In this document: one piece after another, positions 1 to 64,000 of the stretch
Position numbering within the stretch: position 1 is the first letter of the stretch
Layout: every line of letters starts with the position of its first letter
Assembly: GCA_964019135.1 (NCBI GenBank)
Contig: OZ025265.1
Span: 20,807,143-20,871,142 of the forward strand
Direction: 5' to 3'
DNA: 64,000 nt
Source of the DNA: Arenicola marina
Lineage: Eukaryota; Annelida; Polychaeta; Arenicolidae
The notes under the pieces: generated by a model
Seen by the model: the letters and a program-made list of their open reading frames with translations, nothing else
Told to the model about the DNA's origin: nothing
The model's database searches: none
Translations under genes and position numbers: made by a program

Positions 1-269
1 GCAAACTTTTGCCCGATTAACAAGTCTGATAAGATCCGGGTGGTCAATTACACACAGCGTCAGCCGCTTGTATTGTATTCTGTCTGTTTAGATCTCCTCT
101 GATGTCAACACGTGCACCCTCCGTGGCCGAATGGCCGAGGAAGCAATGACTCTCTTACATACAGCCTGACATTAAAACTGACTGAGTGTTTTGTCCGACA
201 CGCTCGTTGTTTACCGCGGGTACTTGTTTATCACTCACTCCCTTATCTACATCCGGGTTCCCCTGGACT

Positions 270-1180
270 GGCCGGCCGGGCCTTCCAGCGAAGTCCACTC
301 GAACCCTCCCCCTCCCCCCCTCGCCATCCACCCCCCCTCTCAAAAAAACAACACCGCAGCCGCATTGTTTCAACTTGCACCCCACCCCCTCCCACACGTA
401 CCCCCCCCCCTCCGAAAACACGTGTCCGTGTTTTAAACTGAAGAGAAATACGTGACATATGCTGGGCCCGTGTCACGTACCGGCGGCTGGCTCTAAGGTC
501 ATTTGTATGTCACATGCGGGCGCATTATGCATACATGCCATTATTTCCAGTGTAACTAATACATATGGTTGAGTTAGGGGGTTGGAGGTTCGCGCGCATG
601 GCGTCTGGCTCTCTTATACTAACTCTCCCTATCTGCCTCTCTCGTTTGCTCTTACTATCTGCCTATTTTACTCACATCTCTATCTCTTACTCTAGCTCTC
701 TTATAATTTATCTTACTCTTACCAATTCTCTCTCTTATTCTGTCTCGCCCTATTTTTCACTTTATTTGCTCTCCCTCCGTTCTCCCCTGTGTCTCCCTCG
801 CTTTTTTTCTCCATTTGCACCCTCTCTCTCCTGTTTCTCTCCCCTTTTTTTCTCATTCTAATAATATCATTGCCCCCCACACTACACCCCCACATCCCGG
901 CTCCACACCCGCAGATTTTACTCCCATCGCTTGCTCTCTGACTGCGGAAGTTCCCCTAACTGGCCGAACTCATCGGTCACACCACCACTCCACCCCCTCA
1001 TCACAATTCCATCACATTTAAATTAAGCGGGCCCTACCCTCTCTACCCCACCTTCCGACCCTTCCTACCCTGTCCACCCCAGCTCCCGAACATCCCTACC
1101 CTCTCTACCGGGAACGGGGCCTCTCTCTATTCGCTACCCCACACACACAGACCCCCCCTGGCACCATGGAGGTTGGTCAC
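270..1180. repeat. Pyrimidine-rich low-complexity tract
   Basis: The plus strand is dominated by C and T, with CTCTCT stretches at 605-860 and C-rich blocks before and after. Several short open frames here (Pro/Ser/Leu-rich in one direction, Gly-rich in the other) are explained by this composition and are not genes. Confidence 0.7.
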
Positions 1181-3179
1181 CAACAATATATCAGTCACCA
1201 AGTGCCTCGAGGCGAAGCGTTGAATATGCATATATTTGTAAGCGCTGAAACAAGCAGTCGACTCCCACTACAAAGTCTGCCGTTGTTTACAGACATTGGT
1301 CCGGCCACCTGGTAAAGTATGCCGGGACTTTTTGTCTTGATAGATGCAAGTGGGACATGTCTGCGACGTAAACGTAGGGGGCGTTTACCAGGAAGGGGGA
1401 ATGGGGGGTCGGGGGGTGGGGTGGGGATTGCATAAAAATGGAAACGTCACCGCGTCGTCTGTTTCCTGAGGCCCTAGCACCTCCACCCCTACACATATAT
1501 GCTGCACACTTGTATCCCACCCCCTCCCCGCCTCCAACCCAAATATCTTCCTACGCCGCTGCAGAAGTTCAACTTCGACCTGAGAATGAAAATGCGAATA
1601 GGGCACAATGTTCAACCGGAAAATGTACGAACGTTAATGTGAAAAAATATATAGGTAGAAGTCGGCCAACGCCTGACAGGACATCAGGCGTGTATTGAAG
1701 GGAGAGAATCTCGCGTGACCACCGAAGGGGAGTGTTTTATAAGCACGACTAACACTTTCCTGTCGTTAGAACGTAGTTACGGCTCGGCCCGATTGCATTC
1801 GTCATGAAATTACTGAAGCATATATAGACCTTTGCTCAATTGATGATATAAGGAAGCACCTTTAATGGTCACCAGTTGAAGAATGGTAGGTGAGAGGCGT
1901 GGAAGGGGGGGAAAGGGGGAGGGGGATTGAGGGGGTTAGGGGCTTAAACCATATTGCAACTGAATCTAAGGGTAAAATTGCAAGGGCAAATGGTGGCCAA
2001 ATATATCGGTGCAACGAACCCATGGTTATTAAGTTTTCTGAGCATATATATTTCATCAATACATCAAGTGCGTAATGTGAATACCATTACGAAAAATAGG
2101 CTCCAGGGATTTTGAAAAAAAGGGAGGATGGGGGTGGGGAGGTCCACTTTTGAAAGTATTATGACCGGGGGTGGGGTAGTGTAAGTGTGTGTGTGGGGGG
2201 GGTCCAAAACGGGGAATTCACAAAATAATATCGCGGGTTCAGTCCAAGAAAACAAAATCACCGGTACAGTCAACACTAAGGATATAGATATATATATAGC
2301 TTGGTAGACCCCCTTGGTAGGCAAACATTACTTCAACGAAGGACACGAAAGTAAATATTGACTGAAAGCTTTTAGTATTCTTTAGTGTTCAAGTACATGC
2401 ATAACACTTGAAGAATTTTGAGTGTGGGCACCTGGGCTTGGGGTGGAGCTGGGGTAGAGTGGGGTGGGGCCGCGTCAGGGGCAGATGACCACCATATGGC
2501 TGGGGGTGGCTGTTGTCACAGTGATGAAATGGAGGCAAAGTTTGCGTTTGAAAGGGTCAACATGTCAGTCATCGTGAAGACACTCATTGTTTACTGTATC
2601 GTAAATTGCAATCCGGTTCAGCGGTATGGAAAGTGAGTACGTTTTACGATGAAATATACGTACGGCTTTTTTTATTTCTGCATATATATTCTGCTGAAAT
2701 GAGTGACTCCCTCTGGGTGGACACATGATTAGCAGGGTACGCACAGGCTTGAAAAGTGCTTGAATTTTGACTGATGCCTTCCCCACGACTGGCAGTTATT
2801 ATATCCTACATTATATAAATGGAATTTGCAGTTATTTACAGTTATTATATTCTATATAAGCCCCGTTTATATAGGCCTGCAGGAGCATGGTTAGGTAGAC
2901 AGGTCAGAGAAAGTAATATCAAGGTGACGGTTATCAAACCGTTTTTCCAGGGAGGTAGAGGGGGAGGGGGGGGGGGGGGGGGGAGGTGTCCCGTCTCTGA
3001 ATCGCGGATCCCCAAAAAATAGGCATGATGTATTTATCAATGCGGTGATATGAGACCCATAAACAGCCACGCAAGCCCTGGATGGTGAGGAGGATCATTA
3101 CATCAAATCCGGAGCAGACTAGCTGCCGGAGCCCCATGGATACCTTGTGACGCCATGATGCTTCAGCGGGCACATTTCT

Positions 3180-3560
3180 TTGGTATGTCCCGGGTATATC
3201 CCCGAAGTGAAACGAATTCGCACATTACTCATCGGTAAACCGCCCGACACCTCTTTCATCCGAATCGGGTGCGCGCGCATTCATTCGGCTCGCCGATGTG
3301 CCCCGTTCTAAACAGCCCGGGGCATTCGCAAAAAAATGGCGGCTGATTGAACAATTACTATCTATCCTGAAAAGGCAACCAACCAAAAGAAATACGCCCA
3401 ATGACGCATCATCACACGACCCAGGCAGAGTGGCCGCTGCCATGGGTCGTTGCATATAGTTGTCACGGCTGAACTCTCCCGAGGGACGGCGCAATAGGGG
3501 CAAAGGATGAGTCGACTGACACGTGCGTCAGTCGGCGACACCGCACGCTGGTGTCATCTC
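3180..3560. promoter_or_regulatory. CpG-rich patch, possible promoter-like region
   Basis: CpG dinucleotides are locally dense (for example GTGCGCGCGC, CGGCTCGCCG, GTGCGTCAGTCGGCGAC) compared with the AT-rich surroundings. It lies about 1.5 kb upstream of the first recognised Ig exon. It could be an internal promoter of the muscle gene, but no TATA box or first exon can be tied to it. Confidence 0.2.
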
Positions 3561-4706
3561 TACCTAATGTGCTTTCACGAAGCAGCCGGAAACACGACAG
3601 AAACTAGACTCACTCTTACTACAGGCTTGTTATTATTTACCGAGGCTTGACTCACCGTAAGTGGGTTACCCATGGGGTCTCACGTACACGCGTTTTAACG
3701 ATTTGGTGGTGGAATATCATTGATTTACTAAGTTGCGTTGGTATTAATCATCTTCAGAGTCTTCAGTTATGAGATGTGAGGCGATATACTGTACCAAAGA
3801 TCCAGTAGGGGGAGATTGTGTGTAACCCCATTGTCGCGATATGACCTAGAGAGGTTAAAACGCCCTACGTACAGTAACATACCAAGCGCGGCACGTGTTT
3901 TACCAGTCATAGTCAGTCAGAGTCCATTAAGACCTGGAAGACTCCCATTAAGACCTGGAAGGCCGCTCTCATGGGAGCCACCCGGGTTTAAGAAAAACTT
4001 AATGGAACTAAGAACAAATAGTGGACAAAAATCTAAAAAAAACTACTGCTATATGAAAATAATGCAAACAGGTGAACATGAAAAACTGTGTAATATAATC
4101 AAATGTAAATAATTCCTAATAATAATAATAACAATAACAATAATAATAATTTAATCAGTCATTGCTCTCCGACATTTTATTTGAATATTTTCGGTCGGCG
4201 TTTGGAAGCGTTTTTACAGCTTGTCATGCTACATATGAATGAAAAGGGGGACAACATGCCAATGCCGGAGATTGCTCGTATCCGGTTGTGTTATACGCAT
4301 TCAAAAAAGAGACCTAAATAAATACTAAAGATAAGAGTTGAGCCTAGTGCAATTTACATCAACAGGGGTTAGCGGGGGGAGGTCTGGAGCAATGCCCCCC
4401 TCCCCCAAACCCTCTCCACCATCTGGGCCCGCCCGGTGACATCCTGCTATAAACTCAGGCAATTATAACATGCTGTAAACCCCTATATAACATGGACACA
4501 ACATGTTCGCTCAGGACATATTAAAGCACCATATCCTACACGCGTGGCTGTAAATATACCGTAGACGTTATGTGATGTGACGTCATTGATGCGTGAGTTT
4601 AATCAAAACTTTGAGGTCACTTTCAGTACAATATAGAACGTCAAGTGTCCTACATTAAATACTAGTAGTTACACATGTACCAACAACGTTCTGTACCACC
4701 TGCTTG

Positions 4707-4825
4707 CATTATAAGCTTATATTATAAGCTTGTATTTTAAGATGGCATTATACGCTTGTGTTATAAGCTTGCATTATACGCTTGTTTTATAAGCTTGTAA
4801 GCTTATATTATAAGCTTGTATTATA
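4707..4825. repeat. AAGCTT-containing tandem low-complexity repeat
   Basis: Degenerate units of roughly 14-16 bp built on ATTATAAGCTTGT repeat here, with variants ATTATACGCTTGT. The AAGCTT core is palindromic. Confidence 0.7.
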
Positions 4826-4872
4826 TTTCTCTATTAAAAAATAAACAATAATCATATAACTTTGAGGCCACA

Positions 4873-4955
4873 ACTTCGGAGCATCCGGACCCGAGTGGTG
4901 AAGCCCTCGACTGCATATCAATAGATTCCTAGTTCGATCTGGGCCATCCAATGTG
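4873..4955 (+). repeat. tRNA-like unit, probable SINE fragment
   Basis: A box-A-like stretch (CGAGTGGTGAAGCCCTCGAC) is followed about 45 bp later by a box-B-like AGTTCGATCTG. This is the layout of a tRNA-derived SINE head. No acceptor stem closes around it, so it is not called a tRNA gene. Confidence 0.4.
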
Positions 4956-5059
4956 GAACACATTTCATTCCGATTATTCATTGTCGCCAGAGTTTGCTAG
5001 TCCAACTTTTACCCTCGTGTCCATAAAATGGACCTAAAACTTCAGTCGTTTCATTACAG

Positions 5060-5183
5060 AACAACTACGGCTTGGTTTCCCTGGAGATCAGCAATGTCTG
5101 CAAGGAGGACAAGGGTCTCTACACGGTCAAGGCAATCAATCCGGAGGGCGAGATCGCCTGCAGCGCCCCCCTCGAGGTCGACG
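5060..5183 (+). CDS. Ig gene exon 1 in window: second half of an I-set domain
   Basis: It follows TTTCATTACAG and precedes GTGAGTG. It encodes strands D-G of an Ig domain ([19 protein letters not shown], then NPEGE and a final EVDG), ending in phase 1. The first half of the domain, with its tryptophan, must come from an upstream exon that I could not find within the first 5 kb. Confidence 0.85.
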
Positions 5184-8100
5184 GTGAGTGTCGGAACTAA
5201 AGCTAATATGTTTCCCGTGTGTTCTGCAGATCAATTGCTCTCGGATTCGAACCCAGACCAGATTGCATGTTTCCATTTATCCTATATCGCCCCTGGAGGG
5301 TTCCTTGGCGCAGTTTATCCCTTGCGTGCACAAAGGTGGCAAAAACACTAATTCGTTTTTTTATCCATGGGTATCGATCGTAATAATAATATAGACTTCA
5401 TTTAATACAAACTATTAAACTTAAAATTATATACTTGGGAGTGGGACTTTCTGGAAGTTTTCATCGGTATTCGCTATCATAACGCAACCCTCGTAAAAAA
5501 TAACGCAAGTGGTACGTGTCACGTGCAGACCCACCCCACCCCTCGACCCACCCACCCCTCGACCCACCCCACCCCTCGACCCACCCCACCCCTCGACCCA
5601 CCCACCGTGCCCTGAATTAAGGCGTGTCTGCAAAATTTTGCCGCAAATTGGTGTTAGAAGGACACTCTGATGCCCGAAGTGAGAAGGTGTCAGAGCACGA
5701 ACCTGTTGATGTTGATGTACAGGACTGGTGTTATATCAACATTTCATGGATTTCAGTCTACACGTAGAAGTGTTCTCTTCTTGACCTATAATACCACATG
5801 CTACCCAAAATAATATGGTTACGGGTGACTTCATCTATTATCAAGTGCCACATTAGGCAGCAATAGTGTAACTTTAAAACACGACACGTCATCACCCTAC
5901 GATGAACGCATCAAGGATGATTGTATCTAAAATTCCAATTATGTTTTTCCCGTGGTTTAAAATCATATTTTCTGTAATTTTTTTGTATTACCAACCTCTG
6001 CTCAATGTCAAATAAGTATATTCTCTCTTGAATTTAAATCCTGAAACACTAGGGGCTATCCGGAGAGAAGCAAATGTGTTCACCGAGCAGAAGATCTTGC
6101 CCGGCGTTATATCCATGCGCGCATGTTCGCTGTTCGTTATTCTGTGTGATGTCGACCGTGGCTCGCTAGGACGTCCGCGCGCGATATAAATACACTGCGC
6201 AGATATATGTTGAAATTGTTGTTTTACAGACTCAAAGAGATATAAAACATATATGCATCATAATTTTGAGATACTTTTATTGTTTATCCTAAAATATAAA
6301 AATATCTAAGATGGCGCATGTAAGTAGGCTGCTTTAATATAACTGTGCAATGCTATGTATGAATTGCAGTTGTGGAGATTTCGGGCTCTCTCGGGGAGCC
6401 CCAGAAGCCTACTTTCCTGATGGAAGCGAATAACACGTGGGCAGAAGTCGGACACAAGGCGGTGATTGAGGCCCAAGCCATGGGCAGACCCATGCCTACC
6501 TTTAGATGGTAAGTACATTGTGGCCCAAGCCATGGGCAGACCCATGCCTACCTTTAGATGGTAAGTACATTGTGGCCCAGGGAATGGGTAGACCCATGCC
6601 TACCGTTAGATCGTACGTACATTGTGGCCCAGGCCATGGGTAGACTCATGCCTTCCTTTAGATGGTAAGTACATGGTGGTCTAGGTCATAGGACAGACCC
6701 ATGTCCACCTTTGCTAAAATAAACTGAAATATTAGAAACCACGATAGTATTTATAAGAAGCAGATTGAATGAATAACTTAATCGTTGCACAATGTTAAAA
6801 TACTCTGTGGTAAATGGGTGACATTCTAGCACCAATTTTGAAATGATGTTTAATATTAATAAAAATGTTGACATATGTTATAATTAAACGATTTTCATGT
6901 CGTATTCAAGAGAGTTATCAGGGTCAAGTTAACTCTAAATTAACACTCACATAACTCTCAATTAGCTCTCAATTAATTCCCAAATAACTCTAAATCATCA
7001 GGCAAAAGGACAACGTGAACCTCCAAGACGGTGACCAGACCCGTGTATTCTCGGACGAGCGTGGTAACACGAAGCTTGTGGTGCTCAGCGCCACGGAAGC
7101 AGACACGGGCCTGTACTTCTGCATTGCCGAGAACGTGGTCGGCAAGGCGAAATGTGCTGCCACCTTGCGAGTCGTCGGTGAGTCTTAATTTGACTGCCAT
7201 CTGCATGGAGAGTGTGTCAGCTGGGAGAATCTGTGGCGTGGACTGGCGAAGTTACCGTTTTAGGTTACCATGGCCAGGAAGGAGGGATCAGGAATATAGT
7301 TGATGATAGGTGGAGACTGTTGGAAAATCTAAAACCTGTCAGTACCGAACCCTGCAGATCAGGGGCGGGTCCAGAAAATCTGGATTGGGTGGCCGGTTTC
7401 AGGGTCGGATCCAGATTTGCTGGATAGGGTGGAGGGCGTTTTCGGTTTTCATATGTTAAATTGTATAAATTTCGGTCCTAAAAGGGGGGGGGGGGTGCCG
7501 GCTCGCTCCCCACCCCCCGGCCGGGTCCGTCCCTGCAAATTTCATGGTATGTCATCTTTGAACCTTGATAGACCGAGAACCGCTGTAAGCCGCATATGTC
7601 ATTCCGTCCCAAGGACATTCGGTACATACATTCTGGTTCTACTATCCTTAACACCGCGACAATGGTGGAGGCTAGTGCCATCTATATATCCTTCAGATGA
7701 CACACCGGATCAACTATTATTTCTGTACTTTCATAGTCAGTGTCTGTGGACTGTAAATTTGTCTCGGTGGTCACGTTGCAGGTGCATTTGCCTTAGTGTA
7801 TGTAATCACCCGCTAAAGGTCTCTTCACTCATCTTCTGCAGATGAAGGTCAATTGATTCACGGCAATTAAAATAATGTATTCCTCCGCCAATATTGTCAC
7901 TTTACTACAGGGGAAAACAGTAGCTTTTATTGTCGAAGGAATGCGCTATGTATCTATATTCATCCGCCTGTATTACCTCATCACTCACATGTAATCTTCC
8001 GCAGACAAAGGTCAGCTGATCGACGGTGAGAAGCCCGTGACGCTCCGCCGCCGTTCCTTGTCTCGTGAGACTACGCCGACCTTTGACCGCCCTGGATACC

Positions 8101-11100
8101 TGTTCAAGTCTCGGGAGGCTCCCGTGGAGGGTACCAAACCATGGTTCATCCAGGTACCCCCCTCGGACATGACGGTGTACGAGGGCGAACCCCTGACCCT
8201 CAGGTGTATTGTGGATGGAGACCCCAAGCCGCAGGGTGAGGAAGGCCAAAACAGAAGTCTTATGTTTCTGGCCTAACCGTTATATTACTCAGTAATGGCA
8301 TTTTTGTTATAATTTCTTTGTTTCACCATAGCAATGGTATTAACCTGGCATAAAGCACGAATCCATATGATGCGTATAATATCGTCATAACGTAATAATT
8401 GAAACGCTGAGCCTTATTGAAACACGGTGTACGCACAGATGCTTGGATTGGTAGAAAAACCCTTGACATCAGAGTCCATTGTAGCAGCTCCCATGAACTC
8501 AATCTCCATGTCGCGGGCGCATCCATATAACAGTTGCTGGCACCAGTCTTGTCATTGGTACGGTCTGATTGACCAAGAACCAGGCAGAATCGCAATGGCG
8601 TCAAATGCACAGCCTTCCGGCGAACCCATATTTATAAACTGTTTACAGCCCTTCCAAGCTCCACCCTCGGTAAGCTCAACGTCATCTATTATCGGCGCTC
8701 TTTTCGTCAAACTAAAGCGCCATAATAATACCATGACTCCTTGCAGTGACCTGGTTCAAGGGCGTTCGGGAGCTTCAGTACTCGGAGAGGATCCGGGTGG
8801 TGACGGAGGATGACCACCACATCATGCAGATCCAGTCGGCGCTCCAGACTGATCCAGGAGAGTACACCATCCTGGCCCAGAATGCCGTGGGCAAAATCCG
8901 GACGGCTGTATACGTCAACGTTAAACCCAAGCCCAAGAATGAGGAGTGAGTTGATACCAAGGGGTCATTTAAACGATCAGGCCTTTTATAGCTCCCCCTC
9001 AGATAGACTAACGCCCAGTCGCCCATTTCCCGTACATAGTTCAGCCGGCTACGGGGCTTAGTCGGCTAAAATCGCCCATCATTTAAATGGTAACTTTAGT
9101 CGACTAAGCCCCCCTAGTGGGCTAAACTGTGTTCGTAAATTTCACCACTGATGTTAGTGTTCGCCATTTCATATAATACCCCAACTTAGGGTGCATTCCA
9201 TTCACCGTTTTTCCGGATCCCATATATCTAGCCAGCGCTGTAGATGACCAGACCGGGAGTTCCAGAAGTAGAACCGCGATTCTGCTACAAAGCGAATGTA
9301 CCTCTCGCGAGACTTAAATGCCCTAATCATGCGATCGTAAATGTCTGAGATATTCGACATTTCGAAATCAAATGCACCCTTTCTGTCGACATGTGGCATG
9401 AACTCTGTTTAATCACCTCCGCCGTAGTAGGACGAGGACTGCTGCGCCTTGTTTGAAACTCTAGCTTTATTATTGTATCCATTGCCGGTCATTAAATGAT
9501 CGGGGAACACATTGATATCAATGGGTGGCAAAGCGAGATTAACGTTAACGCTGTAAATGTTTAATCAATTTGTCTTCAACGAGATTAAAACCAGCATCAC
9601 ACCCACTCAGACGTGCGGCGTCACTCCGTGGTCTAGTCGGTAGCGCGTTCGGGGAGCGTGCTCTGCAAGGCCAGTCCAAGGGGCCGGTGCGCGGTTGGAA
9701 TCCCACCTGTGCAAAGGTCCATTTCTGTGCAGGGTAAATCTCCTATGTCTTCCTTCGCAAAGAGTATGGGTTCGGGGCGGATCCAGAAAAAACTGGATAG
9801 AGGGGTAGGGGGGGGGGGGCGGATCCAGATATACTGGATAGGGAGTGCCGGTTTCGGTTTTCATATGTTAAATGGTATAAGAGTCGGCCATAAATGGGGG
9901 CGGGGTCGCCCTCCCCTCCTGGATTCGTCCCTGGAATCTCTCCCGGAGACCTGGCTCCTCTCTACCTTGACCATCTTTGCAGCGATTTGACCTCCATAGG
10001 TTAAATCGTCCTACATATATCAACCGACAAACGCCCGCTTCCCCTTTTTTCCAGAGAGGAGTTGGAGTACCAGCGGCAACATGTCGAGCGCCCAGATTAC
10101 GAATATGAAGGTAGATATATTGACATTGATATTAACAAATTAATATTGCAAAATGATACTAATATATACATTGTACCTTTGGCGCGATGCCGCATAACCA
10201 TGATTGGTGCAATTATCCATTGACACGCTAGGTACCGGGCGATAACATAATATACAACTAACAATCCATGACATTGGCTCATGTGAATTGTGTTAAAGTT
10301 TGGCAGCTGCGATAATCCCAGACAATAACGCTATCGCGGCAAGATTGGTATAAACGGAAAATCCGCATGGAATTCATCTTATTATGCATTTACTAAATAT
10401 AATGGTAGATTACGTTAATGGTATGTTTGAACAGAAAGTTGTTGGCATTTGCTGTTGCTCGATAGCGTATGCTTATAAATTTGTTATTCAAACAGCATAA
10501 GGAAATACAATTTAGTCTATTTGCAATGGTAATGCGACGTGGACTTCGACATATGCCAAAAATATGACTATGCAATATTAATGGCCTGATGACGAAACCA
10601 GTATAACCGTCATTGTTGTTTTCTACCTTTGAATTCCCTTGAGTGTAGAAATATGATTACGTCAGTTCATTTTGAAGCCCACCAATCTTTTTAGCTTCCC
10701 CCAGCCGTAGTGATATGGAGTCATTAGGTTACACCACTATTGCTGGTTCCCTATATGCTTTAATAAAATAATTTGTTTAATAATAATGCAATTATCCATT
10801 ATATATTTACCGTGTGTGGCCCATGTGTAATATAACATCTTGATGGAAAAACAGCGTACAATATATTGTTGTATGAAGCCGAGAGGGCGATAATAGCTAT
10901 AATAAATCTTGTCCACTATGAATATTCTAATAACAATAATGGTCATGTATACAAAGCAAATAAATAACATAGACGGTTCCCGTAATTACTAACTACATCG
11001 GTACGACAACGATATCACTGTTAACAACTCAAGGGGGGTTACCGACAGGTGATGTGCAGGGTACACACGTCACTAAGATGAAGTCTCATAACTAAGCAGC

Positions 11101-14100
11101 CTACTGTTTGTGCTTTTGCTTTTCATACATTTTCAAGACTAATACAATAGGCAAAAACAAGAAACCTGGTAATATATATGTTACCGTCTAATTGGCTTTC
11201 AGTCGTAACTTTGCGTGAACGTGGTAGAATGGGTAAGTCTGGCTGTAGACTGGGCTGGCCATGGGTCTGAGTAGCAAACAGACGTGTGTTTGAACAGTGC
11301 GACACTTGTCTCATGCTTTTGGTGGCGAATGCGTGTTTGGGTTAAAACGGGACTGACCCAATTCGTCGGTTGTATTTTCCGTAGCGTAGGCCCACAATAG
11401 TCTATGCGACCTATTTTTTTGTTTAGGCGTTTCTGCATTTTGTTGTCGTTGATTTTCCGTAGGGTTTGCCTCCTGCACGTCGAAACACTTGGTATTCTGT
11501 TTATGTGCATGGTGGAGAATATGAAAAAGAAGTTTTAATTTCAAGCTTAGATATATTGTTCACCACCGGGAACTATGATGTCCTTGTTCTGTATAATTGT
11601 GTCACAGCCAGAAAAATATGTAAGCCAGATGATACCTAAGTTATAACTAAATGCGGAGATCTTCCCATTGAGGTCGCTTTATCCGGGCACAGATCAAAGA
11701 CAATACACGCTGGCTTGTGAGCGCTTTAAGCATACGTCAGTTTAGAAACAACTACATCGTTTGACCAAATTAAATAATGAGTGAACCGAGAGACCGATAA
11801 AGCAGACATAAAGAACATGTAATTATAGAGATACAATATACCACTATTGTGAAATTAGCCCGAGCAGTATAGCGATTTAAAAAGTCAGAGCGACGCAATG
11901 CGAAGTTTCTCTGGGTCACGAATCTCAGCGCGAGTTAGACATACGCCGCCTTCGCACAGTTGCAATTTCAATATTCCCTCAATAATTATACTTATAGTTT
12001 GATACGTTTGCCGCGGACTCGAACACCCCACTGTTCACGTGTCCTGTCACATCAGTTCTAACTAGATAGAGCGCAGCACACGGTGTCTTTAGATTGAATA
12101 AAACAAAATGACTCCGAGATTGGCAGACCCTGTTGTTTCTCCTGTATCTCCTCCATTCTCTTGCCATCTATGCTAATGTAAACATGTCCAGGAAGGTCAA
12201 GGTTCTGCATGAAATATATTCTATGTACCCTTTGCTATCCGTTGTGAGTATGTGTGGGTTCGAGTTTAGGGGGGGGGGGGGGGCGTACTATTTGGCTTAC
12301 ACCCTATATTTCTCACGTGAACTTTTGAATCTGACGTTACATGTGTGTTAGAATGTTATTGCATTTCTTAGCACTGTATTGTACTGTAAGATAATTTCTG
12401 CGTTCAGTTACTTGGTTTACCATTATCGTTTTTTTATGCGGCAAACGTGAAGCGAGTGAATTATTGGTTCCTTCGGCACTGTTCGTTTTAAGACTAACCA
12501 CACCTCTAAATGTGTTAAATCCTTTTCCCTTCAATTGTATTTACCTATATTTCATCTTCTCGGGGTTTTCTGCCACGAGATACACCTAAGTTACATGTGA
12601 ATTGACGAACACTTAATTCAATCAAAATTGCCTATAAATGGATATGGTTGAAATAAACACGACTGTCACAACTAACAGTCCCAAACATGCGAAATAATGT
12701 CTATTTACTTGCTGAAGTTATTAGAGGTCATCAGGATAATCAGGATATCGGAAAATATCACTTCAAATAAAACATCTCACAATATATCCTATTTTTAGAA
12801 CACGCAAGTCTAAGAAAACTGTTGATCACCTATGTGGGGATGCAATGGGTTCATGAAAACTAACCACCATAAACCTTAGCCCGTGTTCACAATTGCTACT
12901 TGCGTTAAACTGATGCTTATATCGCTCTGTTCCTCAGCACCTCGATTCGTGAAAAAACTTCCTTTCGAGAAAGAAATCAAACTTGGAGATGATCTCGAGC
13001 TGGAGTGTCGAGTTGAGGAGGCGGTTGTCCCGGATTACATCACTGATATCAAGGTCGTTCGCAAAGAAGGTTGGTCACCAGATGTGTTGTAGCTTCGGTT
13101 TTTGCTGGTCCAGGTCGTTCATTCACAAAGATGGTTGGTCAGAAGATTAATTAGTTTTATTCGCGATGCACACTGATGATTTACGCATCTCCAAAGATAT
13201 GACTCTTCAAAATATTAACCTGAAAATTCCCACTATCATCAGGTTTAGATATTATTATATTCGACTGGTGGCGCGTGTTTACCAGCATATTTATCATACA
13301 AATGAATAGTCACATATGAGTACGTATTTTAATTTATGATTATGTATTAACGTACTTGCAATAGTTAGGCAGCACACTTGCAGCACATCATGTTAAAACA
13401 TAACAATCTATGGGGGAGGGGGACCCCCGCCTTTTTAAGGAAGAACGCCGTTTCTCAACGGAAAATTCAGGCCATCTGAGGCGTGGACCCCCTCCTTTTG
13501 TGGAAGAACGCTATTTGAGGCTGCGTGGACCCCCCCCCCCAGTCGCAGGTTTTCAGTGGACCCCCCCCCCCCATCCGATCGTCAAACAATTGGTGCATTC
13601 CCCGGTCCGAATCTTTCTCAGAGCCCCCCAGCCCCCGGCCGCAAGTTTGGACCCCACCCTCTTTTCAAATTCCTGGATCTGCCCCTGTATAATAACGATC
13701 CCCTTATTTATACAGCCAAGAAAGACGAGGGTGTGGACGAAGCCGTTACAGCCGAAAAAGCCCCGGATGCAGCTCAAGCGGGAGCGCCATCTGACGCAGA
13801 TGTTGAGAGTCAGGCCGACCTGCTGGCACAGAAGATCATTGGTTTGTTTCATTCCACTCTAGAGTGTAAGAGTTATGTCAGGCAGCTCTGGTAGGACAGT
13901 AAACTTTCTGTTCATTTTTTCACTATGTAGCCGTGCGGGCCACATTATTATGTAAGCCATTTCTGTCACATATTATGTAATAGTTTTATTTTGAAGAACT
14001 TTATACGTACTCACAGTTATATCCCGCATCCCAAGCTTTTTTGGCCCGCTTCTGCCAAGGGTTTTACCACAAGAGGCATTGAACATAAATCCGAATCTGT

Positions 14101-17100
14101 TCTACTTTGTATATGTTTGCCTCAGATTGTTAGCTTGCTTGTATGCGTAATTTGTTTTATATACATAGACATTTGCGTCATTTAAAACCATGGAAAATAA
14201 AAATAAATGTACGACTGTGTATTTTGTTCTAGCTGAAGCGATCGACACCGTGAAGGACGAGGCGGGCATCGCGCCGGAGTTTGAAATGCCCCTCAAAGAC
14301 AAACAGGTCAAAGTGGGAGCCATGGTGAAACTGACGGTCAAGGTCAAGCAATGTCAACCCGCGCCTCACATCCATTGGTTCAGGGACGCTAAAGACATAA
14401 CAGATGAGGGTGTGTATGTTGCGTAGGGTCCGCACTGGGCAATGAAATGTGCCAAACATATATATGTATATAATATATATAGGGGGGATACCCCCTCTGA
14501 ATCGCGAATCCCTAAGAATTATGGAGAGCAATCTCCAAGATTAGGACATTTTAAAGCTGCGCGCGAAAAAAGGGAACCAAGACGTAATCGAATAGCCAAG
14601 GAGGTGGTTTAGAAAAGTACGCGTGTAAACCATTTTATATATAAAGATGTTTCAATATTAAATGTGTCTATAGTCACACCGCATTAGTGTTAACATTCAT
14701 ATTTAATTTTCCACTGAAAACTACTTTATATTATATTATATATTAAGGAAATGTTTGTTTTTTGGCGTAACATCATGACATTACTGATCGGAGCACATAC
14801 CAATTGTAACGTTACTGACTTAAGCCACGGTTCGAAGTTTAATAATTAGTTTTTCTATTCGATTTCTTTATTTGAAGAACGCTACGAGATTTTCGCGGAG
14901 GAAGACACGTACAATTTGGAACTGTGTGACGCGGAGGAAGCGGACAGCGGCCATTACAGCTGTCTCATCTTCAACGACCAGGGAACCATCAAGAGCCACT
15001 GTGTCCTCACGGTGGGAGGTGAGCGGGCATTCATTCATTGGCCACCGGGATTGGCTGAGGACTATGAGGCCTTGGGGCTGGGTCCCTTGGCTGGTCATTC
15101 ATTCATTGACCACCGGGATGGCTGAGGACTATGGGGCCTTGGGGCTGGGTCCCTTGGCTGGTCATTCATTCATTGGCCACCGGGACTGGCTGAGGACTAT
15201 GGGGCCTAGGGGCTAGGTCCCTTGGCTGGTCATTCATTCATTGGCCACCGGGATTGGCTGAGGACTATGGGGCCTAGGGGCTAGGTCCCTTGGCTGGTCA
15301 TTCATTCCTTGGCCACCGGGATTGGCTGAGGACTATGGGGCCTTGGGGCTAGGTCCCTTGGCTGGTCATTCATTCATTGGCCACCGGGATGGCTGAGGAC
15401 TATGGGGCCTTGGGGCTAGGTCCCTTGGCTGGTCATTCATTCATTGGCCACCGGGATGGCTGAGGACTATGGGGCCTTGGGGCTAGGTCCCTTGGCTGGT
15501 CATTCATTCATTGGCCACCGGGATTGGCTGAGGACTATGGGGCCTAGGGGCTAGGTCCCTTGGCTGGTCATTCATTCATTGGCCACCGGGATTGGCTGAG
15601 GACTATGGGGCCTAGGGGCTAGGTCCCTTGGCTGGTCATTCATTCCTTGGCCACCGGGATTGGCTGAGGACTATGGGGCCTTGGGGCTAGGTCCCTTGGC
15701 TGGTCATTCATTCATTGGCCACCGGGATGGCTGAGGACTATGGGGCCTTGGGGCTAGGTCCCTTGGCTGGTCATTCATTCATTGGCCACCGGGACTGGCT
15801 GAGGACTATGGGGCCTTGGGGCTAGGTCCCTTGGCTGGTCATTAATTCATTGGCCACCGGGACTGGCTGAGGACTATGGGGCCTAGGGGCTAGGTCCCTT
15901 GGCTGGTCATTCATTCCTTGGCCACCGGGATTGGCTGAGGACTATGGGGCCTTGGGGCTAGGTCCCTTGGCTGGTCATTCATTCATTGGCCACCGGGATG
16001 GCTGTTGATAATGGGGTCTAGAGGCTAGGTCCCTTGGCTGGTCATTCATTAATTGGCCACCGGGATGGCTGAGGACTTTGGGGTCTAGGGGCTAGGTCCC
16101 TTGGCTGGTCATTAATTCATTGGCCACCGGGACTGGCTGAGGACTATGGGGCCTAGGGGCTAGGTCCCTTGGCTGGTCATTCATTCATTGGCCACCGGGA
16201 TGGCTGAGGACTATGGGGCCTTGGGGCTAGGTCCCTTGGCTGGTCATTCATTCCTTGGCCACCGGGATTGGCTGAGGACTATGGGGCCTAGGGGCTAGGT
16301 CCCTTGGCTGGTCATTCATTCATTGACCACCGGGATTGGCTGAGAACTATGGGGCCTAGGGGCTAGGTCCCTTGGCTGGTCATTCATTCATTGGCCACCG
16401 GGATGGCTGAGGACTATGGGGCCTAGGGGCTAGGTCCCTTGGCTGGTCATTAATTCATTGGCCACCGGGACTGGCTGAGGACTATGGGGCCTAGGGGCTA
16501 GGTCCCTTGGCTGGTCATTAATTCATTGGCCACCGGGACTGGCTGAGGACTATGGGGCCTAGGGGCTAGGTCCCTTGGCTGGTCATTCATTCATTGACCA
16601 CCGGGATGGCTGAGGACTATGGGGTCTAGGGGCTAGGTCCCTTGGCTGGTCATTCATTCATTGGCCACCGGGATGGCTGAGGACTATGGGGCCTTGGGGC
16701 TAGGTCCCTTGGCTGGTCATTCATTCCTTGGCCACCGGGATTGGCTGAGGACTATGGGGCCTAGGGGCTAGGTCCCTTGGCTGGTCATTCATTCATTGGC
16801 CACCGGGATTGGCTGAGGACTATGGGGCCTTGGGGCTAGGTCCCTTGGCTGGTCATTCATTCCTTGGCCAACGGGATTGGCTGAGAACTATGGGGCCTAG
16901 GGGCTAGGTCCCTTGGCTGGTCATTCATTCATTGACCACCGGGATTGGCTGAGAACTATGGGGCCTAGGGGCTAGGTCCCTTGGCTGGTCATTCATTCAT
17001 TGGCCACCGGGATGGCTGAGGACTATGGGGTCTGGGGGCTAGGTCCCTTGGCTGGTCATTCATTAATTGGCCACCGGGATGGCTGAGGACTATGGGGTCT

Positions 17101-20100
17101 AGGGGCTAGGTCCCTTGGCTGGTCATTCATTCATTGGCCACCGGGATGGCTGAGGACTATGGGGTCTAGGGGCTAGGTCCCTTGGCTGGTCGGATGAGAA
17201 GCGCGGTTCATTGTAGTGAAGCGCCTCAGCATTTGAGGTATAATGAACAGTCCATTAATTGAGAAGGCGGGACAATTTTTACTTGTTTCACTCGTGCTAA
17301 TTAGTAACCTAGAATAATATAGAAAGATATCGTAATAAATCGGTGAAATAACGACACAAGATGCCACAGCAACAACCACAACCACAGTCACAGTCACAGT
17401 CACAACCACAGACACATCCACGGCCACAGCCACAGCCACAGCCACAGCCACAGCCACAGCCGCAGCCACAACCAGTCACAGCCACAGGCACATCTCCACC
17501 CACACCCACAGTCACAGCCACAGCCACAGCCACAGCCACAGCCACAGCCACAGCCACAGCCACAGCCACAGTCACAGCCGCAGTCACACCCACACCCACA
17601 AACACGCCCATAGCCACAGCCACAGCCACAGTCACATCCACGAAAAAGAGTTTCAAAATAAGCAAAAAATGCAAGTACGCATATACACATTGTTTACCAA
17701 GTCATCGACTTAATTCTTTGTAGACGCCAAGGTTGGACCGCTGCCCGACGACGATGTCATTGAGGAGGTGAAGGTCGCTCCAGCAGAGAGCAGCAAACCC
17801 GAGGGCGCTGAAGAAGAGGTTGTTACGGTTACCATGGAGACCGTTGCTAAGGAAACTGTCGTAGAGGCTTCCGCAGAGGTTACGGAAGAGACCGTGACCT
17901 TGACTGTGGCCGCCGCTCCTGCCGAGACGGCGCCAGCCGAGAAGGAAGACGTTGTGGATGCCCCGAGTGCGGAACCCCCGGAGGAGGAACCAAAGACGGA
18001 AAAATCTAAGAAAGACAAGAGCAAGAAGGACGCCGAGGAGGAAAAGGAGAAACCGAAGGAAGAAGATACGGTAGAAGAGGACAAGAAAAAGAAGAAGGAT
18101 AAAAAGAAGAAAAAGGACGAGCCTTCGACGGAGGAATCTGCGCAGGAGGAACCAAAAGAGGAGGAGACGAAGAAAGAGAAACCAAAGAAAGAAAAGAAGA
18201 AGAAGGAGGAGCCTTCCACTGATGAATCAGCCAAAGAGGAGCCCAAAGAGGAGCCCAAAGAGGAGCCCAAAGAGGAGCCCAAAGAGGGGCCCAAAGAGGA
18301 GCCCAAAGAGGAGCCCAAAGAGGAGGAAACGAAGAAAGAGAAATCAAAAAAAGATAAGAAGAAGAAGGAAGAACCATCTACTGACGAATCAGCCAAAGAG
18401 GAGCCTAAGGAGGAGGAAACGAAGAAAGATAAGTCGAAGAAAGATAAGAAAAAGAAGAAGGACGAAGAAGTCCCAGTGGAAGAGAAACCACAAGAGGAGG
18501 AAGCAAAAAAACCCAAAAAAGATAAGAAAAAGAAGGACAAGACAAGCGATGAGGAATTATCCCCTGAGGAAGGTGATAAGAAATCGAAGAAAGACAAAAA
18601 GAAGAAGGATGAAGTGAAAGAGGAGGTGACTCCGGAGGAAACTGAACCGAAGAAATCGAAAAAAGTCAAAAAGCAGAAGGAAGGCCAACCAAAGTCGGAT
18701 GAGGCCGTGTCGGAAGAGGCGTCAGACAAAGAGGAGAAGAAAAAGAAAAAGAAAGACAAGAAGAAGAAGGACGAAACCTCGACGGAAGAGTCGGCGCAAG
18801 AGGAGGAACCATCGGAGAAGAAACCAGACTCGGAGCAGAATGGCGACGAGAAGCCTTTGGACGAGGAAGAGATGCCGCAGAGCGATGTGTGTATTGTCGT
18901 GACCCCAGCGGAGGACAAGACCCCGGTCGATTCTGAAGACGAGGGGGAGGTCGCGGTGGTGGTCGAGGAGGTCACCGCGGAGGTCTCCGTCACTGCGGAG
19001 TCTGCAGCCCCCAAGGATGACGTCACCGATGATGCCGGCAAGTTCGAAGTCGTTACAGCGGCGGCCGAGGAGGAAACAAACGTCTCCATCACCTTAACGA
19101 GCTCCGAGGTCGTCGTGGAGTCCCAGGTGGAGACCACATCGGATGTAGCTGAAGAGGAGATAACCATACAGCTGAAGACAACCGAGGAAGCTGGGTCGGC
19201 GTCGGCGAAGGATGCCAAAGACGCCAAATCTGGCAGCGAATCCGAAGAAGAGTCGGAGGAAGAATCGTCTGAGGAGGAGGAGGAAACTAAAGCAGGGACC
19301 GTCGTGCAAGCGGAATCTACGGAGACGGAGAGTCAGGTCATCACCATCTCCGGACAAGCGTCAGCCGTGACGGCCAACGTGACGGCCGAGAGCGAGGCCG
19401 TGACCTTCCAAGCCAAGACGACGACGATGACGGAGGAGACGGTGAAACAGGAAACGGAAGAACCTATGTCTATGGAAGTGTCGCAGGCGCATCCGGACGC
19501 ACCGGAAGTGGTTATGCCGCTGAAGAGCTGCGCGACCAGAGAAGGGGAGGACGCGCTATTCGAGCTCAGACTGAAGAGCTCACAGGAACTCGAAATCACG
19601 TGGTACGTATAGTGGAGTAGAACGCATATCGGATGTCTTGAATGTCATGAACCGATTACGATATCGATGTGTATAATAGAACATGCCCTAACTCGCTCTT
19701 GTGGGCACAACATGCAGCGACCTAAAACACACTAATTAAGTTTCTGTGCGTAAGGTATCAGCATCGGGATGTGGTGGATCACACGAAGAATAATTTAGTT
19801 AGCAGGTTAACCCTTGGGGGCACAAAAGCGGCCTAACACACCCACTCCTTCCATTTGTATAAGGTAAGCACCGGGGAGTGATGGAGCAGGGGAAACTAAT
19901 TCACGATGACTCTTAGCTCATTCACGATGAGTCTTAGCTACAGTAGCGACGCTCCACATTCAAGGTGCCCGTGGACTCATCGCAAGTATACCATGGCGCG
20001 ACTGATTGATTGAGCTGATATGCTTTAATATATTGCAGTTATTATTCTTGTTCATACTATCTATATCTCAAAGGTGTTGATATTACATATGGGACATTGT

Positions 20101-23100
20101 TAAATGTCTATGTGCCGTTGCTACGTACCATAACTATCACCGATTTTTGTTGCATTGATCTAACCTACGTTTTGTACTTATACAATTTGCAGGTTGTTCG
20201 GAGAAACTGAGATCTCCAGCTCTGATCGTTACACGATGTCAGCCAGCGATGGTGTCTACTCCCTGAGAATCTCCTCTGCACAGAAGACGGATGAAGGGAA
20301 TTACGGCTTCCTGGCTAAGAATCAATATGGCAAGATGCGCTTCACTGCAGGACTGCTGGTATTAGGTGAGCGCGACGTCCCAATACGTAAACTGTATCAT
20401 GTCTCGTTGTGGAAGGAACCGCTACTCGGCGTGAGGTGGATTCCATATTGGATGAGTTAGGATTTTGTCCCAGTGTAACCAATTTTTGCGCCTTCTGGTG
20501 CATCCAGTAATCTTCCAGATTTCTGGCGAGTTGATATTGGGCGCACCACGTGTACCATCTCTGGTGCAGCAGTCTGAATCGAAAGACAGTACATAGATGC
20601 AATTGTAGCAAACTCTGTTGATCTCAAATTGGCACGTTCAATCGAAAGACCATATATTACAATATATAGAGGAATGTTAAAAACCTGCACATTCATTTTG
20701 TTATGCGGGAAATAGATAGGCGGGAGTTTAGGCCAGTTGCGCACACACGCAATCTTATGGAAATGAGCGTGGTAACAACCAGACAATACGCGTTGCCCAT
20801 CTCTCGAATGTAATATTATTAAACTTTTTAACGCCTGCAACAATACTAAAGTCAAGCTTTCACCGCAAAAGAAGTTGTACCTGATTCATTCTATTGAAGA
20901 TTAAGAAAAACCTTCCAGAAAGGATACCTAATGTTAGCGAATCGCCTGTTTATCGCTCACTCAGGCGAGGGTGAGACGGTGGTAGAAGACATGGGTGAGG
21001 CCTTGACCTCCCAGGACGAGTCCTCGGGTGCCACCCGCATCACGACCTCGAGGAGGGTGGTGGTGGAGAGGCAGGGTGACGACACAACGGCCCCCGGGGC
21101 CCCAGTGGTGGAGGCCCCCCTAAGGAGCGCCGCAGCCAAGGAGGGAGAGAAGGCCCGCTTCGAGGTGAAGCTCAGGAGCGAGACTGACCTTGAAGTGACG
21201 TGGTGAGTGACCTTGAATGTATATATGTATGAAGCATGGAAAATGGGATTAGTAATTTTTAATTATGGCAGTTGCCGATTTAAATGCTGGTATTATTCAT
21301 TAGAAGGACGCAGTATAGCCAAGAGGACGTTTGACTATTGAAATGTTGTATTGTTAAGAAATAAAATCATCAAATCATACGAGACGGTTAATTATAAGAG
21401 CATATTCTTGATATCGCATCGCTTATTTCTTGAGTAACGTTTTCGACAGCATTATTAAACCTTACACATCTAGTATTTTCCGAAATGATGAATGCCGATG
21501 CGTTATAAATTGTGCAATCACCGACTTGTTTATGAATCTTATCTCGTATATATCGCCGAGTGCTTAGGTTACTTCGCTCCATTTTCTATTTGTCATTTAT
21601 TTTGCACAGAGATCCAATGACCCGATTTGGCCTAAAGGGGGACAAAACATGGTCCAAAACATCAATTTGCTTTACTTCCTTTCAAGTGTCCAATGGGTCT
21701 TGTCATCTTGTCATGTTCTTAAATTTCTTCGTATTTGTGATGCAGGTCTATGGGTGAGACAGTATTGACGTCATCCAAGCACTACAAAATGGACGCCACA
21801 GATGGCGTCTATTCGCTGACAATCATTGGCACTCAGAAGTCTGACGAAGGAAACTACTCGTTCAAGGCCAAGAATGCCGCTGGCGAGCTCCGGTTCACTG
21901 CCAACTTGCTGGTACTCGGTACGTGACGGGCTTATTGATTGGTTGTATAATGACATGGGCGGATCCAGGGTGTCCATGGGGTCCGACCTCCCCCCCCCTT
22001 CTTGATGAAAAATGACGTTTGAGGTGTGGACTCCCCCCAGCCCCCTGGTCGCAAGTTTCAATGACCCCACCCTCCTGGATCCGCCTCTGTATTCAGGTAG
22101 CTTTAACCAATTCTGGCTATATCGCGTCAATGGGGGAAAGAAGGGAAGAGCGGAGTCATGTCTCCGGGGTAAATCCCTACTCTTTTCAAAGAATGTTATG
22201 AGATATTTATCCTGCGACCACAGAGCGGGGCATCAACCCACATAGCTATCCGGGCAGCCCTGAAGGGCTTATTAAATAAGGATATTAATGTTATTAATCT
22301 TACAATGCCCACGCGTCTAATTGTCCGACGAGAAACGAGAAATATTATAAGTTTCATTGAATGGAAATGGTTTCTTATTTGAGTGACGCGCTTACTGGAT
22401 AATGGGAACAATAGTAATATGTTAATTGTCAGATGGCCGTAGTTTGTCACACGAGACAACTTGAATGGCAATAAAAATCTTCTAATTGCGTAAATCATAT
22501 TGTTCATTCAGTAACAGGACACGTTAGGTCCAATCTCAATTCGAAAAATGTGACTTTCTTCGGTACAACATCGTCAAAACGCGTACATCGTGGATGTGTT
22601 CTACGGTTTAAAGTAATAACGCTTGTATTTCATTTAAACCTCATGTCTTTTGATCGTCTTCCACCAGAAATCATACCATCAAACAAGGCTCTTGATCTGA
22701 GCCATGCGTGACCTCTTTCGTTCTACTTGCGACCTAACAATGTAACTTTGGCCGCTGGCGTTTTGGTCTATATAACCCAACGATATTCGTATTTTCGCCC
22801 TCAGGTGAGGGGGAAGAGGTCGTTGAGGAGGAGGACAGCGGTGACCTTTCGACCTCTAAGAGGATCGTGGTCAAGTCAAAACGCCACGTGGCTGCTTCGG
22901 ATGTCCCGCTCGACTCCAAGGTGCCCAAGGTCGTGTTGCCCTTGAAGAGCGTCGCCGCTCGGGAAGGCGAGGAGGCCAGGTTCACGTGCCAACTGACGTC
23001 CGAACTCGAACTCCATGTATCTTGGTAGGCAGAATCGAAATTTAATTGATTGACGTTAATGCTGCAAATGTTTGCTATGTTGTGTATCGCGGTGTATGTT

Positions 23101-24995
23101 AATATTGTTTTGACAGTAACGTGAATTATAATATAACGAATTACAAGCGTGTGTCTCGTATATTTTATGCTCTTTATCATACTGTTAGCAATGTCAACAT
23201 TTTAAATCCTAAATTGTTTAAAACATGTTTTAACATGTGTTTATAAAGCCATTTGTTAACTGAATACTCTCAAGCCACAAAGATACTTTACTCTTGCAGG
23301 AGTCGTGCTGGGGCTGCGTTGACCTCTGCTGGCCGGATGACCTTGGCCAACCAGGGAGAGACCTATACACTGATCATCACTGGCGTGACGAAGGAGGATG
23401 AGGGGGACTACACCCTGACAGCTAAGAACGAGCGCGGGGAGTTGCGCTTCACGGCCAACCTCTTGGTCTTGGGTGAGTCGTCACCGGGGCAAGGGTGAAA
23501 GAGTCGTGAGTCTTTGGATAGGACAAAGTGGGCTAGCTCGGTGGGGTTGGCGAGGCGTTGAATTATCTCGTCTTCATGATAAACGTGATACAAGTTTTCT
23601 CCACATATCAGAGTATTTGTTGAGTCTAAAATATAGCCAATTTAATTTAATCCTAACATAAAACGTGCGTCTGCCGAACCCTCTCCCCCCACCCAAATTC
23701 TTCGATATTTTCGAATCCCTGAAGAAAATTACATCATATTTCATCCTGGATCGCCCGGCCTCTCTGATGTAGTGGTTAGCCCACTAATTCTCTGGGAACT
23801 GTAACGCGTAACACAAACACCATAGATATTTGCCATACGCACATACGTAAGAGCTCCTTCCCCTCCTCCAATGTCATGCCTCACCGGTGTAGCGGTTAAC
23901 GCTCTAGGTAACAGATCTTGGGTTATATTCCAGGTCTGGGCGCCCAGTCTTGGGCATGTTTTATCCATTCATCATTTGTCGTCCTTGGCTGAGTACTTAT
24001 AGCCGATGGGTTCCTAAGATAGCATTTACATTTTGTTTTATTGTTTTAAATCATATTTGGTACATATACACATGTAACATATAACGATTTTCAACTACGC
24101 CCGTTAAACACTTAAATATTATAATATATAAACACCACTTCAAATTGACAAGAAATATTCCCCCAGTTTTGAATAATGTTTGCATGTTTTTCGTTGTCTT
24201 TGGAATTAATATTCGTTTTCTATTTGGTCCTGAAGGTGAAAACGAGGTGCTGGCTGGTGACTCGGACGAGGAAGACTCAGACGAGGAGAGCGAAGAGGAA
24301 GAAGAGGAGGAGGAGAAGGAGAAAGACACGAAAAAGGAGAAAGCAGACAAAGAGGGTGATGGTAACAAGGATGGTGATGACGAAGAAGAATCTGAGGAAG
24401 AGAGTGAAGAAGAGTCTTCCGAAGAGGAATCTGATGATGTGGAAGAACCCAAGGATACTGACGTGATAAGGTATGTTGTATTCTATGCGTTTCCGGGCAC
24501 ATGCTCTATCTTCTAGAAAAGCTGAATGAAGATAATGAGTGAAATTAATACAAAAACATGCAGTCTGGTTTAGTTATTAAAGTGGCATTCTCTTCGATAG
24601 ATCTTTAGACAAATGTGTATCAAAGGCATTAAAATGCATATAATTACAGCATTATATATTACGCAATCAAGAGGTTAAGTATTTACGATGTGATCGCTTT
24701 CTAATTTGGGCACATATTATTAAATGTAATGATTACAAAACTATTATTAATGTATTCATTATATGAAGCTTAAAATGGGTCTCTTATTACTTTCTTGATT
24801 TTGGTTGCATGTTATTTGACTCATATGAAATTTAGCAAGCTTGAAGTTTGCTTAATTACTATTGATCTGCATTATAGAAAACCACAAGAAGTGTCGTCCG
24901 CTGTTGACCCCGTGGGAACCATGGAAAATCTAGACAACATCATCAGCAAATACTCCAGTAAACTATTCGACATGTTCAGCGGCATGCCTTGGTAA
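5060..24995 (+). CDS. Giant sarcomeric-type Ig (I-set) protein, C-terminal part, 18 exons
   Basis: Exons: 5060-5183, 6370-6508, 7002-7177, 8005-8235, 8747-8945, 10055-10110, 12938-13069, 13716-13841, 14233-14409, 14878-15018, 17724-19602, 20193-20365, 20965-21202, 21746-21918, 22805-23024, 23300-23472, 24236-24470 and 24878-24995. They join in frame into 1,569 codons ending at TAA. All junctions are GT-AG. The product shows six or more I-set Ig domains with the W and the D-x-G-x-Y core, several lacking the disulfide cysteines, as is usual for intracellular titin/twitchin/obscurin/UNC-89-type domains. A 626-residue K/E/P-rich region and an acidic region interrupt them. No kinase, fibronectin III or transmembrane segment is seen in this part. 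A scaffold or elastic role in muscle is inferred from domain type. The 5' end lies outside the window or in unrecognised exons. The exact family member cannot be named from this fragment. Confidence 0.85.
5527..5606. repeat. CCACCCCTCGACCCACC minisatellite
   Basis: Four to five copies of a roughly 16-18-bp C-rich unit (CACCCCTCGACCCAC) in the first intron of the muscle gene. Confidence 0.9.
5986..6337. repeat. Dispersed ~350-bp repeat, copy 1
   Basis: This segment matches 38670-39018 in the same orientation over its whole length. Shared blocks include GCTATCCGGAGAGA, GCTCGCTAGGACGTCCGCGC, GCGATATAAATA and TTTTGAGATACTTTTA. Both copies lie in introns shortly before an exon (32 bp and 165 bp). 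No coding potential is apparent. Confidence 0.85.
6370..6508 (+). CDS. Ig gene exon 2: first half of an I-set domain
   Basis: The acceptor is ATTGCAG and the donor GTAAGT. It encodes [15 protein letters not shown] up to FRW; the donor splits the conserved Trp codon (TG|G, phase 2). The last 39 bp of the exon plus the donor are tandemly duplicated downstream (see the repeat at 6470-6715). Confidence 0.87.
6470..6715 (+). repeat. 52-bp tandem repeat carrying the 3' end of an exon and its splice donor
   Basis: The 52-bp unit begins with GGCCCAAGCCATGGGC and contains TTTAGATGGTAAGTACATT, i.e. the exon end and the 5' splice site. Copies start at 6470, 6522, 6574, 6626 and 6678 (the last partial). 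The first two are identical; the third has its donor changed to CGTACGT; the fourth keeps GGTAAGT. Use of a downstream donor would read TGG TAA, an immediate stop. Confidence 0.95.
7002..7177 (+). CDS. Ig gene exon 3: second half of an I-set domain
   Basis: The acceptor ATCATCAG restores the split Trp codon, and the exon continues [12 protein letters not shown]. The F strand [15 protein letters not shown] keeps its cysteine. The donor is GTGAGT, phase 1. Confidence 0.9.
7360..7535. mobile_element. hAT-like MITE with CAGGGGCGG-type ends
   Basis: It starts CAGGGGCGGGTCCAG and ends CCGGGTCCGTCCCTG, which are near-inverted ends of the kind seen on non-autonomous hAT elements. It shares the internal block TTTTCGGTTTTCATATGTTAAAT with the copy at 9773-9933. 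I could not find a clear 8-bp target duplication. Confidence 0.55.
7803..7880 (+). pseudogene. Diverged duplicate of an exon's acceptor and first codons
   Basis: CACTCATCTTCTGCAG followed by ATGAAGGTCAATTGATTCACGG resembles the real acceptor and exon start at 8005, where CTTCCGCAG is followed by ACAAAGGTCAGCTGATCGACGG. Spliced in the same phase it would read DEGQLIHGN then stop, against DKGQLIDGE in the real exon. It is a relic about 150 bp upstream of the functional exon. Confidence 0.6.
8005..8235 (+). CDS. Ig gene exon 4: linker plus first half of an I-set domain
   Basis: The exon has a basic linker ([20 protein letters not shown]) and then the A-C strands of an Ig domain ([31 protein letters not shown]). 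The RRRSLS stretch resembles a basophilic kinase site, an inference from sequence only. Acceptor CTTCCGCAG; donor GTGAGG, phase 1. Confidence 0.9.
8747..8945 (+). CDS. Ig gene exon 5: second half of the I-set domain
   Basis: It continues [19 protein letters not shown] and the F strand [16 protein letters not shown], where the usual cysteine is isoleucine. A KPKPKNEE linker follows. The donor is GTGAGT, phase 2. A TGA seen when the frame is read on is intronic. Confidence 0.9.
9038..9128. repeat. Inverted repeat (foldback)
   Basis: The arms pair AGTTCAGCCGGCTACGGGGC, continuing through TTAGTCGGCTAAA, with TTTAGTCGACTAAGCCCC, continuing through CTAGTGGGCTAAACT. They flank a short AT-rich spacer in the intron after exon 5. 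It is probably a small MITE; no target duplication was identified. Confidence 0.7.
9613..9760 (+). repeat. tRNA-derived SINE-like unit
   Basis: A box-A-like TGGTCTAGTCGGTAGCGCG is followed by box-B-like GGTTGGAATCCCACC about 45 bp downstream. The region lacks a closed acceptor stem and runs into unrelated sequence, so a SINE head is more likely than a working tRNA. Confidence 0.55.
9773..9933. mobile_element. hAT-like MITE, second copy
   Basis: It begins GGGGCGGATCCAG and ends TGGATTCGTCCCTG. It shares GGTTTTCATATGTTAAAT and surrounding sequence with the copy at 7360-7535, and has an internal G run. Confidence 0.5.
10055..10110 (+). CDS. Ig gene exon 6: 56-bp charged linker exon
   Basis: TTTTTTCCAG precedes and GTAGAT follows. 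It encodes [19 protein letters not shown] and joins in frame to exons 5 (phase 2) and 7 (phase 1). It is supported by splice sites and phase rather than by homology. Confidence 0.7.
10111..12937. other. 2.8-kb intron without recognised features
   Basis: The sequence is AT-rich. A poly-G run lies at about 12271-12284. Short open frames on both strands have no protein-like composition or splice support. Confidence 0.7.
12938..13069 (+). CDS. Ig gene exon 7: first half of an I-set domain
   Basis: The acceptor is TTCCTCAG and the donor GTTGGT. It encodes [19 protein letters not shown], then LELECRVEE with the B-strand cysteine. The next exon is not a matching second half, so this domain looks incomplete. 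It may be an alternative exon, or its partner exon was missed or lost. Confidence 0.8.
13420..13687. mobile_element. Non-autonomous repeat (MITE-like) ending 28 bp before an exon
   Basis: The segment shares CGCAAGTTT, GACCCCACCCTC and the terminal TCCTGGATCYGCC block with the repeat at 21957-22089. Its interior has repeated TGGACCCCC blocks and two poly-C runs. The right end (GGATCTGCCCCTG) lies directly before the acceptor of the exon at 13716. Confidence 0.5.
13716..13841 (+). CDS. Ig gene exon 8: Ala/Glu/Asp-rich linker
   Basis: ATTTATACAG precedes; the donor is GTTTGT, phase 1. It encodes a low-complexity acidic linker ([19 protein letters not shown] and on to LLAQKII). It keeps the frame between exons 7 and 9. 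Confidence 0.75.
14233..14409 (+). CDS. Ig gene exon 9: first half of an I-set domain
   Basis: After GTTCTAG it encodes [16 protein letters not shown] and [14 protein letters not shown], i.e. strands A-C' with the core Trp. The donor is GTGTGT, phase 1. Confidence 0.88.
14878..15018 (+). CDS. Ig gene exon 10: second half of the I-set domain
   Basis: The acceptor is TTTGAAG. It encodes [20 protein letters not shown] and then [16 protein letters not shown] with the F-strand cysteine. The donor is GTGAGC, and the large minisatellite begins immediately after it. Confidence 0.88.
15025..17191. repeat. 2.2-kb minisatellite, ~68-bp unit, ~32 copies
   Basis: The unit contains GGTCATTCATTCATTGGCC, ACCGGGATTGGCTGAGGACT and GGGGCTAGGTCCCTTGGCT. 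It repeats head-to-tail with 67-68-bp spacing. Variants alternate (CCTAGGGG or CCTTGGGG; ATTCATT, ATTAATT or ATTCCTT). It fills most of the intron before the 1.9-kb exon. Confidence 0.97.
17362..17643. repeat. CACAGC-type hexanucleotide microsatellite
   Basis: About 280 bp of (CCACAG)n with interruptions to GTCACA, ACACCC and CATCCA. The Gln/Pro or Thr/Ala open frames on one strand and the Ala/Val or Cys/Gly frames on the other are by-products of the repeat. Confidence 0.95.
17724..19602 (+). CDS. Ig gene exon 11: 1.9-kb K/E/P-rich (PEVK/KEKE-like) exon plus Ig start
   Basis: The exon follows TTCTTTGTAG and ends TG|GTACGT. It opens with a Val/Glu/Thr-rich part, followed by a long Lys-Glu block with tandem EEPK units (12-bp repeat GAGGAGCCCAAA at about 18234-18326), recurring STEESAQEE or STDESAKEE motifs and KKDKKKK clusters. 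A Val/Thr/Glu region and an acidic Ser run ([17 protein letters not shown]) come next. The last 35 residues ([18 protein letters not shown] and on to ELEITW) begin an Ig domain whose B strand lacks cysteine. The charge pattern resembles titin PEVK or KEKE segments, which are disordered and extensible; that function is inferred. Confidence 0.92.
18234..18326 (+). repeat. In-frame 12-bp coding tandem repeat (EEPK)n
   Basis: GAGGAGCCCAAA recurs about seven to eight times (one unit is GGGCCC-variant), encoding EEPK units inside the K/E-rich exon. It is likely length-polymorphic. Confidence 0.95.
20193..20365 (+). CDS. Ig gene exon 12: second half of an I-set domain (173-bp type)
   Basis: After ATTTGCAG it restores the Trp codon and encodes [36 protein letters not shown] and [12 protein letters not shown]. 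There is no F-strand cysteine. The exon is 173 bp, phase 2 to 1, matching exons 14 and 16. Confidence 0.92.
20965..21202 (+). CDS. Ig gene exon 13: linker plus first half of Ig domain
   Basis: It encodes an acidic/basic linker ([31 protein letters not shown]) and then [19 protein letters not shown] with LEVTW. The donor GTGAGT splits the Trp codon. Confidence 0.9.
21746..21918 (+). CDS. Ig gene exon 14: second half of Ig domain (173-bp type)
   Basis: It encodes [38 protein letters not shown] and [12 protein letters not shown]. It is homologous to exons 12 and 16, with identical length and phases. Donor GTACGT. Confidence 0.92.
21957..22089. mobile_element. Non-autonomous repeat with GGGCGGATCCAGG ends
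   Basis: It begins GGGCGGATCCAGG and ends CTGGATCCGCCTCTG, a near-perfect inverted pair. The interior resembles the repeat at 13420-13687. Confidence 0.55.
22805..23024 (+). CDS. Ig gene exon 15: linker plus first half of Ig domain
   Basis: It encodes [20 protein letters not shown], then [20 protein letters not shown] with a B-strand cysteine (ARFTCQL), ending HVSW with the Trp codon split by GTAGGC. Confidence 0.9.
23300..23472 (+). CDS. Ig gene exon 16: second half of Ig domain (173-bp type)
   Basis: It encodes [38 protein letters not shown] and [12 protein letters not shown]. Same length and phases as exons 12 and 14. Donor GTGAGT. Confidence 0.92.
23755..23965 (+). repeat. Two adjacent tRNA-like SINE fragments
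   Basis: TGTAGTGGTTAGCCCAC near 23768 and GGTGTAGCGGTTAACGCTC near 23885 each look like a tRNA box A. The second is followed by GGGTTATATTCCAGG, a degenerate box B. Both sit in the intron before the acidic exon. Confidence 0.4.
24236..24470 (+). CDS. Ig gene exon 17: acidic Glu/Asp/Ser-rich exon
   Basis: After CCTGAAG it encodes [18 protein letters not shown] and further Glu-rich runs with two lysine-containing stretches, ending TDVIR. The composition predicts a disordered, highly acidic segment with casein-kinase-2-like S-D/E-x-E sites. Donor GTATGT, phase 2. Confidence 0.85.
24878..24995 (+). CDS. Ig gene exon 18: C-terminal tail and stop
   Basis: After GCATTATAG it encodes [20 protein letters not shown], then an amphipathic [18 protein letters not shown] and TAA. 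The frame joins exon 17 through an AG|A codon. I do not recognise this tail; it may be a short helix or peptide ligand. Confidence 0.75.
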
Positions 24996-25222
24996 ACCGT
25001 CCGGACCCTTACGACTAAACACAGAAAAGATTTGGAAGGTGAGAGTGATTGAACTGTCGCACGGTTTGTAGACCGTATGACTAATGAATGTGAGGATTCA
25101 GATAACGAGTGGTGATGACTACATTGCACGACTTGAGGATTAATTTGAGGGCATTTTCGGTAAAAAATCAATATGAAAGTGGAGGACAAAAAATGTTACT
25201 CCTTACCAATACTTTGGCCGGT

Positions 25223-25861
25223 TTAATTTGACCCCAAATTTATCAATATGGATATCGATATGTGGGTTGCAGTATCAATAGCATAACGTCGGCAATTGTT
25301 GATGCATTTGATGCTATATCCTTTAAACCACCGTTGTGTTGTAATTCGTAGCGGTGTGCAGGCCCCGGTGGGAGTACCATAGAACGGTCCTTGCGTACTC
25401 ATACAGTGCTCAGTTGCAGACCGCGTGAGGCCTCTCGCGATCTGCAACTGCACAGCGTATGAACACGCAATAGCAATAGTATCGGTAGTCGGGACCTGGC
25501 GGGTTAAATGCAGTGGCAAATGTATTTGTTCCGATGAACATTTGTGACATTCGCCTAAGGAGGTATACTCTGATGGGAAAACAATCTTGATCCCGGGTTC
25601 CGGGTGACCTGAAGCAATATTATTGGTTATTCCAACGATTTGACCACGATTCTGAAGACATCCTTCATTAGGAGATGTACAAAACACGTTAAGGTTCTCG
25701 TTTGGCAGCTGGGTTCTATGGGCTATGTCAGCCACCGTAACTAGAACCAGGGTTTGATTCCCTGCATGGGCAGGTGCTCTAACTTCCTCCTTCGAAAATG
25801 GTAGGTTTACTGTCCTATGTGAATGACTGGGCCAGACGCACTCGACCTTTCCATTAGCCAA
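25223..25861 (-). other. Open frame of 212 codons, coding status uncertain
   Basis: This is an uninterrupted frame just outside the left end of the element at 25883-29776. Its composition (Cys, His and Thr scattered, no clear domain) does not match any family I know, and no splice or promoter signal supports it. It may be chance, or an old repeat fragment. Confidence 0.2.
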
Positions 25862-25882
25862 TAGGGTTGATCCGTATCAGTT

Positions 25883-26215
25883 GAGGGCGCGAAATCTCAT
25901 AATGATTTTTGGGAAGGTACACATCCCTGGAGATGAAAACTGGTTGATAGCATTGCCACACTCACAGCTTTCTCTACGTAATCACCCTAGTTTGAACCCC
26001 TTTTAACTCTAAGCGTGTATTTTTGTGTAACTGCCAAAGGAGTGATACATAAAAACATATACAAAATATATAATATCCAGGTCAGAAGTGTAAAACATTG
26101 AGACGAATTTGAAATTATACAGGTTAGGGTAGAAAGGCTCCCATAGCAATCCACACGGCGCCGTACCGCCATCTTGAATTTTAAAATGACCGCCATAGAA
26201 ATGCATTATCTACCG
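25883..26215 (+). repeat. Left terminal inverted repeat of the 3.9-kb element
   Basis: It contains GTATTTTTGTGTAACTGCC, GGTCAGAAGTGTAAAACATT and the CCGCCATCTTGAATTTTAAA block. Each has an inverted counterpart at 29463-29776. Confidence 0.7.
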
Positions 26216-27440
26216 TATACCGGCTTTTCTCAGAAAATGCGATGATGATTTTTCTCTCTAAACATACATTTTTGGAGTCAATGAATCCTTTTCTATAATG
26301 CGTGACATCGTCAGATAACTGCCTAATCAAAAAGCGTTTCTCCGAATGCATTGTTCATTAGTTTCTATTCACATTTTTGTTTCCGTATCAAAGTTTTACA
26401 GGGAAAAGCTCAATCGTTGATCACCAGTACATATCTCATCCAGTTATATCTAACTAGTTACTGCTCGTGTTAAAACAGTAAAGCATGCAATATAATGTCT
26501 CGTTATGTAGATACCAATAGTCAGATTTATGGGCAACGTCAACGAAATGTAAAAAAAAAAAAAAAATTGTGTTGGTTCTTGGAATTTATAAAAAAAGTTG
26601 GATGCGACATTTGGCTTATGTGTCTTTTAATATCAACTGATTACATATAATGGCGTGTTGGGTGGTAGAACAACGATTCTAATACTACCTTTAGCCACTC
26701 CATAGGTTCCAATTACACATCTATTATTGCTAAAGCGAGATAATATATCATCAGTCTATAGTAATGAGTTCACGCTAATTCCGCCCCTTAGCACGCTAAT
26801 TCCGCGCCAAAATGAGCCTGGTCCATAACTACTACGATGAGTGGTAGCGACAGTTCATTCCTTTTGAGCTCTGATTGGTCTAGTATTTCAACGCGGTAGT
26901 CAACTCGGTAGTTAGTGCATTGATCGTAGGTAGTGTAACACCAAATTGTAATCAATAAAACTGCACTCACAGTTTTCTCTATTTAATCACACTAGTTTAA
27001 ACCATACACCCTTTAACTCTAACCGTGTATTTTTGTATAACCGCTAAAGGTGTGATACCTAAAAACATAGACAAAATATATAACATCGAGGCCAGAAGTG
27101 CAAAACCTTGAGACAAAGAATTTGAATTTGAAATTATACAAGTTAGGGTAGAAAGGCTCCCATAGCAATCCACACGGCGCCGTACCGCCATGTTGAATTT
27201 TATAATGGCCGCCATAGAAATGTCAGATTTATGCGGAACGTCAGTAAAAGGTGAACAGTTGGTTCATGTGTCTTTTAATACCGACTGGTTACATATAATG
27301 GCGTGTTGGGTGGTAGAACAACGATCCTAATACGACCTTCAGCCACTCTCATAGATTCCAATTACACATCTATTATTGATGAAGCGAGACAATATATCAC
27401 CAGTAATGATGAGTAATGGGTTGACGCTAATTCCGCACCT
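25957..27440 (+). repeat. Tandem ~1.0-kb duplication inside the element
   Basis: 25957-26800 and 26962-27440 are direct copies, with shared blocks AGGTTAGGGTAGAAAGGCTC or its near variant, ACACGGCGCCGTACCGCCAT, and TGGCGTGTTGGGTGGTAGAA. Copy 1 has about 300 bp (about 26215-26518) that copy 2 lacks. Confidence 0.85.
26813..26950 (+). repeat. 145-bp direct repeat, copy 1
   Basis: It matches 28588-28735: GAGCCTGGTCCAT, ACTACTACGA, GGTAGTGAACTCGGTAGT-like and GATCGTAGGTAGTGTAACAC are shared. Confidence 0.85.
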
Positions 27441-27654
27441 TGTATTTCAGGGTTTTAGTACTGACTTTTGAGTTATTTAGATTAAACTTAACCAGTATGG
27501 CACGATATAGCCTTACATGGCTGAAAGTGCCGTTAAAACCCAATCAAATGATATCAAGTCAACTGTAATAATCAGATTCGTAGTAATGAGCTTTGTAGAC
27601 TGCTGTCCTTTAGGGAAAATGATGCTCAATGTAAATGAGTGTTTCTGCATTTAA

Positions 27655-29060
27655 CAGTCAGACTCGTCATGGTCTTCTTCAAAATCATCAAATTCATCAT
27701 CGTCGTTGTCTGCATTTGATCCTTGGTTAGCGCAATCTTTAAGTTTGAACATATCCGTACACCTAAATCAATCGTCTCCATATTGCGGCTTGGTACTTTG
27801 CACGTTGAGCAAGCTTTACTACACATTCCCTACACGGCAGCAATTGTCATTCTTTGTTGTAGTTCAACACTTTGAAAGCGCTGGTCTTACTTTTCCCGAC
27901 AAAGGCACTGAGGTATCACATCCAGTGTAAGCATGCATTCCAATGAGAGCCTTGCATACATTGCGGCCGACAGTGGCGTCGATTATGGTGATGTTGATAA
28001 CCTTAGTCCGCCCTCTAGAGCAGTACTTTTGCAACATTGGGGCTTCTACGTTCTCGTAGAATGCTAAGCACATGATTGATACATCGGTGTCTTCTGAGCC
28101 GATGACAACTGGCATGACAGTCCTCCAGCGCTACAGCTATTGACTCTAGGCAAAAGGGTTGATCCAACCTTTGAGGAGGCTTAGACCTGCAGATACAGCT
28201 TCTATTTCCTTTTAGCCTTTGCAATTCAGCGTGTTGAAGGTATGTTCTGTACCCTTGTATCAATTTCCTGGAGTGTCCCAGAAATAGGCTCCGATGTTCA
28301 GCAGTTTCTTTGTAGTTCCTTTGCGCAGCACCAGACCTATATCTGAAAGGCTGTATCGTGTTGTACCCCGGAGTCTGTGCGTCTTTGCTTACTGTGACTT
28401 CAGTAGCTTGGCCAACAGGGATGCGTCCAAAGGGATTTGTCCCAGATATCTGAACACTTAAGCTGCAAGTCGGTTCAAAAGCGAACTGACTTTCATTTTC
28501 TCCCCCTCATGGTCTTCTTCCACCCAAAGTATAAACTCTGCCCATGCTAGTCGACCACGCAAATTATGTTGCTTTAGCGAAGAGAGCCTGGTCCATCACT
28601 ACTACGAGGAGTGGTAGCGGCAGTTCATTTCTTATGAACTCTGATTGGTTCAGTATTTGAACGCGGTAGTGAACTCGGTAGTCGGTGCACTGATCGTAGG
28701 TAGTGTAACACCAATTGTAACCAATCAGATCCTCTTCTCCCAGCTCTGAATATGACAAACCATGCCCACATTTGTTGTGTCTGGACTACTTCAACATTAC
28801 CAGTCATGCAGGGCCTTCACAGCATACGGTAACAGAAGATGCTACGGGCGTGTCCTGGCTGAACGATTGAACCAGTGGCGTAACCCTACGAGATGGACTG
28901 TTGCTTTTGGGCATTCTAGTTAGGTAGTTTCAGCTCCAACAGGAATCGCTCGATGTGATCTGGTATAGTGAACGACTCTGTGTCTGCATCAGACAGATGG
29001 AAAGACCATTGTGTTGGTTTCATGTCTTGTCTGATGGCAGATCACGGCATATTTTCTCGC
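27655..29060 (-). pseudogene. Broken transposon-associated ORF (SEDTDV ... GCDT family)
   Basis: Fragments in the right order but different frames are visible. About 29037-28921 reads MKPTQWSFHLSDADTESF and ends at a stop. About 28560-28470 reads GRLAWAEFILWVEEDHEG. 28115-27864 holds VVIGSEDTDVSIMCLAFY and ALIGMHAYTGCDT. About 27830-27780 reads KLAQRAKYQAAIWRRL. The end reads CTDMFKLKDCANQGSNAD followed by an Asp/Glu-rich tail and stop near 27657. I recognise this arrangement from multi-copy uncharacterised proteins of marine invertebrates; the D-rich motifs suggest a PIN/FEN-like nuclease fold, which is inference. Stops and frameshifts make it non-functional. Confidence 0.6.
28588..28735 (+). 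repeat. 145-bp direct repeat, copy 2
   Basis: Partner of 26813-26950. It splits the broken ORF described for 27655-29060. Confidence 0.85.
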
Positions 29061-29162
29061 GATCATTTTGAAACTCAGTAAGAGAATTCAGACAAAACCG
29101 CCAGACTTTAATGCTTGAATGAATAGCAATCCATGATTAAAGTTGTGTTGACAAACGTATTC

Positions 29163-29525
29163 CTCTTCGATGGCCCAGTCATATGATGACATTATATATC
29201 TAAGAAATGGATATCTTGATCCTGAAATTGTAATTTAGACGCTGAAACCCCATTTTTATGTTGCATAGAAACAGATATACTATGGATAATAAATTTCTAT
29301 GGCGGTCATCTTGAAATTCAAGATGGCGGCTCTTACCATGGAGATTGCGAGATGACTCAGTCATATGACGACATTATATGTTTAAGAAAGAGATTCTGTG
29401 ACCCTGACAGTGTACGTTTAGATATCAAAATCACCTTTGTATGTTGCATAGAAAGCGATATACTATGAATAATGGACTTCTATGGCGGCCATAATGAAAT
29501 TCAAGATGGCGGCTTTTTGATGGCC
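29163..29525 (+). repeat. ~183-bp tandem duplication next to the right inverted repeat
   Basis: Two direct copies share CAGTCATATGATGACATTATAT, TATGTTGCATAGAAA, GATATACTATG and TCAAGATGGCGGCT. The first starts near 29175 and the second near 29358. Confidence 0.85.
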
Positions 29526-29779
29526 ATCCTAATTAATCCGTAATTTATATCGCTGTCTCAACATTTTCTGACCTTGGTTTTAAATGTTTTTTATCGTGTT
29601 TTGTGTACCGCCCCTTGTGCATTTACATGAAAATACCCGGTTAATGGCCAACGGGGGTAGGGTTAAAAGATGGGCGATTACTCAGCTAAAGCTGTGAGTG
29701 CGGCAATGCTATCAGCCATTTTTCATCTCTAGGGCTGTATACCATCCCAAAAATCATTATGAACAATCGCGCCCTCGGA

Positions 29780-32360
29780 TGGTACCGACGACCCAAATTT
29801 CGGGCCTTGGCTCATGGAGTAATGTTGTTACACTAATAACTTGTAAACATTATAACAATAACATGTTTTTAAAATTAATTTTGCAGACAAGTCAAGCAAC
29901 TCATGTGGACTACGTACGCGCACGAGTGAGGGAGACATAATGAATTGGTGACATGACAATTGCCATGCGATGAAGCAACCAAGACACGTTTATCCACTGT
30001 TTCGCTATTTTCGCTTTTGTAAACCTTTTGATACCAATTGATATGATATATGTTTTGCTATTAGCACAAAGCACTGACACCCGGCACCGTTGTGCTGTAG
30101 AATTATTAAATGCATAAAGCGTGATTAGCAAACGGATGGTTTGATTCAATTCAACGATATATAGTAGATTACGACGTCACAATCGCATACATAGCTTTGA
30201 TATTGGGACTTAGATGCTGACTAGATAAGCACACATATGCGAGTACTTGCTGGCATTGCTTCGCACACCTATTTTTATGTGCTATGATAGTAGATCTCTA
30301 GACAACGTTAGCTTTCTATTTGAACGAATGCATAGAATGCGGTCAGAATGGCCGTATTTTATCGCATCATATGACAAATTTGGCAAATGAGTTTCACAAA
30401 CCCCAGGGATTCACTTTGTTGAGACGATCGGTATAATCACCAGGCAGAGCCATATTAATGCTGGGCTTAGCAACGGAATAATCTGGAATAAATGTTCCGA
30501 GTGGTTTCATGGCAATAGAAACAAGACTTAACACAATTTGTTATGCTATATATGCGAACGTGTGTCTTGATTTAACGGCATTGAAAAGATTCTGTTTGAT
30601 GTACATGTTTTTTTTTGTCATCTCCTTATGTAATGTGTACGAAATCACTGTGTCCCCAAATTGTTAACTCAGTTGTTGTCAGCGTATATTTTGTTTCGGT
30701 AAATAGATTTGGCTACTGTAGGGACCTGTGGCCGTCTTCCTACCGGGCTGCAATTATGTACGAGTGCAGAGTGCTTGGAAGTCACTTGCTCAGTTATTCT
30801 TGTTATTTATTGTTGCAGCGTGCACTATTGGTCATGTTGTTGTTACTACTATTTCACACTTGTGTCAAGAATGGTGCTTAAATTCTGCCATTTAGATCTA
30901 GCAATTTGGCTTGCGCTGCATCTGTTGCTGTTAACTAGTGAAAGTGTGACGGATATCAGACCGTTTGTTTTTGAAAACGTCCACCTTTGTACATTTCAAG
31001 GGCTTGCAAAGTGGGTTGCAGTGATTGATCCAGTGTTCCGCTCACTACCAGAGACCTTTAGATGATAGAAAAATCTATTGAAATTGTTAGCGGAAGCCAA
31101 AGAAATCAGTGACGCTAACTTGTGAACGTTCTCGCGATAACTGCAGAAAGATCTGGCAATAATTTGTCATGCACATCTCGTATTAACAGAATTATTGGCA
31201 TTTTCACCATGTCAGTATGCTATATTATGGTAAGCTCTGTAATCTGCAGATCTGTGTAGAGGCTTGCTTGGAATGTGAGGCAATGCATGTTCATGAAAAA
31301 AGACATTTGTTTAGTATGGAAGAAAACAAAACTGCAACTTTCGACGACTTAAGGTATCCTGTTTCAACCCTCAAGGATGCTGAACAAGTCAGTGTGTCTG
31401 GTATGAAAGCGAGGAGTATTTGATTTAACATGTTTTGTCATATTTTAAATAGGACTTTTTTTTACACGTATAAGCGTATTTTGGCTTTCTAACGTACCCA
31501 CCACAAGGTAGTAGTACAGTGATATATAATTGTAACACTGCAGTAGTTTATTGAATACCAATTATGTGGACGCAATTCTGTTCGATATGCTGTCTAATTA
31601 AAACGAATTATGGAGTTTCATTTTCCATTCAGTGTTGTGTGAATGCTGGAGTTTGTTCCAGCGTTGTAGACACTTAAATTCTTCATTAGAGATACGTTAT
31701 AAGACAAATACATTATTGATCGATGATAGTCGTATGATCATCTTGCCCGTATAATTGCATATTGAATCCCATGGAAATACGATAATAAAAGTGCTTGGGT
31801 TTGAATTTTTGTTATAATTATTTTCTTACTTTATTTATTGGAGCGGCCTCAATATATGGGTTGGACATTAGCGAGTCAGTCGAGTCAACGGGGGAAACAA
31901 CTTGCGAGTTGGACTGGCCATCAATCGCTTAATATCGGGGTTGGATATTTGGAACCGGTCGCAAAAGACGAGGAATAAAGCAGGAATAATTTAGTATGCC
32001 TACTAATATTTTGTAGCTGGACGGCGTTGTAACGTATCATCCTTTTTCACTCTATCGATTTTGATAGGTGCAGTTATCATTGTTAACAACTGTTAACAAT
32101 GATAAAGTGCATCTATCAAAATCGATCAATGGTTTCACCTGCTGGCACATGATCGCCTTATTTGATTACCTCCACTGAGCTTCTAATATCAGATGAATAA
32201 AAACCTGACCCTTACATGGCCGTCCAGATGTTGTAGTTGCCATTGTCGTTGGTATTATCGATTTTAACCTAAAGCTTCTACTCGTCTGATACAATGTGGC
32301 ATCGACCAAGCATCTCAATTTTCAATAACTTACGAGTCCGGCAAATAAACGGTCACTTAT
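29780..32360. other. Intergenic, nothing recognised except a palindrome
   Basis: AT-rich DNA with short open frames lacking homology or splice support. An imperfect 73-bp palindrome lies at 32054-32126. Confidence 0.65.
32054..32126. repeat. 73-bp palindrome (hairpin)
   Basis: ATCGATTTTGATAGGTGCA and TTATCATTGTTAACA on the left pair with TGTTAACAATGATAA and TGCATCTATCAAAATCGAT on the right around a 1-4-base loop, with only a couple of mismatches. It lies about 380 bp upstream of the next gene. Confidence 0.9.
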
Positions 32361-32364
32361 ATAT

Positions 32365-32504
32365 GTCAATAATACACCGACCGGAGTCATTTTGCTACAA
32401 TCCTATACGTGATATGCGCCCACGAGACGCGTTCACCCAGCCCATATAAAACAGTTGCCGTTCAGTTGTAACGTAGCTTCCCGATGTACACACATTACAC
32501 AAGG
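32365..32504 (+). promoter_or_regulatory. TATA-containing core promoter of the DUF1647-like gene
   Basis: TATAAA at 32445-32450 lies 55 bp upstream of the ATG. The block ACCGACCGGAGTCATTTTGC and CCAGCCCATATA is also present, inverted, upstream of the orphan paralogous exon at 47634-47763; conservation between copies supports function. Confidence 0.6.
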
Positions 32505-35500
32505 ATGAAATCATCCATAACGCGTCTAGTTCTACTGTTAATTTTACTATTCATAACAATCTTCAAATTGAATAAGGTGTACAATCAAGTGGACGCGTTA
32601 AGAGGTAAGTTCCAAATAATCTCATAGCAAATGGTAAATTACATTTACTCGATACAAGCGTACAACACGTGAGTCTGGTCACAATAGGTGTCTGGTGATC
32701 CAGGTTTTTTGCAGTGCCTGATATGTCCGAATACGTTAGAACGAAATGTTCCGTTTGACCACACAGCTCAATGTTTTTTATTCTACTATATTTATGGAAG
32801 ATCGAACTTTGTAATGGATGACGGATTAGGTGCAAAATGTCAAAAATGTGTGTTTTTTTTCTTAGAGTTGACTAACCAAGAAACGTAAGACACTTCGTCA
32901 TTAGGTTATGTAAGTTAATTGATTCATTTATCAGCAGCTATGCTATTGTACTTGTATTAGCCTCTGATGTATTTCAAGCCATATCTACTTGTATGTTATC
33001 TATGTCGAATGCTACAAACCAAGTTTGTTAAAACACGAATTTGTTGACGTGTTATTTTTGAGTAAATATTACATTGCGGACCTTCAAAATGACCTCCATA
33101 CTCACAATTGTGTCTCATATGGCACTACCTATATGCATATATGCCACCCAAATGACCCATTTTTCGTTTTTTTCTCTCAATCCCGGCAGCAGCAATCAAC
33201 ACTTTGTCTTGAAGTGCCCACCTGAGACTGAAGTGTTTTTTTCTTCAAAATTGCAGTTCTTGGCCATATATTACAGTTGATGTCAGAATTGTTCAAACTA
33301 AAATTGCAGCTCTTGACTGTATATTCCAGTTTATATCTAAAAAAATACATAAAAGCCAAGAACTAATCTCCAGATACTTTGCAATGATTGTCAGTGTCTA
33401 TTTTTGATGGCTTCTTAAACCAAAAATTCGTTCTCAATGACCACACAATCTTCAAATGTTCTCGCGCTCTCCAAGTTTGTAGGTGGACATAGATTTAGAG
33501 TGTACCTGCTTTACAAAACAATGCCGTCAAGTTTTTGCATACAAGTGTGTGCAAATACACTGAGAACCTAAATACATCATTTTCATTCAGACTATTTTGA
33601 AAGTTTCACAGGGAACATATTGCTGCATGAGTAACTTTAACTTACAGTACATGTTTCAGTGAACTTACAGAATAGCACCACATCGACTGACGGCCGAGAA
33701 CGCTACAATGGAGAATCCACCGCACAGCACTCGCAAGATGTTAATCATGCAAGTGGCCCCGATTCGCTTTTGATTGAGGTAAGGCCAATGTCAATTGGAC
33801 TTTACAACAACATATTAAATAATAAGCCTAATAAATAATAATAGGTAGATTACTTAATCATCTGTTTCTCTGTATTTGATTATAAGCTCAACCATTAGCG
33901 CCCACAACCATGCCTATTCATATTATTATTCCTGTTATGCCGATACAAGAACAAACATATTTGTTTTAATGGAAACTAAATTGTTTTTCAAGATACTCCC
34001 CTGTGCAAAAATTGCTGTAAGACCAGCTTTAAGAATATCGACTACTCTGGTACAGCTCAAATTGAGCAATTGAGCTGATACAGCTAAAATTGAGCAATTT
34101 AGGCTTATGTATCTTAAAGGGGGTTTAATTTCACAATTGGAAAGCAGGCAGTTCCTATGCAAATTCCTGACACATAAGAACGGCGGTTGGGTAAATTAAT
34201 TAGCAAAATTTACATAATATACCCTTAGGAGAGTAAATATAGCAATCTGGTTATTTTTACACAAGTGTGGCACATTTTCTCAGTCAGGACATCTGAACAA
34301 ACTCGGGCATCAACTCTAAACGATCAAAACCAATTTGACGCCAAGTGACGTAGGTTCCGGTTTAATTGTCAGGCTGGTGAAGGGTATTTGTGGACATTCA
34401 GATGAATTGCCATTTTTGAGAAAGGATGTGACCAGTAGGTGTTCGTAGTGTTGAATTCATAGTAGGAGGAATACTTTTTCAGCCTGCGATGTTTTTTAAC
34501 TGAATTTTTTACCCCCCCCCCCGCCAAATAGCATGACTGCCCGTCCCATGCCCACAAGGCATCAGCTCCTCACGCCTATCACTTGAACCAAAATGAGCCA
34601 TTTCGTGGGCTATATCATTTAAGATGGACAAAAATGTTAATTTAGAAATTTCGTTGGTTTTTGTTATTTCCGTTCAGGAGACATCTGTGCCTCTGTCGTA
34701 CCGCCCTCCTCCCCAGTCCCGCGTCACGACACCCGGTAAGGCGATGAACGTCAGCACAACGCTACTGCGCAGGCTCGAGATTCCGCCAACGAGGTTCAAG
34801 ACACTGACGTCACAGAACGTCCGAGACCACGTGTTTGTGACCGCCGCCAGCAGTAACCACTTCAACGAGAGTCGGGACTGCGTGGCCGGGATTCAGCAGT
34901 TCTTTTCCGGTCGGCAAATACTCTACTTTGACATCGGGCTGACGGAGGAACAACGCAACGAGGTTAAACATAGTTTGATATCAGATCGCAAAGAAACTAA
35001 ATTGATCGTTTGAACGACTGCCACTTATATCCCCATGATGGTTCAGACCGGTCGGAAGGACGCTGAAACTAACCGTGTGCATGTCTGAATATTCTTTTCC
35101 CTCTCAATAATAATAATAATAATAATAATAATAAGTTTATTGCCAAAAGAACACACAAATTACATTCATTTAGTACATCTTTACAATACATTTATAGTGG
35201 CAAGAGCAGAAGCCAAAGGCTTATTCGCTCGTATATGGTGAACGTGGTTAGAGTTGAAATTGATTTGCCAGCAAGCTAACAAAGAAAGAAAGCGAGAAGA
35301 GAACAGTCAAAAGTAAATAATTAAATAAATAAACATAAAAGTATAGGAGCCATTGAATGTTGATTAACGTCTAGCACAGCTAGCCACAGTGAAAAAAAAA
35401 AAAAAAAAAAAAAAAATGTAAAGGCAACAGACTATTCAACAGTTACCGTGTTTAATATAATGCGTTTAACTTCTTTATTAAACATGTATTTTGACGTGCA

Positions 35501-38500
35501 AAAATTTACCTTTCTAAGCCATTTATTAAATATCCTGGGACCCGTGGTTCTTATTCCCTTCTCAGATAAAGTAGTCTTTGGTTTATGTACCCGCAGATGA
35601 GTAGACGCCCTTGTATTGTAACTGTGTACTTGCGACGTTGGAGTAAATATATCAGCGATAGTCCTGGGAATTGTACCTTGGTAGTAATTATACATAGTTA
35701 TAACTATTTTATATTCATTTAGATAAACAATTGGTAACAAATTATACTTTAAGAAGAGTGGTTTTGTGTGTGAAAGCCTTGGTACCGATATTATTCTAAT
35801 GGCTCTTTTCTGCAACGTAATGAGAGGTTTTAAATATTTATGACATGTACCGCCCCAAACTTCGTTGGCATAGTCAAGGTAAGGGTAAGTAAAGCTGGAG
35901 TACAAGGTGCGTAGGGTGTCGCTGTTTAACAGCTTTCTTGCTTTTACCAAAATACCTACTCCCCGAGCAACCTTTCCCTTAATATATTGGATATGTTCAT
36001 TCCATGTTAAATTAGCATCTAGTTGAACTCCTAAGAATTTCAGACTTGATACTTGCATAATTGTCTCTCCTGCAAGCCTAACCTCAGGACAATGATGAAG
36101 TTTCTTTTTGGCAGACCTAAATACCATATACTTTGTCTTTTTAATGTTTAAGGTTAATTTATTTTACCGCAGCCAGTACCTTACTTTATCCATCTCGTTA
36201 TTAAGCGTCAGGATCATTTGATCGATATTTTTACCCGATATGAAAAAACTGGCATCATCAGCAAATAATATACCAAATAATAAGGAGCTGACATTTGTGA
36301 GATCATTAATGTAGATCAAAAAGAGAAGCGGCCCTAATACAGAACCTTGTGGAACCCCGTCTGCAATTTTAGAGGTAGACGAGTTAATGTTATTATATTC
36401 GACATATTGTTTACGTTCGTAATAATAGCTTCTGAACCAGTTTAATGATATACCTCTGACTCCAAATTTTTCCAATTTTAAAAGCAGGATGTCATGATTA
36501 ACAGTATCAAAAGCTTTTGACAAGTCCAGAAATAATCCTATGGTGTAGTCTCATTCGTCGATAGCAGTAGAAATTTTATCTACAAGGAGAATAAGGGCCA
36601 GCGACGTGGAATGATTTGACCTGAATCCAAATTGGTGTTCATACAGCAAGTTGTATTTATTAATAAAGTTGATAAGCCTATTATACATTAATCTTTCAAA
36701 TATCTTTGAAAGCGTTGAGAGGACTGATACTGGACGATAATTGCTAAACAGTTTATCGTCACCATTTTTAAAAACAGGAATTACCTTTGCGATTTTTAGC
36801 TCATCTGGAAAAACTCCCTGGCTGAAGGAGAGATTTATTATGTGTGTGAGCGGGCTCTTAAGCGTATGCAAGGCCGATTTTATTACTTTAGCCGAGATTA
36901 ACCATCCATACCATACAGGTCGTGATTACTCTCTGTAAACCATGTTTCTGTCAAAGCACATACCGGAAAATTATACGATAATGTTTCGAGATAAGACTTA
37001 AAATGTGCAAAATTCTTTTGTGCGCTTCTGATATTCATGTGCATCACGGAAAATGCCGCGTCATTAATATCACCATCTGCTATTAGCTTATTAAATCCGT
37101 CTTCTAGATAATAGTCACAGTTTGCATATGGTTGCATAATTTCGTGATAAAAGTTCATATCCGGATCAATATCATCCAAGGGCAGTCGGTGTTGGAATTC
37201 AATTCAAAAGGATTAAAAAGCAGTTGTTCCAGTACATCTAATGGTATTGAGCAACTATTCCAACTGCCTTCAGTAATAGCCATCATGAATTCGTTATCGT
37301 TCACAATATCATTAAAAGGAAACATCTCTGACGTACATTTCACACAATACCAGGTCTCATGGGACGTTATGCTGTTTGGGCGACTTTTGGTAATGCCACT
37401 TAAACAATTAGCGTGAAACGTTTTCTTACAGATGACACATTCAATTTGATACGCATGCTTCAAGATCTTTTTCTTGCATACAGGACACTGTGGCTTATAT
37501 AACATTATCTGCCATAATGACTCTTCCCCTCGAAAAACTCACAGCCCCAACGTATATTACAGAAACAAAAGCAGAAACAGAAACAACGGACTTCACGAAC
37601 TAACATAAATCAATCAATTACCCGATTGAGCTGAGCTGGTGGTCTATCAGCTCGCTTACAGCAACAACTGTATTGTGTTAACCATATGCACACGTGACAC
37701 TCAATGCCCCTTCCAATCGTAGAGTAGGTCAAACTAAACTCACTAAGAACTGCGGTCCTATGTCTAGTTTGTAAGTGAACAGGTACAACTCGATATAACA
37801 GGTCATGACGTGTCAATGCCCATTTCCGTCATTGCGGTAAACGTTTTAGTTTGCATAAATAAACAAAGACATGCATCAACTCATTTACTCTAGTACTGGC
37901 CTGCATACCCAATAAGTTCACTTGGATCTAAGCTGTTTTCTGTTGCAATTTACAAGACCGAGATTAAACTCCGACTCAATAACACCATTGGTGACACCAT
38001 TCACAGTTAGGGGGTCAAGGAGTTGAAGGGCCAAGACAGGGAGACCTGGTAGGTTAGGTCCATGACATCCACCCTCACATTTTAAAAGATTACGTGCGCA
38101 GGACATACTGCAGCCGGGGACTTCATGGCCTGGTGGCGTCACGTATCATAGTCAGGCTGAGCATTACCGGAGCAGTTAACAGAGGGGTTCGATACACAAC
38201 CGAATTGTTAAAACTAATAGACAGACACAAATTCATGGTCCCAGTGAAGGAGTTGGTTTTCCATCAAAATAACACGTAGCCACATTCCACATGCCCAGTG
38301 TGAGCAGATTAAAATTAGCTGCACTCGCTACGCCACCCCTCATGATTGCAACGACTAATTAGGGAAGGCCCTGTCAATATGAGCAGTTACTGAACGCTGC
38401 TGCTAACAGGCACTGCGGCCTAATAGACAATCATACGTTTAGATATAACATATCCATATTATACACATCTTCTCGGCGTTTATATCACATACAGCAAGAC

Positions 38501-39999
38501 AATTTAATAATAAAAAACCATTCGGTTACCTTATAATACGTCGTATAGGATACCAGTTAATCAGTTGGAAATAATCATTGAATTTACCTTATCGTGAGGG
38601 GCTTCCAATGGGGTTTACGTACCATCTTTACACGGGATCGAAGCGTGATATAGGCTACTGAAATATTTATATTACCAATCTCTTTTCCATGTCAAATAAG
38701 TATATTCTGCCTTGGATTTAAATCCTGTAAGCCTGCGGGCTATCCGGAGAGATGCAAACTTGTTCACCGGAGCAGAAGTTGGTGGCCGGCTTTATATCCC
38801 TGCGCGCCTGTTCGCTGTTCGTTATTATGTGTGATGTCGAACGCGGCTCGCTAGGACGTCCGCGCGCGATATAAATAAACCGCGCAGTTTTATGTTGAAA
38901 TTGTTGTTTTAAAGACTCAAAGAGATATAAAACATATGCATCATAATTTTGAGATACTTTTAGTCTTGATTCTAAAATGTAAAAAATCTGAGATTGCGTA
39001 TGTAAATAGGCTGCCTTAAAGCCACTAAAGCCTTCATCATCGCTTGACTATTTCTCGGAAGTTAGTGATTGAATTATCGACTACATTTTGGGTTGGAATG
39101 CAGTGGCAAGATACTCCAAAGCACCGTGACAAGGCGTGACATGCGCACTTAGGTTCCGTACTCCTATACCTGACTTTTTCAGATAAAAGGCTGGTGCGAC
39201 GTTGAGTTGAGGGAGTTCGCCTTCGAGGACTTCCCACCGCACGTCAGCAATCGATACACATACGCCTTCAAACCCATCATTATTAGGGTAAGTAAGTTTG
39301 GGACAACTGAACCAGATTCGCCTCGATACGGCATTGTGGGCTTTCGGAGTATACACGTATTATATTGAGATCTTCGTGAAGAATCCGTGCTCGCCTGTTT
39401 GAAGTCAGGCTTAAATATATTATGTTCTTTTAACACTTTAACAGAATGTGATGGTGGAGTTTGACGGCATATTCTGGGTGGATGCTTCAATTCGCATAAA
39501 GCACAACGACTGGGAAACCGTCTACGAGCATGTTATGGATACGAATGGATTTTACATGGCGAGAAATACGGGGATCCCTCTCTTTGCTGTCACACATCCG
39601 GGCATATATGAGTATCTACCCACGGACCTCGAGTACCAGAAAGGATATGCAGGCGCTGCTGCGTCGGGGGCTCTGATTCTGCACAACACAAAGACAACTT
39701 ATTGGAATATATTGCATTGGTGGTTCTTGTGCAGTCTTGACCCAGCATGCATTGCGCCTACTGAGCAGCGATTATGCGGAGATTGGGGGAAGTGTGTTGA
39801 AGCAGGCGTTGGCGCCACGTGCTGGGCTGGTTGTCATCGTTACGACCAATCGGCCATTAACATTGTGGTGGCAAACGTCATGAGGGATCAAGGGCACGTG
39901 TACTTACAACCGGGCGGGGAGAACCCGACGATCACTGTAGAAAGGAGACCAACAAATTGGTACACGCTTCGACATTGCACATTAGACACCCTAAAATAA
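32505..39999 (+). CDS. DUF1647-like type II membrane protein, 5 exons, 387 aa
   Basis: Exons are 32505-32604, 33660-33778, 34678-34962, 39183-39287 and 39445-39999, phases 1, 0, 0, 0. The start [20 protein letters not shown] is a short cytoplasmic end plus one membrane anchor without a cleavage site, as in Golgi glycosyltransferases. A Ser/Thr/Asn stem follows (one NST sequon). The luminal domain has [93 protein letters not shown] and a Cys-rich [15 protein letters not shown] end. This order of motifs matches my knowledge of DUF1647 proteins (nematode and lancelet families of glycosyltransferase-like fold, function unproven). The donor after exon 3 (GTTAAA) is weak. A poly(A) signal AATAAA lies at 40061. 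Confidence 0.8.
33231..33340. repeat. Short ~54-bp direct duplication in intron 2
   Basis: TTCAAAATTGCAGTTCTTGG and TTCAAACTAAAATTGCAGCT, continuing CTTGACTGTATATTCCAGTT, form two diverged tandem copies. Confidence 0.5.
35104..37530 (-). mobile_element. Truncated and mutated CR1/L2-type LINE, antisense in intron 3
   Basis: Read on the minus strand, it has a PHD-like zinc finger ([20 protein letters not shown] then HANC and WYCVKC, 37505-37155). The start of an APE-type endonuclease follows ([26 protein letters not shown], to 36900). The rest of the endonuclease and the start of the RT are missing. Reverse transcriptase continues from 36871 ([67 protein letters not shown]) to a C-terminal region ending near 35432. 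Frame breaks occur near 37160, 36890, 36540 and 36150. The 3' tail is an ATT/AAT microsatellite at 35105-35134. Confidence 0.9.
38670..39018. repeat. Dispersed ~350-bp repeat, copy 2
   Basis: Same-orientation partner of 5986-6337, here in intron 3 of the DUF1647-like gene, 165 bp upstream of exon 4. Confidence 0.85.
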
Positions 40000-40060
40000 C
40001 ATAAAGACCTGCTCTTCGCATACTGGATACTTGGTCTTTACCAATTATATATTTTGGTTC

Positions 40061-40066
40061 AATAAA
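40061..40066 (+). terminator. Poly(A) signal AATAAA of the DUF1647-like gene
   Basis: Canonical hexamer 62 bp after the stop codon. Confidence 0.6.
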
Positions 40067-43000
40067 CTGTTGATGTTTTAGATTATATATGTTGTGCTCA
40101 TTCTTATTGATCGATTCGTTGGTTATTCCGTATTATTACGCCGAATACACATTTTCGAATTCACCGTTATATTATCACTAAATCTGTATGGATTTTCACT
40201 AAGTTATCACAAAATCTTACTTGAGCCACGTAGTAATCGTGGTATAACAAAATAATATTGCTTATGTGTTTATATGGTTTCCCGATATAGTATTAATTAT
40301 TACGTAGGTTTTAATCTGTAATAATGCGAGCATTATCCAGTACATCCAAGTGAAATTTAAATTTCGTAATCGCCAGCATGAAATAATTGATTGTACGAGA
40401 GCATACTTACATAGACGTCTATATGCTTTCGGGGTTACATTTACAGACAAGTTACGCACGCTCAACCTGAAATCATGCAATTATGTTACTAGAAATACGG
40501 AAAGTTACAATTTTATAATTAAGAAACATTTTGAAGCATGAAAAAGTACAAAACATCTGACATTACAAAATGTACCCCGTCAAAACAACACCGGTTTGCG
40601 TGTAGTCTACCCGATAAGTTACATGCATATTAGTATTATTACTATAAATCGAATATCAAAAGCTAGAAAAGTCTGTGAGGAAATTATCTTTCTTGTTATA
40701 CTCCTTGTGCTTTAATGCGACCCAATTGATAGCAAAGTGCAAGGATTAAAGTAACGTGTTCACTAGAGGCATTAACATATTATTTTGTACCGTTTGCCAA
40801 TAGTAAATGACTACTATTTACACAAAAACCTGTTCAAACCTGAGCTTAAACTCGTCTATTACGTAGGTTTTCGTATAATTCAAATAAAAATGCATTTTTT
40901 TTTCTTTGCCTGTTTGGCATTTACTTCGCTTGACCGCTGCAAGGACCATGGCAAAATTGAACTTTGAGCTGACAGAGGTCTACGTCATCACAATGAAGTG
41001 TCGTTTAATTATCAATAACGACATCACAAAAACATTATCATGTGTTAGTTTGGAAAGCAGCATGAGAATTATTGGTAAGGGGGGGGGGGGAGATACCCGT
41101 GCCCCTCCCCCCATATATTGATCGGAGTAGGGTGGGCGGTACGGGCCCGACATATACTTCGTTTGTGTCCCATTCATTAATTTCCTCAGATTCTTATGCC
41201 AGTTAATAATTTTCAACAGATCAACTCGTCTGGTGTCATCTATTTGGCAAATATAGGCCCATGAATAATCCATTGAGATCTCCTACACGTATACGTGGAT
41301 ACCTCGTCATAACTCCAAGAACCGGCACGTCATAAATAGGACGGCTTAATGCACTTTCTTTCGTCATCTACATTTTGTTAACTAGATCATTGCTATGTAA
41401 TTCCTACATCACCAATGCCGATAGTAGCCTATATACATAGATACCAGACTGTGACCGACGTACGTTGCATCCATGACTCGTTGTCTGGTCTTGGGTAATG
41501 CCCACTGGTCTCCTAGTTTGACGTTTGCAGTGCAAGTTCCAGTACCAGCTCAGGCGTGCGTAGATGGCAACGAAACCAAACAATAATGTAAAACAATAGG
41601 GACCCGACCTCTGCATCTGCGATTGTTGAGTTGGTAACCCTGTTATTGGAATAATTCTTCTTATTTTTTTCGGGGGTCGGAGGGGGGGGGGGGGGGGAGG
41701 TGATTTTGCATGTCACTGGTGGCTGCTTCTTCGTTACATTCGCAATGCCACAAAAAGAAGATATTGTCAAGCATAGCTTATAAAAAAAAGACGCAAATCG
41801 GGGTGATAGGTGTAACTTGAACATGTTAGTACTGACTGCGACTATGTACATGCAATATCGACCGGGTTATAGGCCGAAACGTCACTGCGCCGTCAGTCAT
41901 TAGGCGTATCGAGTCTTTATAATGGGATTGACCACGTCAAAGTGGGATTATTTTCTACCGTCCAAACTACTGGTTCGATTTCGATGCTATATTGATGTCA
42001 GTAATATAGGCACATAGTCAACCACCTATGAGTCATCTACCTGCATTCATGTAGTCAAAGCGATTTCTTACACTTTGGGAAGTGTAACAAGTTGATCAGC
42101 CAACTCGAAAACTATAAATGTGAGGGAAAATCTAAGTCGATAATGCGTTTCCGCCTCTCTCAAAGAAATACTCCCAAACTAACTGTGAATCTCTAGACCC
42201 AATATTAACGGAGTCACGCGGGAAAACATGTTTTGTGACCTTGACCTTGGAAGCGTGACCTTGAGCCATATAGTACTTCGCGCGCAAATACTAATGTCAT
42301 GTCTCAAGGTGTCATTTGTCTGACTTGTTCCCTTCATGGGGAAATTGAGGATGCTCTTTCCCGCCAAACTCTTCTCGTAGGGTCCAATCTTAAAGTTTGG
42401 CAATTTTTGCAAAAAACTATTCGGGCGATTCACAAAATTGAAACTCCGTATGCAATGTACCTATCGATCCAATACGAGAATTAATTTTGAGCGTGATTAA
42501 ATGAAAACATGCGCTATCTACGAACTTAGCCTTACAATGGCCATTCCGCATCTTTTTGCGAATTTGGAAATCGATATCTTATGGCATTCGAAAGATAATG
42601 CGTTGCGTTACAGACAGCCAGACACGACGAAATCGGATATTTTCGTCTTAATAAAGCAGTTGCGCTATTCTGGCATGCGTTTCATCTTTAGTACTTTTTA
42701 CTACCAAATGAACCAAAGGTAAAAATTATGATGTTGATTGAAGTGTTTAGTGACTTGTCAATCACCGTATTAGCCTTAGGCATGTGTGAAAATCAAGTCG
42801 ATAATCGTTTAGTAGATCCAGTAAATAGATAAGTAAATATGCGTCTAGAGAGCGGACATTTGTCGCAGGCCTATAAAGATAACCATTTAGAACAAAAACT
42901 GTCATACCCCAACAAAACTCATATTTCACATGTAGACCAACGCTAAATTTCTAGGGGACGAAGTTTGGTGTCATGTTGGAGGCTTTGTGGTGGAACCCTC

Positions 43001-43180
43001 TCAAACCCAGCAATGTATTAAGTACCTCACTCGCCCCTCCCCCTCTCCCTGGCTCCCCGACAGGTCACGCTTGTGCCTTGCTGTGTGTGACACGGACTCA
43101 TTATACTCAACCAAATAGCGTCTAGGATCCAAGACGGTATTTGGACCATTTTACGAGGCATGCTTGTGCTTGAAATACCG
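40067..43180. other. Intergenic, no gene recognised
   Basis: AT-rich sequence with two poly-G runs (about 41079-41090 and 41682-41698). Short frames have no supported coding character. Confidence 0.65.
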
Positions 43181-43184
43181 ATGA

Positions 43185-44660
43185 TGTACTCATCAAAATG
43201 GCTTCTTGTGTACTCATTAACATGTCTTCTTGTGCACTCAACATGTCTTTTTGTATACTCAACAGCATGTCTTCTTGTTTACTCATCAATATATCTTCTT
43301 GTGGAATCACCAACATGTCTTTTTGTATACTCATAAACACGTCTTCTCGTGTACTCATCAAAATGGCTTCTTGTGTACTCATCAAAATGTCTTCTTGTGT
43401 ACCCATCAAAATGGCTTATTGTGTACTCATCAAAATGTCTTCTTGTGTACTCATCAAAATGTGTTTTTTAGTGTATTAATAAGAATATCTTCTTGTGTAC
43501 TCATCAATGTGTCTTCTTGTGTACTCATCAAAATGGCTTCTTGTGTACTCATCAAAATGGCTTCTTATGTACTCATCAAAATGGCTTCTTGTGTACTCAT
43601 TAACATGTCTGCTTGTGTACTCAACATGCCTTCTTGTACACTCAACATGTCTTCTTGTATACTCATCAGCATGTCTTCTTGTTTACTCATCAATATATCT
43701 TCGTGTGGCCTCACCAACATGTCTTCTTGTATACTCATCAACACGTCTTCTTGTGTACTCATCAAAATGGCTTCTTGTGTACTCATCAAAATGTCTTCTT
43801 GTGTACCCATCAAAATGGCTTATTGTGTACTCATCAAGATGTCTTCTTGTGTAATCATCAAAATGTGTTTTTTAGTGTATTAATAAGAATGTCTTCTTTT
43901 GTACTCATCAATGTGTCTTCTTGTGTACTCATCAAAATGGCTTCTTTTGTACTCATCAAAATGGCTTCTTGTGTACTCATTAACATGTCTTCTTGTGTAC
44001 TCAACATACCTTCTTGTATACTCAACATGTCTTCTTGTATACTCATCATCATGACTTCTTGTTTACTCATCAATATGTCTTTTTGTGGCCTCACCAAAAT
44101 GTCTTCTTGTGTACTCATCAACATGTCTTCTTGTGTACTCATCAAAATTTCTTCTTGTGTACTCATCAAAATGGCTTCTTGTGTACTCATCAAATTGGCC
44201 TTCTTGTGTTCTCATCAACATGTCTTCTTGTATACTCATCAGCATGTCTTCTTGTTTACTCATCAATATATCTTCTTGTGGCCTCATCAACATGTCTTCT
44301 TGTATACTCATCAACACGTCTTCTTATGTACTCATCAAAATGGCTTCTTGTGTACTCATCAAAATGTCTTTTTGTGTACTCATCAAAATGTGTTTTTTAG
44401 TATATTAATAAGAATATTTTCTTGTGTACTCATCAATGTGTCTTCTTGTATACTCATCAAAATGGCTTCTTGTGTACTCATCAAATGGCTTCTTTTGTAC
44501 TCATCAAAATGACTTCTTGTGTACTCATCAACATGTCTTCTTGTGTACTCAACATGCCTTCTTGAATACTCAACATGTCTTCTTGTATACTCATCATCAT
44601 GACTTCTTGTGGCCTCATCAAAATATCTACGTGTGTACTCATCAACATGTCTTGGCGTCA
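43185..44660. repeat. 24-bp minisatellite with higher-order structure
   Basis: About 60 units of ATCAAAATGGCTTCTTGTGTACTC and variants. Because 24 is a multiple of 3, long open frames arise on both strands (Ser-Cys-Val-Leu-Ile-type on plus, Thr-Gln-Glu-Asp-type on minus). A variant block with TGTGTTTTTTAGT and TATTAATAAGAAT recurs at about 43458, 43861 and 44390, showing multi-unit duplication. Confidence 0.95.
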
Positions 44661-45095
44661 CCAAGGTGGTTCGAGGGTCGTTGAATTCGGGGTTTTCGAT
44701 GCAGAATTTAAAGATATGTATTCATTTCAGTTATCGGAAAATCACAGCGGGTTAGTTAGTTCGCTAAACATATTTCCAAATAACACAGAGCCAGAGTTTA
44801 AAGCCTTTCTATATGGCGGTCATGATACTCTCGGCACACTCTCAGCAGATGGAGATCAGGTCACACATCACCTGTACCTCACCTCTGCCCCAAGTAACTG
44901 CCAACCTCGCGTCGGCCCTAACGGTGCTGGCGTCACCAAGGTGGTTCGAGGGTCGTTGAATTCGGGGTTTTCGATGCAGAATTTAAAGATATGTATTCAT
45001 TTCAGTTATCGTAAAATCACAGCGGGTTAGTTAGTTCGCCAAACATATTTCCAAATAACACAGAGCCAGAGTTTAAAGCCTTTCACGCCATTGAC
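44655..45095 (+). repeat. 277-bp unit repeated about 1.6 times
   Basis: CGTCACCAAGGTGGTTCGAG through AGAGTTTAAAGCCTTTC (about 155 bp) occurs at 44655-44808 and again at 44932-45086 with only two or three differences. A unique 123-bp spacer lies between. The array directly abuts the 24-bp minisatellite. Confidence 0.9.
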
Positions 45096-45099
45096 CTCG

Positions 45100-47620
45100 A
45101 TCGAACTAGCATTCGGTAGTAACATGGCCTCAACCCGAATACAGTTTATACTCATCGTATGAACTCATATGAACTCATCGTATGAAATCAGACCGGAAGG
45201 TAAACTTTATGAAGTATTTGGAACAAAGGGGCCCGTTCCATTGAGTCTAGGGCTTTTTCAAAATCCTTAAAATAAAAGTATACTCTCTATTTTTTACCTT
45301 GCTAAGTAGTCTATAACATCGTGAACTAATTGAATATTGCTACCAATAAATTAATTTTTAATAACCCTCGTATTTTCGAATAGTCATGCGTGACCAAATT
45401 GGGTATTATCTGTCTATGAGCCAACTGGCATCTACTCGGGCATCCCTCTGCCTCAGGCCAAACTGTATGTGATTGTCATTGGCGTTAGCTGTGTTACAGC
45501 CGCACCAAATTTGAACAACATGAATTCGACAGGGAAGTTCAACTTTCTCCAAATGTGCCTAATAATAGACCAATCAAACTGTGATTATCTGGTCTTGGCG
45601 TCATTGTTTTGTATAGCAGGCAAACATACTAAATCCTTCCTAGAATCAACAAAAATATGTAGGTGGCTGCCTCTCTCGATTTTGAGACACTTATTGTTCG
45701 CTCGACTTCGATATTTGACCTCGAATCGATAGCAAAGGGACACACTTTTTGTAAATCGCTGGTGTTTCGATAGAAATTAGAGAGTACGAATGGACTCGGT
45801 TAGACCTCGAAACGCCTCAACCATCAGTGTCGGCTTGACATCGACTCGATAGTTGACAGCGATTCGGCATTAAAATCCGTCCAGTCCGAAGATCTGAATC
45901 CGATATAAGCATGCAATGATACTTCGCAAACTAATAGTGTGCACAGTACACATTAAAAAGAAATCAATTCGGCATGATACATGATTTGAAACGTCATAAC
46001 GTATTTAAATGAGACAATTTAATTCATAGGCAGAAAATGCTAGGCCAGCTTTGAGAGCTAAAAGTAGTCAAATCGGTAGTCATCCACGATCAATTTACAC
46101 AAACCTTACCTTCATTCTCACGCACCATTCATAAAGTAACAGTGAATTAAAAACGCCGACAAAGAATTGTAGCACTATTCAGTCCAACGGGCTGGAGCAC
46201 GCGGAAACTGTCGTAGTTAGGTCGCCTTGCAATTAAGTCACATACTTGGTGTCGTAAATTATCTATATATTTCTCTGCATTCTAATTGTCTTTAATATAG
46301 AGATATTAAAAAGGAATAGCAAACGTCAATAGACCGGTTAATTTAATAATATGGGCACGTATTTTATAGTAAATCCTACAGCAAATTACCAACGTTATTC
46401 GAGGTCGAATCGATATCAATTGACGTCGATGGCAAAAATCTTATGGCGACGTTGGATTCGGCTGCACTTTGTAATGCTACACCGCCAAAATTAATGAAAC
46501 GACAGCAATTCAATTTTAGTAACAATGACATTTTCATGTTCTAGAGTCAGTTGATCCACGTCACAGGCATGAAGCATGCCCGCGCTCCAATTGCTGATTA
46601 TGTTAGTTCAGTGGTCACATTTCGTCCATGTGTTCACAAAAGTTAAACACCAACATTTCCTGTTATTTCTAAAGACTTTTTGCTTTAAAAAAATTGCAAA
46701 ATTTATGTCTCAGATTATTGCATAAAATCGATATATATCTGCTGTCACGTTGCCCGAGTGTTCCCATGGCAGATATCCTCCAACGATGCAATGTCAGATC
46801 GACGTCGGTTGCCGACGGCAAATGGGACCCGACAATTAGATATAGTTGGTTTTGGTTTTTCTTTGATAAAGTACAATGACATAGATGTTGATAAATGCAT
46901 ACATGAAATTTTACATAGTCCTACGACGACAGAACGCCGTACACAATTTTAATTTAGGTCTTTGCTTTTTTCAGACAACTCTGAGAAGCGATCTTTAAAA
47001 GAGCTGTGATAATTATTGGTTTTATATATAGGCACGACCAAAAATACGTGTTTTAACCAACTTGGTTTGTAGTATTCTACATAAGTAATATACAAGTGGA
47101 TATCGTTTAGTATCCAGCAGAAGTGTTTGGTGTGTTATCGATACTTTGTATATATTATACCGACACATTATGTTTGTAAACAACTATTCAATTACTACCA
47201 CGACCAATGTATGAACGTTTGAGGTGAGCATCTACATGTGAATTTGATGTTGCAAACCTCAGAAAAATAAATTATGTTTAAACCAAGTGCTTGGTTAAAA
47301 GTCATGAAATTGTGTTTGATAGCGGACATCTGAGCTAAATTAATTAGATATTGTTCGTTTTGTTTTGGTCTTTGTTTCATACAAATACAATAGCATAGCT
47401 GCTGATTAATTTAAATCATCAAAACACTTTCAATCTTCGATAAAAATAGTGGTATATCAGATATTGTGCTGCATAAGTAAGAACATTATGTTCTTACTTA
47501 TTCGGACACATCTGGCATTGCGACAAACCTGGATCACCCCACACTTATTATGATCACATGGAGAGCACACACGTATTGTCCGTTTGTATCTTGCCAGCGT
47601 AATTTGTTATTCATGAGATT
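45100..47620. other. Intergenic, no gene recognised
   Basis: AT-rich DNA. The only notable structure is a 29-nt palindrome at 47473-47501 (ATAAGTAAGAACAT, T, and its inverse). Confidence 0.65.
47473..47501. repeat. 29-nt perfect palindrome
   Basis: Two 14-nt arms (ATAAGTAAGAACAT and ATGTTCTTACTTAT) around one T. Confidence 0.95.
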
Positions 47621-47633
47621 ATTTTAAACTTAC

Positions 47634-47763
47634 CACTAATCGGATGTGATGGCGGGGTGGCCTCGCCCACCGCGGACATTGGGTTGTACACATTATTCAG
47701 CTTGAAGATGATTATGAAGGTTATAATTGACAGTAGAGCTAGAACCTTTACGGATGATTTCAT
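47634..47763 (-). pseudogene. Orphan inverted paralogue of the DUF1647-like gene's first exon
   Basis: On the minus strand, ATG opens MKSSVKVLALLSIITFIIIF, then KLNNVYNPMSAVGEATPP and HPISG, ending in phase 1 at GTAAGT. It matches the first exon at 32505 ([27 protein letters not shown]) in sequence, length class, phase and donor. I found no matching exons 2-5 on the minus strand between 40.1 and 47.6 kb, so it is probably a partial duplicate. It remains open at sequence level and could be spliced to undiscovered exons. Confidence 0.65.
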
Positions 47764-47875
47764 CCTTGTATAATGTCTAGAGGCTGATATACAATTGTAT
47801 ATGGGCTGGTTGAATACGCATCTCAGGCGCGTAATAGAGCTGTAACAAAATGACTTCGGTCGGTATAATATTGTA
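47764..47875 (-). promoter_or_regulatory. Inverted copy of the DUF1647-like gene promoter
   Basis: Read on the minus strand: ACCGACCGAAGTCATTTTGT, then CCAGCCCATATA and ATTATACAAGG before the ATG. These align with 32370-32504. The TATAAA of the plus-strand gene is ATATACAA here. Confidence 0.55.
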
Positions 47876-47879
47876 AGGA

Positions 47880-50815
47880 ATACCGTTAGTTTAGTTGTCG
47901 TAATATTGGATGTATTTTATTTGACAGACGAAATATATGGGGGATGTCTTTAAAGTGACATATTATAGCAGATATTCGTATTGTACCTGTTGTACGCGGA
48001 TAATTTTCAGCTTTTAGGTGAATAGACGCAGTCATAGCAACGGTTGTCATGGTAGTGACGTCAGATCAATTATACTGTTATCGCGTCATGGTAACGGGCG
48101 CGCTTTGTTACTATGTATGTCACTATGTTGCAATTTTCCACAACGATAGATTCCACAAGCCGTGGAACGGTAAGTTTGTATCATTAACTGTTGATGTACT
48201 GAGGCCATATAAATATTTACATTTCATTCGGTGCTATCTAGTAGCGAATATATTCACAGAGTCTTACCAGCCTGTTAGGATTGCAATTTGTGTATGTTGC
48301 CGTCATAAGGAAGTGACTATCTTTTAGGGCTTAACTTACATGTTATGGTAGAAATTTAGTGGAATGCGAGTGGAATTATGGTGGAAGGTAAAGTTGGTGG
48401 AATATGGTATTGGTGGAAATATTGTGGAAATGTCTAAGGCATAAAAGGAGCGCGGACGGGCGTACAAGCAGTTCGCGTGGGTTACTCTCACGGTACTCAT
48501 CTTAGGTTACATAAACTGGTTATTTCAGTTTGAGAAATGCTAATGTATTAAATTAATTCTAAGCTTTATTTGATTCACGGTCTAAGTGCATACATGCTGC
48601 AGGTCCTGGTATGGTGCCTCTAGAACATTAGTGGCCTATTTTACCGGTGTCATTGACGTTCAGATGTTTATTCCTGGTGGCACTCGGGTATTAATTTAGG
48701 ACACTAGATGGATAGTTTGGACTGGTTTAAGCCGCCACAAGTAGGTTGCGGTGAAGGAACCACGGTCATGAGGTAGAGGGGCTGAGTAGTAGTATAAACG
48801 GATGCCAGTTAATGAATCATAAAGACTTATTTTACGTATCTGATTGCGATTATTCCTGGGGACTTACTCTTTGCGTCTGTATAACTGCTTTTACGTATCG
48901 AATTGTATACAGGTGTATGATACTACGTTCGTTTTATCACCATATCGAATAAATGGGGCAACCCAAAAGTATTTCACGCCTTGGTTACTAGAGTCCTTGC
49001 GAAAAACCGTTACAATATTGACATATATAAGCAGTGGAAGTTGATTCGCCCCACTCGATGATCAACAGCCATCACAACCAATTCAGATGCTTAATCGATG
49101 CCACATTGCAGCAGACGAATAGAAACTCGATGCTAAAATCGATAGTGCTTATGACAACGGCAACGCATGCAAATAGCCTTATATTTATTGCACACCATAT
49201 ACGTGTCAAGTTTTTATTGATCTGATATTTGAAAGTCAATACAGGTAACCAAATAGGGCGACATTGTGCCGGATGATGAAGCTACTTGTAGATTATGCGA
49301 TCGAAAGGTCCTGGACCTGTATATTGGGCAAACTCAATGGGGGAGCTAACCCGTCTATGCATACATGAGTGCGAAAGTCAACATGGCATACTACAGAAGT
49401 GCTGTTTGATGACACACCCCAACGTGTTAAAACAATTTATACACCAATAAACAGATCATTTCCCATAAAAATTGTTTAACACGTTTTAGGTGGAAATCAT
49501 TCATTGGGCGCAGTGTTATGCAATGCCATTGTGAACATTAAATGCAAAGGGGATGCTTTAAAAGATTTTCTTTTAGACTACTAAAGGTTGATGCCCGCAA
49601 AGTATGCAGCAGAGACCGTTGATGCTATAGCATTGACGCAGAAAGTATCCCTCTCTCGTGGGGTCTCGAGCCCTATTATGTCTAAATGTAACTCATAGGG
49701 AAAGGGTCGTGTGTTGCTCTATATAGTGACAGTTCAACAAAAATGGAAGCGACAGTTTTTTCTGTAATCATAAGCCGAATATTAGCTTTTTATCGCAAAC
49801 GACAATATCAAAGCACGTCATCAAACAGCGGGCATTGTCGACGTTCTCTGACGACTTAAAGGGGAACCAATTCCGGCCGTAAGAGCACTGCCAAGGAGAG
49901 AATATAGTCTAAAGATACCATTCATAAAAGAAAACAAATATATAGCTACGAATTTACAGAGTAGAACAACAGTGTAGACTTAAATCCCGTATTGTCGCCC
50001 ATAAGTGTACTCTCGGTGAGCGCAGACATTTACTTCCCCCTGGGCTCCTATCAACTAATCACGATGAAGAACACTACAAGGGTGACTACGTCATGGGAGC
50101 GGGTAATGGCGTACATTTGCATGTAAACACAGGCCGGCAGATATGGAGAGGTTTCTAGTTCTATGATGAATTCACAGGTGAAACGTGCATATGTGGTTTG
50201 GTAAACGAACTCTGGAAACGAAAAGGGGGCCCTGATCAAGGACACGGAAAACTAGCTAATCGAATAAATGTGGGTGGCGAGCGCCAAAAGTCGCCTTGTA
50301 ACATTAAATAGTGGTAGGTCATGCTTCAAATGTAGCTTCAAATGTTTCACAACGGTTCGTAGAAGGCAGGTAGGTGACTGATTTGGAGATTCAGGCATTA
50401 GTTTCGCAAATACAAGGCGTCGAAGCGGGTGTTGACGCTCCGTTGCAGCCGTTGAGTCGTATAACCTGTTCTTATTTAGCTCGTCGCGGCGCATCCCAGG
50501 CCTTCAGCATAGCGTTCTCCTATTGGCATGATGCAAAAAAAACGTGGGGGTGGGTGGGAATGTGCCGAGCCGAGGCTGAGAGGTCACGGCGCTTCACTTG
50601 TAATATGTAGGCCTACAGGTAAATGGTAGTGCCGCGAAGACCTTTGTACTCACGTTACACGATCCAGCCCAGACAAATTGTGATAACATAACTCATATAT
50701 CCTAAAGCCTTGGCAGCTAATGCGAATGACGGCCGGTGAGTTGTTTTGAACTCACAAGTCAAATAATTGAGGCCTGCAACAGCGGGCGGGCGAGGTGCGA
50801 AATATCGGACCGCTA
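47880..50815. other. Intergenic, no gene recognised
   Basis: Short frames on both strands without protein-like composition or splice support. Confidence 0.6.
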
Positions 50816-50817
50816 TC

Positions 50818-50848
50818 CCCTTATGAAAAAACACCATGGTATACCATG
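50818..50848 (+). repeat. Left terminal inverted repeat
   Basis: CCCTTATGAAAAAACACC followed by ATGGTATACCATG. It pairs with 62384-62414. Confidence 0.85.
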
Positions 50849-51485
50849 CTAAATTACCATGGTATACCATGGTGTTTTGAAACAGGTATACCATGGTATA
50901 CCATGGTGACTTACCATGGTATACCATGGTAGTCATGGTATACCATGGTGTTTTGAAACAGGTATACCATGGTATCTTACCATGGTATACCATGTTAAAT
51001 TACCATGGTATACCATGGTGTTTTGAAACAGGTATACCATGGTAAATTTACCATGATATACCATGGTAAATCACCATGATATACCATGGTAAATCACCAT
51101 GATATACCATGGTAAATCACCATGATATACCATGGTAAATCACCATGATATACCATGGTAAATCACCATGATATACCATGGTAAATCACCATGATATACC
51201 ATGGTAAATCACCATGATATACCATGGTAAATCACCATGATATACCATGGAAAATCACCATGATATACCATGGTAAATCACCATGATATACCAGGGTAAA
51301 TCACCATGATATACCATGGTAAATCACCATGATATACGATGGTAAATTACCATGGTTAATTACCATGACATCCCATGGTAAATTACCTACCATGGTAAAT
51401 CACCATGCTATACCATGATAAATTACTATGCTGGAACATAGTAAATTCACAATGCTGTACCATGGTAATTTACCATGGTTTATTA
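50835..51485. repeat. Left subterminal palindrome array
   Basis: Many copies of the palindrome ACCATGGTATACCATGGT, some separated by GTGTTTTGAAACAGG, followed by about twelve 23-bp units (AAATCACCATGATATACCATGGT) at 51053-51345 and decaying units to about 51485. Confidence 0.95.
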
Positions 51486-51656
51486 CGATAGTAAATTGTC
51501 ACGTTTTAACGTTAGTAATTTGATCATTAGCGTGGCAGCCGGTGTCTATCGATGCACTATGAATATGCGTCATAACCAATTACATCAGTTGCAGTAATAG
51601 TTATGCGCTTAAAAATGATAGAACAGGTACAACAGGAATAGTACATATTTTAATTG

Positions 51657-51662
51657 TTTATT
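51657..51662 (-). terminator. Possible poly(A) signal of the BEN gene
   Basis: AATAAA on the minus strand, about 490 nt after the stop codon; other signals closer by cannot be excluded. Confidence 0.3.
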
Positions 51663-51869
51663 CATATATTGCAATTCCTTACCAGTTTATATGCACCACA
51701 CGTACAGATCCGCTTATCAGAAATAGCTTACATTTGCAAACATTATTAAAGATAAAAACAATCTATCAAATACAATATGTACACTACAAATAATTCAAAG
51801 TTTCGAACGAAGTTAAACCATCGTTCGTAGCTTTAATATCTACATATAACCTGAAGCATAGATCTATTT

Positions 51870-51978
51870 GGTAAAACTATCACAAAAAATCTGCAGTCTT
51901 AATCTGGCTATATGGTAAAAACTATCACAAAAAATCTGCAGTCTTAATCTGGCTATATGGTAAAAACTATGACAAAAC
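51870..51978. repeat. 46-bp direct repeat, 2.3 copies
   Basis: GGTAAAACTATCACAAAAAA and TCTGCAGTCTTAATCTGGCT, then ATAT, occur twice in near-identical form plus the start of a third. It lies 3' of the BEN gene. Confidence 0.9.
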
Positions 51979-52147
51979 ACACATTCTTGTATAAATCGCG
52001 CTCAAACTGAATGTAATTGAAAAAAACAACACCCCAAATCAATCTATCGAATATACATATGTAGACATACAAACAATTCAAATTTCAAACCCGAACTTGA
52101 ATCAAATTTTATAACTCAAGTTGTGATAATTTATACAGCTATCTGCC

Positions 52148-55100
52148 CTACGCTTTAGATGGTTCCTCCTCCACTACTTGACGTTTACTAATCGTCTTGG
52201 TAACGTTGCTTAGCTTTTCCCTCATGTACGTGCGCACATCTTTGTCCTCCTTGGCCGGGAATTGACGACGCACGTGATCTGCAACGATACAACCAGTTGT
52301 GAAATTGAGTATAACAGGAACTTTATACTGGACATCGGACACATATTAATTAATAAATTAAAAAGTACACTTTATTTTATGTACGTATCATGCAATAATA
52401 CTGAAGTGGGCTGCATGCTTCGTCTTTAAGATATACATAAGCTTATTCGTAGTTTAGTAAACTAAGTTTAGCTTGCTCCCACATATACAGCCAGCCAAAC
52501 CGACGCCTTAAACTCACGGAACTCACGATAACAACGGGTCAAGCATACATACCTATTATGCTTATAATCTTGTTTCTGGGGAGTGCTGGCTTGGCAGGAG
52601 TTCTCTTGTTTGAGACGGACCCTGTAACCGAATGGTTACACATATCCTTTGTTGTGAAGACGGCCTCCATTAAATCATTGGTCATCTTCCTGGCATCAGC
52701 GTAGTTGGACCGCGCAACAGCATGTTCTGGCAGAGTGTACTGGAAAAAACATATAAAAAATGTTAAATTTAGTTTTATTGCTTGCTTCATAGTATTGAAT
52801 TGTGGCACTGTTGCCCAACGCCAAAAGTTCTAGTGACTTACCCTATTGAAATACACGGGAAAACGTGCCAAGATAGGCTTTAAAAGAGAATGAATGCTCA
52901 CACGTACTATTTCTGCATGGAGCTGTATGGTCTTTGCACTATTTACACCGTCATTATCCCGTAGCTTATGCCTATATAGCGCAGGCGCGTTAACGGTGCA
53001 TGAAGTGTTGCCCTATAGTGAATGCAGTAGTGACTGAGACTGCACATGCATTTCTATCGCATCGAAGTATGCTCAATAGGGCAGGTTGAAAAACAACAAA
53101 ATCGCGGGACAACATTGCTCGATTTCGAGAGGAAATCGCATACAACTCTGTGACACCATGCAGGCAAATAAATAAGACAGTTCCCCGTTTATATGTTACA
53201 TTCCTTAACACCTAATGCCCATCAAACAGATATCTATTTACACAAATTTGAGTGCAGGGATCGGCATCGTTGTATTGAACAAGGCTACCTACGGGATGGA
53301 GCTACATAAAACTCTATTACGCATGAATAATCTTACAGATTTTCACTTACTACTTTGGTTTCATCGGCTCCACTTAATAATGTCAACTGGTTCTCTGGTT
53401 CCATGAGTGGTACTGAAGACCTGCCAGCCTTAGATGAGGACAGCTTCAGGGTGTTGGGCGACAGACGTTGGACGGGTAGAGGTCTGTCTTGTCGTGGCGT
53501 TCCTTCATACAACTCCTCTCTCATGTCCTGTAGGAGGGCCTCGAGATGACCTACTCGGACTGTAATCAGAAAACAGATATTAAGTGACAGTTGTTTGCAT
53601 TAAATATGCTTGGTTGTACGTAGCTGTAATTAGCTGTGCACCGTCACAGTGATTACGAATATAGATTTAATTAAATGTCTGAAACTTATATTTAATTATT
53701 AAGCAGTTATAAACAGCAGTTACACCATGCGCATGACTAAGCCATACATACTTAATTGCACAATGACTCTAGTTATATCCCTTAATAAAGTCAGACTAAT
53801 TAGACACCTTTGAGATCTTTGACCTCTTGCTTGTAACTCCTCCACTCTGTTGGGCTTGGACTTATGACAACAGGTTGTGTTATGTCATCATCATCACTCA
53901 TCTGTTGAGGCAAATAAATTAGTAATTTGAAACACATCATTTGTCATTTTCATGAACATTTATAGTTCTTTAAAGAGGCTATGGGTGCCATTTAAAATGA
54001 GTTTGAAAGTATTTCACATATATTTTCGGACAGTAACAAATAATAGAACTGTTTAGGTGTCCGGTGTAATGAATATTACATAACTAAAATTACACATTTT
54101 ACTGTTCATTATAATATTGCATGCTTAGTATCTTCTTATCAATAGCAAGATAACAGTATGCTGTTTAACTGCATTGATTATTTAAGTATGCTCATGTAGA
54201 CCTTTTCCTTCAGAGCATGCAGTAGTGCTTCTGATTTGTTTTTCATGCTAGCTGCCTTGCTGGAATCTTTTGCTTTTTTTGACATCTTCTGTGGAACAAT
54301 CTGCAAAATATAAGATACACTCATGAAGGTAATTACCACAGTGGTTATAGTATAATAATACTGTCTAATAACATGCACATCATACCATTTTTAAAATAAA
54401 ATCTCATGCTATTTCTGTACCTATACATTTGGCCATTTTCGTTTCATGTTCATATAACTTTATTTTGGTTAACTTGCACTAATGTCAAATAGTTATGCAA
54501 TGAAAGTATACATTTGGCAATAAATTGCAATCATGTCTCAGCCTGCAAAGAAAATATAGACTTCCTGCAATTTTTCAGTGAACACCTTCCAACTTTATAA
54601 CAGTCTCCTGTACGTTTAAATAGATTCTACATATTGTCATGGCACACATACAAAATAAAGGATATAAGAGACTCTTTAATTGAAATAATAGCAATTAATT
54701 CAAAAGTATATAGACTATAAGCATACTTCACTATCACTGTCACTATCACATAGTTCCAGTTCTTTCTTCTTCTTCGGTATGCGGTGTCCCCTTCCCCGTG
54801 CTGGTGACTTTATAGCTTCTGTGACGTCTCCACTTTCCAAGTACCTCCTAAGTACCTCTCGCAGATGCTTCTGATCATCTGAAGAAATAACTTTTATTGT
54901 ACATTCAAACCAGTGCAATTGGGTTAGTCTATATATCAGACACACATTTCTACTATTTGATCAATAAAATATATCTCTGATATAAATACACGATATTTAT
55001 ATATATATACAGAAACATTTCTACTATTTTACCAATAAAAGAGTAAATGATTAAATAGTAATGATATTTATTCTTACACAAATTTGTCCCCAGGTAAAAT

Positions 55101-56287
55101 ATATTATATGAAAAAATGAAATATACAGATTGCTGGTGCAGGGACAATTTTTTGCTAACATGGTGAGGGAGTTGTTATCTAATTCAGCTTATACATAATT
55201 ATACTTCAATGTGGGCCATATACTGCCATGTTATGCAATATGAAGGCTAACTTGATAATTAAATATATACATGTTTTAATTACACAATTAAGTTAACATT
55301 TATAATATATAATTCCACTTCGCAGGGATGGATTTAAGCCTAATGATTTTGGAGTAAATGAAAGATAAATAAGCAGCCTTTTTGCATATTCATTCAAGTT
55401 GTATTTCCTGTTCACTACATTACAACATTAATAAGATTAGATCTATATTGACAATAGATATATTAAGTATACCCACAAATGTATATCAACATTTTGGTCT
55501 ACATTGAAATTTACTCACATAGATCTCCACATTTAGCAATATCTTAATTACTTTAAAGCAGGATTTTTATTTACTGGAAAATATATATTTGTATTCATAG
55601 CATATAACTTAACTATACTAGCCTATACCCAACAACTAATAGGATAATTCTGATGTTATTAAAATTTAAGCCTTTTTTTTAGCTAAAATAATTGGTGCAT
55701 AGATAGATAGATGTTTATTTAATATAGTGACATGGTACGTTGTAGAGGTCATATGGCAAACTGGTTTTTTATCATGTATGGGGTATGTTATTAGGTCATA
55801 CCTTGTGGCCTCTTTTTACCCTTTAATATATTATAATTAAGAACTTAACACATCTAGATCCAACTTATTTCTCATACTAAACAGCTAAAGACATAAAGTG
55901 AATACTCACACATTGAGACAATAAATAAGTAAATCATTGGAGGTAAAAAAAATGCTGTATGAATTGAATATGAGTAGACTCTATGAGCAACTTTAAGCTT
56001 AGCCTACCTGTCCTTGGTCCTTTAAATTAATTTATGTATTGAGACATAAATTAAAATAGATTGATAAGAGGTTCAATTATTTTCAACTCACCACTGAAGT
56101 GCAGAACCTTCGCAACAACCTTCCTTGCCGGCCTGCTGTTAGATATTGGCCACTGGACCACAACTTCTGTTTCCATGCGGAAATCCTGATCGTTGCAATT
56201 CTCTACGTCCACGCCTTCTATCCAGACAGATTCACCTATTTCAGTGGCCCCATCTTCATTTACAAAATCGAATAAAGCGTACTTCAT
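52148..56287 (-). CDS. BEN-domain protein encoded by the transposon, 7 exons, 355 aa
   Basis: Minus-strand exons in order: 56287-56092, 54878-54727, 54300-54202, 53901-53808, 53559-53351, 52739-52553 and 52278-52148. They join in frame to 356 codons including TAG. The start is the ATG giving MKYALFDFVNEDGATEIGES. Residues 1-66 resemble the N-terminal module of BEN-containing proteins (acidic, with VVVQWP). A basic/Ser/Asp linker (RGHRIPKKKKELELCDSDSD) and Lys-rich stretch follow. About residues 168-196 predict a coiled coil (YKQEVKDLKVRVGHLEALLQ). A BEN domain lies at about 240-325: ARKMTNDLMEAVFTTKDMCN, HSVTGSVSNKRTPAKPALPR, then NKIISIIGDHVRRQFPAK. BEN domains bind DNA. One donor (AAG|GTCTAC, exon 3) is weak. 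It is read divergently from the transposase, 398 bp apart. Confidence 0.85.
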
Positions 56288-56685
56288 CTTGTTAACGGTA
56301 GCGATTGAAAAATCTAAATTATGATATAGGCTAGGTACGTCGATCAGGAGCTGCCGAAGATTCAACTGTAACTGAATCCGAGGCAGCTAGCACAGGCGGG
56401 AAACGGCAAAGGATCCTACTTCCGTTTCCGATACTAAAATCAGGAACGCATGCGGAAAGGAGAAGGAACGATAATTGTCAGAATTTTTGATAGTCGCTTA
56501 CATACTCAACTGTAATGTGGCGATAAATTAATTTAAGCATTCTGATCAATGTAAAATGTATGTTGATTGTCAATACGTCATATAACAATGAAGCTATCTT
56601 GTAACATTGACGATGCCACTGGCGCAAAGCAAAGTGTTGGTGTTTTACTTTTAGTATATGCCAACTCGATCCCGAAGCGCTGAAT
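56288..56685. promoter_or_regulatory. Bidirectional promoter region of the transposon gene pair
   Basis: 398 bp separate the two opposed start codons. No clear TATA box was found on either side. The central position suggests shared regulation. Confidence 0.5.
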
Positions 56686-59600
56686 ATGGCGACTAACAAA
56701 AATGTTCGTCAAAGATATAAAAGGTATTTACGTGACCCAGAAATCAATATACCAAGAGCAACAAAGTGGAGAAGGACACGGCAAGACAATGGAAGCGAAG
56801 GGATACAGTTAACCTCTCAGTTTCATAGTGATTCTGGCAGTGGGTCGGAATCAGATGGTGATGTGTCCTCGAACTCCAATTCTGATCTTGCCGAAAAGAG
56901 CGAACACTTCGAAGGATTAGAAGCTGGAAATGATTTCAACAATGAGGTTTGTAGCACTACTTTGATTATAGTCAATCAAAATTGATAACCTGGTGAATTT
57001 AGTGTTTCAACCAAGAATATAACATTTTTTAACTTGTTAAGCTTAGATCTACCTACAACGTGTTTATAACTAGGCCTAAGTTCTTACTTAATTTACCGGT
57101 AAGTAAAAGACTATAGGCTACCCTACCTACAAGTCAACTATTGTCAATTGATACACTGTTTTTCCAGAATTTTATATTTTTCTCACCATTTGAACAGTAT
57201 TACATCCAGTCTGTTTAGTCTACCGAGCACAATAATATAAAATATAGTTTTAGTAAAATTTGTTTCTAGAGGATTCTTGATTGTATAGATTTATGTGATG
57301 TTAACAACACTGAAAAATAGAAATAAGCATGATGACTATAGATCTATATATTATTTTTACATTAGATCTATTTTATTCTATAAATAGATCTATATGCCTA
57401 CCAAATATATAACAAATATAGATATGTAGATCTCTTATCAATTTGTTTTGGCAGCTAATGCATCATTTAAAAAGTATATTATTATATATTACTAAATAAA
57501 AAATAAAATATATACAATGCATTGTTACCATGCAAGGAAATGAATCTATATAAGTGATTGTATATTGAGCAGGAGGCATAGCTGTAGACATCCTTATATA
57601 TGAGGGATATTATAATTATTCTGTTTAAAACTTTTTCATCAATGGTGCCATGACAATATTGGCTACCTATATGTTCGGATTAATCTATTTGAAAAAAAAA
57701 TGTTAGTGGCGCTTGATATCATAAAACAGCTTTTTCTCTGTTTGAATTGGTATCTTCTTGTTATTCACATGGGGATTGTCATCAAATTTTAATAGTTCCC
57801 TAGTAATTAAGAGTGCCTTGGTTTTCATTGACTAGATAATTATATACCTGTAGTCATGTTGCCCCTATTTAGCTCTCTGTAGGTCACTGATATTTGGTAC
57901 TTCATCATATATAATTAAGGCTGAGTCATGTTAATTTAATGTTACCAACTTGAAGTTACAATTTTACATGAAAAACAGATTTTTTTGACTGAAAATGATG
58001 TAAGCTCATATATTGTTAGCATTAAATATGTTAAATATACACATGTAGGTATACAATAAATAATGTGACATTTCCAACTTTATTTAGCCAAGTTGGTGCA
58101 TCTTGGGTGGGAGGAAGTGAACATGGCTTAACTTCCCCTATATATGGTCTTCAATATTTAGACATTTCTTACTGTTTATCTCTGCATGTTAAATATTGCT
58201 TTCATTAAATTTTGACTGTAAAATCACAGAAATACATACAAAACAGCAAAATCTATAAATTATTTATGTTTATTGAGTTTAATTACCCAATCATTGTATT
58301 GAGTTTCTTTTGTACTCTAGTTTTACCGGTATGTTGAAATATTTTAAATAATGTTTTATTTACAAGTATTGGACATACATATTGTAGTGATCTTTTTATG
58401 AGGTATAACTCTTATTTTGTAGGTATCGATGTTTTAGCTAGGGTTATAAATGGATATACTTCGAGATTATACTAACATTTATTTTCTTTTTTATTTCTAG
58501 GTATTACATGAGCATCCTGGTTGTGAGAACCATTTGACAGAAGCCATCCTTGATGACCATTCCATATACGAGGGTTCATCTGTTACTAGAGGCCAAGCAC
58601 TCGGACTTGCTATTGCTTATGCCTTGAGGAATAACATTGCTGGAGTTGCACTGGCTGGTCTTTTGGATCTAGTCAACACGTTAGTACCTGGGAGTCTACC
58701 TAAAACAAAATACTACATAGAAAAACTATTGTACTCTCAGGCTGACCAAGTTCAGTATGACTTCTACTGCTCAAATTGTCAGTGCCTATTTGGCCCAGCC
58801 CCGCAACATGAATCTTGCCCAGACTGTGCCACTTTGTTCAGAAAGGAGGATGCTTTAAAAGAAGGAAGCTACATCTTGCGCATGCCACTAGCCAACCAGA
58901 TCAAGTCTCTTTTCGAAGACCACGGCATTTCCGATATCATTCTCAAAGACCGACATTCCAGTCGAGAGGTCATCAAAGACATATATGATGGAAAATGTTA
59001 TCAGCAGGCGGAAGTGCAAGCCTTTTTGCAGAATTCTGACAACATTTCGATGACATTCAACACAGATGGAGTCCCAGTGTTCTCATCATCAAATTTTTGT
59101 ATTTGGCCAGTACTCTGTACAATCAATGAGCTTCCACGATCCAAGAGACGTGACTACGTGTTAGTGCACTCTTTATGGTTTGGCAAACACAAACCAAGGA
59201 TGGACACTTTGATGCAGCCTTTCGTCGATGAAATGTGCTCTTTGAAAGATGAAGGAGTTCAATGGGAACGGAACAATGAGTTGCACACAACAAAATGTAT
59301 CGCATTGGTTTGTGCATGTGACTCTGTAGCTCGGTGTGCAGTTCAGAACGTCAAACAGTTCAATGGCGAATATGGTTGTTCCTTTTGCCTGCACCCAGGA
59401 CAGGTTATTTGTAAAGGCAGAGGATATACCCGAGTATATCCGGCTGATATTTGCATGGAGCAAAGGTCCCATGCTCAAAACTTACGTCATGCAGAAGAAG
59501 CTGTAACATCTGGTGATGCCGTCTTTGGTGTAAAGGGGCCATGCATCCTGTATCAGCTTCCCTACTTCGATGTCATTAAAGGCTTCTCACCAGATTACAT

Positions 59601-60777
59601 GCATTCAGCATTGTTGGGTGTGTCGAGGCAGTTCGTCAACGTATGGCTGGATACAGGAAACAATGGGGAACCATACTATCTAGGGCCTGAAGTAGCTCGA
59701 CTTGACGACAAACTCTCGGCAATTCGACCCCCAAGCGAAGTGACACGCTTGCCACGTTCCTTGCTAGAGAGGAAGTTCTGGAAGGCCAACGAATGGCGGG
59801 CTTTTCTCTTGCTGTATTCGCCAGTTATTCTGCAACATGTCTTGCCACTGCGCTATTTCCGCCACTGGATGTTATTCAGTGTTGCCATTAGCGTTTTCTT
59901 GTCCAGTGAAATCAGCCGTCGAGATATCCACATGGCTCATGTTTGCCTTGTGAAGTTTGTGTCTGAGATTTCAGCATTGTATGGAATAGAACATGTTTCA
60001 TATAACTGTCACTTGATGGTCCATCTGGCAGATAGTGTGAAAAACTGGGGCCCTTTATGGGCAACTTCTTGCTTTGTGTTTGAGGATACAGCTGGAAGGC
60101 TGTTATCCTACTTCCATGGAACACAACATGTGTCGATACAAATGTTCAAGAGATACTTAGCAAAGAGGACTCTAGTGCGGTTCCATGAATCGTTTGTAGA
60201 TGCAGCCGAACATGTTACCGAAACATTTCAAAGAATGAGTGACACAATCGTCAAACGAAGCAAGTGCATCAAGATTTCGGAAGATTGTTCTGCCTTCACC
60301 GAAAATCTTGAACGCCCTACAGCAACAGATGCGCTCGCAATTGAGGCCACTTTGGGTAGGCCTGTTCTAAATAGAAGTTGCATGACTGTACACAGATTCT
60401 TGAAGGATAGTGTTCTGTTCACAAGCTCGGAATACTCCGCAAAATTTAAACGAAATAATTCGTTCGTCCTTCTTGCGTGTGGCAACTTTGGTACCATTAA
60501 GAAAATGGTTCGAATTAGACTGAGCTGCACTTGTGATTTAGCCCACTGTGACTGTGATGTTACAACTTTCATTATCGTAGAGAAAATGACCAAACTGCCA
60601 CTCGGACAAATGCATGATGGTGATGCTCAAACTGATTTACTTCAGTTTAGAAAACCGATCCATGAAAGTCAAGAACATGTGGCGTGCCTTTTGAATGCTA
60701 CATTAACCAAAGTCTGTGTCTGTGAGGCAGCAGGTTCCAAGTATGCAATTCCTTTGCCTGTGTTTGAGTTTGATTAA
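56686..60777 (+). CDS. EnSpm/CACTA-like transposase, 2 exons, 845 aa
   Basis: Exon 1 (56686-56946) and exon 2 (58501-60777) join in phase 0 over a 1.55-kb intron (GAG|GTTTGT ... TTTCTAG|GTA). The N-terminus is basic (VRQRYKRYLRDPEINIPRAT) and then Ser/Asp-rich. A helical region (YEGSSVTRGQALGLAIAYAL) precedes a CxxC...CxxC finger (about 177-196). Next comes the core: FNTDGVPVFSS and IWPVLCTINELP (about 273-298), LWFGKHKP, CACDSVARCAVQNVKQFNGE with GCSFCLHPG (about 359-387), FSPDYMHSALLGV (about 449-461), CHLMVHLADSVKNWGPLW and FEDTAGRL (about 588-620). This order matches animal EnSpm/CACTA (Transposase_21/DUF4218-like) proteins. Aspartates 276, 361 and 452 are candidate catalytic residues (inference). 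It is intact. Confidence 0.85.
56947..58500. other. Intron of the transposase gene
   Basis: 1.55 kb of AT-rich sequence with no coding character, ending in a good pyrimidine tract (TTTCTTTTTTATTTCTAG). Confidence 0.8.
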
Positions 60778-61820
60778 TGAAAGGTGTGGATGATGCATTT
60801 AGGACAAAATGGGTGGTTCTTTTACACCAAAACGATATGCATGTTGCATATAGTTTAGAATTACTTTAGTCATTGCATGTGTAAATACTTAAGGCAAGAA
60901 TAGCATGTCCTGCTTGCATCAAAAGTCTATATATGTCACTGCATATATGAAATTAAATTTATATAAGAGCACTTACGTCTGGTTTATTACATGAAGATTA
61001 AATACATGTACTGTTGTGCTATAAACTGAGAGAATTTGTAACCTGTTAACCCTAAGAAGTACCACACAGGATCATGGTCATATTTGTTGACTGTAGAATC
61101 AGTATGATTCTGTTATTACTGTGGTACAATTAATTGTTGAAATAAGATTCTTTTATGTTCACTTTTGTGGTAGCTTTTCACTGTGATATGTATCTTCAAT
61201 AATACTCAATGATGACAGACTTGAAATCGCAGTTGTGTTATTTTCTTGTGTGGCTAATTTTAATCACTTTGTATGCATATATTTTAGTAAGGTGTAAAGC
61301 TGTAGCATGTACAAATTTGCTAGCAAAACAACACCACAAAATTATTCACTACTCACAAAGAATGCCTTTACGGAATAAAGACCAGGTTCCTCATAGACCA
61401 TTCCAGATGCCCCTGACAACATCTATGATCCTGTTAGAAAACCGCTTTCAATGCGTTTGCTATGGTTTATGTTCTTTTTCAGGGCTAGCTAGGTTAGCTG
61501 TATATGGCATATTCACAGAACAAACACAACAGATTTCTCTATAAACTTTCCTTTTAGTATTATATTATAAAATGGAATCACAGATGTTTTTTCACCCTGT
61601 TAACTTACCATAAACTGTTGGAACTTATGCAACTATAGGTCTTCACTTACCTTATGCGTGCTATGCAGTGCAGCTAGAGCCAGCTATCGAGTTACCTGAC
61701 ATATGCACCTGCCAGAATTACCCCTGATCATCGTCATGATCAACATATTGCCAAAACCATGCCACAGAATAATATCGTGATAATTATACATTTGTGGCCA
61801 TATATAATCAGTAAAAGGAA
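60778..61820. other. 3' region of the transposase gene
   Basis: No further gene is seen. AATAAA occurs within GGAATAAAGACC near 61374 as one possible poly(A) signal. The stretch leads into the right palindrome array. Confidence 0.5.
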
Positions 61821-61825
61821 CAGTA

Positions 61826-62400
61826 TGTATACCATGGTATACTTTAAGGATGTATGACATGCATGATACACACAGGGTAGCATCAGGGCATATATCATGG
61901 TTTATCATGATATACCATGGTTTATAATTGTATACCATGGTACCTCCATGGTAGGCTTGAGTTGCCATGATTTTCATATTAAATACCATGGCAGAATGTG
62001 CTATATATCATGGTTTACCATGTTATACCAAGGTTTATCATAGCATACCATGGTATACCATGATATTCCATACCCTACCATACATGTACCATGGTATACC
62101 ATGATATTCCATACCCTACCATACATGTACCATGGTATACCATGATATTCCATACCATGCCATACATCTACCATGGTATATCATGGTAGGGTAGGGTATA
62201 TCATGATATACCATGGTACATGTATGGTAGTATATGAAATATCATGGTATACCATGATATATCATGGTATACCATGGTATATCATGGTACATGCATGGTA
62301 GGGTATTGTATATCAAGGTATACCATGATATATCATGATATACCATGATATACCATGGTATACCATGGTATACCATGATATACCATGGTATATTATGGTG
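61826..62400. repeat. Right subterminal palindrome array
   Basis: Dense TACCATGGTATACCATGATAT-type units, with variants such as ACATGTACCATGGTATACC, related to the left array in motif but not in unit order. Confidence 0.93.
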
Positions 62401-62414
62401 TTTTTTCGTAAGGG
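62384..62414 (-). repeat. Right terminal inverted repeat
   Basis: It ends GGTGTTTTTTCGTAAGGG, the inverse of the left end with one change in the first 20 positions. Confidence 0.85.
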
Positions 62415-62416
62415 TC

Positions 62417-64000
62417 GTGACGTCATCATTAGCTGTAATGCGCTACCCCTGGGACTGGTGCAGTGGTTGGCGTTCAATCGATGATTACTCCGTTATCAGA
62501 TTGATAAAAATAAGTTCTTATGGTGATGAACTCCTTTTCTTTCTTATTTTCAATGAAAAATACTTCCTCTCCCTTTCTCCAACAATAGACCGATCCATAC
62601 GCCGAAACTAAGCCCCGGCCACGCTTGAATCATATTTCATTAATCGTGAGTATGAAATTGATAATCATAGCTGATGGTAGATACAAGTGAAAAGTGCTTA
62701 TCTCTGAAACTGACAACCAAGTGACATACGGCTTTGTTTGTCCAACTTGTTTGTCCGACATAACGCAGGTGAAAGTTCTACTTTGACCACATGATTGGAT
62801 AAAAGCAACAGTGACGTCACTGCATAACTGACAGACTGGGTCGGTCTATTGATCGGTCAGGTTATGCACTCTATGTGCAAGGATGATAATCAATCCCGGG
62901 ATATACCGTTTATTTGTTTTTCCTTTTGCTTCTGAACGTTATAAAAGCAGAATTTTCTGTTTCACAAAAGGTAAAGCGGAAATGGGTTTCGGCAATTTCT
63001 TGTCTCATTACCGTTTTTAAACATGAAAAAGCCAAAAAATAAAATTCATCAGAAACCGTTTGCCCTTTTTGAAAGGAGCAAAATGAAAATAGGCAGCAAC
63101 ACTCGCGCGATACCTTTACCCTTTCGTAAAGTACAAAGTAAAGTCCGGTAAAAACAATAATATCCGGCTCAGATTACGCAAAAACTGTCGTTTCGCTTTT
63201 TCGACTGTAGGGACAAACACGATCCTTTCCATAAGAGTTAAATTTAGACGCGATAGGGTTCGATAGGAGTATTCCCACTAGGCGGAAGTGGTTGGAAACC
63301 CGTTCGCACGACGTCGTCCCCAGACGTTGAAATTTTGCCCATATCTGGTTGCATGCGCCAATTGATCCGACGTGCGTTTTATACGTCCTATCAACATGAA
63401 ATGTCAACGTCTTCAAGACGTCAGATTCCACTCGGTTATAAACGTCAATTATCATTTATTCATCATGCAAGATGCAACATGCAAAACAATAATAGTATTG
63501 CAATACCGTCAGTGTCTAAAGCAATTACCCGTCTGAAAAAAGTGACCAGATGTTACAATTCATATGGTAACTGATAATCGCAGTTCAACCGAAAGAAAAT
63601 TTAAAACAATCCATATCATAACCACGGTATATAGACATGCAAATGACCATTGACACATCACAGTATAACGTACTAGATATTACAAAATTGTGTCATCAAT
63701 GTTGGAACAACGTTAACACAACCAGGCTTTGAGAGGAATGACCGATCTTCAAGGGTGCCCAGATTTCACAAGTGTCTTACCCACAATATTTACGATTAAC
63801 CGATAGTGACATTACAATCGTAGGCATTTTTTATTAAACCGAAGCAAATGATAACGACCATGACAACTACCCTTTGAAACAGCAAAGCATATTACTTAGT
63901 ATGCAAACGAATGTATCTATTCACTGTTTAAAAAAATAAACAGTACCAGAAAGTAATTGCCAGTCTTAAAGACCGCATGAGAACCAAAATAAAATATCAG
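62417..64000. other. Intergenic right end, nothing recognised
   Basis: AT-rich DNA with short frames lacking domain or splice evidence. Confidence 0.6.

What the first reader, a model, noticed from the sequence alone, without database searches (positions are those of the whole stretch)
50818..62414. Intact-looking 11.6-kb DNA transposon with non-canonical CCCTTA ends and an EnSpm/CACTA-like transposase
Seen: matching inverted ends, a possible TC target duplication, an uninterrupted 845-aa transposase model, and a second intact gene, all bounded by the ends. Known: EnSpm/CACTA elements usually end CACTA or CACTG with 2-3-bp duplications. Inference: a distinct lineage that may be recent or still active, since neither gene is broken.
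Basis: partly seen in the sequence, partly recalled or inferred. Interest (0 to 1): 0.9.

Follow-up and report, generated by a model that had tools for sequence, protein, structure and literature searches.

The report
Animal CACTA transposon with BEN gene
This is an intact-looking 11.6-kb animal jumping gene of the CACTA kind, whose second gene makes a DNA-binding BEN protein that probably grips the palindrome-filled ends; its odd-looking ends are already known from animals, but my searches showed no report of that partner gene.

Summary
Inverted ends (28 of 31 bp) lie at 50818 and 62414, flanked by TC/TC, around a two-exon 845-aa transposase and a divergent seven-exon gene. The transposase is a tnp2/CACTA (EnSpm) enzyme: Transposase_21 above cut-off, DDE triad plus C(2)C and H(3)H invariant in 31 aligned sequences, RAG1/Transib-like predicted core. 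The ends are not the novelty: CCC starts and 2-bp duplications are published for animal "TRC" CACTA elements.

The unexpected parts are elsewhere. The second gene (355 aa) encodes a BEN domain (47.9 bits). The regions just inside both ends are arrays of CATG palindromes (71 and 69 per kb against 5-7 elsewhere). Published NACC1 BEN binds CATG, and this BEN has chemically similar residues at the positions I mapped. So it is probably the animal counterpart of maize TNPA, which binds subterminal repeats beside the TNPD transposase. The transposase C-terminus also has a predicted BAH-like fold.

Binding, mobility and copy number are untested: the genome search could not be reached, so whether BEN is a standing partner or a captured host gene is open. 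New variant of a known kind.

The parts
50818..50848 (+). left terminal inverted repeat, starts CCCTTATGAAAAAACACCAT
   Evidence: 28 of 31 to the right end
62384..62414 (-). right terminal inverted repeat, starts CCCTTACGAAAAAACACCAT on the minus strand
50816..50817 (.). TC, possible left copy of a 2-bp target duplication
62415..62416 (.). TC, possible right copy of the target duplication
50818..51490 (.). left subterminal CATG palindrome array (48 CATG, 29 of them CCATGG; includes a 23-bp tandem unit)
   Evidence: array limits chosen by me
61831..62414 (.). right subterminal CATG palindrome array (40 CATG, 14 of them CCATGG)
   Evidence: array limits chosen by me
56092..56287 (-). BEN gene exon 1 (ATG at 56287)
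54727..54878 (-). BEN gene exon 2
54202..54300 (-). BEN gene exon 3 (weak donor GTCTAC, least certain)
53808..53901 (-). BEN gene exon 4
53351..53559 (-). BEN gene exon 5
52553..52739 (-). BEN gene exon 6, first part of the BEN domain (domain is aa 268-342)
52148..52278 (-). BEN gene exon 7, rest of the BEN domain with the recognition helix, and stop
56288..56685 (.). 398-bp stretch between the two divergent start codons, presumed shared promoter region (inference)
56686..56946 (+). transposase exon 1 (87 aa)
58501..60777 (+). transposase exon 2 (758 aa and stop), Transposase_21, RAG1-like predicted core
59065..59067 (+). codon of first catalytic D (D276 of 845)
59320..59322 (+). codon of second catalytic D (D361)
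60082..60084 (+). codon of catalytic E (E615)
60289..60774 (+). C-terminal domain of the transposase with predicted BAH-like fold

Best explanation
It is one apparently complete, autonomous animal CACTA (EnSpm, TRC group) cut-and-paste transposon with two divergent genes. Shown from sequence and models: matched ends, a DDE transposase with the hallmark residues of its superfamily, an intact BEN-domain gene, and CATG palindrome arrays inside both ends. Inferred: the BEN protein binds the CATG palindromes at both ends (as NACC1 BEN binds CATG), perhaps as an oligomer, and pairs the ends or regulates the promoter; the RAG1-like transposase cuts at the CCCTTA ends and inserts the element with a 2-bp duplication. 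The BEN protein would thus do the job of maize TNPA and the transposase that of TNPD. The BAH-like C-terminus of the transposase may contact chromatin.
Against: One copy seen; no genome-wide copies, empty site or transcripts could be examined. The 355-aa BEN protein found no relative at E <= 10 among 4626 candidates, so its pairing with this transposase is not shown to recur. CATG counts in tandem arrays are not independent events. Exon 3 has a weak donor. The heptad run at aa 176-197 is equalled in 47 of 500 shuffles. NACC1's selected ACATGT is rare here (0 and 3 copies); CCATGG dominates. Of the three BEND6 base-contact residues tested by mutation (R254, N261, K265) only K265 is kept (T329, S336, K340); N262 is kept too. 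The NACC1 mapping is mine, by ungapped offset, and BEND6 was crystallised on CGCG DNA.
Confidence: 0.67

Rival explanations
1. The transposon is real, but the BEN gene is a host gene (or another element's gene) captured by this one copy and plays no part in transposition.
For: Only one copy seen; no BEN relative found, and the 120 transposase relatives on file show no BEN match beyond weak ones, best E 0.051. Many introns, as in a host gene.
Against: The gene is unbroken, sits divergent to the transposase 398 bp away, and the arrays at both ends carry the tetranucleotide that a studied BEN domain binds.
Confidence: 0.2
2. The arrays are bound by the transposase itself, or are tandem repeats with no bound protein; the BEN protein acts elsewhere, for example as a regulator of the divergent promoter or of host chromatin.
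For: Tandem arrays can spread by replication slippage; the two arrays differ in unit; TNPA also regulates its own promoter (PMC1636069 and PMC2613891 passages). The 398-bp region between the genes has no CCATGG cluster (1 CCATGG in 51561-61820).
Against: The same palindrome dominates both ends despite different units, and is rare between them.
Confidence: 0.2
3. The ends and the two genes do not form one mobile unit: an old composite of a transposon piece and neighbouring sequence, or a dead relic.
For: No second copy, no proven empty site; TC/TC is a weak duplication.
Against: Ends match 19 of 20, unreached in 15,000 controls; both lie exactly at the outer edges of the arrays; both genes lack internal stops.
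Confidence: 0.06

Closest known systems
TRC group of animal CACTA elements (SmTRC1, the Aedes and Tribolium elements, Spongebob/EnSpm-4N1_HM)
   Same: CCC at the tips and 2-bp flanking duplication; for SmTRC1 also a Transposase_21 protein and a tandem-repeat region (PMC1636069, PMC4298943; passages)
   Different: The passages I read for those elements name no BEN gene and no CATG arrays; SmTRC1 is about 4.5 kb, this one 11.6 kb
Maize En/Spm and soybean Tgmt* (plant CACTA)
   Same: tnp2 transposase, subterminal repeats and a second DNA-binding protein (PMC2613891 passages); plant ORF1 domains are listed as TAD, Transposase_21, DUF4218, DUF4216 (PMC8978399 passages), and here Transposase_21, a weak DUF4218 and a C-terminal domain follow each other
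   Different: Ends CCCTTA instead of CACTA; the second protein is a BEN protein from its own divergent gene, whereas maize makes TNPA by alternative splicing
RAG1, BbRAGL and Transib
   Same: Predicted catalytic core fold; C(2)C and H(3)H motifs
   Different: 9-13% identity in the listed structural alignments; different ends; no RAG2-like gene seen
BEND6 and NACC1 BEN proteins
   Same: BEN domain; Asn and a basic residue kept in the recognition helix
   Different: Encoded inside a transposon; target unproven; BEND6's R254 and N261 not kept

Membership tests
CACTA/EnSpm superfamily (CMC/CMCT) | tnp2-type transposase (Transposase_21) | tested here: met
   38.4 bits, cut-off 28.6; 28 of 31 aligned members match at E <= 0.01
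CACTA/EnSpm superfamily (CMC/CMCT) | D, D, E with C(2)C and H(3-4)H between the second D and E | tested here: met
   invariant in 31 of 31; feature stated in PMC12730594
CACTA/EnSpm superfamily (CMC/CMCT) | subterminal repeat arrays | tested here: met
CACTA/EnSpm superfamily (CMC/CMCT) | ends CACTA, or at least CA..TG | tested here: not met
   ends CCCTTA; PMC12730594 says CA..TG 'in most cases', so I file it under the TRC group, which has CCC, not under canonical CACTA
Animal TRC group of CACTA | CCC as the first three bases of the ends | tested here: met
   against PMC1636069 and PMC4298943
Animal TRC group of CACTA | 2-bp target-site duplication | tested here: inconclusive
   TC/TC at one copy only
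Animal TRC group of CACTA | multiple copies or deletion derivatives with the same ends | not tested
   The genome search not answered; no second copy in the window
BEN domain proteins | BEN domain above curated cut-off | tested here: met
   47.9 bits, cut-off 23.2
BEN domain proteins | sequence-specific DNA binding | not testable with these tools
   inferred from residues aligned to BEND6 and NACC1
BAH domain (transposase C-terminus) | BAH fold | tested here: met
BAH domain (transposase C-terminus) | sequence match to the family profile | tested here: inconclusive
   no BAH profile among the 25 of 27 families shown at E <= 10 for 31 members

The most novel reading that the evidence does not exclude
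A two-protein animal CACTA system: a BEN protein coats CATG palindromes, often spaced 10 bp (about one helical turn) apart, at both ends and assembles them for a RAG1-like transposase that carries its own BAH-type chromatin reader. Element-encoded BEN proteins would then be a source, or a sink, of animal BEN transcription factors, much as other transposon proteins became regulators.
Probability: 0.35. Interest if true: 0.8.

Novelty: new variant of a known kind. Interest (0 to 1): 0.6.

Why it matters
CACTA transposition in maize needs a second DNA-binding protein, and such proteins differ between elements (PMC2613891 passages). I know of no identified counterpart in animals (recalled; the listings showed me none). 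A BEN protein matched to CATG arrays would be one, with a binding prediction testable in a tube. It would also tie a family of animal transcription regulators to mobile DNA, and a BAH-like domain on a RAG1-type transposase would parallel the chromatin-reading PHD finger of RAG2 (recalled).

Tried and rejected
'Novel ends' was rejected: CCC ends are published. Relatives that might carry both genes: viral contigs by single protein (no pattern match), by end pattern (none), by alignment (26 pattern matches, none confirmed); genome contigs by alignment (32 pattern matches, none confirmed). These collections are viral and prokaryotic, so the absence says little. Whole BEN protein: 4626 candidates, none at E <= 0.001 or E <= 10. 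No PDB chain matches the transposase by sequence at E <= 1. BEN against the 120 transposase relatives on file: weak matches only, best E 0.051. Flanks and joined empty site against the window: only themselves. Coiled coil downgraded: 47 of 500 shuffles equal the heptad run. A first end test of the outer 15 bp was reached by 1 of 200 shuffles; the 20-bp test replaced it. BAH and CACTA in print: at least two of three terms in 321 papers, 12 listed, none of those 12 holding 'BAH domain'; the other 309 not seen. DUF4806 (recalled as BEN-like) with transposon: 3 papers, listing only, not followed. Alignment A2 was dropped because its first residues were misplaced; A3 replaced it, with its first few residues still misplaced. 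Other known folds for the C-terminus are not excluded by the capped lists.

Full report
WHAT IS THERE. Positions 50818-50848 and the reverse complement of 62384-62414 agree at 28 of 31 bases, and at 19 of 20 over the outermost 20. None of 5000 base shuffles, 5000 Markov resamples, or 5000 real pairs of stretches 11.6 kb apart in this window reached 19 of 20. With up to 3 mismatches the first 22 bp of the left end occur at these two places only in the window. TC stands outside both ends, which fits a 2-bp duplication but is weak alone.

BEN GENE. On the minus strand seven exons join in phase into 355 aa without an internal stop; the other two sense frames hold 24 and 27 stops. Exon GC is 0.39-0.52 against 0.28-0.40 in the introns. 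Pfam BEN matches at 47.9 bits, cut-off 23.2; the closest solved structure by sequence is BEND6, 49.7 bits. Exon 3 has a weak donor (GTCTAC). A heptad-like run at aa 176-197 looks like a coiled coil, but 47 of 500 shuffled proteins do as well.

ARRAYS. CATG occurs 48 times in 673 bp inside the left end and 40 times in 584 bp inside the right end (71 and 69 per kb), against 71 times in the 10,340-bp interior (6.9 per kb) and 4.7 and 5.7 per kb in the flanks. Of 47 gaps on the left 20 are 10 bp and 18 are 13 bp; of 39 gaps on the right 18 are 10 bp. The tandem units differ between the ends, so what they share is the palindrome, mostly CCATGG (29 and 14).

LINKING THE TWO. NACC1's BEN domain binds CATG: it selected ACATGT, and binding fell when the CATG core was changed (PMC7764960, passages; PMC11472053, passages). 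Its helix 5 uses Asp462 for C and A, Thr465 for A, Arg469 for G, and Asn466 for the backbone. Numbering BEND6 by its construct and contact residues (PMC10206803, passages) and using the alignment, these positions are Q258, N261, N262 and K265 in BEND6 and E333, S336, N337 and K340 here. The element's set is acidic, hydroxyl, Asn and basic, as in NACC1. Against this: the offset between NACC1 and BEND6 is mine, assuming no gap in the helix; of the BEND6 contacts tested by mutation (R254, N261, K265) only K265 is kept; and BEN domains vary in target (BANP and BEND3 take CGCG). So this is a prediction.

MECHANISM. In maize Spm, TNPA binds subterminal repeats and TNPD carries the transposase; both are needed, and TNPA-like proteins of different elements share little sequence (PMC2613891, passages). 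The simplest reading is that the BEN protein is this element's TNPA equivalent and the 845-aa protein its TNPD equivalent. Shown: the parts and their positions. Inferred: binding, pairing of ends, cutting, insertion.

WHAT IS AND IS NOT NEW. The CCC ends and 2-bp duplication are known for animal TRC elements. I saw no paper joining a BEN domain with CACTA or EnSpm in an element. BEN domain + transposon + CACTA gave 1 paper, where the phrase occurs once, in a reference title; EnSpm + BEN domain gave 0. Broader searches were seen as capped listings only: 20 of 25, 12 of 12, 20 of 145 and 15 of 332. Preprints, most subscription papers and repeat databases such as Repbase were not searched, so an earlier description there is possible.

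LIMITS. One copy, host not named, genome search not answered in nine attempts. Age, activity and whether BEN is a standing partner or a captured gene remain open.

Noticed in passing
window 35435-37538 (minus strand): Non-LTR retrotransposon pieces: reverse transcriptase RVT_1 (36167-36550, E 1.5e-20) and a PHD-finger ORF (37158-37538, 24.0 bits, right at its cut-off).
   Followed up: partly
window 7995-8273, 20164-20457, 20898-21203 (plus strand): Scattered immunoglobulin-type exons; only 20164-20457 passes the I-set cut-off (38.6 bits). Probably a large titin-like animal host gene upstream of the transposon.
   Followed up: partly
window 15028-17191: Large 68-bp tandem array, about 32 copies at 95% match, also reported with 338- and 473-bp periods.
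   Followed up: no
window 17714-19609 (plus strand): Open frame of 632 residues rich in Lys and Glu with no Pfam match at E <= 0.01.
   Followed up: no
window 43185-44653: 24-bp tandem repeat, about 62 copies, open in several frames on both strands.
   Followed up: no
window 51873-51962: Perfect 45-bp tandem duplication inside the transposon, between the left array and the BEN gene.
   Followed up: no
proteins P0020-P0026 and P0029: Named fish proteins of 912-1008 aa, 36-37% identical to this transposase over 97-99% of it, carry an extra PF25787 match (two of them further matches that I recall as helix-turn-helix); possibly a fused or host-adopted CACTA transposase.
   Followed up: no
whole window: No Rfam family reaches its gathering score.
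   Followed up: yes
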